A stretch of DNA of 64,000 nt from Clusia tigrina (lineage: Eukaryota > Arthropoda > Insecta > Diptera > Clusiidae), in contig OV050030.1 of assembly GCA_920105625.2 (NCBI GenBank), positions 106,423,698 through 106,487,697 on the forward strand, read 5' to 3'. Both the position numbers and the translations under genes were made by a program. Below, one piece after another: positions 1 through 64,000 of the stretch. How positions within the stretch are numbered: position 1 is the first letter of the stretch; each line of letters opens with the position of its first letter. Below the pieces are notes generated by a model that had not been told where the DNA came from, searched no databases, and saw nothing but the letters and a program-made list of their open reading frames with translations.

Positions 1-60
1 CTCCTTTGAACTTTAGTAGTTACTGAAAGCGCCTAAAATAACTGCAGAAAAAAATATGAG
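1..60 (+). other. Exon-like segment ending in ATGAG|GTAAGT (unit A copy)
   Basis: The segment ends in ATGAG followed at once by GTAAGTTTTT, a strong splice-donor context. In the other units the preceding bases are TTTCCAG, a good acceptor, so a 60-bp internal exon is possible. See the 12467-12526 copy for the upstream context. This is a motif-level inference only. Confidence 0.3.
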
Positions 61-583
61 GTAAGTTTTTACCGGGGAGGAGTTGGTATTGCCGCGAGCA
101 TTTGAATAGAAAAAAAGGATATATCGGTGTGCAATGTTTTTTTTTACTGCTGGTAATTTTGTGTTAGCTGCTTACGGGCTTTCGTCGATTCATCTAATAA
201 AAATACATAAAAATGAAAATTGTTTCTCAACGAATTTACGAATATTGAACGAATATTGACAAGACAAGTTGCACACAGTAGTTTTAATTGCGTATGTAAT
301 AAATTCGTTGAGAAATAATCTTCATTTTCACAGAATTGACGACCCCAATTGTGTAAACTATTAAAATAGGTTTTGCCTATTGAACTATTTATGTATGTAA
401 ATAAAAATTTGTACATTTGTGTTTTATAAATTTAAAACACAATAAATTGGTTTTTATTTATATTCAGTATATTTATATAATCATTTTCTTTTTCACTGAA
501 TTGACGACTACTGACTTACTCACATTTGCATACGGAATACGGCTAAAAAGTGATATCAATGTGTTTAATTTCATATTAAGTAC

Positions 584-921
584 TGTAAGCACTTGAAAAC
601 ACACGTTGTTATTTGGACAAGCGTCTTTATTCGAATGAATTCACTCTCTCACACTTTTCTTCGTTATGCCGGTTAGTATATGTATATTTATGAATACAGT
701 TAGGTGACATTACATGCATATAAATATATGTTGTATATGAAAATACTGTGGTGCAAAATGAGTAAATAGTAAATAAAATAAAGATGCTACAGTGGTATAT
801 GTATGTTCATGAAAAGAATACAGCTAGGTGATATTACATACATATAAACATGTTGTACATGAACACACTGTGGTTCATATACATATACAGAGTAAATAAT
901 AAATACAATATAGATGCTACA
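584..921 (-). repeat. 3' LTR of the gypsy element in unit A
   Basis: This 338-bp terminal repeat appears identical by eye to 5618-5955. On the plus strand it begins tgtaagcactt and ends agatgctaca. In element orientation it is the 3' LTR, lying 49 bp beyond the pol stop. No clear polypurine tract precedes it in element orientation, which is unusual for a functional copy. Confidence 0.95.
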
Positions 922-970
922 GTTCGGCCATCCTGACATTGAGATCTCCTGATCTCCAGTAATATTTTCG

Positions 971-3643
971 TTAATTGCTATTTGAAACTTTGCGATCCCT
1001 CAACCAGGGACGAATATGCTTAACTTCCCACACCCCCTTATAGGGTGTTCGCGATTGCTGAAACCCTTCTACGTCCTGTAGCAAATACCGATCGAAACGC
1101 AGGACTTTAGTTACTTGATAGGGACCTTTAAATTTTGGTATCAATTTTTTAGATGCTCCAGCATGCGAATCGAAATTTGTTATTAAAACATAATCTCCTA
1201 CTTCGTACTTGTTTGGCTCTTGTCTTTTTTTATCAACATACTGCTTATTGTATTCTTGCAATCTCTCTTGGCTATTAAAAGCTTTGTTTCTTATCTCCTC
1301 AAGATTTCTATTAAACGTCATCTCTTCAACTTGCACTAAATTTTCCTTTAGCAAATCAACCGTATTTCCTCTTTGCTGAACCCCGAAAAGCATTATACTT
1401 GGATGTTCTTTTACTGCTCTATGCACTGTGTTGTTGAGGGTATGTTCGACTGTTTCCAGAACTGAGTCCCAACAGATATTTTTTTCTGGGTTAACTAGTT
1501 TAGCAATCATTGGCCCTAGCGATCTGTTTATTCGTTCTACTTGTCCATTGGCCTGAGGAGAACCCGTGGCTATCTTTATATGCTCTACATTATTTTCTTT
1601 CAAATACTCACAAAACTCTTTAGATGTAAAACAACTCCCACGATCTGAGATAATGTATTTTGGGCGACTATAAGATCTAAAATAATCCGTTAGTGATTTT
1701 ATAACTTCATTAGTGTTTGTAGTTTTGGTAGAATATAATCTAACGAATTTGGTACAAGCATCGACAACAACTAAAATGTATTTTTTTGACCTCGAGTGGT
1801 CTACCGGGCCGTAATGATCTATATGTACCATCATAAATGGACTACTGCTCTTAGGAATATTTTTGAGAAAACCTTCCTGTCTACCGTGTTTCGGCGAAAA
1901 AACAATGCACTTTAGACAGTTCTTTATATGATTTACTGCTTTCGTTTTCATTTTTGAAAACCAATAACTTTTTGAAATTAAATCTATCATTTTATCTGCT
2001 CCTACATGACCCATTTCGTCGTGATATTTGTAAAAAACATGATCTTCCATGCTCTCAGGGACACAAAATACTACATTCCCATTATCCTTTTTTCTATATA
2101 TAACACCATTTCGCATTTCATACAAGGAATGTTCAGAATTTTCTAGTGTTTCGCGAATTTTACTAAGATTTTTGTCCTTCCCTTGCATTATAACCAAATT
2201 ATCTTCGAAAGTATTTGTTTCTAAAACTAAAATATTTGTAGCTCGACTTAACGCATCTACATGCTGCATGCGAGATCCTGAACGATGTTCTAGCACATAA
2301 TCATAATTCTGCAGCTCTAGCGCCCACCTTGCTATTCTAGGATTCAACTCTTTTTTATTTAGTGTCATTGTTAACGAGTGACAATCCGTAATAATTTTAA
2401 ATTTCATACCATGGAGATAAACTCTAAACCGTTTTAAAGCATATATGATAGCTAAAGTTTCTAACTCAAAGCTGTGGTACTTAGATTCTGCCTCTGTGGC
2501 CCGTTTTGAATAGTAAAACACGGGGTGTAATTTATCACCATCTTTTTTTTGCATTAAAATAGCTCCGAAACCTAACGAGCTCGCATCACAATGCAGTTCT
2601 GTGGGATCTTTCGGATCATAAATCGCTAGTATGGGTGCTTCTAGCAATCTTTGTTTGAGATGTTCAAAAGCTTCTAATTCTAGCGCACCGAAATGAAATT
2701 TTCTATCCTTTCTAATTAAGTCATATAGAGGTTTTGCTATTCTTGAGAAATCTTTGACAAACCTTCTAAAATAAGAGCAAAGTCCCAAAAAACTTTGGAC
2801 AGTATGAGGTTTATCTGGTACCGGGTAGTTTCTAATGGCTTCCAAGCCTTTTTCATCTGCTTTTATGCCTTTTGCCGAAATTGAATATCCTAAGTATTTT
2901 ATGGTCGATTGAAGAAAATCACATTTGTCAAGTCTTAACTCGAGTTTATTTTTTACTAACCTCTCGAAAACTTCGACTAGAATTTCGAAATGTTTTTCAA
3001 TATTGTCAGTAGCTATCATAATATCATCCAGGTATATTATCAGCTTATCTTCCCTAACCATGTCTGCAAAAATCGAATTGATGAACCTTTGAAAATTTGA
3101 AGGAGCATTTCTAAGCCCGAATGGCATTCTTAAGAATTCAAACTGTCCGAGAGGGGTTATGAACGAAGTAAATTTAACTGAATTTGAATCCATAAATATA
3201 TGAAAAAATCCATTTTTTAAATCAAGCTTTGTAAAAACTTTCTTGTTGGCCAGTCTATCTAATAAATCATCAATTAGTGGAATGGGGTAATTATCTCTCG
3301 ACGTAACTTTATTTAGAGTGCGGTAATCAACACACATTCTTAACTCACCGGTTTTTTTCTTTACCAGAACTATAGGAGAAACAAATTGCGATTCGCTAGG
3401 CCTTATATAGTTTTTATTTAAATATTCATCTAAAATTTTTTGTAACTCACTTTTTTCTGCATAGGACAATCTTCGAGGACCACTATGGAATGGCTTTTCA
3501 TTTTCCACAACAAGTTTCATAAAATTTTTCTTTTCAGGTTCTTCAGGTCGCTTCGGTTTCAAATAGCATTCACTAAATATTTTACAAAATCTTGTTTTAT
3601 CTGAATAACTTATATCAACACCAATATTTAAATTAACTTCTGT
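971..3643 (-). CDS. pol: Pol polyprotein: reverse transcriptase, RNase H, integrase
   Basis: This encodes the replication and integration enzymes of the unit A gypsy element. Numbering from the Leu codon at 3562 (863 residues to the stop): the RT palm carries CVDYRTLN near 77-84 and the catalytic YLDD at 177-180. RNase H starts with HCDAS (Asp 326) and has the TDCHSL segment near 392. The integrase zinc-binding residues are H514, H519, C549 and C552, and the DDE triad is D582, D640 and E676, followed by a C-terminal DNA-binding region. The frame is open from the TGA at 3644-3646 and is the same frame as gag, so pol has no natural ATG start and was probably once continuous with it. A clean gag-pol fusion interrupted by one nonsense codon is more likely than programmed readthrough, because the base after TGA is A rather than the leaky C. 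Confidence 0.93.
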   Translation of the reverse strand, partial: TEVNLNIGVDISYSDKTRFCKIFSECYLKPKRPEEPEKKNFMKLVVENEKPFHSGPRRLSYAEKSELQKILDEYLNKNYIRPSESQFVSPIVLVKKKTGELRMCVDYRTLNKVTSRDNYPIPLIDDLLDRLANKKVFTKLDLKNGFFHIFMDSNSVKFTSFITPLGQFEFLRMPFGLRNAPSNFQRFINSIFADMVREDKLIIYLDDIMIATDNIEKHFEILVEVFERLVKNKLELRLDKCDFLQSTIKYLGYSISAKGIKADEKGLEAIRNYPVPDKPHTVQSFLGLCSYFRRFVKDFSRIAKPLYDLIRKDRKFHFGALELEAFEHLKQRLLEAPILAIYDPKDPTELHCDASSLGFGAILMQKKDGDKLHPVFYYSKRATEAESKYHSFELETLAIIYALKRFRVYLHGMKFKIITDCHSLTMTLNKKELNPRIARWALELQNYDYVLEHRSGSRMQHVDALSRATNILVLETNTFEDNLVIMQGKDKNLSKIRETLENSEHSLYEMRNGVIYRKKDNGNVVFCVPESMEDHVFYKYHDEMGHVGADKMIDLISKSYWFSKMKTKAVNHIKNCLKCIVFSPKHGRQEGFLKNIPKSSSPFMMVHIDHYGPVDHSRSKKYILVVVDACTKFVRLYSTKTTNTNEVIKSLTDYFRSYSRPKYIISDRGSCFTSKEFCEYLKENNVEHIKIATGSPQANGQVERINRSLGPMIAKLVNPEKNICWDSVLETVEHTLNNTVHRAVKEHPSIMLFGVQQRGNTVDLLKENLVQVEEMTFNRNLEEIRNKAFNSQERLQEYNKQYVDKKRQEPNKYEVGDYVLITNFDSHAGASKKLIPKFKGPYQVTKVLRFDRYLLQDVEGFQQSRTPYKGVWEVKHIRPWLRDRKVSNSN

Positions 3644-5410
3644 TCAATTATAACCGACATCAATTGACATAAGCTTATTTTCAAATTCATCAGCATTAAA
3701 TTCTAATTTTTGTGTTTCTTTTAATTTTTCGTTAAAATTTTTTGCAACTATTTTTGATACATTTTTTAAGTTTTCTTCATTTTTAACTGATCCTGAGACA
3801 TCTCGAACATTCATCGAATCGCTTCTGACTTCATTCAATTTTCCATTTCTAAATTCTTTCTCATTGCTTAATATTTTCATAAATTTTCTATCATTTTTAG
3901 GTTTATCACAATTTCTTTCATTATCTAAATTTTTTTTAACTAACTTTAAATTACATGTTGTAATGAAATCTCGGCCTAATACAACTTCATGACTCATAGA
4001 CTCATCGGGCACCACCATGAGATTTAGATCAACTTCATCGTTTTCAAACATGACTCGACATTTAATTTTTCCAATAATATTTAATTTACTTTTATTAATT
4101 CCAGTGTACAACATATTTATTTTTGATAATTTGATTAAATTAATATTTTCAGGAAGACAGGACCTCCGAACAAAACTTATGGGGCTGCCTGAGTCTACGA
4201 GGCACACTAGAAATAGAGAATAATTAGGATTTTCAAAATCTACAATAATTTCTAACTTTCTTACAAAATCATTTTCTTCTACCAACTGAATAGTCTTCCT
4301 TCTGTCTGGGCAAACGTTTGCACGGTGTTCCATGCTTCCGCATGCATAACAGGCTCCGACTGCACGTCTTGGTTTCTGGCACTCAGCAGCAAAATGAACC
4401 AGTGAATTACAGTTGTAGCATCTAGCTTGAGACTTCGGATTGTTCTGTAAATTAGGAAACTTGAATTGAGTGGACACACGGCGCCGTAGTTGAACTTTTT
4501 CGAAAGCTTTTAGAAGTTGTTCTTTAATGGTGAAACTTTGAATATTCGCTTGTACACGGAGTTGCTGATCGGGTATGCCTTCAATAACATAGTCTATTAA
4601 CTCGCTTTCTTCCAATTTGATTTTTCTCGCCATTGCAATTTTGTCAGTGTAGTATTCCGCAAACGTTTCATCAAACTTCCAGATTCGTGACTCAAACTTT
4701 CGACGTAGTACCAGTGTACTCTCTTTGCAGCCAAACACATCTCTCATCTGAGATAATAAGTCCTCAACACTCTCAGTCGCAAAATTGACTTTGGAGTGCA
4801 TCCAATTTTGAGCTTTGCTTTTGAGTTTGCTCACCAAAAGAGCGCGCTTGTTGGTGTCACTAAGAGTGTTAGCTGCACTAATACTATTAAACTGCGAAAC
4901 CCAAAAGTTGACATCACATTCGCCGTCATAGTCTGGTAGCATGTCTTTTAGCATGTGAAATGAAAAACTGAGAATGCTGTTGTTGTTATTAGTAACGTCG
5001 TCATACCGAGACGAAGAAGCTGCATACTCGTTCATGTTAGCCGTGCGTTCGACCGAAGCAGCCCTCTTCAATAAATCGTTTTCTTTTGTTAGCAGTTCCT
5101 TCTCCCGTTTTAGCAATGCTATCTCTCGTTCATATAGCTCTTTTTCAGTGTTGTTAACTGGACGAACTTGCTCTACGCTTGAAGATTCACTTTCTCGCTC
5201 ATCGTCGCTTACCCCTCCGCAATCATTATCCAACTCATGTTGCTCGAATTCTGCTGTGTTGTTTGGACACTTACCACGCTGAGCAGGCTGTACCTCATTG
5301 AGACGTGAAACAAGGACAGATTTTTTGCCGCTTGTCGTTAAGCCCAGTTGCGACAACCAACAGCGCAGCTGTGCAGCTGTATATTCGTTGCCACTGATTG
5401 AATCTGCCAT
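3644..5410 (-). CDS. gag: Gag with SAP-like N-terminus, two zinc knuckles and protease
   Basis: This 588-residue protein starts at the ATG nearest the 5' LTR. Residues 11-40 fit a SAP motif, a helix-extended-loop-helix DNA-binding fold (TAAQLRCWLSQLGL, then LVSRL). Residues about 87-117 are a heptad-like charged coiled coil rich in Leu, Glu and Lys. A capsid-like region follows at about 150-310. Two CCHC zinc knuckles lie at 331-344 and 354-367. A retropepsin-like domain has DSG at 406-408 and a later VLGRDF motif, so protease is fused to Gag. The reading frame ends in a TGA at 3644-3646, and pol continues in the same frame. A 5' fragment of this gene recurs at 54894-55198. A SAP motif is not part of textbook gypsy Gag and may aid nucleic-acid binding; that role is inferred. 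Confidence 0.9.
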   Translation of the reverse strand: MADSISGNEYTAAQLRCWLSQLGLTTSGKKSVLVSRLNEVQPAQRGKCPNNTAEFEQHELDNDCGGVSDDERESESSSVEQVRPVNNTEKELYEREIALLKREKELLTKENDLLKRAASVERTANMNEYAASSSRYDDVTNNNNSILSFSFHMLKDMLPDYDGECDVNFWVSQFNSISAANTLSDTNKRALLVSKLKSKAQNWMHSKVNFATESVEDLLSQMRDVFGCKESTLVLRRKFESRIWKFDETFAEYYTDKIAMARKIKLEESELIDYVIEGIPDQQLRVQANIQSFTIKEQLLKAFEKVQLRRRVSTQFKFPNLQNNPKSQARCYNCNSLVHFAAECQKPRRAVGACYACGSMEHRANVCPDRRKTIQLVEENDFVRKLEIIVDFENPNYSLFLVCLVDSGSPISFVRRSCLPENINLIKLSKINMLYTGINKSKLNIIGKIKCRVMFENDEVDLNLMVVPDESMSHEVVLGRDFITTCNLKLVKKNLDNERNCDKPKNDRKFMKILSNEKEFRNGKLNEVRSDSMNVRDVSGSVKNEENLKNVSKIVAKNFNEKLKETQKLEFNADEFENKLMSIDVGYN

Positions 5411-5599
5411 CGGTTTTTATTATTATTATTATTTTTTTTTTTTAACTTTTTATTTCGTTTCCGCTATTTTCACTCGTTTATCTTTCTTTTCTTTTTTTTT
5501 TTCTTCACTCATTTGTCTATCTTTTTTTCGCTTCGACTCCACTCCCCCGTCTATCTATTTTCAAAAATTTTTTTTCGTTTTTTAAAAGCGTTTAGGAAT

Positions 5600-5617
5600 A
5601 ATCCCACTTCTGAAAAC
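5600..5617 (-). other. Primer-binding site candidate, leucine tRNA type
   Basis: Immediately inside the 5' LTR, the minus strand reads gttttcagaagtgggatt. The stretch tcagaagtgggatt matches the complement of the acceptor and T-arm part of insect leucine tRNAs as I know them. The terminal TGG expected from the CCA end is missing, so priming may be internal or the site may be mutated. Confidence 0.45.
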
Positions 5618-5955
5618 TGTAAGCACTTGAAAACACACGTTGTTATTTGGACAAGCGTCTTTATTCGAATGAATTCACTCTCTCACACTTTTCTTCGTTA
5701 TGCCGGTTAGTATATGTATATTTATGAATACAGTTAGGTGACATTACATGCATATAAATATATGTTGTATATGAAAATACTGTGGTGCAAAATGAGTAAA
5801 TAGTAAATAAAATAAAGATGCTACAGTGGTATATGTATGTTCATGAAAAGAATACAGCTAGGTGATATTACATACATATAAACATGTTGTACATGAACAC
5901 ACTGTGGTTCATATACATATACAGAGTAAATAATAAATACAATATAGATGCTACA
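5618..5955 (-). repeat. 5' LTR of the gypsy element in unit A
   Basis: This 338-bp LTR is followed on the plus strand by the GTAC target duplication and unit sequence (attgtttagttattc). It contains repeated variants of a tgaatacag-ttaggtgacattacat module, an internal imperfect duplication. It recurs with part of gag at 55406-55743. Confidence 0.95.
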
Positions 5956-6581
5956 GTACATTGTTTAGTTATTCTTTTTATTATACATTTTTACTTTAAG
6001 TTTTATTATTCTATACAACACTGTCATTGAAGACAAGAAAAAAAGAGAATGTCAAGAAAATGGAAAATACTACAGTTTGCCAACGACAGAGGTAAAACAC
6101 AGAATATCTATAACCACGTTCGAATCTAATGGTGTTTTTTGTCGAGTCGCCCCCACCGAAGGCAATTCGCCGCGACGACTCTCAATTCTAACTCTACACA
6201 ATGTCTACTAACGAATCTTCACAAGAAATTGTAAACTTTATAGAATATATCCTAAAAAGTTAGTGTTGATCAGGCTTAATTAGCCTGTCCACTAAAAAAG
6301 TAATGTACTATGATACCACTGAATTGTAATAAAATAGAAAGAGAGACCTAACGGAACAAATGAGGGATAATAATGAGACAGAGTTGATTAGAGTAGGTGG
6401 AATGAGACAGTACATGGACAGAATTTGATCAGTCAGTTCACCACCTGCAGTTAGCCTAGTTGTCTAGATGGACAGATTATAACCGCTGAAGGCCCAGTAT
6501 CCATTTCAGGGCGGGTTCCTAGTTGATTTGCTGTTGATTTCTGAGACATAATAAAAAATGCTTGTAGAAAAAATTACCTTT

Positions 6582-6653
6582 TATTGAAAAATCTCTGATG
6601 AGGACAAGTGGCGTGTCCGAAATAGGTATAAGATCTGCCAAAATGTTTCAATA
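6582..6653 (+). ncRNA. Hammerhead ribozyme, type I, unit A copy
   Basis: The core CTGATGA is at 6595-6601, followed by a 5-bp helix II (GGACA/TGTCC with a 7-nt loop) and GAAA. This copy is identical to the unit B copy at 13655-13726, where the fold is described in full. It lies about 630 bp to the right of the gypsy insertion, which did not disturb it. Confidence 0.8.
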
Positions 6654-8574
6654 ATTCTCCTTCTGAAAATGATTACGGTGGCATAAACACACATATACAA
6701 TTGCAACTACTCTATGCAACTTGTCTTGTCAATAAATTCATTGAGAAATAATCTTCATTTAAATTAATTATATTAAAATATATTTAATTACATACGGTTG
6801 TAAATTTTGCACAATTTCAATGCAGACATATTCATGAGCGAATAAAGAAAACAGCAGATTTATTGTGTATTGTCATATTTCGGTAATCAATGTATCATTC
6901 AACTTTGCTATGCTATGTTATTTTATGTTTGGGTAACTGCACTTTTTCGATTGCGACTGCCTAAAAGGTGTGCCCTGGTTGATAACATATATATTGAATA
7001 ACCTACCAGTACTTAACATTAAGATGGCGAAGCTGTTTGTGGCAAGAATATACATATGTTGTGTGTGTAATTAAGCAGCAAGTCCCCCACAAAATGTATA
7101 ACATAGTAATATATTACAACAACACGTTTTTAATTTTATTAACGTTTACAAATACGGGGATCTAAAATAATATATTAAACAAAGTGTCAAGGAAGTGACA
7201 CTTGGTTATTACATGAAAAGGTGCGTTGGAAAATAGTAAAAAATGGAAATTGATTTTATGCTATGCGTTGATTTCAAATTGAAATGTTTTTTTAACATGG
7301 TTTAGATTTTGGGTTAAAAGTATAACATAAAGACAAGGACATCAACAAGATTAGTGCATACGTAACCTTGTAAATGCGTCGTGCGGTAGCAACTTGTAAT
7401 TATTCTGTATAGTTAAACAAGGAATTCAAATTACACACGGTAGTGGTCCTCAACCCGCCACACTGCATCGGGTGGGGCAACACTACAGAACAAAAACTCC
7501 AACTCACCATTTCTTCACCAGAGACCGTTTTTTTCCTACCACCGCCTTAAATGTCATTTAGCTTTTTTTTTTTAAACCGTTCCTTTCCTATTTCCTTGGC
7601 CTCCTTCGCTATTCCATCATTGACCGCTTCAGCGGTCAAGTCGGTCAGTCAACTCACTTTTGAATTTCGACCAGTCTGAGGCAGCGCCATCTCTACCTCA
7701 GAATCGTCACTAGGTTTTTGACTGGCCGCATTCACTAGAAAAGCGGACAAGTGGAAGCAAGAAAAGAAGAAAAACAGAAAAATAAAAAAAACGAACATAC
7801 AGACGGTGGCGGCTAATGGAACGATCGCAACATATTATACTATTATTATTATTATTATTATTATTACTTTTATTATTCCTAATAATAAACTATTTGAAAA
7901 AACACATACACTTTAATTTTGTTTGCACAACTGATTCATTCAATTTAACATTGCAATTTAAATGAAATATTTGCGCAAATAAATTTGTAATATATTGTTA
8001 TATATATTTAAGTCGCCGAAAAATGTTGCATATAAAATGATAAATGCTGCTTTGTTTAATATTTCACAGCAATGTTTCCTTTTTTGTTTACAAAATGTAT
8101 GCTAGTTTGACATTTCTCTTAGCAACCAAACTACTGTGTGGTAGATGCGCAGAACGAACATTTTTGTACACCACTTTGCGCAATCTCTGTTTGGTAATGG
8201 ATTTTTGTTTTGTTTCGCTACGTTTGTTTTGCAAGACTAACTGCCATATGACAGTTTATCTGTATTTTGTCAGATCACAAAACACAAAACTTTTATACTC
8301 CAAATTCTAAATTCATTGTGTCTTTGAATAAGCTGTCATGTTACCAGAAAGCTATTGCAGTATAACAGCGGACTGTAATGATGATTTGACATGATTTCCC
8401 AAATAAACGCAAAAATGGGACACAGTAAAGTGTAAGTAATATTTATTATTATTAGATATTTAAATTTTATTGTTATATTACTTTTAACATTTACAGAAAT
8501 AACTAGAAACATGAAAGAACTCTTCCTGAGTTCTTGGGAAACGCTCAGCATGACCCTTCACTCGCATTAGCAAG

Positions 8575-8877
8575 TCAACAATTTCTCGAAATGCTCGAGA
8601 CATTGAAGGCTGGTTCATAGCAGCTTTCTAACAATGACATGGTAACAAGAAATTGAACGACGCCAGGATTGTGAATGGCAGTTTTATTTTTTGGGTATCG
8701 TGGCAGGAGATTCCAGGCCAAATCTTTTGGAAGGCGAAAATCTTTCAAGAACGCTGCTTCCAGCTTACAAAATGGGTTACTGTCAACCCTTAATGACGTC
8801 AAGAACCTCCTATTCTCAAATTTTTCTTTCTTCTTTGCCGCTAATATAACACAAAACATACCAAACTTGGATTTCAT
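8575..8877 (-). pseudogene. PIF/Harbinger-like transposase N-terminal relic, unit A
   Basis: This is a 100-codon minus-strand open stretch. Its centre (NPFCKLEAAFLKDFRLPKDL, then LLPRYPK) resembles the N-terminal helical region of HARBI1-like transposases, where an NPF...F...RLSKDLV-type motif precedes the DDE domain. Beyond the stop, another minus frame reads FPRTQEEFFHV, also Harbinger-like. There is no continuous gene. The assignment is by remembered family pattern only, and the related fragment at 9668 is on the opposite strand, so rearrangement must have occurred. Confidence 0.4.
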
Positions 8878-9667
8878 TGTTATTATTTATTTATTAATTC
8901 TACATAAAATAATTTCTTAAACATTTTTTCCACTTTTGGTACCTGCAGGTTCTTTTCAGCTCCTCTTGATGTGGTGTCAAAATTACTTTCATATGACACA
9001 ATTTTCGACAGAACGCTTTCCTGACAAATGTAGAATATTCTATCATATGACAGAAATGTTATTTTGTCAGACAAATAGAATTAGAACGTGACGGATGTGT
9101 TTTTAATATTTTAGTTTTATTTAATTAATAAAGAATGAATGACGTTCTTTCTATATTAATTAATCCTAAAATATTATATTGTTAAAAGCGCAACCACTAC
9201 CTTTTTCGTTTTTATTACCTTTTCTCTTTATTTTCATATCTTTTCATTTTATTATTATATGCAAGCAAATTGGAGCAGGCGATAAATATCTGTTTCGACA
9301 GACGCTCTTCTTCTGTTTCTTCACGTCAAGACTAATCGCAACATACGAAGGTTTTGTAACGATGCGTTTTTTTTGGTTTCATTGCGATTGTTTCGTCAAG
9401 ACTAATCGGTCGTTAATCGAGCCCTAAGTATGGATTAATTACTAACTTGGGGGTTACACGTTCAATTTTTGACTTTCAAGTTGGAATAAACTTTTTACTA
9501 ACACACTCACACTTTTAGAAATTTACCACCTACCATCTTGACGGTCATTTAAACAGCTGATCACAATTCTTATAAAATAGATTTCGTGTTTCATTTTACA
9601 AAGATTCTTCCTCAGTAAAACGATAGATAAAACTAATAAAAACAAGGAGTATTGCATCATAATTTAG

Positions 9668-9742
9668 ATGGCTACTTGTGATGCAAAATATACATTTATT
9701 GCAGTCAGTATTGGAAGCTATGGCAGCGAAAGCGACGGCGGT
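9668..9742 (+). pseudogene. PIF/Harbinger DDE-domain exon relic, unit A
   Basis: This 25-codon stretch is preceded by an acceptor-like tttag and ends at a GTAAG donor-like site. Its product (MATCDAKYTF, then GSYGSESDGG) closely fits the segment of insect Harbinger-type DDE_Tnp_4 transposases around the second catalytic Asp (pattern VLMAVCNAKYEF...DIG..G..SDGG). Unit A keeps the Asp (SDGG), while units B, C and E read SAGG. No flanking exon is recognisable, so it is a relic. Confidence 0.55.
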
Positions 9743-10788
9743 AAGATACAAAAATATAATTTTTATAAAAATTTATGCTACACGATATCGCACGCTTGTG
9801 TGCTCCAGTTTATATTGACATGGATAAACAGGGCCAAAGAATTATCCACAGTGGCGTGCCGAACTGGATAGGTGAGGTAGACCCTTAAGGTCACTGACAT
9901 GAAATGCTCGCTGAAGTGGATTGAGTGCGCTTGGTTTGTGAGAAAAATATGCAAATTATTTCTTCTATGAAGGGATAGTGCCATTTTAACAATCCATTAA
10001 AAAAAAATAATTATTCGTCATACATAACCATAAAATAATTCTTTTAACTCATTTATTAATTTTTAAATTAAATATTCATATATATTAAAAAAATTAAAAT
10101 AGTCACTATTTGGATCCGATGGGGCTGCCGCGATCGTTTTGGTAATTTCTACAATTGACCTCATTTTTTGTTGGGACCCATTTCTTCCAGGGAATGCTCC
10201 ACAAATTTCTCATAGCTGTGGGCGTGGGGATCTCTCACTCTATCCTTTGATTTTGGAAAACATCCGAAACCTGCGACAGAGTCATCACAGTCTTGCGATC
10301 ACGCCGGCGCGATGCTTGGGACATTGAAGGCGGTGTTGGCAACGGATTCGACGATTCCGAAGAGAGAAGATTCGACGAGTCTTTTGTCAAGTCAGATGTC
10401 GATTTATTTTAGAAAAAACCATTTACTTCTTTGGCTGCATGTGCATATGCAGGAAGTCCAAATGCTGGAAGTGATACCACGTACACTATGAAACCTCACC
10501 ACTCTCGGAAGCACCAGTGGTTTGACTCAACTCCCTTCCGTAGTTACAGCAACAAAAGCGTTCAAAAGTGCCTAATGTCATCGGATCATTTACGAACGCT
10601 ACAGAAAATTCTGCAGCATTCAAAAATTTTTCTCGTCATTCGTATATGTTCGTTTTGTCAATAAGAGACTAATCGCTCACATTGATTTACATACAGTTTG
10701 AAAGCAGCTGTTCGCTAGAGAGCTATTGTTTTGTTACGCTACCTTTGTTGCGTCAAGAATAAACGGGGCTTAACCGGACCTGTCATTA

Positions 10789-11399
10789 CACTGCGGCCAC
10801 ACGATCAATTTCTTGCCCATCAAGTCACAATACACTCATACTTTTTACAAACCCATACATATTTTTAGTACTTGATCGTTGACTTGATTACCAATTTATG
10901 TTTCAAGCGGAGAATCAATTTGGCTTTCAATCTGTCAGCGGTTTCATGTGGGTACAGAGTAATAAGTGAAAAATAATGGAAAAACCAGATTAAATTAAAA
11001 AAATGTATCAACAAATAAAAAAGGAAAAAATGAGATTTGTAGGAATTCCCCCTTGCTAGGTACCTCAGCGTGATATACAATTTCAAGCGCGGAGTTATAG
11101 CATCTCTGTATTAATATTCTTAGTGAATATATTAATGTTCTTAATACCATCGTGAACCTTTTTTTTAAATACAAGGAATAAAATAAAAATATAGATAAAA
11201 TAATATATAATAAATGTATGATAAATAAAATATTTTATTATACATACATATGTCACGACGGCATTTTGAAAATAAATTGAATACCATCTTGCCCTTCAAG
11301 TTGAATGCAACCTACATAACAGACGCAACTTGAACAGGTTTTGTCAGACAATACATGTGAGAACTTGATGGGTTAGAAATGGATCATGTGGCCACAGTG
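10789..11399 (+). mobile_element. MITE with CACTG ends and TTA target duplication, unit A
   Basis: This is a 611-bp nonautonomous DNA element. The left end begins CACTGCGGCCACACGATC, and the right end reads in reverse CACTGTGGCCACATGATC. The inverted match continues through the attTcttgcccatcaagt-like stretch for about 37 bp. TTA flanks both sides (10786-10788 and 11400-11402). CACTG ends with 3-bp duplications suggest the CMC (CACTA/Chapaev3-like) group; Harbinger also makes 3-bp TTA/TAA duplications, so superfamily assignment is tentative. It carries no coding capacity. Confidence 0.6.
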
Positions 11400-11560
11400 T
11401 TAGGTTTTCAGTATTAGACTTAAATTGCTTAAATTTCCACAGCTTTTGAGTAAAATAGAGACACCTTCATTCGAGTGGTTTAAAATACTCAAAATTTATT
11501 AAAATAATGGAATATCATTCAATTGCTTATAAAATATGTTTTAATAAAGAATAAGTTCAA

Positions 11561-11686
11561 TAAATATACTGAATATAAGTAAAAACCAATTTAATTCATA
11601 AAACACAAATGTATAAATTTTTATTTACATTCATAAATAGTTCATTAAGCAAAACAGATTTTCATAATTTTACACCATTGGGGTCT
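11561..11686. repeat. Left arm of ~130-bp inverted repeat
   Basis: The reverse complement of this stretch closely matches 12790-12923, from ggggtc through the ctgaatataa end. The arms flank about 1.1 kb spanning the unit A/B boundary. Equivalent arms recur at each unit boundary, for example near 19130-19255 paired with 20390-20515. Confidence 0.75.
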
Positions 11687-12238
11687 GGCTTAAAAATTTG
11701 AAAATCAGGCTTGTTATGAAAACTGAATCGGTTCGGTTTGGGTTTTGAAACTAAACATAGGTGTTCTGAAAATAGAATTTTCGATTTTACATTCGATTTT
11801 TGTCATTTCGTTGTGTTTTTCCGTGGTAAAAGATAAAACTTTGTGCACAATGTAAGTAAAATAAGTAAATATTTTCTGAAATTGCATTTATTTTAATAAA
11901 GGAGGAAACACAAGAGACAATAGAAATGTGATGCAATTAATTGGAATTAATAAACCTATAGTAAAAAAAAAGTTTATTAACATTTTTTTTATTTTTCCTC
12001 TTTATTTATATTCTGCTATATTAAGAGTGCAATCATTTGTTGCAGTCGTATATTTTTTTCCTGTTTGGATTCTGGAATACCTTTTATGTTTCTTGCTCTT
12101 ATTAATCTGTCAGCTGCTCTGCTGAATGCGCGGTGGAACAGTTATGAGGTAAATATGGCGCTGCCTCATATTCGTAGAATTTGGACCGCTGATACGGGGA
12201 ATTGAGATATAGCAGGAAAGTGAAAATCAGTGGATTGA

Positions 12239-12246
12239 TATATAAG
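12239..12246 (+). promoter_or_regulatory. TATA-like box upstream of the exon-like segment
   Basis: TATATAAG is followed by acacagacaagtca and, about 60 bp on, a TCAGTA-type initiator-like motif. It is conserved at the same place in units B, C and E. It could drive a transcript crossing the acceptor and donor pair at 12461-12532. No transcript evidence exists in the sequence itself. Confidence 0.25.
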
Positions 12247-12466
12247 ACACAGACAAGTCAATAACGGTCTCTTTTGAATTTTTGAAATAGGAAGGTGTCA
12301 GTATTGTTCAGTGTAGGGAGTCAATCGTTTCGTCGGTTGCTGTGGTTTTTTATGGAAATTGGGAAAAAAGTCTAGTGTGGATGTTAGTCTGTGCCGAAAA
12401 TCAATATAAAATATTAAAAAATACGGTTTTATAAGTGATCAATTTGAACAAAATATCAATTTCCAG

Positions 12467-12526
12467 CTCCTTTGAACTTTAGTAGTTATTGAAAGCGCCT
12501 AAAATAACCGCAGAAAAAAATATGAG
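12467..12526 (+). other. Exon-like segment between TTTCCAG and GTAAGT, unit B
   Basis: The acceptor-like tatcaatttccag ends at 12466 and the donor GTAAGTTTTT starts at 12527. Together they frame 60 bp that end in ATGAG. The pair recurs in units C and F, and unit E begins within this segment. It may be an exon of an ancient transcript or transposon gene, or a coincidence. Confidence 0.3.
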
Positions 12527-12688
12527 GTAAGTTTTTACCGGGGTAGAGTTGGTATTGCCGCGAGCATTTGAATAGAAAAAAAGGATATATCGGTGTGCAA
12601 TGTGTTTTTTTACTACTGGTAATTTTGTGTTAGCTGCTTACGGGCTTTCGTCGATTCATCTAATAAAAATACATAGAAATGAAAATTG

Positions 12689-12739
12689 TTTCTCAACGAA
12701 ATTATTGACAAGACAAGTTGCACACAGTAGTTTTAATTG
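12689..12739. repeat. Left arm of ~50-bp inverted repeat
   Basis: The stretch running from tttctcaacga to agttttaatt matches, in reverse complement, 13772-13822 at most positions; the shared core is attgacaagacaagttgca. The arms bracket about 1.1 kb including the hammerhead, so they may be termini of a nonautonomous DNA element. They interleave with the 11561/12790 pair. Confidence 0.65.
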
Positions 12740-12789
12740 CGTATGTAATAAATTCGTTGAGAAATAATCTTCATTTTCACAGAATTGCC

Positions 12790-12923
12790 GACCCCAATTG
12801 TGTAAATTATTAAAATAGGTTTTGCTTATTGAACTATTTATGTATGTAAATAAAAATTGGTACATTTGTGTTTTATAAATTTAAAACACAATAAATTGGT
12901 TTTTATTTATATTCAGTATATTT
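12790..12923. repeat. Right arm of ~130-bp inverted repeat
   Basis: This is the partner of 11561-11686. It starts gaccccaattgtgtaaa and ends near attcagtata. Confidence 0.75.
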
Positions 12924-13654
12924 ATATAATCATTTTCTTTTCCACTGAATTGACGATTACTGACTTACTCACATTTGCATACGGAATACGGCTAAAAAGT
13001 GATATCAATGTGTTTAATTTCATATTAATTACATTGTTTAGTTATTCTTTTTATTATACACTTTTACTTTAAGTTTTATTATTCTATACAACACTGTCAT
13101 TGAAGACAAGAAAAAAAGAGAATGTCAAGAAAATGGAAAATACTACAGTTTGCCAACGACACAGGTAAAACACAGAATATCTATAACCACGTTCGAATCT
13201 AATGGTGTTTTTTGTCGAGTCGCCCCCACCGAAGTCAACTCGCCGCGACGACTCTCAATTCTAACTCTACACAATGTCTACTAACGAATCTTCACAAGAA
13301 ATTGTAAACTTTATAGAATATATCCTAAAAAGTTAGTGTTGATCAGGCTTAATTAGCCTGTCCACTAAAAAAGTAATGTACTATGATACCACTGAATTGT
13401 AATAAAATAGAAAGAGAGACCTAACGGAACAAATGAGGGATATTAATGAGACAGAGTTGATTAGAGTAGGTGGAATGAGACAGTACATGGACAGAATTTG
13501 ATCAGTCAGTTCACCACCTGCAGTTAGCCTAGTTGTCTAGATGGACAGATTACAACCGCTGAAGGCCCAGTATCCATTTCAGGGCGGGTTCCTAGTTGAT
13601 TTGCTGTTGATTTCTGAGACATAATAAAAAATGCTTGTGGAAAAAATTACCTTT

Positions 13655-13726
13655 TATTGAAAAATCTCTGATGAGGACAAGTGGCGTGTCCGAAATAGGT
13701 ATAAGATCTGCCAAAATGTTTCAATA
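13655..13726 (+). ncRNA. Hammerhead ribozyme, type I with very short helix III, unit B
   Basis: This is a predicted self-cleaving RNA. The core CTGATGA (13668-13674) is followed by helix II (GGACA 13675-13679 paired with TGTCC 13687-13691, 7-nt loop) and GAAA (13692-13695). Helix III is minimal: TAGGTA (13696-13701) gives one or two pairs plus the conserved A-U pair, with cleavage predicted after TA at 13703. Helix I is formed by ATCT (13664-13667) with AGAT (13704-13707). An asymmetric internal loop follows, then eight more pairs (TATTGAAA 13655-13662 with TTTCAATA 13719-13726). All catalytic-core positions are present. The 72 nt are identical in units A, B, C and E. Hammerheads with short helix III are known from satellite DNAs, Penelope-like elements and retrozymes. 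Activity is not demonstrated, and a dimeric fold may be needed. Confidence 0.82.
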
Positions 13727-13771
13727 ATTCTCCTTCTGAAAATGATTACGGTGGCATAAACACACATATAC

Positions 13772-13822
13772 AATTGCAACTACCCTATGCAACTTGTCTT
13801 GTCAATAAATTCATTGAGAAAT
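13772..13822. repeat. Right arm of ~50-bp inverted repeat
   Basis: This is the partner of 12689-12739. It contains tgcaacttgtcttgtcaat. It lies about 50 bp beyond the hammerhead. Confidence 0.65.
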
Positions 13823-14639
13823 AATCTTCATTTAAATTAATTATATTAAAATATATTTAATTACATACGGTTGTAAATTTTGCACAATTTCAATGCAGAC
13901 ATATTCATGAGCGAATAAAGAAAACAGCAGATTTATTGTGTATTGTCATATTTCGGTAATCAATGTATCATTCAACTTTGCTATGCTATGTTATTTTATG
14001 TTTGGGTAACTGCACTTTTTCGATTGCGACTACCTAAAAGGTGTGCCCTGGTTGATAACATATATATTGAATAACCTACCAGTACTTAACATTAAGATGG
14101 CGAAGCTGTTTGTGGCAAGAATATACATATGTTCTGTGTGTAATTAAGCAGCAAGTCCCCCACAAAATGTATAACATAGTAATATATTACAACAACACGT
14201 TTTTAATTTTATTTTATTAATAAAAATGGAGTTATATTAATTAAATGTGGATAATATGAAAAAATGAACGTTTACAAATACGGGGATTTAAAATAATATA
14301 TTAAACAAAGTGTCAAGGAAGTGACACTTGGTTATTACATGAAAAGGTGCGTTGGAAAATAGTAAAAAATGGAAATTGATTTTATGCTATGCGTTGATTT
14401 CAAATTGATATGTGTTTTTAGCTTGGTTTAGATTTTGAGTTAAAAGTATAACATAAAGACAAGGACATCAACAAGATTAGTGCATACGTAACCTTGTGAA
14501 TGCGTAGTGCGGTAGCAACTTGTAGCTATTCTATATAGTTAAACAAGGAATTCAAATAACACACGGTAGTGGTCCTCAACCCGCCACACTGCATCGGGTG
14601 GGGCCACACTACAGAACAAAAACTCCAACTCACCATTTT

Positions 14640-15115
14640 TGTTCCTTTCCGCCGGGCATCCTCCTCCTCGACGACAAGCGAGCCCGCTGCATAATTTCCG
14701 CCTTAGCCTAACAAACTGCACATAACTAAACATTATACTTTATATACTTAAATACATAACATATACTTAATAACTAAAATAAATAACATATACTTACAAC
14801 TAATTATTTTTTTTTATCTCTACTTATTCTTGATGAGGCGGGCGGCAGCTTCCTTTTACCTTTAATTGCACCCAATGTTGTTGTACCACTCACAAAATAC
14901 TGCCTCTTCAGTCTTTGAATTTGAAATCGTCTCCTCGATATTTTTTTCTGACTTTTGTTGCAGGTCTGCAATTTATCTTTTACGAGGCGCACTATATATA
15001 TTTTTTAAAATTTTAGTTTCAATTTAACTTTCCTTCTCATAATACTCTTCCCTTATTTACGTTACTCAACTCCCGCTACCGGACTCATCCGACAAAAAAT
15101 TCAAACTGAACAGAG
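14640..15115 (-). other. Segment present in units B and E only, with a basic open stretch
   Basis: Unit A jumps across this interval, and unit C keeps only its first ~65 bp. On the minus strand 14804-14992 is open for 62 codons and gives a very basic peptide (KSQKKISRRRFQIQRLKRQ, later KGKRKLPP). I do not recognise the family. It could be the C-terminal basic part of a transposon-encoded accessory protein. The same segment is at about 57355-57830 in unit E. Confidence 0.35.
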
Positions 15116-16160
15116 ACCGTTTTTTTTCCTACCACCGCCTTAAATGTCTTAGCTTTTTTTTTTTTAAACCGTTCCTTTCCTATTTCCTTGGCCTCCTTCG
15201 CTATTCCATCATTGACCGCTTCAGCGGTCAAGTCGGTCAGTCAACTCACTTTTGAATTTCGACTAGTCTGAGGCAGCGCCATCTCTACCTCAGAATCGTC
15301 ACTAGGTTTTTGACTGGCCGCATTCACTAGAAAAGCGGACAAGTGGAAGCAAGAAAAGAAGAAAAAAAGAAAAATAAAAAAAACGAACATACAGACGGTG
15401 GCGGCTAAAGGAACGATCGCAACATATTATACTATTATTATTATTATTATTACTTTTATTATTCCTAATAATAAACTATTTGAAAAAACATATACACTTT
15501 AATTTTGTTTGCACAACTGATTCATTCAATTTAACATTGCAATTTAAATGAAATATTTGTGCCAATAAATTTGTAATATATTGTTATATATATTTAAGTC
15601 GCCGAAAAATGTTGCATATAAAATGATAAATGCTGCTTTGTTTAATATTTCACAGCAATGTTTCCTTTTTTTTTTACAAAATGTATGCTAGTTTGACATT
15701 TCTCTTAGCAACCAAACTACTGTGTGGTAGATGCGCAGAACGAACATTTTTGTACACCACTTTGCGCAATCTCTGTTTGGTAATAGATTTTTGTTTTGTT
15801 TCGCTACGTTTGTTTTGCAAGACTAACTGCCATATGACAGTTTATGTGTATTTTGTCAGATCACAAGACACAAAACTTTTATACTCCAAATTCTAAATTC
15901 ATTGTGTCTTTGAATAAGCTGTCATGTTACCAGAAAGCTATTGCACTATAACAGCGGACTGTAATGATGATTTGACATGATTTCCCACATAAACGCAAAA
16001 ATGGGAGACAGTAAAGTGTAAGTAATATTTATTATTCTTAGATATTTAAATTTTATTGTTATATTACTTTTAACATTTACAGAAATAACCAGAAACATGA
16101 AAGAACTCTTCCTGAGTTCTTGGGAAACGCTCAGCATGACCCTTCACTCGCATTAGCAAA

Positions 16161-16388
16161 TCAACAATTTCTCGACTTGCTCGAGACATTGAAGGCTGGT
16201 TCATAGCAGCTTTCTAACAATGACATGGTAACAAGAAATTGAACGACGCCAGGATTGTGAATGGCAGTTTTGTTTTTTGGGTATCGTGGCAGGAGATTCC
16301 AGGCCAAATCTTTTGGAAGGCGCAAATCTTTCAAGAACGCTGCTTCCAGCTTACAAAATGGGTTACTGTCATCCCTTAATGACCTCAA
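16161..16388 (-). pseudogene. PIF/Harbinger-like N-terminal relic, unit B
   Basis: This is the shorter homologue of 8575-8877, open for 75 codons. It differs at a few residues, such as FLKDLRL instead of FLKDFRL. It is identical to the unit E copy at 58875-59102. Confidence 0.4.
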
Positions 16389-17284
16389 GAACCTCCTATT
16401 CTCAAATTTTTCTTTCTTCTTTGCCGCTAATATTTACACAAAACATACCAAACTTGGATTTCATTGTTATTATTTATTATTTATTTATTAATTCTACATA
16501 AAATAATTTCTTAAACATTTTTTCCACTCCTGCAGGTTCTTTTCAGCTCCTCTTGATGTGGTGTCAAAATTACTTTCATATGACACAATTTTCGACAGAA
16601 AATTTTTTTATAATACGCTTTCCTGACAAATGTAGAATATTCTATCATATGACAGAAATGTTATTTTGTCAGACAAATAGAATTAGAACGTGACGGATGT
16701 GTTTTTAATATTTTAGTTTTATTTAATTAATAAAAAATGAATGATGTTCTTTCTATATTAATTAATCCTAAAATATTATATTGTTAAAAGCGCAACCACT
16801 ACTTTTTTCGTTTTTATTACCTTTTCTCTTTATTTTCATATCTTTTCATTTTATTATTATATGCAAGCAAATTGGAGCAGGCGATAAATATCTGTTTCGA
16901 CAGACGCTCTTCTTCTGTTTCTTCACGTTAAGACTAATCGCAACATACGAAGGTTTTGTAACGATGCGTTTTTTTGGTTTCGTTGCGATTGTTTCGTCAA
17001 GACTAATCGGTCGTTAATCGGGCCCTAAGTATGGATTAATTACTAACTTGGGGGTTACACGTTCAATTTTTGACTTTCAAGTTGGAATAAACAAACTTTT
17101 TACTAACACACTCACACTTTTAGAAATTGACCACCTACTTGACCACCTACCATCTTGACGGTCATTTAAACAGCTGATCACAATTCTTATAAAATAGATT
17201 TCGTGTTTCATTTTACAAAGATTCTTCCTCAGTAAAACGATAGATAAAACTAATAAAAACAAGGAGAATTGCATCTTAATTTAG

Positions 17285-17359
17285 ATGGCTACTTGTGATG
17301 CAAAATATACATTTACAGCAGTCAGTATTGGAAGCTATGGCAGCGAAAGCGCCGGCGGT
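17285..17359 (+). pseudogene. PIF/Harbinger DDE-domain exon relic, unit B
   Basis: This is the same exon-like fragment as in unit A, but the presumed catalytic Asp in SDGG is Ala (SAGG) and YTFIAV is YTFTAV. The donor-like GTAAG is kept. Confidence 0.5.
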
Positions 17360-18392
17360 AAGATACAAAAATATAATTTTTATAAAAATTTATGCTACAC
17401 GAAATTGCACGCTTGTGTGCTCCAGTTTATATTGACATGGATAAACTGGGCCAAAGAATTATCCACAGTGGCGTGCCGGACTGGATAGGTTAAGGTCACT
17501 GACATGAAATGCTCGCTGAAGTGGATTGAGTGCGCTTGGTTTGCGAGGAAAATATGCAAATTATTTCTTCTATGAAGGGATAGTGCCATTTTAACAATCC
17601 ATTAAAAAAAAATAATTATTCGTCATACATAACCATAAAATAATTCTTTTAACTCATTTATTAATTTTTGAATTAAATATTCTTATATAATAAAAAATTA
17701 AAATAGTCACTATTTGGATCCGATGGGGCTGCCGCGATCGTTTTGGTAATTTCTACAATTGACCTCATTTTTTGTTGGGACCCATTTCTTCCAGGGAATG
17801 CTCCACAAATTTCTCATAGCTGTGGGCGTGGGGATCTCTCACTCTATCCTTTGATTTTGGAAAACATCCGAAACCTGTGACAGAGTCATCACAGTCTTGC
17901 GATTACGCTGGCGCGATGCTTGGGACATTGAAGGCGGTGCTGGCAACGGATTCGACAATTCCGAAGAGAGAAGATTTGACGAGTCATTTGTCAAGTCAGA
18001 TGTCGATTTATTTTAGAAAAAACCATTTACTTCTTTGGCTGCATGTGCATATGCAGGAAGTCCAAATGCTGGAAGTGATACCACGTACACTATGGAACTA
18101 CACCACTCTCGGAAGCACCAGTGGTTTGACTCAACTCCCTTCCGTAGTTACAGCAACAAAAGCGTTCAAAAGTGCCTAATGTCATCGGATCATTTACAAA
18201 CGCTACTGAAAATTCTGCAGCATTCAAAAATTTTTCTCGTCGTTCGTATATGTTCGTTTTGTCAATAAGAGACTAATCGCTCACATTGATTTACATACAG
18301 TTTGAAAGCAGCTGTTCGCTAGAGAGCTATTGTTTTGTTACGCTACCTTTGTTGCGTCAAGAATAAACGGGGCTTAACCGGACCTGTCATTA

Positions 18393-18970
18393 CACTGCGG
18401 CCACACTCATACTTTTTACAAACCCATACATATTTTTAGTACTTGATCGTTGACTTGATTACCAATTTATGTTTCAAGCGAAGAATCAATTTGGCTTTCA
18501 ATCTGTCAGCTGTTTCATGTGGGTACAAAGTAATAAGTGAAAAATAATGGAAAAATCAGATTAAATTAAAAAAATGTATCAACAAATAAAAAAGGAAAAA
18601 ATGAGATTTGTAGGAATTCCCCCTTGCTAGGTACCTCAGCGTGATACACAATTTCAAGCGCGGAGTTATAGCATCTCTGTATTAATATTCTTAATGACTA
18701 TATTAATGTTCTTAATACCATCGTGAACCTTTTTTTTAAATACAAGGAATAAAATAAAAATATAGATAAAATAATATATAATAAATGTATGATAAATAAA
18801 ATATTTTATTATACATACATTGGTCACGACGGCATTTTGAAAATAAATGGAATACCATCTTGCCCATCAAGTTGAATGCAGCCTACATCACAGACGCAAC
18901 TTGAACAGGTTTTGTCAGACAATACATGTGAGAACTTGATGGGCAAGAAATGGATCGTGTGGCCACAGTG
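18393..18970 (+). mobile_element. MITE with CACTG ends, unit B copy (internal deletion)
   Basis: This 578-bp copy lacks 33 bp of the left inverted repeat: after CACTGCGGCCACA it jumps to ctcatac. The right end and the TTA duplication (18390-18392 and 18971-18973) are intact. Unit E shares the deletion. Confidence 0.6.
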
Positions 18971-21071
18971 TTAGGTATTCAGTATTAGACTTAAATTGCT
19001 TAAATTTCCACAGCTTTTGAGTAAAATAGAGATACCTTCATTCGAGTGGTTTAAAATATTCAAAATTTATTAAAATAATGGATTATCATTCAATTGCTTA
19101 TAAAATATGTTTTAATAAAATAAGTTCAATAAATATACTGAATATAAGTAAAAACCAATTTAATTCATAAAACACAAATGTATAAATTTTTATTTACATT
19201 CATAAATAGTTCATTAAGCAAAACAGATTTTCATAATTTTACACCATTGGAGTCTGGCTTAAAAAATTGAAAATCAGGCTTGTTATGAAACCTGAATCGG
19301 TTCGGTTTGGGTTTTGAAACTAAACATAGGTGTTCTGAAAATAGAATTTTCGATTTTACATTCGATTTCAAATTGGTCAGCGTACTGTGCCAGTTTTGTC
19401 ATTTCGTTGTGTTTTTCCGTGGTAAAAGATAAAACTTTGTGCTCAATGTAAGTAAAATAAGTAAATATTTTCTGAAATTGCATTTATTTTAATAAAGGAG
19501 GAAACACAAGAGACAATAGAAATGTGATGCAATTAATTGGAATTAATAAACCTATAGTAAAAAAAAAGTTTATTAACATTTTTTTTATTTTACCTCTTTA
19601 TTTTTATTCTGCTATATTAAGAGTGCAATCATTTGTTGCAGTCGTATATTTTTTTCCTGTTTGGGTTCTGGAATTCCTTTTATGTTTCTTGCTCTTATTA
19701 ATCTGTCAGCTGCTCTGCTGAATGCGCGGTGGAACAGTTATGAGGTAAGATGGCGCTGCTTTATATTAGTAGAATTTTGACCGCTGATACTGGGAATTGA
19801 GATATAGCAGGAAAGTGAAAATCAGTGGATTGATATATAAGACACAGACAAGTCAATAACGGTCTCTTTTGAATTTTTGAAATAGGAAGGTGTCAGTATT
19901 GTTCAGTGTAGAGAGTCAATCGTTTCGTCGGTTGCTGTGGTTTTTTATGGAAATTGGGAAAAAAGTCTAGTGTGGATGTTAGTCTGTGCCGAAAATCAAT
20001 ATAAAATATTAAAAAATACGGTTTTTTAAGTGATCAATTTGAACAAAATATCAATTTCCAGCTCCTTTGAACTTTAGTAGTTATTGAAAGCGCCTAAAAA
20101 AACCGCAGAAAAAAATATGAGGTAAGTTTTTACCGGGGAGGAGTTGGTATTGCCGCGAGCATTTGAATAGAAAAAAAAGGATATATCGGTGTGCAATGTG
20201 TTTTTTTACTACGGGTAATTTTGTGTTAGCTGCTTACGGGCTTTCGTCGATTCATCTAATAAAAATACATAGAAATGAAAATTGTTTCTCAACGAATTTA
20301 TTGACAAGACAAGTTGCACACAGTAGTTTTAATTGCGTCTGTAATAAATTCGTTGAGAAATAATCTTCATTTTCACAGAATTGACGACCCCAATTGTGTA
20401 AATTATTAAAATAGGTTTTGCCTATTGAACTATTTATGTATGTAAATAAAAATTTGTACATTTGTGTTTTATAAATTTAAAACACAATAAATTGGTTTTT
20501 ATTTATATTCAGTATATTTATATAATCATTTTCTTTTTCACTGAATACACACGGCTAAAAAGTGATATCAATGTGTTTAATTTCATATTAAGTACATTGT
20601 TTAGTTATTCTTTTTATTATACATTTTTACTTTAAGTTTTATTATTCTATACAACCGAAGGCAATTCACCGCGACGACTCTCAATTCTAACTCTACACAA
20701 TGTCTACTACAATGTTGTGTCCGTGCTGGATTTGCCTGACATCCCATCGGACGCGTCCCCAGGTGGCGGATTGGTTCTAGGGCAACGCGAACTCAAGCGA
20801 GGAGACAGAGAAAGAAGCGGCTTGATAGGCTCGTGCAGGAGAAATCCTCACGTGGCTCTGCCGGCCCTGCTGGGTCGACTCCCTCCAAAAGGCCCAGGTC
20901 GGCGGAAGTGACACCCACGGAAGCCACCGAGCATGCGGAGGGATTGACCGCTGCGGAGGTCTTTCGCGAGGTAAGCGGCGGAAGATTGTTGCTGAAAACA
21001 GCATTCCCACCTGCCCTGCAGCTGATACTGCTGGTGGCGCCACGACCCCAAAGGGTACGAGCGAAACCTCG

Positions 21072-21779
21072 GTGTCGGCTAATGTGGCGGGGAAGAATGT
21101 TGCCAATAAGCTGCAGCTTGCCAAGCCCCTCGTATCCAGCAAAACCATCTGCCCGGCGAAATCTCTGCCAGTGGCGGGTGGTGAGCTGGACTTTCGCCCA
21201 AGCACTTCCAAAGGTGCAGCCAAGCCATCGTACAGCGAGAAGGCTAACGGCCCGCAACCAATGGCGGTGATTGGGAAGCTGGGGCCTGACCATCAGCTAA
21301 CTGATGCAGAAATAAAACACTGCAAAGGTCATCTGATGCGTCGCGTCATTGCCTCCGGTCCTGAAGCTAATGCGAGGGGCTATGAGACAAAGGACGGCAC
21401 TCTACAGGTGTCGTGCGCGTCTCAGGCCAACTTTGATTGGCTCAGGGGTGCAGTCAATGACGTGCCCCCCATGGGGACCACTCGCTTCGCGGTCTATAGC
21501 GAAGCAGGCGTGTCCCTCAGGAAGGCCATCTGCTGGATTCCGGATCCCGATCTGACGACCACAGATGTCCTTTCTTGTCTGCGTGCTCAGAACCCTGGCA
21601 TCAACACGAGCCTTTGGAGAGTTCTTTCGCACACCAGGGGTAGCAACCGGGATGGTAAAGAAGGTGCTAGTCTTGTGGTGCGAGTGGATGAGGCCACTGT
21701 TGATGTCATGGTTTCTCGGTACCGGAGCCGTCTGAGTCTCTTCTTTAGGACTGTAACCTTTCATGTCTTTCCCAGATGA
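21072..21779 (+). CDS. LINE ORF1 protein (nucleic-acid-binding, DUF4780-like C-terminus)
   Basis: This is the 235-residue 3' part of ORF1. The GTG at 21072 is only where the called frame begins; the frame is open back to about 20830 and no ATG decides the start. The C-terminal half (about 75-235), with GHLMRRVIAS and later a SLVVRVDEATVDVM segment, resembles the conserved C-terminal domain of LOA-type ORF1 proteins, which bind element RNA. The N-terminal low-complexity Ser/Pro/Lys-rich part seems to lie in another frame (20833 to about 20970), implying a one-base frameshift near 20966-20985. A further switch is likely near 20790. The TGA at 21777-21779 overlaps the ORF2 ATG, suggesting coupled translation. 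Confidence 0.75.
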   Translation: MSANVAGKNVANKLQLAKPLVSSKTICPAKSLPVAGGELDFRPSTSKGAAKPSYSEKANGPQPMAVIGKLGPDHQLTDAEIKHCKGHLMRRVIASGPEANARGYETKDGTLQVSCASQANFDWLRGAVNDVPPMGTTRFAVYSEAGVSLRKAICWIPDPDLTTTDVLSCLRAQNPGINTSLWRVLSHTRGSNRDGKEGASLVVRVDEATVDVMVSRYRSRLSLFFRTVTFHVFPR

Positions 21780-24700
21780 GTGGCTCGGATGATTCTCGCA
21801 GCTATCGTCCTTTGACGGTAACGCAGATCAACTTGCAGCATTCGAAAGCCGCTACTGTACTCCTAAGTAGACGACTCACCCTGCTGCACACATCACCCCA
21901 CATAACAACAGTACAAGAGCCCTGGGTCTTTAGGGGTCGCCTCTGTGGCCTTGGCTTGTTGAAAGGGGCCACGATATTATATGACAGAAACTCGATTAGA
22001 CCAAGAGCCGGCCTTATAATATCATCCCATCTCGCAGCGACCTGCCTTGACGCATTCTGTTGTCAGGATCTGGTTGCGGCAGAGATTAGTTTTAAGAGTA
22101 TGCACGGATGGTCGAGGTTTGTGATTGCATCTGCTTACTTTCCTTACGATGCTTTGGAGGCGCCACCACCTGGGAAGGTCGCTACTCTCGTAGGGTTCTG
22201 TGAGCGGCGCGGTCTTGGTCTGGTTCTTTGCTGCGATGCTAATGCCCAGCATACGATCTGGGGCAGCAGCAAGTGCAATGAGCGGGGCTCTCGACTTTTC
22301 GAGTATATTGCCTCCTCCAGCCTGAGCATCCACAATGTAGGCAGGCAGCCTACTTTTGTGACTGCGAGAAGGCAGGAGTTAATTGACGTCACCCTGTCAA
22401 ATCCAAAACTGGGGTGGTCGATCAACAACTGGAGGGTCCTCGCCGAAGACACGTGCTCGGACCACAGATACATTGAGTTTCAGTGTGGCGAGCGGGCGCA
22501 GATGCCACTGCCCTCCAGAAACCCAAGAAAAACAGACTGGCCAAAGTTCAGGGAGGCACTGCGTAGCAATCACGTGACGCCACTGAAACTTCGCAAGGAG
22601 CAGAACATTGAGGCGGCTGTTGAACATCGCAACACCGCTCTAACAAACAGCTTCGAGCTAGTCTGTCCAACTAGACCTCCTCTTAGCCGGACTCCTGTTC
22701 CATGGTGGAACCGAGAGCTTCAGGTGCGGAGGCGTGAGTCTAGAAAACTCCTCAGCCGGGCCCTCAAGATGAATCTTGACGAGGACTGGGAACGATATCG
22801 ACGTGTTCAGAGGGACTACAAGAGGCTAATTCGGGACTTGAAAAGGACTTCTTTTAGAGACTTCTGCAGTGATATCGAATCCCTGAGTGACACGGCAAAA
22901 CCGGTGAAAGTCCTGAAAAAGGACGAAACCGCTAAGCTGGGGTCGCTCAGGAAACCTGATGGCTCCTATACGGAGAGGCAAAGTGAGACACTCAGCTTGC
23001 TGTTGGAGTCACACTTTCCAGGAAATCAGGTAAGCATAGCCCGTCAACAACCACCTTTGGTCGGAAATGTTGTCAGGGCAGCTGCGCCCTCTCGACATGA
23101 TTGGTATGTCGCCAGAACTGTGGCGAATGAGACTTCTATTGGATTTGCTATCAAATCCTTTGACAACTTCAAGTCGCCCGGACTGGATGGCATATATCCG
23201 ATTGTGTTGAAGGAAGGCATTGAGCTAGTGATGGCAACACTGAAGAAGATCTTCACTGCATGTCTCGCACTGGCCTATGTACCACGCTCTTGGAGGATGG
23301 TGAGGGTTGCCTTCATTCCTAAGGTTGGAAGAGACGACTACACCAATCCCAAGAGCTTCAGACCTATTAGTATGACCTCGTTCATGCTAAAAAGTTTAGA
23401 ACGTAGGGAGTCTCTGAAGACGCATCCACTATCTCCATTTCAGCATGCCTATCAAAGCGGAAAATCCTGCGAGACGGCTCTGCAAAACCTTGTTGGAAGG
23501 ATAGAGCGAGCCATCGACAGGAAAGAATACGCAATAGGCGTCTTTGTGGACATAGAGGGTGCGTTTGACAATGCTACTTTCGACAGTATGTGCGGCTCTG
23601 CTAGGCGGCATGGCGTAGACCGGGTCCTAGTAAATTGGATACGTTCAATGCTGGCCCAGAGAATCATAACGGTGCGGGCGGAGGAAGATTTGCTGGTGTC
23701 GTCTGGGGTTAATAGAGGCTGTCCCCAAGGTGGGGTACTGTCTCCATTGCTCTGGTGCATGGTAATCGATCCCCTGCTTAACGCCATTAATGACTCGGGG
23801 GTATACGCTCAGGCATATGCGGATGATGTTGGCTGTCTTGTGACAGGTCCATCCCTTATGATTGTCTGCAGAAGGGTGCAGAGAACTCTGGATATGATTG
23901 ACACTTGGTGCAGTGCGAATGGGCTATCGGCGAATCCTGCCAAGACTGGTATTGCCCTCTTTACCAGAAGGAGAAAGCTTGATGGACTTATTCTGCCTAC
24001 ACTGAAAGGAGTCACTATCCAGCTATCCAAGGAAATCAAATATCTTGGAGTCATCCTTGATAACAAACTTCTTTGGAAAACACATGTCGAACTGAAGACA
24101 TCCAAAGCACTGTCAGTTTTTTGGCAGTGTAAGGGAATATTTGGTAAGACATGGGGTCTTTCCCCTAGTAAGGTCCTATGGATCTATACAGCTATGGTAA
24201 GACCTATTATCACCTATGCATCGATGGTTTGGATGAGCAGACTCTCTCTTATAGGGGTCAAAAAAGCTCTATCAAAACTACAACGTGCTGTGGCCATATG
24301 TTGTACCGGAGCATTTCCGACTACTCCAGGCCCGGCACTTGATGCTTTGGTGAATCTCCCGCCACTAGATGTCTTCATCCGCGGAGAGGCCATTAAGGCC
24401 ATCTGCAGAGTGAAACATAGTGGCCACTGGTATGGGGTGTGCTCGATGTTGGACGACGGCGCAGGCACTGACATCGATTCTGCAATCCTGTCTATGCCCC
24501 CGGACTCCATGTCGTCAACCGTCATACTAGAAAAGCGGTACAATGTGTTGCTGCCAGAGGCTCGTTCATGGTTAGATCCCGAGAACGAGCCCGGCAAACA
24601 CTGCTGCCGTATTTTCACTGATGGCTCCAGGACCGAAGAAGGTTCAGGTTCTGGTGTCTTCGTGGAATCCTGTGGGACCCGTCGGTTCTTTGCCCTTGGT

Positions 24701-25396
24701 CTGCATGCGTCTGTGTTTCAGGCGGAGGTGTATGCGATACTTGAGGCGATGGACTTTGTTGTGGAAAACAGGTGGAAAGGCAAATCTATTTGTGTCTGCA
24801 GTGACAGCCAAGCTGCGCTCATGGCCTTGGATAGTCCGACCACAACTTCCACGATAGTCAGGTCCTGCAAATCCAGGCTAAATTGTGTTGGAAAACATAA
24901 TAGTCTGACGTTGACTTGGGTCCCGGGACACGCTGGCATTGCGGGTAACGAGACCTCTGACTCCTTGGCCAGGATGGGCTCCGAGGCTGTTTTTATTGGC
25001 CCTGAGCCTGTTCTGCCACTCCCTTCCGCTGCCATCAAAGCCACTGCAAACAAGTGGGTTGTTTCGACCCACAAGCGAGCATGGCGGGCTGAGAGAGGCT
25101 GCGGATGGACGAAAATTATGCTACCTGCTATCTCTGACCGATGGTCACGGTTCCTTCTATCTTTAGGTAGGAGGGACTGCAGGCTGTTGGTTGGCGTGAT
25201 GACAGGGCACTTTCTATGGGCTAGGCACATGGAAAGGATTGGCATATCAAACAGTGCGCTGTGCCCAGCCTGTGGAGAGGAAGACGAGACGGCGGACCAT
25301 TTTCTTTGCGTCTGCCCTGCCTTTGCTCGAATCAGGTTCGGGATTTTTGGCACTGATGTGCTGAGGAGTAACCAACTTGGCTCCTTGGCACCATAG
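21776..25396 (+). CDS. LINE ORF2: endonuclease, reverse transcriptase, RNase H
   Basis: This is an intact 1206-residue polyprotein that nicks the target and copies the element RNA. Residues 1 to about 235 are an APE-type endonuclease (QINLQHSK start, VQEPWV, a CCDANAQH segment, and SDHRYIEF at its end). The RT spans about 420-720, with GFAIKSFDNFKSPGLDGI, SFRPISMTSF, GCPQGGVLSPLLW and the catalytic YADD at 680-683. RNase H begins with TDGS (Asp 949), then EVYAILEAM, SDSQAAL and the HAGIAGNETSDSLA end. A C-terminal CCHC knuckle (CPACGEEDETADHFLCVC) starts near 1163. No stop or frameshift is seen, unlike every other polyprotein gene in the window, so this copy may be young or competent for ORF2. 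It has a higher GC content than the surrounding unit. Confidence 0.93.
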   Translation: MSGSDDSRSYRPLTVTQINLQHSKAATVLLSRRLTLLHTSPHITTVQEPWVFRGRLCGLGLLKGATILYDRNSIRPRAGLIISSHLAATCLDAFCCQDLVAAEISFKSMHGWSRFVIASAYFPYDALEAPPPGKVATLVGFCERRGLGLVLCCDANAQHTIWGSSKCNERGSRLFEYIASSSLSIHNVGRQPTFVTARRQELIDVTLSNPKLGWSINNWRVLAEDTCSDHRYIEFQCGERAQMPLPSRNPRKTDWPKFREALRSNHVTPLKLRKEQNIEAAVEHRNTALTNSFELVCPTRPPLSRTPVPWWNRELQVRRRESRKLLSRALKMNLDEDWERYRRVQRDYKRLIRDLKRTSFRDFCSDIESLSDTAKPVKVLKKDETAKLGSLRKPDGSYTERQSETLSLLLESHFPGNQVSIARQQPPLVGNVVRAAAPSRHDWYVARTVANETSIGFAIKSFDNFKSPGLDGIYPIVLKEGIELVMATLKKIFTACLALAYVPRSWRMVRVAFIPKVGRDDYTNPKSFRPISMTSFMLKSLERRESLKTHPLSPFQHAYQSGKSCETALQNLVGRIERAIDRKEYAIGVFVDIEGAFDNATFDSMCGSARRHGVDRVLVNWIRSMLAQRIITVRAEEDLLVSSGVNRGCPQGGVLSPLLWCMVIDPLLNAINDSGVYAQAYADDVGCLVTGPSLMIVCRRVQRTLDMIDTWCSANGLSANPAKTGIALFTRRRKLDGLILPTLKGVTIQLSKEIKYLGVILDNKLLWKTHVELKTSKALSVFWQCKGIFGKTWGLSPSKVLWIYTAMVRPIITYASMVWMSRLSLIGVKKALSKLQRAVAICCTGAFPTTPGPALDALVNLPPLDVFIRGEAIKAICRVKHSGHWYGVCSMLDDGAGTDIDSAILSMPPDSMSSTVILEKRYNVLLPEARSWLDPENEPGKHCCRIFTDGSRTEEGSGSGVFVESCGTRRFFALGLHASVFQAEVYAILEAMDFVVENRWKGKSICVCSDSQAALMALDSPTTTSTIVRSCKSRLNCVGKHNSLTLTWVPGHAGIAGNETSDSLARMGSEAVFIGPEPVLPLPSAAIKATANKWVVSTHKRAWRAERGCGWTKIMLPAISDRWSRFLLSLGRRDCRLLVGVMTGHFLWARHMERIGISNSALCPACGEEDETADHFLCVCPAFARIRFGIFGTDVLRSNQLGSLAP

Positions 25397-25917
25397 GATC
25401 TACTTCTACTTCTTTGGAAGTCGGGTAGATTTAAAACAGAGTAAAAGGGAACCTTAAGTGCAGTACAATGGATATATACTCTGTCTGAGTACTGCGCTTA
25501 CTAGATTGTTCCGACAAAAAAAAAAAACAAACAAACATGTCTACTAACGAATCTTCACAAGAAATTGTAAACTTTATAGAATATATCCTAAAAAGTTAGT
25601 GTTGATCAGGCTTAATTAGCCTGTCCACTAAAAAAGAAATGTACTATGACACCACTGAATTGTAATAAAATAGAAAGAGAGACCTAACGGAACAAATGAG
25701 GGATAATAATGAGACAGAGTTGATTAGAGTAGGTGGAATGAGACAGTACATGGACAGAATTTGATCAGTCAGTTCACCACCTGCAGTTAGCCTAGTTGTC
25801 TAGATGGACAGATTACAACCGCTGACGGCCCAGTATCCATTTCAGGGCGGGTTCCTAGTTGATTTGCTGTTGATTTCTGAGACATAATAAAAAATGCTTG
25901 TGGAAAAAATTGCCTTT

Positions 25918-25989
25918 TATTGAAAAATCTCTGATGAGGACAAGTGGCGTGTCCGAAATAGGTATAAGATCTGCCAAAATGTTTCAATA
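25918..25989 (+). ncRNA. Hammerhead ribozyme, type I, unit C copy
   Basis: The core CTGATGA is at 25931-25937. The 72 nt are identical to the unit B copy, although neighbouring bases have changed (for example ttgccttt instead of ttaccttt). It lies about 380 bp after the LINE tail. Confidence 0.8.
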
Positions 25990-27972
25990 ATTCTCCTTCT
26001 GAAAATGATTACGGTGGCATAAACACACATATACAATTGCAACGACTCTATGCAACTTGTCTTGTCATTAAATTCATTGAGAAATAATCTTCATTTAAAT
26101 TAATTATATTAAAATATATTTAATTACATTCGGTTGTAAATTTTGCACAATTTCAATGCAGACATATTCATGAGCGAATAAAGAAAACAGCAGATTTATT
26201 GTGTATTGTCATATTTCGGTAATCAATGTATCATTCAACTTTGCTATGCTATGTTATTTTACGTTTGGGTAACTGCACTTTTTCCATTGCGACTACCTAA
26301 TAGGTGTGCCCTGGTTGATAACATATATATTGAATAACCTACCAGTACTTAACATTAAGATGGCGAAGCTGTTTGTGGCAAGAATATACATATGTTGTGT
26401 GTGTAATTAAGCAGCAAGTCCCCCACAAAATGTATAACATAGTAATATATTACAACAACACGTTTTTAATTTTATTTTATTAATAAAAATGGAGTTATAT
26501 TAATTAAATGTGGATAATATGAAAAAATGAACGTTTACAAATACGGGGATTTAAAATAATATATTAAACAAAGTGTCAAGGAAGTGACACTTGGTTATTA
26601 CATGAAAAGGTGCGTTGGAAAATAGTAAAAAATGGAAATTGATTTTATGCTATGCGTTGATTTCAAATTGAAATGTTTTTTTAACATGGTTTAGATTTTG
26701 GGTTAAAAGTATAACATAAAGACAAGGACATCAACAAGATTAGTGCATACGTAACCTTGTGAATGCGTAGTGCGGTAGCAACTTGAAGTTATTCTATATA
26801 GTTAAACAAGGTATTCAAATTACACACGGTAGTGGTCCTCAACCCGCCACACTGCATCGGGTGGGGCAACACTACAGAACAAAAACTCCAACTCACCATT
26901 TTTGTTCCTTTCCGCCGGGCATCCTCCTCCTCGACGACAAGCGAGCCCGCTGCATAATTTCCGCCTTAACTTTTTTTTTTTTAAACCGTTCCTTTCCTAT
27001 TTCCTTGGCCTTCTTCGCTATTCCGTCATTGACCGCTTCAGCGGTCAAGTCGGTCAGTCAACTCACTTTTGAATTTCGACTAGTCTGAGGCAGCGCCATC
27101 TCTACCTCAGAATCGTCACTAGGTTTTTGACTGGCCGCATTCACTAGAAAAGCGGACAAGTGGAAGCAAGAAAAGAAGAAAAAAAGAAAAATAAAAAAAA
27201 CGAACATACAGACGGTGGCGGCTAAAGGAACGATCGCAACATATTATACTATTATTATTATTATTATTACTTTTATTATTCCTAATAATAAACTATTTGA
27301 AAAAACATATACACTTTAATTTTGTTTGCACAACTGATTCATTCAATTTAACATTGCAATTTAAAAGAAATATTTGTGCCAATAAATTTGTAATATATTG
27401 TTATATATATTTAAGTCGCCGAAAAATGTTGCATATAAAATGATAAATGCTGCTTTGTTTAATATTTCACAGTAATGTTTCCTTTTTTTTTTACAAAATG
27501 TATGCTAGTTTGACATTTCTCTTAGCAACCAAACAACTATGTGGCAGATGCGCAGAACGAACATTTTTGTACACCACTTTGCGCAATCTCTGTTTGGTAA
27601 TGGATTTTTGTTTTGTTTCGCTACGTTTGTTTTGCAAGACTAACTGCCATATGACAGTTTATGTGTATTTTGTCAGATCACAAGACACAAAACTTTTATA
27701 CTCCAAATTCTAAATTCATTGTGTCTTTGAATAAGCTGTCATGTTACCAGAAAGCTATTGCAGTATAACAGCGGACTGTAATGATGATTTGACATGATTT
27801 CCCACATAAACGCAAAAATGGCAGACAGTAAAGTGTAAGTAATATTTATTATTATTAGATATTTAAATATGAAAGAACTCTTCCTGAGTTCTTGGGAAAC
27901 GCTCAGCATGACCCTTCACTCGCATTAGCAAATCAACAATTTCTCGACTTGCTCGAGACATTGAAGGCTGGT

Positions 27973-28236
27973 TCATAGCAGCTTTCTAACAATGACATGG
28001 TAACAAGAAATTGAACGACGCCAGGATTGTGAATGGCAGTTTTGTTTTTTTGGGTATCGTGGCAGGAGATTCCAGGCCAAATCTTTTGGAAGGCGAAAAT
28101 CTTTCAAGAACGCTGCTTCCAGCTTGCAAAATGGGTTACTGTCATCCCTTAATGACCTCAAGAACCTCCTATTCTCAAACTTTTCTTTCTTCTTTGCCGC
28201 TAATATAACACAAAACATACCAAACTTGGATTTCAT
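27973..28236 (-). pseudogene. PIF/Harbinger-like N-terminal relic, unit C
   Basis: This is the homologue of 8575-8877. An extra T in the T-run near 28047 shifts the frame, so the C-terminal residues differ (PKKQNCHSQ). This confirms that the stretch is not under coding constraint. Confidence 0.4.
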
Positions 28237-29055
28237 TGTTATTATTTATTATTTATTATTTATTTATTAATTCTACATAAAATTATTTCTTAAACATTTT
28301 TTCCACTTTTGGTACCTGCAGGTTCTTTTCAGCTCCTCTTGATGTGGTGTCAAAATTACTTTCATATGACACAATTTTCGACAGAACGCTTTCCTGACAA
28401 ATGTAGAATATTCTATCATATGACAGAAATGTTATTTTGTCAGATAAATAGAATTAGAACGTGACGGATGTGTTTTTAATATTTTAGTTTTATTTAATTA
28501 ATAAAAAATGAATGATGTTCTTTCTATATTAATTAATCCTAAAATATTATATTGTTAAAAGCGCAACCACTACTTTTTTCGTTTTTATTACCTTTTCTCT
28601 TTATTTTCATATCTTTTCATTTTATTATTATATGCAAGCAAATTGGAGCAGGCGATAAATATCTGTTTCGACAGACGCTCTTCTTCTGTTTCTTCACGTT
28701 AAGACTAATCGCAACATACGAAGGTTTTGTAACGATGCGTTTTTTTGGTTTCGTTGCGATTGTTTCGTCAAGACTAATCGGTCGTTAATCGGGCCCTAAG
28801 TATGGATTAATTACTAACTTGGGGGTTACACGTTCAATTTTTGACTTTCAAGTTGGAATAAACAAACTTTTTACTAACACACTCACACTTTTAGAAATTG
28901 ACCACCTACTTGACCACCTACCATCTTGACGGTCATTTAAACAGCTGATCACAATTCTTATAAAATAGATTTCGTGTTTCATTTTACAAAGATTCTTCCT
29001 CAGTAAAACGATAGATAAAACTAATAAAAACAAGGAGAATTGCATCTTAATTTAG

Positions 29056-29130
29056 ATGGCTACTTGTGATGCAAAATATACATTTACAGCAGTCAGTATT
29101 GGAAGCTATGGCAGCGAAAGCGCCGGCGGT
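29056..29130 (+). pseudogene. PIF/Harbinger DDE-domain exon relic, unit C
   Basis: This has the same sequence type as the unit B copy, with SAGG in place of SDGG. Confidence 0.5.
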
Positions 29131-30164
29131 AAGATACAAAAATATAATTTTTATAAAAATTTATGCTACACGAAATCGCACGCTTGTGTGCTCCAGTTTA
29201 TATTGACATGGATAAACAGGGCCAAAGAATTATCCACAGTGGCGTGCCGGACTGGATAGGTTAAGGTCACTGACATGAAATGCTCGATGAAGTGGATTGA
29301 GTGCGCTTGGTTTGCGAGAAAAATATGCAAATTATTTCTTCTATGAAGGGATAGTGCCATTTTAACAATCCATTAAAAAAAAATAATTATTCGTCATACA
29401 TAACCATAAAATAATTCTTTTAACTCATTTATTAATTTTTGAATTAAATATTCTTATATAATAAAAAAATTAAAATAGTCACTATTTGGATCCGATGGGG
29501 CTGCCGCGATCGTTTTGGTAATTTCTACAATTGACCTCATTTTTTGTTGGGACCCATTTCTTCCAGGGAATGCTCCACAAATTTCTCATAGCTGTGGGCG
29601 TGGGGATCTCTCACTCTATCCTTTGATTTTGGAAAACATCCGAAACCTCTGACAGAGTCATCACAGTCTTGCGATTACGCTGGCGCGATGCCGTGGACAT
29701 TGAAGGCGGTGCTGGCAACGGATTCGACAATTCCGAAGAGAGAAGATTTGACGAGTCATTTGTCAAGTCAGATGTCGATTTATTTTAGAAAAAACCATTT
29801 ACTTCTTTGGCTGCATGTGCATATGCAGGAAGTCCAAATGCTGGAAGTGATACCACGTACACTATGGAACTACACCACTCTCGGAAGCACCAGTGGTTTG
29901 ACTCAACTCCCTTCCGTAGTTACAGCAACAAAAGCGTTCAAAAGTGCCTAATGTCATCGGATCATTTACGAACGCTACTGAAAATTCTGCAGCATTCAAA
30001 AATTTTTCTCGTCATTCGTATATGTTCGTTTTGTCAATAAGAAACTAATCGCTCACATTGATTTACATACAGTTTGAAAGCAGCTGTTCGCTAGAGAGCT
30101 ATTGTTTTTTTACGCTACCCTTGTTGCGTCAAGAATAAACGGGGCTAAACCGGACTTGTCATTA

Positions 30165-30775
30165 CACTGCGGCCACACGATCAATTTCTTGCCCATCAAG
30201 TCGCAATACATTCATACTTTTTACAAACCCATACATATTTTTAGTACTTGATCGTTGACTTGATTACCAATTAATGTTTCAAGCGGAGAATCAATTTGGC
30301 TTTCAATCTGTCAGCTGTTTCATGTGGGTACAGAGTAATAAGTGAAAAATAATGGAAAAACCAGATTAAATTAAAAAAATGTATCAACAAATAAAAAAGG
30401 AAAAAATGAGATTTGTAGGAATTCCCCCTTGCTAGGTACCTCAGCGTGATACACAATTTCAAGACCGGAGTTATAGCATCTCTGTATTAATATTCTTAAT
30501 GACTGTATTAATGTTCTTAATACCATCGTGAACCTTTTTTTAAAATACAAGGAATAAAATAAAAATATAGATAAAATAATATATAATAAATGTATGATAA
30601 ATAAAATATTTTATTATACATACATATGTCACGACGGCATTTTGAAAATAAATTGAATACCATCTTGCCCATCAAGTTGAATGCAGCCTACATCACACAC
30701 GCAACTTGAACAGGTTTTGTCAGACAATACATGTGAGAACTTGATGGGCAAGAAATTTATCGTGGGGCCACAGTG
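30165..30775 (+). mobile_element. MITE with CACTG ends, unit C copy
   Basis: This 611-bp copy keeps the full left inverted repeat (cacgatcaatttcttgccca). TTA flanks lie at 30162-30164 and 30776-30778. The right end carries substitutions (tttatcgtggggcc). Confidence 0.6.
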
Positions 30776-31686
30776 TTAGGTATTCAGTATTAGACTTAAA
30801 TTGCTTAAATTTCAACAGCTTTTGAGTAAAATAGATATACCTTCATTGGAGTGGTTTAAAATACTCAAAATTTATTAAAAAAATGGATTATCATTCAATT
30901 GCTTATAAAATATGTTTTAATAAAAAATAAGTTCAATAAATATACTGAATATAAGTAAAAACCAATTTAATTCATAAAACACATATGTATAAATTTTTAT
31001 TTACATTCATAAATAGTTCATAAAGCAAAACATATTTTCATAATTTTACACCATTGGGGTCTGACTTAAAAATTTGAAAATCATTCTTGTTATGAAAACT
31101 GAATCGATTCGGTTTGGGTTTTGAAACTAAACATAGGTGTTCTGAAAATAGAATTTTCGATTTTACATTCGATTTCAAATCGGTCAGCGTACTGTGCCAG
31201 TTTTGTCATTTCGTTGTGTTTTTCCGTGGTAAAAGATAAAACTTTGTGCATAATGTAAGTAAAATAAGTAAATATTTTCTGAAATTGCATTTATTTTAAT
31301 AAAGGAGGAAACATAAGACACAATAGAAATGTGATGCAATTAATTGGAATTAATAAACCTATAGTAAAAAAAAAGTTTATTAACATTTTTTTTTTTACCT
31401 CTTTATTTTTATTCTGCTATATTAAGAGTGCAATCATTTGTTGCAGTCGTATATTTTTTTCCTGTTTGGGTTCTGGAATTCCTTTTATGTTTCTTGCTCT
31501 TATTAATCTTATTAATTGAATTTTTGAATTAGGAAGAGAGTCAATTGTTTCGTCGGTTGCTGTGGTTTTTTATGGAAATTGGGAAAAAAGTCTAGTGTGG
31601 ATGTTAGTCTGTGCCGAAAATTAATATAAAATATTAAAAAATACGGTTTTATAAGTGATCAATTTGAACAAAATATCAATTTCCAG

Positions 31687-31957
31687 CTCCTTTGAACTTT
31701 AGTAGTTATTGAAAGCGCCTAAAATAACCGCAGAAAAAAAATGAGGTAAGTTTTTACCGGGGAGGAGTTGGTATTGCCGCGACCATTTGAATAGAAAAAA
31801 GGATATATCGGTGTGCAATGTGTTTTTTTACTACTGGTAATTTTGTGTTAGCTGCTTACGGGCTTTCGTCGATTCAGCTAATAAAAATACATAGAAATGA
31901 AAATTGTTTCTCAACGAATTTATTGACAAGACAAGTTGCACACAGTAGTTTAATTGC
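31687..31957 (+). repeat. Tandem repeat unit D, truncated
   Basis: Only the first 271 bp of the unit remain. The sequence stops at agtttaattgc, where other units continue with gtatgtaataaattc. At that point it abuts a truncated LTR. The repeat resumes only at 54385, and at an earlier unit position (about base 52), so the block between is not a simple insertion. Confidence 0.85.
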
Positions 31958-33032
31958 AACACTGCAAGCAGGTTTCAATTAATCCGTCGTTAATTACAAC
32001 AACACGACTCGGTAGAATTTACCGAGTGCGTTAGCTCGGGAAATAGAACAACAACAGCACGAGGAACGAATGAAACTGAAAGAGAGAACGACATAACCAT
32101 CGCTGTGCAGACAAGTTTCGCGGACATCACACAAAGGAGAAATGCACAAATAGTTTTCAAACGCTGGTGGATAATTTAAATAATATTAACCACCAGCAGA
32201 AAGAAATCATGCGTACAATAACAACAACAGGGCGTGCAACAACAACAACAGGGCGTGCAACAGCAACAACGTGCCGCTGCAACTACTTCGCGCTTGACAA
32301 CAGCCGGACTTTTCCAGGAAAACGCTGAGGGTTGCCTAATGGTCAAGAGGAAAACACCAACAATGCCTTGGCCTTAGCAACAGGAAGCGGTAGTCGGAGC
32401 AACGGCCAGCGGGACTGGAACAACAACTAGAAGTTCAACAGATGACTATAAAAGCGCCTGCACCCTGACATACGCTCTCTTTTTCCTGCTAAGACATCGC
32501 GCAAGTAAGTACTGTAGAAACTTTGCCGCATAGACGCCACGAGACTAGGAAACATTACCAACGGACACACACACACACAAGCGCTGAATTTACTACGAGT
32601 GCTGGACTTTAATCCACTCTCATAATAAACCAGAGTTTGTTCGTCAGCGTTAGAAACGGTGGACGTGGTTTGTCAATCCACCACCGTTGAAAGACTAAAG
32701 GCAAAGACCGAGACATTAAGAAGAACTGAGTTTGCTACGAACGCTGGGTTTTTCAATCCGCCTTCATAGAAAACCAGGACTTGCTTCTCAGAGTCAAACC
32801 GGTGGAAGTGGTTTTTCAATCCACCACCGTCGAGACTGGAGACAGGACGGCACAGCACCAAGTTCAGGAGCGGCCTTCATAAAGCCCATCATTCCTATGT
32901 AATAACGTGTAAGCCTAGTGATAAGCATAAATATTAAATAAAGAAAACTGAAAATACAACTCCCGAGTAATTTCCTGTAACGACCCCTGGAGCCGCTGAG
33001 TTTTACCCCAGCTATAAATTTGAGTCGTTACA
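31957..33032 (+). repeat. 5' LTR of the Osvaldo/Ulysses-like element, 5'-truncated
   Basis: This matches 48903-52179 without the Transib. It lacks the first 392 bp of the LTR, which are present at 48511-48902. It contains a TATA box (TATAAAAG at 32447), a GTAAGTAC donor-like site about 58 nt after the TATA start, a near-duplicate ggcgtgcaacaacaacaac tract and an imperfect ~140-bp tandem duplication in its distal half (two copies of a caatccaccaccgt-ended module). It ends gagtcgttaca. Confidence 0.9.
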
Positions 33033-33033
33033 G

Positions 33034-33050
33034 TGGCGCCCGAGCAGGGA
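33034..33050 (+). other. Primer-binding site, lysine tRNA type
   Basis: TGGCGCCCGAGCAGGGA begins one base after the LTR end. It differs at one position from the lysine-tRNA primer site familiar from lentiviruses (GAACAGG there). This fixes the orientation of the element and the LTR boundary. Confidence 0.85.
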
Positions 33051-33208
33051 CTATAGAAACAAGGAAATCTAACGCCCAAGCTACGTTTGCCATAACCAAC
33101 GTGGAGACAAGATGGTGAAGACGGGTTGGGTTTTGTTGGGGTCCTTATCTGTTGTCCTCGGGAACGTCCTCTGGAATGTCCTGTCGCGGCTTGTCCTACG
33201 CCGGAACC
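33051..33208 (+). other. Leader of the Osvaldo/Ulysses-like element
   Basis: This is untranslated leader between the primer site and the nested element. It includes a short open stretch from ATG 33112 with a hydrophobic, signal-like composition (VLLGSLSVVLGNVLWNVL). That stretch ends only because it runs into the nested LTR. Its meaning is unclear; it may be chance. Confidence 0.4.
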
Positions 33209-33613
33209 TGTAAACCTACATCACTTTCTTAAATGAGCACTGCACTATTTTGGGTTTAAAACAACAAGGAAGATTTATTCTTAAAATACTAGTTCTTATA
33301 TACTTTTTACAAATAAACATTACAGTCTACGTCTTGACTTTTCTGGTGTTCCAGTTACGCAATTGTTATTTGGTGTCAGTTGCTCACGCCCACTGACCTA
33401 CTGAAGTAAAAGTGTCGTCGGTGCATTCTAAATGCCCCTCGTCAGCTTGACTGCGGAACTGTGACACCCTAAAAGTTTACATCATAATTAATGCATAAAT
33501 ACTATTCATTTACAATATTTGCACCCTAAAAATATGTGCGTTCTTAATGAATTTAATAGGAGCCGGTGCTGTGAGTCAACTACGCGTAGGTAGCTTGATT
33601 CTAACTCACAACA
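33209..33613 (-). repeat. 3' LTR of the 412/mdg1-like element
   Basis: This stretch of 405 bp begins (minus strand) TGTTGTGAGTTAG and ends at the plus-strand TGTAAACC start. A tract GAAAGAGGGGAGGGA (minus strand of 33614-33628) directly precedes it, as expected of a polypurine tract. An AATAAA signal lies near its distal end. Confidence 0.8.
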
Positions 33614-33628
33614 TCCCTCCCCTCTTTC

Positions 33629-36268
33629 TAAAAGAAGTTAGTGCAACTAACTTCCATTAAATCTCTACAATATTTTTCTTGCACTGCAAACAAATATGTG
33701 CATCCATTTAACTCTATATTACATACATATAATTTGTTTTTATTTTTTTTTTTTTAAATCGCCTTATTTGGGTTCTATCACGGTTTTTATTCTTTTCTTT
33801 ACCAGATTTTATTTCTCCAGCTTTTATTTTCTTTTGTAATTTTTTTTTCTTTACTTTGTTTTTGTTTCTTCTTATTTTTATGTATCATTTTTTTTATATT
33901 CCCCTTTTTATAATTTGGTCTTTAATTGACTCTTTTCTCATTGGCGTATATACAAATATCTAAACAATAACAAATACAAATATCTAAACAATATTCTATA
34001 CATAAAACCTTATATTATACTGCGCCCTCTGCTACCTGCTGGTCCAGTTGACGACCGTCGTTGTCTAAGTGAAGTCTCTCGATGAACTCTGCATACCCCT
34101 CCCTTCTTTCTGGACTGGTACGTAAAAAGATGATGCAAGCTTGCGCGACTAGATGCGCTTCTGACGAAGTCAAAATAAATATTCGATATTCGCTTAGTGA
34201 GTGACAATGGATATTTTCTCATTGGAGAAATCGTTACGAAGTTTAGCCGATAAAGCTTGGCTATGTTATGTTCGATCTTTTCGTGGTTAAAACGATTTTT
34301 TGCGCCAGGAGATTATTCTGCGAAGCTAATTGAAAGATGGTAGTTGTGGCTGTTATTGTTATTGTAGCCGTTTCTCGGTAAAATTACGGAGTAACCTCGG
34401 GTTTTGGGTAAAATTACCTCTTCTTCCTTCTAGACAATAATATAATATACATACTGACATATGTAATAATGGCAGACACGTTGGATTTTTTTATCCGGAC
34501 AACGTACATGTTAGTGTTTTTCATGCCATTTCGTCAGTTATGCAATAAAACTCAAGTATTATTAGACTTTTACTTGTCAGATAGAGACTATTGTATTCAG
34601 CCGATACCATTTCCATTTTTTCATAAGCTTAAATCGTAGTCATCTCGTACATGGGAAGTTGGAAGCTCTTCCACTCTTTCATATAAAAATGAATTCTCAC
34701 TAATTTCGTTTTCATTTTCTTCCAACCCAACAATTATCTCTGGACATCATCGTTGCCAAACTCGTCTTTCTTCCTTTGCGGCTTACTGATCACTCTTCTT
34801 CTACGTCTTCTTACTTCTTCTCATTTGGTCAGATTTTTGTCCGCTGCTCCTGCATTTCATCTGCCGGTCTCCTGGATGTTGGTTAACATCTTACTCTGTC
34901 TTCGACGCTGCAGGAAGCCCCTTCCAGGTTCATGCAGCACCATATTGAACCATCCACATGCCCTTGTTTGTTCGCCAACGCCTTAATATCTAAAAACAAT
35001 ACTCTTAATCATGTATCGGACTTGCCGAGATTTAATTATTCTTACTAGCTATTACATTCATTCAATTTTTAATATTTTTCCTAACGTAAACAGTAAATTG
35101 GATTTAAATCTATATATCGCTTATCTACTACGTCTTAACAAACAAACTATAAACAAGTAACAAAAACTTTTTCCTTTACAAATACTATTAACTAACTATG
35201 ATACATTTTCTTACAACTGTTAGCGGCATTAAAACTTTAAATCCTCAAATATATACATTTTACAACAATTTGCTTCATACATAACAATTATTTTCTAATT
35301 ATTTTATATGCCGCCCAAAAAAAAAAATTTTCTTACATAAGCGAGTATATAAAAGATAAATTTATTATTTATTTTTTCTTTTCTTTAGACAATTTATTAT
35401 TCCTTTCATATCATTTCTCTTTTTATATATCTTTTTAAGTTTTTACAATTCCGGACAGATTCTTTTGCCCCCTGACATAAACCAGAATATTTAAGATAAA
35501 CCCGTTTATGTGAAAACATTGTCCATTGCATGACTATATCTTTCATCGCATACAATTACTTTTTATTTAAATTTACTTCTAGCTTGATATGTATATATCC
35601 ATTAACGATACATACACACATTCGAGGCGCTTTAAATTACCTAGAATTAATTACTAACGTAGAATTAACAATTAACTATACATTTTTTCAAATTTTCATA
35701 CGTTAATTTCCTAATCAATAACCAGTAAAAACCTATGTACGAGTATATTTACATATAGCCGACTGCAGTATCTGCAAAAATATACATACGCACATACCCA
35801 TTCCTCTTAACTAGAATACTTACTTCTTTAAATATACATTCGTACATTCATACTTTATCCTATAAACATATATACATACTTACTTCACCAGCAGTTCCGT
35901 TGCCTGACGTTAACGCTCATACGTCGAATTTCAGTGCATACACTGCCGTATGTATGTATGTACATATTCGAAGTTTTATATTACTTACCCACGACTGTCT
36001 TACTATCTTATTTTATTTTTTAATTACGTGCAATATTTATCATTTAATATTTTAAAAAAATATTTTTCCCTACTATGCTTCGTTCGACCATAGTGCATAA
36101 TAAGCACATTTTTATTACGTCGACTTTACTTGCTCGAGTTTAATTGGCACACTTCTGCTGGCCTTGAATTTGAAAATCGGAGCTATGTGTGTTATTTGAT
36201 ACACACACGTACATGTTTACGTTGTTATTCTTGTATTTACACTTGTAAAACACTGCTAACACATGTCT
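33629..36268 (-). other. Noncoding 3' region of the 412/mdg1-like element
   Basis: About 2.6 kb of AT-rich DNA lies between the integrase stop and the polypurine tract. It shows T-rich runs and several TACATA-type motifs but no ORF above about 80 codons and no recognisable env gene. It may be a decayed third gene or a long 3' untranslated region. Confidence 0.5.
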
Positions 36269-37280
36269 TTAGTTGTGTGGTCTAATGTAGAATAATTTCA
36301 ACAAATTATTATGTAGCTTTTTATTTTTTCCCTTAATCGTTACGACTGTTGTAACTGGGCTTCGGATCTCTGCTACTACATACGGACCTATCCACACAGG
36401 TGAGAATTTGTTTCTCCTAGCCTGATTCTTCATTAGTACCTGGTCACCCACATGAAAAACTACGGGGTTTAGTACCTTGTTATAGGCTTCCCTGGCTACT
36501 CGTTTAGCACAATCCTGGTTTTCTCTGACCAATTCGTGCACTCGCTGTAACTGATACTTTTGCACTTTATTCGGGTCGTCAGCATTGTATACAGGCGCAC
36601 ATTTGCGCTTCAAATTCGCTGGCATGTTGAAATCAAACCCGTAGAGTATTCTGAACGGAGTTTGCTTCGTTGATACATGTACCGTATTATTGTGTATATG
36701 CATTGCAGTGGTCAACCATTGATCCCAATTCGAGCCATCTTCTTTGGCAAAACTGCTCAAGTACTCGGCCAGAGGTCGATGACTACGTTCCAATGAGCCA
36801 TTCGCCTGTGGATGATATGGTGTTATGTACAACTTCTTGATTCCCAGCATCTTACAAGTTTCTGAGAATAATTTCGATACAAAATTGGAACCATTGTCGG
36901 TTATCAAAACCTTAGGTATGTTGTATCGTGCTATAATTTCATCAAAGAATGCTTTGGCCACCGTACTTGCTTCAGCATCCGGTATAGCCACGCACGCCAT
37001 ATACTTTGAGAAATCGTCTTGGAACGTCAAGATGTATTTATTGCCCGAAACAGTCTCAGGTAAAATACCTACAATATCCATATGAACTTTATCAAATGGT
37101 TGTTTTGGTGTGTCAGTTAACACCATTGGCATCTTTGTTAGCCTTGAACTTTTGTTGCCCTGGCACTTTGGGCAACTTTTTATATATTTTTTAATGTCCT
37201 TGAGCATACCTTTCCATCTGTATACTCGCCTATTTCTGTCATGGGTTTTCCAGAATCCCTGGTGTCCTCCTAGAGGCGAA
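36269..37280 (-). pseudogene. pol: Integrase of the 412/mdg1-like element
   Basis: The open frame (312 residues from the Met codon ending at 37207) has C12 and C15 of the zinc site. The His pair (HDSPLGGH) lies upstream in the same frame at about 37250. The catalytic residues are D44 (VHMDIVG), D104 (ITDNGS) and E140 (NGSLERS), followed by a chromo-less C-terminal region ending near LFYIRPHN. It is out of frame with the RNase H segment, and the linker between them looks short, so an indel or small deletion separates them. Confidence 0.85.
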
Positions 37281-37862
37281 TCATGGAAACCCCTGGATAT
37301 CCTTTATATCCTCCAGCCATTCCACAGTACTGGCTCCTTGTTCATTAGCAGCGTCACCCGCATCGCTAACATTTCTTGTTGCATCAATTTTATCCCCTTG
37401 AATTCTCTCAGCCTTCTCCTTATCTGACCGTGCTTTGGCCCTCGTTTGCACTACTGATACCTTCTGTGCCTGCGGTACTCTGCTGAGTGCGTCCGCATTC
37501 AGATTCTTCTTCCCAGCTTTGTATATGATTTCAAAATCATAGTCAGACAATTTGTGTCTGAACCTGGCTAGCCTAGACGTTTGGTCTTTCAAATTGGCTA
37601 TGCCTCTCAACGGCTGGTGATCAGTGTATATCTTAAATGGGCGTCCTAGCAGATACGCCCTAAAATTCTTCGTAGCCCATACTATGGCTAGAAATTCCTT
37701 TTCTATTGTGGAGTATCTCTTCTCCGTGTCGCTAAGCGCTCTGCTTGCGAATGCTATTGGTCGGTCATTACCGACTTCCCCTTGTGACAATACTGCCCCT
37801 AATGCTTCATTGCTAGCATCAGTGGTCAACAAAAAAGTTTGCTCAAAGTCGGGGTACGCCAA
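37281..37862 (-). pseudogene. pol: RNase H segment of the 412/mdg1-like element
   Basis: This contains TTDASNEALGAVLSQ at its start, ATKNFRAYL, IYTDHQPL and the terminal NADALSRVP, that is, a complete Ty3-type RNase H. It is entered by a frameshift from the RT frame near 37858 and left by another near 37282. Confidence 0.85.
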
Positions 37863-39655
37863 AGCGGTGGCGAGCTAATTATTTCCTTTAGCCTCTCGAA
37901 TGCTCGCTGACAGCTCTCTGTCCATTCGAACTTTGCTTCTTTTCGTAGCAACTTATTTACTGGCAACGCAATTCCGGCTAGTCCTTCTACGAACTTTCTA
38001 TAATAGTCCACTAGTCCTAGGAATGCTTGCATTTACTTTCTATTTCTTGGAACCGCTAAATTTTTAGCGCATTCCACCTTCTGCGGGTCAGGCAGTGCTC
38101 CTGCTTCTGAGCAACGATGGCCTAAATAAACCACCTCTCTTCGCAAAAATTGACACTTCTCCGTGTTCAATTTCAAATTGTGTTTTCGTAATTTCTGGAG
38201 CACCTTGCACAAGCGTTGCGAATGCTGCTGCAAGTTCTTCCCATAAATTACAATATCATCCAGATACACAAAACAATCTAACCCTTGCAAGCCTGTTAGC
38301 ACATGGTTCATTAGCCGTTGGAAGGTAGCTGGTGCTCCTATTAATCCAAACGGCATTCTATTAAACTCATAATGCCCTAAACCGGTGCTGAACGCGGTTT
38401 TCTGCTTATCTTGGGTATCCACCAGAACTTGGTGGTAGCCACTCGCTAAATCAAGTGTAGAAAAATATCTACTGTGCCCCAGTTGATCCAGAATCTCTTC
38501 TATCCTTGTTATCGGGAACACCTGCTTGATAGTGGCGTCGTTCAATTTCCTAAAATCGATGACCATTCTCCACTTCTTTTGACCCTGAGCACCTCCCTTC
38601 TTTGGTACCAAAATTATTGGTGAATTCCAAGGCGAGATACTCGGTGAAATTATGTTTTCTTTTAACATTCCTTCCACTTGCCTATTTACCTCATCTTTGT
38701 GAGCTTGTGGCAATCTGTACTGTTTCTGGTTAATTGGTGCTTGATCGACTCTAGTAGGAATTTCATGCTCTACCTCTGGTGTATATGTCAACTGGTCTCC
38801 TTCCAGCAAAAATATGTCATGGAATGACGCACAAATGGCTTCTATTGATGCCTTCTCTTCTGAGTTTACGCTTGGGTCTAACTTCAGTGATTCTAGCACT
38901 CTCTCCATTCTTTTTCTTATATCAACTTGTTTAATCTGATTAACCGGTCTATAACTCGGTTCCTTAAATTTGTCGTAACTAGTGAACCTAGGCCTAAAAT
39001 CCTCATCCATCAGGTAGTCCTTTTCCGATGCGTTGAGTACGCAAGCGTACACCTTACTCTTGTCAACGTGCGTTATGGTCTCCCCCATATATACGCCCTC
39101 CGCTAGCTGCTGCTTGTGCAAAACAACAGTCCTAAGTTTCGTATTTACATTCATAGTAACTACTCTGGTTGACCTTGCATTTACTACCTGCATACTATTC
39201 TTAACCTCACTCACGGTTCCATCCTGCCATGACTTTAATGGAAGAGTGAGGATTCTATTCTTATTATTATCATAAAATGATAACTGCTGGTCAAGCGCAT
39301 CCAGTATGGTGCGTCCCCAAAGATTATCGCGGCCAATTATCCCATCAGCCGGGATACCTTTCCTATCCACTTCCACTGCGTGCACTCAAAAACTCATACC
39401 CTTAACTCCACTGTGCCCTATACTGAGCGAGCCCAATGTCCTAATGCACCCTCCAAACGCTCCGTTAAGCGTTCTTACGTCCATTTGATTAATGTCTAGC
39501 CCCTTTCGTAAAACACTAGATTTTACGAGGCTAGTGTCCGCCCCTGAATCCACCAAAAGCACTAGCTTTCCACTAGCTGATTCCTTGCAGGGTATCTCGA
39601 TGAAGACATCACCTATCCTGCTCAGAACGAAGCAATGTCCTTTTGTTCCCAACAT
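37826..39655 (-). pseudogene. pol: Protease and reverse transcriptase of the 412/mdg1-like element
   Basis: One reading frame is interrupted by two stops, TGA at 39386-39388 and TAA at 38033-38035. The protease has DSGAD near the start and a later GIIGRDNLW motif. The RT (numbering from 39385) has PIILVPKKGG at about 256-265, DFRKLND, LDLASGYHQV, MPFGLIGAPATFQ and YLDD at 374-377. After the second stop the frame continues with the conserved AFLGLVDYYRKFV connection segment. Each break is a single base change in otherwise coherent coding sequence. Confidence 0.88.
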
Positions 39656-39792
39656 GGACGTGTATCCATTTCCTAACTCTTCGAGATATTGGAGAGCCTC
39701 TTGCTCCTCCTTCTCCTGGTCTGCAGTTTATACATTACTACTCACACGTACTTCCGGCCTTATTATTACTTCCTTTCTTTTGGCTTTCCAGT

Positions 39793-42083
39793 CTATTGGC
39801 CTCGACTGGGCCGCCGGAAGTTTCCCTGGTTCCTTTGTTGGGATTGTCTATCCCTGCATTCCGCTGCCCGATGTCCCATCTGTCCACATGAGAAGCATCT
39901 TAACCCCTGTTTGGTGTTACTTATCCTTTGTTCACTTCTGGAATTCCAATTTGGTTGCTGCTGACCACTCCCAGTTTTGAAAGGATTTCTTCCTTGGTTA
40001 ATTCTTTCCGTTGAGTTGACTCGAGGACTACTACCCCTGCTGTCCCTTAAGGGTGGATCCGGGCGCCTCGTAACTGGCTGCCTTCTACTTTGATCCCATT
40101 TATTGTCTAATTGGCACTGTCTACTTGCCTCATGACCATATATTTTGCACTCCATACAATAGGGCGTATTCTTGCGTGTAATGCATTCATCCCTTGTATG
40201 GCCTGGCTTATGGCAGAATGAACAAATGGGTATCCTCGGCTGGAATTTCTCGACTAGGAATCCTTGGTTTCTTTGTTGCGGGACTTGATCCACCATTCTG
40301 CCGACTCCCCTTGGGTTCTGCTGCTGTATCGGTCCTACCTCTGCAGGAGCATTCGTCCAGCAGATTCCAGCTGTTGTCGTTCGCTGTTGTATTGCTGCTT
40401 CAGCTAAAGAGACCGCTTCCACTAGTTCTGTCATGCTCCTCGGCGTGAGAGTAAGAGTATAATTAGCTAAGTCCCTATTTATCAGGCCTGCCTTGAACAC
40501 AGAAATCATAGTCCGTTCTACTTGAGCCTTGTAAGCTGCAACATTTTCTGGAAACTGCCAGTTGGCTTCCGTCTCAGCAGCGTTCCCCAGAGACTGGAGC
40601 CTTCGTCCCCAGGCTCTCAATTCCTCCCCCGGTGTCTGAGTTGATTCCTGAATTTCCCGAACGAGACAGTCGTATGACTTTTGTTTCAAATATGTCCGAT
40701 CCAAAAGTGCGTATAACTCCGGCAGGGTGCTTACTGAGCTAAGCACCAGTAAATCAAACGCATCACCTGTGGTTCTTTGCCTAATACACTTTATTAAATG
40801 TTCCCCGTCCGCTTCCGGAACACACTGTTGTGCTAGCTCAAAACCTTCTTTGAAGCGCCGGATCTCAGTTCTCAGATCATACAACTCGACTCCTGAGAAC
40901 ATGGGCACCAACTACTCCACCGCATGAGCAACTTCCAGAATGCCCATTTTATTCCTTTGTGTTTTCTCAATTGCTGGTAAAACCTTAGCTTTATTAATCT
41001 CTTTGAGAGTTTCCAAATTCTCTTCTCCTGGATCTGAGAGGTAATTGGCCAGTGACGGACTCAAACTAATTGGTCTTCGATCGTTTGTTCGTGAAGGCGA
41101 AATACTGCCCACAGTATCGGAACTTTGCTGCACGGGTACTGCTTCCGGCTCCTTTGGCGGATATCCCTGATTTTTATTATTTATCGGGCCTCCCGGAGAA
41201 AAAGGCTCGACACCGATTTCAGATGCGCCAAACAAAAATTCCGCTTGCCTTTCTTCATTAAGTACTAATTTTGGCTTTACCATGCGGCTTATCCCTTCTG
41301 GTGTTAAATACTCCGGCCAGCGAACTTCAGGAGGCAATGTCAATACTGTCTGTGTAAATCCAGCCGATGCTGATTTCGATCTCTCCTTTCTATGTGAGTT
41401 GCTATTGGTCGCCCGTCCTCTTTTCAATCCTGCACACTCCTTCTCCAACAGCGCTGCTGCTTCCTCTGTTTCCGACAATCTCTGAGAAAGTTCCTTTACC
41501 TTATTCTCAAGATACTCTTTTTGTGCTCTCCAATCTTCTGCTTTCCTATGAAAACTGAACAACTTTTCTTCTGTTCTTTTTTGGATTGCCGTTAAGGCTT
41601 GATCCGCTACTTCTAATGGTGACACTGAGTTCTTCTAATGGTGAATTCCTGAGCTTCTTCCCTGCTCGTACTGGCTTCGAACTGGTCAACTATTTTCCCA
41701 GTAAACAGTTCCACCTCTGACTGCATTGATTTCAATCTGTTCCTTACTTCCTCGTCTGGCGAAAACAAACTTACTGTTTGTTGCCCTAGTCCTTCTAATT
41801 CAGAACTAAATGTATCTGCCCATTCGTTGACCAGACTATTTATGTAGTCTGCGTAATTTTCCGCAAAATATTTTCCCTTGCCGTACTCAACTGCGTGAGG
41901 CAACAACAGTCCGTGATTATTGTTGAACTCTCTCCCTAGATTTTGCAACTGAGTTATTCGCTTGCGGTAATACACGTTGTCCTTACGTAAACTGCCGTCT
42001 TTCTTAAAATTACGGACCAATTTTTCAATCGCTTCGCCAATTTGGTCCTGCATCAGCAGTAATCCTTGCGCTTCCTTCGTCAT
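39793..42083 (-). pseudogene. gag: Gag of the 412/mdg1-like element, broken
   Basis: The likely start is the ATG at 42081-42083 (MTKEAQG). An N-terminal helical region runs to 41620, where a short duplication (caccattagaag occurs twice within about 25 bp) shifts the frame. The frame then continues with a Glu/Lys-rich coiled coil (about 41500-41620) and a proline-rich linker. It meets a TAG at 40912-40914 and resumes through a capsid-like region. Three zinc knuckles follow (CSFCHKPGHTRDEC, then a CMEC...GH variant with one extra spacer residue, then CFSCGQMGHRAAEC). Protease lies in another frame, consistent with a gag-pol frameshift. Confidence 0.85.
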
Positions 42084-42839
42084 ATCCCTAATGCCAGAAC
42101 AGATGGCGTATCCCAATTACAAATAAAAATCCAATATTTGTTAAAACTTGTTACAATATTTTATTCGATCTTACTTAATGATTCAAAACAGAGTTATTAA
42201 AAAAAAACATTCCACCGTAAATTCTATCTTTATATACATATTCTGCTATACTTGTTTTCCATCACAAAGTTCCGCTGTCTACCGGCGTCCATTAAGTCCT
42301 TCCATCAATGCAAATTGGTCCTTGACTTCCTCACAAATACTCCTTGATTTCCTCTCACCATCTTCAATCCTCCCAAGAATCCATAGAAAAGGCCATATGT
42401 TTGTAAAAACCGAAATTTGATTTACCGGCAAAAGTGTCTTGATTCATTCTCGGAAATTTGAATCCATATTTAAAAATAAACCCGTAACGTATGCGCCACG
42501 TAATAATAGCATTTAAATATAAAAATCCTCACAGCTAGGATGAACATACATAGACCGTCCGATCATACTGACGGTTTATGGTTGCCATTCAAAGCTGCGT
42601 GCAACAGCGCAAACGCGCCTGTATGTTGCAACTTCTTTGACCAGCGCTACGGCGCCTTCAGGGTCGCAGAAGTATCTACTTAGTTTACGCTAATATACAC
42701 TCTACTCACCAAAATTTTTTCCGATGACATCTTTTTTCCACAGTGTCCTTAGATGAGGTCCTTCGAATTCGTTGCAGGATGCCTCTCTGCTTCAGGGTTC
42801 CTTGCCCTGGGATTACTCCAATAGGTCCTTTAGACCGGC
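42084..42839 (-). other. Leader or anomalous 5' end of the 412/mdg1-like element
   Basis: This 756-bp stretch lies between the gag start and the 27-bp LTR-like end. In element orientation it should hold primer site and 5' LTR, but it does not match the 3' LTR. A TGGCGC start occurs on the minus strand near 42492, a weak primer-site candidate. Nearer the right end the minus strand has ATGTCATCGG followed shortly by GTGAGT, which is start-codon-like and donor-like. Its origin is unresolved. Confidence 0.4.
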
Positions 42840-42866
42840 TAGGTAGCTTGATTCTAACTCACAACA

Positions 42867-44036
42867 GTTTATTCGCTGAGGAAAGATCAATTGGTGGCCT
42901 ACTGCACTGAGTTCAAGCAAGATACAACAGGAACAGTTGAAGAGCTCCGTAAGCGATTGGCGGAGTGGGTTGGCGGCACCGAATTGAGCCAGGATCAGCA
43001 GCTTCGAGTGGCTGAATTGCAGGCCTATCACTTGAGAAGCTTGTCCCCAGGTACAAGCTTGACTTGCAGGACACCCCATGGCATCGAGCGGACAGAGGTT
43101 GCTAGTGAGTCGATAGACATAAGAAGGGATACGCTATCACCATGTAGGGGTGAACAACCCGGACCACTGCAGGACACCGTACAAAGTGTGGCGCCGGACT
43201 TTCCTCGGAGTGGAAACAGTCCATATTCAGTGGTCATTGATCACGTAAGAAAGTGGTCGATTAAGTTCGATGGTGGCCGTGACCCGCTGGCATTTCTTGA
43301 ACTGGTGGAGGAGCTTTCGGAGGTGTATGGGCTCAACAGGAACATGCTGCCGCGTACCATGCCGGAACTCCTAAAGGATCGTGCGCTTCTATGGTATCGC
43401 AATAACAATCGTTTCTGGACAGCATGGAGCATGTTCCGAAAGGATTTCCTAAAATTCTTCTTGCCTGCCAGATACCTGGAGACGTTAGAGGATGAGGTAC
43501 GGCAAAGGCGTCAAAAACCACGGGAGACGTTTAAGGAATACGTTGTGGAAATACAAAATCTCATGTGGCATGCTGGGTACTCCGAAGCACAGAAACTGGA
43601 ACGGATCTTTCGGAATAGTTTGGAAGCGTACCAGTGGTAAGTACGCCGCAAAGATTTTGGGACTCTGGAGGAGCTGGTGGAGATGGCTGAGGATCTCGAA
43701 GGCCTACGTGGTGATCGTGACACTCACCGAGTAACCCCTGTGCAATCGCGGGTCGAGCGTACACCACCACGTGAGACACGCCATCGACAAGTGGCACCAG
43801 TTACTCATGCGGGAACAGAGGGACACATAGATGTACGCACAGCTTGCAGGCGCTGCGGTCAAGCGGGGCATTTTGCGCGACACTGCCGAAATGCACAATT
43901 GCTGTTTTGCTGGGAGTGCGGAAGGAGAAATATAAGAACAGTGGAGTGCTGCAGGGCATCAGGGGGAAACGGGCAGGGCTGCCGCCAGGAGCGAGGCACG
44001 GCGCAGTCCTCCGGCAATACGCCTCATCATCAATAA
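42867..44036 (+). pseudogene. gag: Gag of the Osvaldo/Ulysses-like element, SAP-like N-terminus
   Basis: The true start was lost to the nested insertion; the frame is open from 42867. The first 35 codons (LRKDQLVAYCTEFKQDTTGT, then VEELRKRLAEWV) look like a SAP motif. A capsid-like domain follows (LLWYRNNNRFWTAW, then KEYVVEIQNLMW). A TAA at 43638-43640 interrupts the frame, after which it continues in phase with KDFGTLEELVEMAEDL. Zinc knuckle 1 is intact (CRRCGQAGHFARHC). The second (CWECGRRNIRTVEC) has Ile where His is expected. Protease is in the -1 frame, overlapping the end of gag, consistent with a -1 frameshift. Confidence 0.85.
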
Positions 44037-44398
44037 GCGCGTTGCGTTGCGATGGGCAACGTATATGTGCAACGGTCGTCCTAGAGGCACACGAAATAAC
44101 AGCAACGATCGACACGGGAGCTACACGAAGCTTCGTTAGCGAGCGGCTCGCTCGTCAACTACGTACTACCACCGGTAGGGTTGTCCCTACACTCATTAGA
44201 GCACGTATGGCTGACGGACGAACTCGAGACATAACGGAGGCGCTAGTGATCAATGTAAGGCTTGGAGAACGGATATGCCAAATGGAACTACTTACGATGC
44301 CTGACTCCACCGACGACTTGCTTCTGGGTTTAGATTTTCTGACGAAACAGGGAACCACTATAAGTTGTGGGGATCAAGTAGTGAATTTGAGACCATAG
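43844..44398 (+). pseudogene. pol: Protease of the Osvaldo/Ulysses-like element
   Basis: The open frame overlaps the gag zinc-knuckle region in the -1 phase. The retropepsin motifs are TIDTGATRSFVS near 44108 and DLLLGLDFL near 44325. The frame ends with TAG at 44396-44398, but pol goes on in the same phase, so this is a nonsense codon inside a former protease-RT fusion. Confidence 0.85.
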
Positions 44399-46198
44399 GC
44401 CAATGGCGTGCAATCACAGGGTATCACATCGTGTACGACCATTCGAGCTGAGGCTATCTCCGAGGAGGCTATGATCGACACATTTCTCGCTGCCGAGCTA
44501 AGTAAGTTTGACGAGACTCCAGGCGTGTCCAACTTAACTAGTCATAAAATCGTGATGAAGGACGAGAGGCCAGTGAAGCAAAGGTACAACAGGAACCCGG
44601 CACAACAAGCGCTCATCAGCAAAGAGATAGACGAACTATTAGCGAAAGGCTGCATAGAACCTTCCCACAGTCCCCATAGCGCCCCAATCGTATTAGTTCG
44701 GAAGAAGGACGGGAGGTGGCGACTGTGTGTGGATTATCGCCAATTAAATGCGAGATCCATCCCCGATGCGTACCCATTACCCCGTATTCAGCACATTTTG
44801 GAGCGCTTACGCGAAGCCAAGTTTATTAGTAGTCTGGACCTTAAAAACGGTTATTGGCAGATCCCGATGGAGGAGAAGAGTAAGGAGTATACAGCGTTTA
44901 CCGTACCCGGCAGAGGCCTCTTTCAGTGGCGAGTCATGCCATTTGGCTTACACTCCGCACCAGCAACGTTCCAGCGAGCACTAGATCAGGTAATTTGCCA
45001 CGACATGGAACCACACGCGTTTGCTTACTTAGACGACATCATCGTCACTGGAAGAACACTGCAGGAGCATCAACAAAATCTGGGGAAGGTGTTCCATCGA
45101 CTGCGCAAGGCTAGTCTAAGACTCAATCTTGAGAAGTGTGCGTTTTTCCGGAAGGAGTTAAAGTACTTGGGCCACGTGGTGAGTGAAAAGGGAATCCATA
45201 CGGATCCGGATAACGTCGCGGCCATACGGGAACTAAAACCACCACAGAACGTAAGAGAGCTCCGACGTTGCTTGGGAATAGCCTCGTGGTACCGGCGTTT
45301 TGTCCCCGATTTTGCGAAAATCGTACAGCCGCTGACTGCACTCCTGAAGAAAGGGAAGCATTTTAAGTGGGACGACGCTACACAGCAGGCTTTCGAAACG
45401 TTGAGGCGGCAGCTAACCGAGGCGCCTATCTTGGCATGTCCAGACTTTTCGCAGAAATTTACTCTTCAGACAGATGCTAGTGATTACGGGTTGGGAGCGG
45501 TGCTCACCCAAGATATAGAAGGAACAGAGCGGGTGATATCCTATGCCAGCAGGCATCTGAATGCAGCAGAGCGAAACTACTCTCCTACGGAGAAAGAGTG
45601 CCTAGCCATCGTCTGGGGTATACGTAAGATGCGGCCATACCTAGAAGGCTATCAATTTACGGTCATAACGGATCACTTGTCCCTGAAGTGGCTTAACTCA
45701 ATCGAAAGCCCTTCAGGACGTATAGCTCGATGGGCGTTGGAACTGCAACAGCACTCGTTCGAGGTGCAGTATCGTAGAGGAAAGCTAAATGTAGTAGCCG
45801 ACGCGTTATCAAGGCAGCCAGTCGAGGCTGCGTGCACCATCACAGTGGAGGAGAATCCGGATGAGGACTGTAACTGGTGGCAAAAGCGGAGGGCAGAGGT
45901 GATGGCCGAGCCGGCCAAGTTTGCAGACTACTCTCTCGAGAACGGACAGCTTTACCGGCACATCCCAAATCGATCAGGCGACGAGGACTGTGCTCCTTGG
46001 AAACTGTGTGTGCCGACTGCGCTTAGGGAACGCATCTTGAGAGAGAATCACGACGCACCAACAGCGGGGCATCTAGGCATCCGGAAGACCATAGCGCGCA
46101 TCGCAAATCGCTACTATTGGCCGGGACTCTTCCGGGATACCAGTCGCTATGTACGAAGGTGCAAGCTTTGCCAGCAGTATAAATGCAGCCAACAATAA
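44399..46198 (+). pseudogene. pol: RT-RNase H of the Osvaldo/Ulysses-like element
   Basis: Numbering from 44408 (596 residues): the RT has PIVLVRKKDG near 93-102, CVDYRQLN near 107-114, LDLKNGYWQIP near 143-153, MPFGLHSAPATFQ, and the catalytic YLDD at 207-210. RNase H begins with LQTDASDYGLGAVL and ends with VVADALSRQP. The integrase zinc site is complete at the end (HDAPTAGH, then CKLCQQ). The reading frame is uninterrupted between the TAG at 44396 and a TAA at 46196-46198 that cuts between the zinc domain and the integrase core. Confidence 0.92.
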
Positions 46199-47128
46199 CC
46201 GGCCGGAGAAATGCTCACACAGATTCCGGAGGAGCCGTGGGCTGTTCTGTGTGTCGACTTCGTGGGACCTCTTCCACGATCAGCGCATGGAAACACTATG
46301 CTGGTAGTGTTCCATGATAAGTACACTAAGTGGACTGAAATGGCGCCACTCCGGAAAGCCACTACCGAGACTTTACAACGGGCTTTCCAGCAGCGCATAC
46401 TAGCTCGCTTTGGCGTGCCAAAGGTTCTAGTCTCCGATAATGGGTCCCAGTTTACTAGCAGGGCGTTCCGACGATTCACTGACGACTACGGGATGCGACA
46501 CCAGTTTACCGCACCATATACGCCACGGGAGAACGCAGTTGAACGCACCAATCGCACCGTAAAAACTATGATTGCTCAGTTCGCCAACAAGGAACAGCGA
46601 CGATGGGATGAACTGCTCCCGGAACTGACGCTGGCCATGAATACAAGTGTCTCGGAGACGACCGGATATAGCCCGGCATATTTAGTTCAAGGACGTGAAC
46701 CACGACTCCCAAAAGCGCTGTATGACGAAACGACATTGGGTACTGGTGCGTTACCACAAACACCTAATGAACGTTCAGAACAGCTCAAGGAGGCATACCA
46801 GCTAGTGAAACGAAACCTAGAGAGGGCAGCACAAGACCAGCGAAGGGACCATAACCTAAGACGCAGAGCGTGGAAGCCAAGCATAGGACAGCTCGTATTG
46901 GTAAAACAACACCACCTATCAAAAGCGATAGACCATTTCGCCGCCAAACTAGCGCCCCGCTACGATGGGCCGTTTCGTGTAAAAGATTTCATTTCGCCGG
47001 TTATAGTCAAGATGACACTGGAAGGTCACCAAACTGAGAGGACCGCCCACATCGGCGAATTAAAACTTTTCTGCGCGCCGGATGATCGGCCCGAACCTAT
47101 AGCGTTGTCGGGATGGAATCGAGAGTAG
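46199..47128 (+). pseudogene. pol: Integrase core of the Osvaldo/Ulysses-like element
   Basis: This is in the same phase as the RT segment. Counting from the Met codon at 46211 (305 residues), the catalytic residues are D16 (CVDFVGP), D76 (VSDNGSQF) and E111 (ENAVERTN). The C-terminal half has the usual basic SH3-like region (APRYDGPFRVKDF). No chromodomain is seen. Only the upstream TAA breaks it; the triad and fold motifs are intact. Confidence 0.92.
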
Positions 47129-47208
47129 GTGTAGGGGTCACGGACGCAACGGTATAAAGGAGAATGAACAAGGAAAAGGACTACTGTTACAAAAGTTTAC
47201 AAAAAGTG

Positions 47209-47269
47209 TATAAAAGCGAGAGTATGCACGCTAAAACCTTCTTTTCGTCACCAAACTAAACGTAAGTAC
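47209..47269 (+). promoter_or_regulatory. Internal TATA box and donor-like site ahead of the Ulp1-like gene
   Basis: TATAAAAGCG (47209-47218) is followed 53 nt after its first base by GTAAGTAC (47262-47269). The LTR promoter has the same layout (TATAAAAGCG, then GTAAGTAC after 58 nt, with a pyrimidine-rich ct-t stretch between). This suggests a second promoter or a relic LTR promoter for the third gene. It is inferred from motif layout only. Confidence 0.5.
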
Positions 47270-47406
47270 ACCAGGAAGTTTTCGGAAAAAAAATCCAAGA
47301 AAAAAAAGATCAAAAATATAGTCATGGCACCGCAATACGTCACCGTTAGTCGAATCATCGTGGAGAATCCACTGGAGCTAGGAGATGGAGGCAAGGAAAA
47401 CAAATA

Positions 47407-48378
47407 GTGCCCCTCCTACTGAGTAGCGAGAGCGAGAGTGAAGTGGAGGAGAATGGAGATCGCCCGCTCGTGGTGTATCCACCGGGTAAAGGGGAAGCCG
47501 TCAGGAACTGCGATATCGAGTGTCTTCAAGAGGGATGTCTCCTGAACGATGTCATCCTGGACCTTTATCTTAAATGGATCCAGTTAAATCGCGTACCACA
47601 CAAGCAGCGGACACCCGTTTATGTGTTCTCCACTCATTTCTATTCACAATTAACGCAACGGCCGGGCACTCCGGTGGACCAGCACACACGAGTCAAACGA
47701 TGGACGAAAGGGCAAGATGTGTTTCAGTACGACTTTATCATTGTCCCCATCAACCAACGCCTGCACTGGTACGTGGCCATCATCTGTTTCCCAGCAGCTT
47801 TTGCGGCATGCTGAAAGGGAACCACCATTTTATTTTTCGATTCTCTAAACAAGAAGTCACACAACGAAGAAGCAGGGGTACTGCGCCAATATCTCTACGA
47901 GGAGCGCAAGACACGGCTGCCAACAGCCCCGACCACGCCCTATGACGCACGTGACATACCGGCACACACACTGAGCTCGCCTAAGCAAACTAACCAGACA
48001 GACTGTGGCGTGTTCGTGCTGCAGAACGTGGAGAGCTTCTTTACGGAGCCAATCCGTGGGGAAACATGGGAGTCTACAGATCTAAGGAACTGGTATGCGG
48101 CCGAGAAGATTCCCAAGAAACGCAAGGAGATTGAACACCTACTACGACAGCTAACAACCAGGAAGCCCACCCACACAGAAGTTCCGCGTGTAGCTACACC
48201 ACGTGAATCCCAGCGCTGCGATTCCACTAGCTCCGACGACACGCACAGTGGCACCTGGAAACGCCAGAGGAAGGACCAGGCTACGCAACTACCAGCCGAA
48301 GAGTCCGGCTGGAAGGATTTTGTCTGCCAAGATGCCAGTGAATTGACTGCGGAAGCAACAATGGACCAGTGGAACTAG
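47407..48378 (+). pseudogene. Ulp1/SENP-family (C48) SUMO-protease-like protein in retroelement third-gene position
   Basis: Located between integrase and the polypurine tract, on the element strand, where env would lie. Counting from 47407 (324 codons with one TGA at 47812-47814): residues 36-60 (CDIECLQEGCLLNDVILDLY) match the substrate-binding start of Ulp1 domains. The His is in LHWYVAI (His 120), the Asp in LFFDSL (Asp 145), and Gln 194 with Cys 200 form the Q-X5-C signature (QTNQTDCGVFVL). Thus all four catalytic positions remain. The basic, Ser/Thr-rich C-tail is unassigned. No in-frame ATG exists; ATG 47324 opens a 27-codon frame that ends at TAG 47405, so an indel there or splicing is likely. 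C48 enzymes process SUMO or related modifiers in the nucleus; the role in this element is unknown. A host gene is unlikely given the position. Confidence 0.88.
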
Positions 48379-48495
48379 TCCCGGAGGTAATTTACCAGGC
48401 AGCCAAGCCGTTAACCCGCAGACGAATCCGGTACGATAGACACCCATACCGAGTCACAATACATCGCTGCGGGATAACCATTTCTCGTCGCCGGT

Positions 48496-48510
48496 GAAGT
48501 GGGGAGGGCA
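48496..48510 (+). other. Polypurine tract
   Basis: gaagtggggagggca directly precedes the TG of the 3' LTR. It is the expected primer for plus-strand synthesis and fixes the LTR start at 48511. Confidence 0.8.
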
Positions 48511-49778
48511 TGTGACGAGCAAAATTATTTATTAATTTTACTCGCACAATAATGGACCGCCAGCATCACTCGCGTGCGAAGAAGTTTGAGTGCTGTAACC
48601 AATCAGCTTGCGCGGCGCCATCAACACTTAATGTTAATTGTTAGAATACCTTCGCACCAATGGAAACCACGGCGAAAGCGGGAGATCATGAAATGCACAA
48701 AATAATAAACGTTGATCAATAAATCAAAAGCAAATGGCACCAACAACTACGCAAGCAGAATGGTAACAGCAGCATTGGCAAAGCCAAGCCCGCCGCTTGC
48801 GTAAGACAAGGAAAAGGAATTGCATGTAAATTATACCAACACGAATGCGCCGACAGACTTGGCGAACTCAAGCCAGCCGTTTGCATTGATCGACAACAAC
48901 AACAACACTGCAAGCAGGTTTCAATTAATCCGTCGTTAATTACAACAACACGACTCGGTAGAATTTACCGAGTGCGTTAGCTCGGGAAATAGAACAACTA
49001 CAGCACGAGGAACGAATGAAACGGAAAGAGAGAACGACATAACAATCGCTGTGCAGACAAGTTTCGCGGACATCACACAAAGGAGAAACGCACAAATAGT
49101 TTTCAAACGCTGGTGGATAATTTAAATAATATTAACCACCAGCAGAAAGAAGTCATGCGTACAATAACAACAACAGGGCGTGCAACAACAACAACAGGGC
49201 GTGCAACAGCAACAACGTGCCGCTGCAACTACTACGCGCTTGACAACAGCCGGACTTTTCCAGGAAAACGCTGAGGGTCGCCTAATGGTCAAGAGGAAAA
49301 CACCAACAATGCCTTGGCCTTAGCAACAGGAAGCGGTAGACGGAGCAACGGCCAGCGGGACTGGAACAACAACTAGAAGTTCAACAGGTGGCTATAAAAG
49401 CGCCTGCACCCTGACATACGCTCTCTTTTTCCTGCTAAGACATCGCGCAAGTAAGTACTGTAGAAACTTTGCCGCATAGACGCCACGAGACTAGGAAACA
49501 TTACCAACGAACACACACACACACAAGCGCTGCATTTACTACGAGTGCTGGACTTTAATCCACTCTCATAATAAACCAGAGTTTGTTCGTCAGCGTTAGA
49601 AACGGTGGAAGTGGTTTGTCAATCCACCACCGTTGAAAGACTAAAGGCACAGACCGAGACATTAAGAAGAACTGATTTTGCTACGAACGCTAAGTTTTTC
49701 AATCCGCCTTCATAGAAAACCAGGACTTGCTTCTCAGAGTCAAACCAGTGGAAGTGGTTTTTCAATCCACCACCGTCG

Positions 49779-51974
49779 CACAGTGGTCGATTTGAAGTAT
49801 TTAGGCGGCCAAAAGTCAAAATCTTAAATACGTAGTAGGCACAAAATATTGACGTCTACGTATAGTAAACACTTCCGCGAATTACCCCCCACCCTTTTTT
49901 TCAACAACCATATGTCACCGCTTCCGTGCAGTTAGACGCAATTTGATCGTTGACTTGATACGTATTTCTATTTGGGTGCCCAAATTATATCAAATTTCGC
50001 AATACGCATGTATGTATATTTTAAGTTGTGTAGTGAAGTGAAAGTGAAAGTGATTCCCATAGCTCAAGTAAGCTTCTATTATATAAATAATAGTTTTAAC
50101 TTTTATTTTTAACTTTCGTTATATTTTTCGGTAGTTGAACATACCCTCTTTTTCACATAAAAAATGTAATTTTTTTAATTTCAAAAGGAATTTTGTTATG
50201 GATCAGGATTCGTCCGGATCATATTTTTTTGTTTATTGAATACGTTACACATTCAGCTTTTCTATAAAAAAAAACAAGAGCCCCAGAGTCCCGTTTATTC
50301 CTTAAACACAGCAGTTCAAAGTATTTTGTTAAAAAATTTAAAAAACCATTTTTTTTAATTTTATGTTTTTTTTTTTTAGTTATGGGGGTGAAAATAGTGA
50401 CCCGTAAATGTATGTTTAAGCAAATGCAACTACAAAATTTGCGAAGTATGGATGAGAAATTGGACTTTTTAGAAAACCACTTGCTATTGTCTTGCGGAGA
50501 CACTGTGGAAAGAAAAAAGAGCCTTAAGCATAAATTTTCCTACATCAAACACGAATTTAAACAGAGATGGCTAAAAGCTCATAAAGTTGAAGAAGTTTTT
50601 ATGAAAAACAACCAGAAGCGGCTGGAAGGCACTTTTGAAATACCAGTGCATTCGCTTAATCAACCAGGTCGTCCGAGCAAATCATTTTCGGATTCGAGTG
50701 AACGAAGCAAGAGAAGAAAAACTGAGGAAATTCGATCAAATGTTGATGATGAAATGATTATACATGCCGCACAAGTCATATTGCAAACGAAGGGAAAAAG
50801 AAATTACTCAAAAGTGCTCAAAAATATACGAAATTCACCAACAAAGGCTAGTAAATATAGAAAAGCCTATTCCAAGACCAATGAAACAATTGCTCCTTTG
50901 ACCCCGTTCCAAGCACTCAAAATGTTCGTAGAAGCTGATCTAACAAGACGACAATATGAAATAATAATGGCAACTAACCCAAAGCATTACCCTTGTTACG
51001 ACATTTTGTTGAAAGCAAAACAAGAATGCTACCCACCAAAGACGGCATTGCGAGTAACGGCTACCTGCGCAGAAATTAATTTACAATGCCTAATGGATCA
51101 TACTATTCAACGATTATCAGTCTACCTGGAAGAAGTGTTATCAACCCTTAACGAAATTGAAAGAAAGTCATTAACGATCATTTATAAATGGGGGTGTGAC
51201 GGGTCACAACAAGCACGGTACAAACAAAAATTCTCGGAAGACGCCGAATCCGATGCTAGTATATTTTTGAGTTCTTTTGTCCCACTTTAAATTATTTGTG
51301 GTAAAGAAAACAATAAAGTGTTGTGGCAAAACCCAACACCATCATCACCACGATTTTGCCGCCCCATCAGATTTCGGTATGTGAAAGAAACTACAGATGT
51401 AACAAAAGAGGAAATAAGTTATGTGCAAAATGAAATTAAGAACCTCACTCCTACAAAAGTAAATATTGTGGGAAAAGAATTTGCTTATAATCACATTTTA
51501 AAGATGACCATGATTGATGGCAAAGTTTGCAATGCTGTAACCAACACGACCTCAACTAGCCGATGCTATATATGTGGAGCCACTTCCAAAGATTTCAATA
51601 ATTTAAGCAAAAAGAACGAGATAAGTCCCGATGCTCTTGAGTTTGGCATTTCGGTATTGCACGCAAAAATACGTATTTTTGAAGGCATTCTGCATTTGGC
51701 ATATAAATTGCCCGTGAAGAAATATGGAAAGAAAAGGACCGAGGAAGAGAAAGCATTAGAAGAAGAAAGGAAAAAAGAAATCCAAGAAAGATTCCGCTTA
51801 GAAACTGGGCTGTTGGTGGACATGCCTAAAGCCAATTTTGGTAATACCAATGATGGCAATACGAGTAGGAGATTTTTTGAAAACACAGAATTAGCGGCGG
51901 ACATAACAGGCATTAACCACGAATTAATACACAAATATTTTTGGCCGCCTAAATATTTCAAATCGACCACTGTG
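49779..51974 (+). mobile_element. Transib DNA transposon with RSS-like ends
   Basis: This is a 2196-bp element in the second tandem module of the LTR. The terminal inverted repeats of about 36 bp start CACAGTGGTCGATTTGAAG and differ at one or two positions. The target duplication is CGTCG (49774-49778 and 51975-51979), fitting the Transib preference CGNCG with 5-bp duplications; the intact site is at 32826-32834. The first seven bases equal the V(D)J heptamer CACAGTG, and after 23 bp comes CCAAAAGTC, a 6-of-9 match to the nonamer. It encodes a RAG1-related transposase that lacks its C-terminus. Confidence 0.93.
50382..51965 (+). pseudogene. Transib transposase (RAG1-core relative), one stop and C-terminal deletion
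   Basis: The frame from ATG 50382 runs 302 codons to TAA 51288-51290 and continues in the same phase to the right inverted repeat. An early basic region precedes GRPSKSF (a small AT-hook-like motif). The catalytic Asp is in KWGCDGSQQ (Asp 273), and YKQKF and LSSFVPL follow. After the stop come LWQNPTPSS, MIDGKVCNAV, a zinc-type CYICGAT, the YKLPVKK segment and the TSRRFFEN segment, which should hold the third acidic residue. The protein then runs straight into the terminal repeat, so roughly 150 residues of the usual near-700 are missing. VPL is followed by Gln in relatives as I recall, so CAA to TAA is likely. A pyrimidine tract and AG lie just before the ATG, and an ATGGATCAG upstream at 50198 may be an earlier exon. 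Confidence 0.9.
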
Positions 51975-53164
51975 CGTCGAGACTGGAGACAGGACGGCAC
52001 AGCACCAAGTTCAGGAGCGGCCTTCATAAAGCCCATCATTTCTGTATAATAACGTGTAAGCCTAGTGATAAGCATAAATATTAAATAAAGAAAACTGAAA
52101 ATACAACTCCCGAGTAATTTCCTGTAACGACCCCTGGAGCCGCTGAGTTTTACCCCAGCTATAAATTTGAGTCGTTACAATACCTAAATGATCCATGATT
52201 CCAATTTTGGGAATGCACAAAAGTTGTACCTAGAAATGTATTGACAGATAATGCACCTAAAATAATTCGCATATAACTTGTTACACGCATTTAACTTATA
52301 TTATACAATGCCAACGTTCACTCGACGGGCTGCGTGTACTACCAAAATAGAAATATATACATACCAGAGTAACTTTAAAGTGTGAAGTTGTGTTTTTTTA
52401 ACTGCTCACTTGCAAGTGTATTAATTTATTTCCACAGTAGAAATTGAAATTCAAAACGAAGTATAAATACGCCTGCCGTTTGTTGCACTACTACCGAGTG
52501 CTGAATCTGCTCATTTTAATATAAATATTATATCAATTCAATTATATTTAAAAATTGAAAAGTGTACAAAAATAAGCGGTTTGCAATGATCAACGGATGA
52601 GCGTGCTGCTCTCTACCACTCAGCCCACGAGCTCTCAGCGCATGCGCTCTCATAGTGTGTCGGAAGTGTCATGAAAGGCTGAATTGCCTCTACCTTTGCT
52701 TCAAGTTATTTCATGGCAGTGCTACATAAGTATGGCTCTTCAAGTTTGATTCATTCTCTCCCTAAAGTGACGACGTGCAACGACAGGAGACGATTGGCTG
52801 CACAATAAACAGTTCAGATCTACTTGGTGTTTTGGATTCCCCCTCAATATGGTTGACACCGCACAATCGCCGCGAAGCCCACTAAACACTCGTGGAGTGT
52901 ACAATGCCGTACTCCACATCCAAAAACACCTGACACTACTCAAACTGCCAACACCCAATCACTTAACGTAAACACCAACACAAACAACCACAGACTGCAG
53001 TCTCTCCGCCTGTCACGATAATAGGGTATTTCAAAGTGAATCCAAAGCTCTTCCTCTCAGACATGCAAACTTGTGTGCATAATTTGTCGCATGCCAGTTC
53101 GCTAGACACTTTTGCGACACGTTCAAACACCATTTCGCTTTGATTGTTGAAGTGAACGGACATC

Positions 53165-53576
53165 ATGACATCAGAAGAAGAAATTATAGCGCTACTTCCA
53201 ATTTCTGTGTGCGCTGAAAACAAAAAGAAGCCAAAAAAAGCGAAACGCTTTTGGTCTGAAGATTTTTTTGAAATACGTATAAAAATTCACATTTATCATT
53301 TCTTACGGAATTGGAATCAAAATCTATAATAGAATAATAAAATTTTGTATGGATAAATAATGAAAATTAAAAAGATTTACTGTTGATGGTGTAGCCTTTA
53401 ATAAAGAAAGGGATACCTTCGTGAGAGACGTGATTACGCCTCATGAACGGCTTTCGGCTACTCTAAGATTTCTCTCATCCGGCGAGAGATTCGAAGATTT
53501 AAAATTTTTGACAGCAATATCTCCACACATTGTACAATTTCGTGCACAGCCCATTGTACTATTAACAGGAGGGTGA
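53165..53576 (+). pseudogene. PIF/Harbinger transposase N-terminal relic
   Basis: ATG 53165 opens a frame with a Lys-rich stretch and KRFWSEDFF, like the R-(F/Y)-W motif near the start of insect Harbinger transposases. After a gap and frame change, 53404-53576 encodes ERDTFVRDVITPHERLSATL followed by RFLSSGERF. This is a close fit to the conserved DTN.R..I.PEERL..TLRFLA.GE.F block preceding the DDE domain. The DDE domain itself is absent. The putative element ends were not found. Confidence 0.65.
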
Positions 53577-53811
53577 AATAAAATTCTGTAGCTGTCACTA
53601 GCCACTATTGGTGGCAGAGTAAAAGTGTGAGTGGCAGCGAGGAGATAAGTTAAGATAAATATTAGTGTAAAGTAGAAGTATACCATAAAATGTATTTAGA
53701 TGGACTCTTAGTGTGAAAATAAAATATAATAAATAATCATTATTCAATCATTAAAAACATAAAAAGCCGAAGAACCCCCGAGTCGCATTTAGACTCAACG
53801 TTGATTTAGAT

Positions 53812-53845
53812 CACAAACATTTTGGTGGCCCATGTGGGAGCTAAG
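53812..53845 (+). other. Possible LTR end and primer site of a BEL/Pao-type element
   Basis: The bases cacaaacattttggtggccc resemble an LTR end (ACA) followed after a few bases by a TGGTGGCCC-type primer site, as in some BEL/Pao elements. There is no second LTR copy or coding region to confirm it. Confidence 0.2.
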
Positions 53846-54893
53846 GTGGAACATAAATATACACAGTAAATATATATATATATGCATAATGTTGAATTCT
53901 GATTGAATATAATTAATAAATTTAAAGTCTAAGTAAATGTGATTGACGACACACACACATTGCAACTAGTCGGCAGCGCAGTTCGGACTTTATCCCACTT
54001 GCTCTCACCTACAAGCAGCAACCCAGCAGCACGCATTGGAATTCTGCCGTTATCGTTAACTTCACTGCAGCCTGCTCTGCGTTATTGCTTTCGCTCTCGT
54101 CTCTGCTTTGACATTGCGTTTGAACCGACATACGCTGCGACGCCTACGCCCTCGTCCCACATGGCAGTTGTTTGTGCGAAGTCAATAAATGTTGGGGTCA
54201 ATTATATAGCTGAATTGAATCAACGGCAGATCAACATATCAACGCTAAATTTTCGCCTCCTACTCTGCATCCAGCGGTTCTTGCATTTGGAGAACGGGAA
54301 CCGCCGAACGTTACCATCTACAACCCAGTGAGAACTTTGGTACAGGTGTCAATAGTAGCCAGTATCAATTGCAAGTGCAAAATCAAATATGAGGTAAGTT
54401 TTTACCGGGGTAGAGTTGGTATTGCCGCGAGCATTTGAATAGAAAAAAAGGATATATCGGTGTGCAATGTGTTTTTTTACTACTGGTAATTTTGTGTTAG
54501 CTGCTTACGGGCTTTCGTCGATTCATCTAATAAAAATACATAGAAATGAAAATTGTTTCTCAACGAAATTATTGACAAGACAAGTTGCACACAGTAATTT
54601 TAATTGCGTATTTATATTCAGTATATTTATATAATCATTTTCTTTTCCACTGAATTGACGATTACTGACTTACTCACATTTGCATACGGAATACGGCTAA
54701 AAAGTGATATCAATGTGTTTAATTTCATATTAATTACATTGTTTAGTTATTCTTTTTATTATACACTTTTACTTTAAGTTTTATTATTCTATACAACACT
54801 GTCATTGAAGACAAGAAAAAAAGAGAATGTCAAGAAAATGGAAAATACTACAGTTTGCCAACGACACAGGTAAAACACAGAATATCTATAACC

Positions 54894-55198
54894 CGTTTTA
54901 GCAATGCTATCTCTCGTTCATATAGCTCTTTTTCAGTGTTGTTAACTGGACGAACTTGCTCTACGCTTGAAGATTCACTTTCTCGCTCATCGTCGCTTAC
55001 CCCTCCGCAATCATTATCCAACTCATGTTGCTCGAATTCTGCTGTGTTGTTTGGACACTTACCACGCTGAGCAGGCTGTACCTCATTGAGACGTGAAACA
55101 AGGACAGATTTTTTGCCGCTTGTCGTTAAGCCCAGTTGCGACAACCAACAGCGCAGCTGTGCAGCTGTATATTCGTTGCCACTGATTGAATCTGCCAT
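54894..55198 (-). pseudogene. gag: 5' fragment of gypsy gag (SAP-like motif and coiled-coil start)
   Basis: The first 102 codons are identical to residues 1-102 of the Gag at 3644-5410, including the SAP-like motif at 11-40. After the joint the frame runs 14 codons into unit sequence and stops at 54848. It cannot make capsid or zinc knuckles. Confidence 0.9.
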
Positions 55199-55743
55199 CG
55201 GTTTTTATTATTATTATTATTTTTTTTTTTTAACTTTTTATTTCGTTTCCGCTATTTTCACTCGTTTATCTTTCTTTTCTTTTTTTTTTTCTTCACTCAT
55301 TTGTCTATCTTTTTTTCGCTTCGACTCCACTCCCCCGTCTATCTATTTTCAAAAATTTTTTTTCGTTTTTTAAAAGCGTTTAGGAATAATCCCACTTCTG
55401 AAAACTGTAAGCACTTGAAAACACACGTTGTTATTTGGACAAGCGTCTTTATTCGAATGAATTCACTCTCTCACACTTTTCTTCGTTATGCCGGTTAGTA
55501 TATGTATATTTATGAATACAGTTAGGTGACATTACATGCATATAAATATATGTTGTATATGAAAATACTGTGGTGCAAAATGAGTAAATAGTAAATAAAA
55601 TAAAGATGCTACAGTGGTATATGTATGTTCATGAAAAGAATACAGCTAGGTGATATTACATACATATAAACATGTTGTACATGAACACACTGTGGTTCAT
55701 ATACATATACAGAGTAAATAATAAATACAATATAGATGCTACA
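54894..55743 (-). mobile_element. Fragment of the unit A gypsy element: 5' gag plus 5' LTR
   Basis: Every base from 54895 to 55743 corresponds to 5107-5955 at a fixed offset of 49788. The LTR (55406-55743) is complete and followed by GTACATTG, the original right target junction. The inner edge is a recombination joint in gag (unit sequence ataacc joined to ccgttttagc, with 2-3 bp of microhomology). It is not an independent insertion. Confidence 0.95.
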
Positions 55744-56369
55744 GTACATTGTTTAGTTATTCTTTTTATTATACATTTTTACTTTAAGTTTTATTATTCT
55801 ATACAACACTGTCATTGAAGACAAGAAAAAAAGAGAATGTCAAGAAAATGGAAAATACTACAGTTTGCCAACGACAGAGGTAAAACACAGAATATCTATA
55901 ACCACGTTCGAATCTAATGGTGTTTTTTGTCGAGTCGCCCCCACCGAAGTCAACTCGCCGCGACGACTCTCAATTCTAACTCTACACAATGTCTACTAAC
56001 GAATCTTCACAAGAAATTGTAAACTTTATAGAATATATCCTAAAAAGTTAGTGTTGATCAGGCTTAATTAGCCTGTCCACTAAAAAAGTAATGTACTATG
56101 ATACCACTGAATTGTAATAAAATAGAAAGAGAGACCTAACGGAACAAATGAGGGATAATAATGAGACAGAGTTGATTAGAGTAGGTGGAATGAGACAGTA
56201 CATGGACAGAATTTGATCAGTCAGTTCACCACCTGCAGTTAGCCTAGTTGTCTAGATGGACAGATTACAACCGCTGAAGGCCCAGTATCCATTTCAGGGC
56301 GGGTTCCTAGTTGATTTGCTGTTGATTTCTGAGACATAATAAAAAATGCTTGTGGAAAAAATTACCTTT

Positions 56370-56441
56370 TATTGAAAAATCTCTGATGAGGACAAGTGGC
56401 GTGTCCGAAATAGGTATAAGATCTGCCAAAATGTTTCAATA
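56370..56441 (+). ncRNA. Hammerhead ribozyme, type I, unit E copy
   Basis: The core CTGATGA is at 56383-56389; the sequence is identical to the unit B copy and lies in the duplicated tract. Confidence 0.8.
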
Positions 56442-58874
56442 ATTCTCCTTCTGAAAATGATTACGGTGGCATAAACACACATATACAATTGCAACTACTC
56501 TATGCAACTTGTCTTGTCAATAAATTCATTGAGAAATAATCTTCATTTAAATTAATTATATTAAAATATATTTAATTACATACGGTTGTAAATTTTGCAC
56601 AATTTCAATGCAGTCATATTCATGAGCGAATAAAGAAAACAGCAGATTTATTGTGTATTGTCATATTTCGGTAATCAATGTATCATTCAACTTTGCTATG
56701 CTATGTTATTTTATGTTTGGGTAACTGCACTTTTTCGATTGCGACTACCTAAAAGGTGTGCCCTGGTTGATAACATATATATTGAATAACCTACCAGTAC
56801 TTAACATTAAGATGGCGAAGCTGTTTGTGGCAAGAATATACATATGTTGTGTGTGTAATTAAGCAGCAAGTCCCCCACAAAATGTATAACATAGTAATAT
56901 ATTACAACAACACGTTTTTAATTTTATTTTATTAATAAAAATGGAGTTATATTAATTAAATGTGGATAATATGAAAAAATGAACGTTTACAAATACGGGG
57001 ATTTAAAATAATATATTAAACAAAGTGTCAAGGAAGTGACACTTGGTTATTACATGAAAAGGTGCGTTGGAAAATAGTAAAAAATGGAAATTGATTTTAT
57101 GCTATGCGTTGATTTCAAATTGATATGTGTTTTTAGCTTGGTTTAGATTTTGAGTTAAAAGTATAACATAAAGACAAGGACATCAACAAGATTAGTGCAT
57201 ACGTAACCTTGTGAATGCGTAGTGCGGTAGCAACTTGTAGCTATTCTATATAGTTAAACAAGGAATTCAAATAACACACGGTAGTGGTCCTCAACCCGCC
57301 ACACTGCATCGGGTGGGGCCACACTACAGAACAAAAACTCCAACTCACCATTTTTGTTCCTTTCCGCCGGGCATCCTCCTCCTCGACGACAAGCGAGCCC
57401 GCTGCATAATTTCCGCCTTAGCCTAACATACTACACATAACTAAACATTATACTTTATATACTTAAATACATAACATATACTTAATAACTAAAATAAATA
57501 ACATATACTTACAACTAATTATTTTTTTTTTATCTCTACTTATCCTTGATGAGGCGGGCGGCAGCTTCCTTTTACCTTTAATTGCACCCAATGTTGTTGT
57601 ACCACTCACAAAATACTGCCTCTTCAGTCTTTGAATTTGAAATCGTCTCCTCGATATTTTTTTCTGACTTTTGTTGCAGGTCTGCAATTTATCTTTTACG
57701 AGGCGCACTATATATATTTTTTAAAATTTTAGTTTCAATTTAACTTTCCTTCTCATAATACTCTTCCCTTATTTACGTTACTCAACTCCCGCTACCGGAC
57801 TCATCCGACAAAAAATTCAAACTGAACAGAGACCGTTTTTTTTCCTACCACCGCCTTAAATGTCTTAGCTTTTTTTTTTTAAACCGTTCCTTTCCTATTT
57901 CCTTGGCCTCCTTCGCTATTCCATCATTGACCGCTTCAGCGGTCAAGTCGGTCCGTCAACTCACTTTTGAATTTCGACTAGTCTGAGGCAGCGCCATCTC
58001 TACCTCAGAATCGTCACTAGGTTTTTGACTGGCCGCATTCACTAGAAAAGCGGACAAGTGGAAGCAAGAAAAGAAGAAAAAAAGAAAAATAAAAAAAACG
58101 AACATACAGACGGTGGCGGCTAAAGGAACGATCGCAACATATTATACTATTATTATTATTATTATTACTTTTATTATTCCTAATAATAAACTGTTTGAAA
58201 AAACATATACACTTTAATTTTGTTTGCACAACTGATTCATTCAATTTAACATTGCAATTTAAATGAAATATTTGTGCCAATAAATTTGTAATATATTGTT
58301 ATATATATTTAAGTCGCCGAAAAATGTTGCATATAAAATGATAAATGCTGCTTTGTTTAATATTTCACAGCAATGTTTCCTTTTTTGTTTACAAAATGTA
58401 TGCTAGTTTGACATTTCTCTTAGCAACCAAACTACTGTGTGGTAGATGCGCAGAACGAACATTTTTGTACACCACTTTGCGCAATCTCTGTTTGGTAATA
58501 GATTTTTGTTTTGTTTCGCTACGTTTGTTTTGCAAGACTAACTGCCATATGACAGTTTATGTGTATTTTGTCAGATCACAAGACACAAAACTTTTATACT
58601 CCAAATTCTAAATTCATTGTGTCTTTGAATAAGCTGTCATGTTACCAGAAAGCTATTGCACTATAACAGCGGACTGTAATGATGATTTGACATGATTTCC
58701 CACATAAACGCAAAAATGGAGACAGTAAAGTGTAAGTAATATTTATTATTATTAGATATTTAAATTTTATTGTTATATTACTTTTAACATTTACAGAAAT
58801 AACCAGAAACATGAAAGAACTCTTCCTGAGTTCTTGGGAAACGCTCAGCATGACCCTTCACTCGCATTAGCAAA

Positions 58875-59102
58875 TCAACAATTTCTCGACTTGCTCGAGA
58901 CATTGAAGGCTGGTTCATAGCAGCTTTCTAACAATGACATGGTAACAAGAAATTGAACGACGCCAGGATTGTGAATGGCAGTTTTGTTTTTTGGGTATCG
59001 TGGCAGGAGATTCCAGGCCAAATCTTTTGGAAGGCGCAAATCTTTCAAGAACGCTGCTTCCAGCTTACAAAATGGGTTACTGTCATCCCTTAATGACCTC
59101 AA
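58875..59102 (-). pseudogene. PIF/Harbinger-like N-terminal relic, unit E
   Basis: This is identical in product to the unit B copy at 16161-16388, supporting the B-to-E duplication. Confidence 0.4.
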
Positions 59103-59998
59103 GAACCTCCTATTCTCAAATTTTTCTTTCTTCTTTGCCGCTAATATTTACACAAAACATACCAAACTTGGATTTCATTGTTATTATTTATTATTTATTT
59201 ATTAATTCTACATAAAATAATTTCTTAAACATTTTTTCCACTCCTGCAGGTTCTTTTCAGCTCCTCTTGATGTGGTGTCAAAATTACTTTCATATGACAC
59301 AATTTTCGACAGAAAATTTTTTTATAATACGCTTTCCTGACAAATGTAGAATATTCTATCATATGACAGAAATGTTATTTTGTCAGACAAATAGAATTAG
59401 AACGTGACGGATGTGTTTTTAATATTTTAGTTTTATTTAATTAATAAAAAATGAATGATGTTCTTTCTATATTAATTAATCCTAAAATATTATATTGTTA
59501 AAAGCGCAACCACTACTTTTTTCGTTTTTATTACCTTTTCTCTTTATTTTCATATCTTTTCATTTTATTATTATATGCAAGCAAATTGGAGCAGGCGATA
59601 AATATCTGTTTCGACAGACGCTCTTCTTCTGTTTCTTCACGTTAAGACTAATCGCAACATACGAAGGTTTTGTAACGATGCGTTTTTTTGGTTTCGTTGC
59701 GATTGTTTCGTCAAGACTAATCGGTCGTTAATCGGGCCCTAAGTATGGATTAATTACTAACTTGGGGGTTACACGTTCAATTTTTGACTTTCAAGTTGGA
59801 ATAAACAAACTTTTTACTAACACACTCACACTTTTAGAAATTGACCACCTACTTGACCACCTACCATCTTGACGGTCATTTAAACAGCTGATCACAATTC
59901 TTATAAAATAGATTTCGTGTTTCATTTTACAAAGATTCTTCCTCAGTAAAACGATAGATAAAACTAATAAAAACAAGGAGAATTGCATCTTAATTTAG

Positions 59999-60073
59999 AT
60001 GGCTACTTGTGATGCAAAATATACATTTACAGCAGTCAGTATTGGAAGCTATGGCAGCGAAAGCGCCGGCGGT
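59999..60073 (+). pseudogene. PIF/Harbinger DDE-domain exon relic, unit E
   Basis: This is the same as the unit B copy (SAGG form), followed by GTAAGATAC. Confidence 0.5.
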
Positions 60074-61106
60074 AAGATACAAAAATATAATTTTTATAAA
60101 AATTTATGCTACACGAAATTGCACGCTTGTGTGCTCCAGTTTATATTGACATGGATAAACAGGGCCAAAGAATTATCCACAGTGGCGTGCCGGACTGGAT
60201 AGGTTAAGGTCACTGACATGAAATGCTCGCTGAAGTGGATTGAGTGCGCTTGGTTTGCGAGGAAAATATGCAAATTATTTCTTCTATGAAGGGATAGTGC
60301 CATTTTAACAATCCATTAAAAAAAAATAATTATTCGTCATACATAACCATAAAATAATTCTTTTAACTCATTTATTAATTTTTGAATTAAATATTCTTAT
60401 ATAATAAAAAATTAAAATAGTCACTATTTGGATCCGATGGGGCTGCCGCGATCGTTTTGGTAATTTCTACAATTGACCTCATTTTTTGTTGGGACCCATT
60501 TCTTCCAGGGAATGCTCCACAAATTTCTCATAGCTGTGGGCGTGGGGATCTCTCACTCTATCCTTTGATTTTGGAAAACATCCGAAACCTCTGACAGAGT
60601 CATCACAGTCTTGCGATTACGCTGGCGCGATGCTTGGGACATTGAAGGCGGTGCTGGCAACGGATTCGACAATTCCGAAGAGAGAAGATTTGACGAGTCA
60701 TTTGTCAAGTCAGATGTCGATTTATTTTAGAAAAAACCATTTACTTCTTTGGCTGCATGTGCATATGCAGGAAGTCCAAATGCTGGAAGTGATACCACGT
60801 ACACTATGGAACTACACCACTCTCGGAAGCACCAGTGGTTTGACTCAACTCCCTTCCGTAGTTACAGCAACAAAAGCGTTCAAAAGTGCCTAATGTCATC
60901 GGATCATTTACAAACGCTACTGAAAATTCTGCAGCATTCAAAAATTTTTCTCGTCGTTCGTATATGTTCGTTTTGTCAATAAGAGACTAATCGCTCACAT
61001 TGATTTACATACAGTTTGAAAGCAGCTGTTCGCTAGAGAGCTATTGTTTTGTTACGCTACCTTTGTTGCGTCAAGAATAAACGGGGCTTAACCGGACCTG
61101 TCATTA

Positions 61107-61684
61107 CACTGCGGCCACACTCATACTTTTTACAAACCCATACATATTTTTAGTACTTGATCGTTGACTTGATTACCAATTTATGTTTCAAGCGAAGAAT
61201 CAATTTGGCTTTCAATCTGTCAGCTGTTTCATGTGGGTACAAAGTAATAAGTGAAAAATAATGGAAAAATCAGATTAAATTAAAAAAATGTATCAACAAA
61301 TAAAAAAGGAAAAAATTAGATTTGTAGGAATTCCCCCTTGCTAGGTACCTCAGCGTGATACACAATTTCAAGCGCGGAGTTATAGCATCTCTGTATTAAT
61401 ATTCTTAATGACTATATTAATGTTCTTAATACCATCGTGAACCTTTTTTTTAAATACAAGGAATAAAATAAAAATATAGATAAAATAATATATAATAAAT
61501 GTATGATAAATAAAATATTTTATTATACATACATTGGTCACGACGGCATTTTGAAAATAAATGGAATACCATCTTGCCCATCAAGTTGAATGCAGCCTAC
61601 ATCACAGACGCAACTTGAACAGGTTTTGTCAGACAATACATGTGAGAACTTGATGGGCAAGAAATGGATCGTGTGGCCACAGTG
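61107..61684 (+). mobile_element. MITE with CACTG ends, unit E copy
   Basis: This copy carries the same 33-bp deletion as unit B. TTA flanks are at 61104-61106 and 61685-61687. Confidence 0.6.
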
Positions 61685-62776
61685 TTAGGTATTCAGTATT
61701 AGACTTAAATTGCTTAAATTTCCACAGCTTTTGAGTAAAATAGAGATACCTTCATTCGAGTGGTTTAAAATATTCAAAATTTATTAAAATAATGGATTAT
61801 CATTCAATTGCTTATAAAATATGTTTTAATAAAATAAGTTCAATAAATATACTGAATATAAGTAAAAACCAATTTAATTCATAAAACACAAATGTATAAA
61901 TTTTTATTTACATTCATAAATAGTTCATTAAGCAAAACAGATTTTCATAATTTTACACCATTGGAGTCTGGCTTAAAAAATTGAAAATCAGGCTTGTTAT
62001 GAAACCTGAATCGGTTCGGTTTGGGTTTTGAAACTAAACATAGGTGTTCTGAAAATAGAATTTTCGATTTTACATTCGATTTCAAATCGGTCAGCGTACT
62101 GTGCCAGTTTTGTCATTTCGTTGTGTTTTTCCGTGGTAAAAGATAAAACTTTGTGCTCAATGTAAGTAAAATAAGTAAATATTTTCTGAAATTGCATTTA
62201 TTTTAATAAAGGAGGAAACATAAGACACAATCGAAATGTGATGCAATTAATTGGAATTAATAAACCTATAGTAAAAATAAAGTTTATTAACATTTTTTTT
62301 TATTTTACCTCTTTATTTTTATTCTGCTATATTAAGAGTGCAATCATTTGTTGCAGTCGTATATTTTTTTCCTGTTTGGGTTCTGGAATTCCTTTTATGT
62401 TTCTTGCTCTTATTAATCTGTCAGCTGCTCTGCTGAATGCGCGGTGGAACAGTTATGAGGTAAGATGGCGCTGCTTTATATTAGTAGAATTTTGACCGCT
62501 GATACGGGGAATTGAGATATAGCAGGAAAGTGAAAATCAGTGGATTGATATATAAGACACAGACAAGTCAATAACGGTCTCTTTTGAATTTTTGAAATAG
62601 GAAGGTGTCAGTATTGTTCAGTGTAGAGAGTCAATCGTTTCGTCGGTTGCTGTGGTTTTTTATGGAAATTGGGAAAAAAGTCTAGTGTGGATGTTAGTCT
62701 GTGCCGAAAATCAATATAAAATATTAAAAAATACGGTTTTATAAGTGATCAATTTGAACAAAATATCAATTTCCAG

Positions 62777-64000
62777 CTCCTTTGAACTTTAGTAGTTATT
62801 GAAAGCGCCTAAAAAAACCGCAGAAAAAAATATGAGGTAAGTTTTTACCGGGGAGGAGTTGGTATTGCCGCGAGCATTTGAATAGAAAAAAAAGGATATA
62901 TCGGTGTGCAATGTGTTTTTTTACTACGGGTAATTTTGTGTTAGCTGCTTACGGGCTTTCGTCGATTCATCTAATAAAAATACATAGAAATGAAAATTGT
63001 TTCTCAACGAATTTATTGACAAGACAAGTTGCACACAGTAGTTTTAATTGCGTCTGTAATAAATTCGTTGAGAAATAATCTTCATTTTCACAGAATTGAC
63101 GACCCCAATTGTGTAAATTATTAAAATAGGTTTTGCCTATTGAACTATTTATGTATGTAAATAAAAATTTGTACATTTGTGTTTTATAAATTTAAAACAC
63201 AATAAATTGGTTTTTATTTATATTCAGTATATTTATATAATCATTTTCTTTTTCACTGAATACACACGGCTAAAAAGTGATATCAATGTGTTTAATTTCA
63301 TATTAAGTACATTGTCTAGTTATTCTTTTTATTATACATTTTTACTTTAAGTTTTATTATTCTATACAACCGAAGGCAATTCACCGCGACGACTCTCAAT
63401 TCTAACTCTACACAATGTCTACTACAATGTTGTGTCCGTGCTGGATTTGCCTGACATCCCATCGGACGCGTCCCCAGGTGGCGGATTGGTTCTAGGGCAA
63501 CGCGAACTCAAGCGAGGAGACAGAGAAAGAAGCGGCTTGATAGGCTCGTGCAGGAGAAATCCTCACGTGGCTCTGCCGGCCCTGCTGGGTCGACTCCCTC
63601 CAAAAGGCCCAGGTCGGCGGAAGTGACACCCACGGAAGCCACCGAGCATGCGGAGGGATTGACCGCTGCGGAGGTCTTTCGCGAGGTAAGCGGCGGAAGA
63701 TTGTTGCTGAAAACAGCATTCCCACCTGCCCTGCAGCTGATACTGCTGGTGGCGCCACGACCCCAAAGGGTACGAGCGAAACCTCGGTGTCGGCTAATGT
63801 GGCGGGGAAGAATGTTGCCAATAAGCTGCAGCTTGCCCAGCCCCTCGTATTTAGCAAAGCCATCTGCCCGGCGAAATCTCTGCCAGTGGCGGGTGGTGAG
63901 CTGGACTTTCGCCCAAGCACTTCCAAAGGTGCAGCCAAGCCATCGTACAGCGAGAAGGCTAACGGCCCGCAACCAATGGCGGTGATTGGGAAGCTGGGGC
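62777..64000 (+). repeat. Tandem repeat unit F, partial, duplicate of unit C
   Basis: This stretch runs off the window. It matches 20062-21285 at offset 42715, including the 140-bp deletion (ctatacaac joined to cgaaggc near 63370) and the LINE junction. Confidence 0.9.
63425..64000 (+). mobile_element. LINE copy in unit F, 5' part only in window
   Basis: This starts after the same ATGTCTACTA target as the unit C LINE and matches 20710-21285. By eye only a few substitutions are seen, mostly clustered at 63837-63860. It shares the ORF1 frame switches of the unit C copy. It is a duplicate of that insertion, not a second integration. Confidence 0.92.

Follow-up and report, generated by a model that had tools for sequence, protein, structure and literature searches.

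Ulp1-type proteases have been described in several kinds of mobile elements. The nematode non-LTR retrotransposons NeSL and Utopia carry a Ulp1-like protease within a retrotransposon, as does the locus reported here, but in these elements it forms the N-terminal domain of an element protein and no LTRs are involved (PMC4640811). Plant Vandal MULEs encode a Ulp1 domain in an extra gene (KIU/VANC) and escape silencing; they are DNA transposons, and a review calls the role of their Ulp1 part unknown (PMC13317346). In some families of Ginger1 DNA transposons a Ulp1 domain accompanies a gypsy-type integrase, but these elements have inverted ends and carry Ulp1 or OTU fused to the transposase (PMC2836005). 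CryptonF and CryptonS of oomycetes possess a C48 peptidase besides their recombinase, and differ in being tyrosine-recombinase elements (PMC3212892). The original prediction for our locus had named DNA transposons as carriers of SUMO-protease domains. This is correct, but the list has to include the non-LTR retrotransposons NeSL and Utopia (PMC4640811).

For LTR retrotransposons, no C48, Ulp1 or SUMO protease gene appeared among the matches listed from the open-access literature. The Osvaldo/Ulysses group of flies and mosquitoes shares with our element its LTR size class, a tRNA-Lys-type primer site and a near reverse transcriptase (RT). Unlike the element reported here, this group has no C48 gene described in the mosquito Osvaldo paper, the main text of which makes no mention of Ulp1 (PMC3286476). 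Third genes in a survey of Metaviridae were env in 17 of 17 lineages, all from the gypsy/gypsy clade, which fits the original expectation of env or nothing in this slot (PMC12992720).

Among cellular enzymes, SENP6, SENP7 and yeast Ulp2 edit SUMO chains (PMC4281951). These proteins, with which we group fly Velo as cellular chain editors, have catalytic motifs in common with our gene, whose top PDB score is to SENP7. SENP7 differs by an insert between its His and Asp motifs, whereas the gene reported here is without this insert and lies in a mobile element. We therefore regard the SUMO protease gene in this LTR element as a cargo that mobile elements have acquired repeatedly, here in a new kind of carrier.

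Anatomy and lineage of the element

One Ty3/gypsy LTR retrotransposon copy lies on the + strand of the window, a 64-kb stretch of DNA, and was later interrupted by two nested insertions (Table 1). Comparison of the window with itself found 31957-32832 repeated at 48903-49778 and 32814-33032 repeated at 51956-52179. Aligned base by base, the LTR pair was equal at 858 of 876 and 200 of 203 positions (98.05% together). The start of the 3' LTR was set by its TG..CA ends and the polypurine tract (PPT), as its first 392 bp are without a 5' partner.

Table 1. Features of the element and its C48 gene, with positions in the window
Feature	Position	Strand	Details
5' LTR remnant	31957..33032	+	first 392 bp of LTR absent; ends ..CGTTACA
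Words in 5' LTR	32447; 32505; 32937		TATAAAAGCG; GTAAGTA; AATAAA
Primer binding site, presumed tRNA-Lys type	33034..33051	+	adjoins LTR end
Likely gag start	33112..33133	+	ATG 33112; cut by nested element
Nested second LTR element	33134..42866	-	boundaries set by GTTT duplication
Remainder of gag with zinc knuckle	42867..44036	+	PF03732, E 3.3e-8
In-frame stop TAA in gag	43638	+	
Pro-pol frame, stop to stop	43775..47128	+	overlaps gag; PF13975, PF00078, PF17917, PF17921, PF00665
In-frame stops in pro-pol	44396; 46196	+	TAG; TAA
Integrase stop	47126-47128	+	
Promoter-like module	47209..47268	+	TATAAAAGCG 47209; splice-donor word GTAAGTA 47262
Likely N-terminus of C48 protein	47324..47407	+	ATG 47324; different frame, closing 47405-47407
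C48 frame, first part	47350..47811	+	Ulp1-type start region; catalytic His (HWYVAI)
In-frame TGA of C48 frame	47812..47814	+	
C48 frame, second part	47815..48378	+	Asp (FFDSL); Gln/Cys (QTNQTDCG, Q-X5-C); basic C-terminal tail
Polypurine tract	48497..48508	+	AAGTGGGGAGGG
3' LTR, first part	48511..49778	+	starts TGTGACG
DNA transposon nested in 3' LTR, presumed Transib type	49779..51974	+	target duplication CGTCG; inverted ends
3' LTR, last part	51975..52179	+	ends CGTTACA; carries CGTCG duplication

The insertion within gag is a second LTR element, flanked by a GTTT target duplication (33130-33133 and 42867-42870). Reading phase in gag is equal on either side of it, which chance would produce in one of three cases. 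All that was found left of one of its LTRs was a 27-bp match. The insertion within the 3' LTR is a DNA transposon, the empty site of which is visible in the 5' LTR. Its first open frame matches PDB 6pqn, annotated as 'DNA-mediated transposase' (E 1.3e-18), and we take it to be of Transib (RAG1-related) type. The CACAGTG at its ends resembles the V(D)J heptamer.

Profile searches of gag also returned the zinc knuckle PF13696 (E 3.4e-4, under the family cut-off of Pfam). The N-terminus of gag (42858-43640) gave a weak SAP-like Pfam match, likewise under cut-off (E 0.056). Many SAP domains are associated with SUMO ligases, and such a domain, if real, would be a curious partner for a SUMO protease in one element.

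Pfam searches with separate pieces of pro-pol gave the order aspartic protease, RT, RNase H and integrase. This is the order of Ty3/gypsy elements, and the best solved relative of the RT is that of Ty3. The primer site is presumed to be of tRNA-Lys type, and the LTR of 1468 bp (nested transposon excluded) falls within about 1 to 2 kb. Given these long LTRs (1.47 kb) and the tRNA-Lys-type primer site, the element most likely belongs to the Osvaldo lineage of Ty3/gypsy. Members of that lineage reportedly prime from tRNA-Lys and have LTRs about 1 to 2 kb long (PMC3286476).

Relatives of the RT were common, with 4374 matches from 7955 candidates scored. Among the 120 matches listed, the best identity was 71%. 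Named proteins in this set were 52 to 68% identical overall, and those from Drosophila (madeirensis, subpalustris, palustris, yakuba, pandora, and montana) 57 to 68%; other named matches came from Rhagoletis pomonella, Tenebrio molitor, and Solenopsis invicta. Taken together, these named relatives suggest a fly as the host of the element. PF02902, the Peptidase C48 family, was detected in none of the 120, nor did any of them match the two halves of our C48 frame better than E 0.24, although a separate gene would not be visible in RT proteins.

No env, the third gene that marks an Errantivirus, was found between integrase and PPT. Four open frames of at least 80 residues occupy this interval. 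Two are the C48 halves, which matched PF02902 only (Pfam), and the other two had no Pfam match above cut-off. Pattern searches of viral contigs returned 8 + 8 stretches for the C48 halves, 1 for RT, and 1 for integrase, with 0 confirmed. In a collection of prokaryote genomes, 40 stretches matched the integrase pattern and again 0 were confirmed.

The Peptidase C48 gene and its place in the element

Searched apart, the two open halves of the gene matched PF02902 at 51.8 bits (E 1.2e-13) and 24.0 bits (E 3.9e-5). Both scores exceed the family cut-off of 20.7 bits, bearing out the C48 likeness which the original prediction had read from short motifs. Because the halves match separately, the similarity is not due to chance. 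NCBIfam profiles gave no match to either half. The HWYVAI, FFDSL, and QTNQTDCG motifs, the Ulp1-type start, and the interrupting TGA were all present on the + strand where they had been placed. In an alignment of 4 sequences, H139, D164, Q213, and C219 (numbering of P0121) sit in invariant columns; in C48 peptidases, these His, Asp, Gln, and Cys residues have catalytic roles. The gene thus encodes a Peptidase C48 (Ulp/SENP), the fold of which is settled by these sequence matches, with SUMO cleavage as its predicted activity.

Read from 47404, the C48 frame contains 1 stop in 324 codons, while the remaining five frames of this stretch contain 8 to 15. The range first proposed for the gene, 47209 to 48378, is right at its end and wrong at its beginning, as 47209 is a TATA-like word and the likely start is ATG 47324. 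The frame of this ATG closes before the catalytic motifs, at 47405-47407, so a frameshift probably separates the start from the catalytic frame.

Counted to ATG 47324, the gene begins 195 bases after the integrase stop. Its frame ends 118 bases before the PPT, and the whole lies inside LTRs which are 98% alike. These positions support the C48 gene as the third gene of this copy, between integrase and 3' LTR, in agreement with its original description as third gene of a gypsy-type element. Since one copy was seen, the gene might instead be a host retrogene which inserted into that copy after integration. We consider this very improbable, as the gene fills the space from integrase stop to PPT. 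It is flanked by no direct repeat of at least 7 bases and followed by no run of at least 6 A (no poly-A tail), so nothing here points to insertion at a later time. In base composition, too, it is near integrase (C48/integrase: A.281/.285, C.273/.264, G.256/.259, T.190/.192). In codon usage, a frame-shifted control matched pol as well as the C48 frame did (0.49 against 0.46).

The copy is dead. It bears four in-frame stops, one likely frameshift, and two nested transposons; the original prediction had called it defective from the TGA and an unclear N-terminus. Programmed readthrough of the TGA was considered and rejected, because gag and pol hold three further in-frame stops of other kinds. Divergence of the LTRs predicts 0.4 to 0.8 stops for the 324 C48 codons (1 found), 1.25 to 2.5 for 1068 pol codons (2 found), and 0.5 to 1.0 for 393 gag codons (2 found, the second taken as the gag end). 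As stops occur about as often as LTR divergence predicts, nothing suggests that the C48 gene was inactivated earlier than the other genes of the element.

Relatives of the protease and a promoter-like module

Human SENP7 was the best solved relative of each C48 half (E 6.7e-25 and 5.4e-10). With the stop written as X, the full frame scored 131 bits against SENP7, followed by Ulp2 (79), SENP2 (65), SENP1 (59), SENP5 (41), SENP3 (29), and yeast Ulp1 (27). By score, the gene is nearest to the Ulp2/SENP6-7 branch. We do not class it as a full member. Inserts within the catalytic domain mark this branch (PMC4281951), but 56 SENP7 residues between the His and Asp blocks face 2 positions in our frame, one of which is the stop. 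The encoded enzyme is shortened by this measure.

A YPP-KG stretch aligned to SENP7 was kept, which we take to be loop 1. Two further stretches are candidate signals: IVPLLLSSESESEVEE, upstream of the C48 domain, resembles a SUMO-interaction motif, and KRQRK, a basic patch of the C-terminal tail, resembles a nuclear signal.

Adenoviruses and Polintons may use Ulp1-like proteases in polyprotein processing, and the C48 protease might likewise cut the polyprotein of its element. Cysteine proteases of this type are common to both groups (PMC10175614). We find this hardly credible here, given that the element already encodes an aspartic protease and that the best PDB chains are those of SENP7.

Searching the protein database with the full C48 frame gave 3 matches from 674 candidates, none a close homologue. 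These came from Macrosiphum euphorbiae (the best, 36% identity over 30% of the query), Phakopsora pachyrhizi, and Echinops telfairi (SENP5). The first half alone drew 7 candidates, with 0 at E 0.001 or better. This search takes proteins of 0.55 to 1.75 times the query length which have exact 5-residue words in common with it; because of these length and word rules, missing homologues are weak evidence. Set beside the common RT relatives, they do count against the gene being shared throughout the lineage. The element kept 32 of the 38 columns identical in these three database C48 proteins, and among the 104 columns where all three differ, 18 equalled P0122 and 37 equalled any of the three.

Scarce homologues together with common RT relatives, and the single copy seen, are what would be expected of a passenger, that is, a host gene acquired by transduction or template switching and carried unused by the element or one subfamily. 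In plants, genes taken up by transposable elements mostly decay, although captured genes under negative selection in LTR elements are reported too (PMC13317346). We regard a passenger as somewhat unlikely. Its stops are not above the prediction from LTR divergence, its composition is near that of integrase, and conserved columns were retained. A host gene under constraint and acquired only recently could also account for the low stop count and the retained columns.

A promoter-like module precedes the C48 gene. The word TATAAAAGCG occurs at 3 sites on the + strand of the window, namely in both LTRs (32447 and 49393) and at 47209. GTAAGTA follows it 58 nt on in both LTRs and 53 nt on in front of the C48 gene. 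There were no further TATAAAAG..GTAAGTA pairs 40 to 75 bases apart on either strand of the window. The module was spotted first and tested later: none of 200 shuffled windows contained the word pair, and none of 5000 shuffles of 47129-47323 contained both words; in both tests a shuffle could be as much as 50 bases shorter than the original. When the 47.2 kb region was simply aligned to the LTR promoter, the score was 57, against 56 for the best of 2000 shuffles. Within the window this score was not exceptional: of 1278 pieces aligned likewise, one unrelated piece scored 57 and six more scored 51 to 55. As one unrelated piece reached the same score, we prefer the exact two-word module over plain alignment. 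These matches suggest that the C48 gene may have its own LTR-like promoter.

A possible role against SUMO-dependent silencing

We give an even chance to the proposal that the gene is a captured, shortened deSUMOylase, which serves as third gene of an Osvaldo-type element and lifts SUMO-dependent silencing of that element. On this view, a SUMO protease from the Ulp2/SENP6-7 branch would have passed from a host cell into the element and become shortened, without SENP7's long His-Asp insert. The protease would probably be produced as a separate protein outside Gag-Pol. Its RNA could be a short one, from the LTR-like TATA/donor module just upstream, or could be spliced from the LTR donor. The enzyme may act in the nucleus and remove SUMO, chains by preference, from host silencing factors. 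SUMO removal would then raise transcription of the element. We would also expect the C48 gene in further copies of the element.

An anti-silencing role, as the original prediction had suggested, is plausible, and three precedents bear on it. SENP7 has been connected with HP1 and with the stripping of SUMO chains from KAP1 (PMC4281951). In fly ovarian cells, removing its four SUMO sites deprives Panx of silencing activity, which a stable SUMO fusion restores (PMC13195609). In yeast, Ty1 RNA rises when SUMO conjugation is lost or Ulp1 is no longer tethered, and is up too in a ulp1 mutant with impaired activity, a rise which the authors attribute to decreased SUMOylation (PMC8585004). Because impaired ulp1 raises Ty1 RNA and Ulp1 also matures SUMO, the Ty1 precedent, as reported there, favours low SUMOylation and not simply more protease. 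By analogy with the three cases, an element-borne enzyme of the SENP6/7 branch would be expected to loosen silencing.

The same enzyme could instead work on proteins of the element and leave host silencing aside. It might take SUMO off Gag or integrase, stabilise either of them, or release the integration complex. SUMO proteases recur in unrelated elements of different life cycles (PMC2836005, PMC4640811, PMC3212892), as would fit a role in some general step, for instance transposition. Ulp1 proteases have been suggested to take part in transposition in work cited in PMC2836005. We nevertheless judge this reading to be unlikely, as nothing examined in the window favours SUMOylation of Gag or integrase, and the SENP6/7 branch is mainly chain-editing, while SENP7 targets include chromatin proteins (PMC4281951).

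Returning to an anti-silencing enzyme, its extension to a whole family is more doubtful, though still a possibility we entertain. In an Osvaldo-type family, probably of flies, the third gene would regularly encode a shortened SENP7-type protease and be read from an LTR-like promoter of its own. This protease would remove SUMO chains from the piRNA/heterochromatin machinery. The gene would thus have an anti-silencing function in the slot that env holds in relatives. Transposon silencing in flies involves SUMO (PMC13195609), which in yeast keeps LTR elements in check (PMC8585004). If the proposal is true, an LTR element with its own SUMO eraser would represent direct counter-defence by a retrotransposon, and would provide a tool for asking which SUMO conjugates keep silencing in place. 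Such a case would also demonstrate that gypsy elements can place an anti-silencing gene, and not env alone, in the third position.

Elsewhere in the window, two 8.26 kb stretches (13030-21285 and 55745-64000) are 99.6% identical and equally oriented. This pair is either a recent segmental duplication or a higher-order repeat. An open frame of 1215 residues, stop to stop, lies at 21749-25396, and its motifs lead us to take it for an R1-like non-LTR retrotransposon. Both 8.26 kb stretches share an open frame (20740 and 63455), which in the first copy lies just before the R1-like LINE frame; the second copy is cut by the window end.
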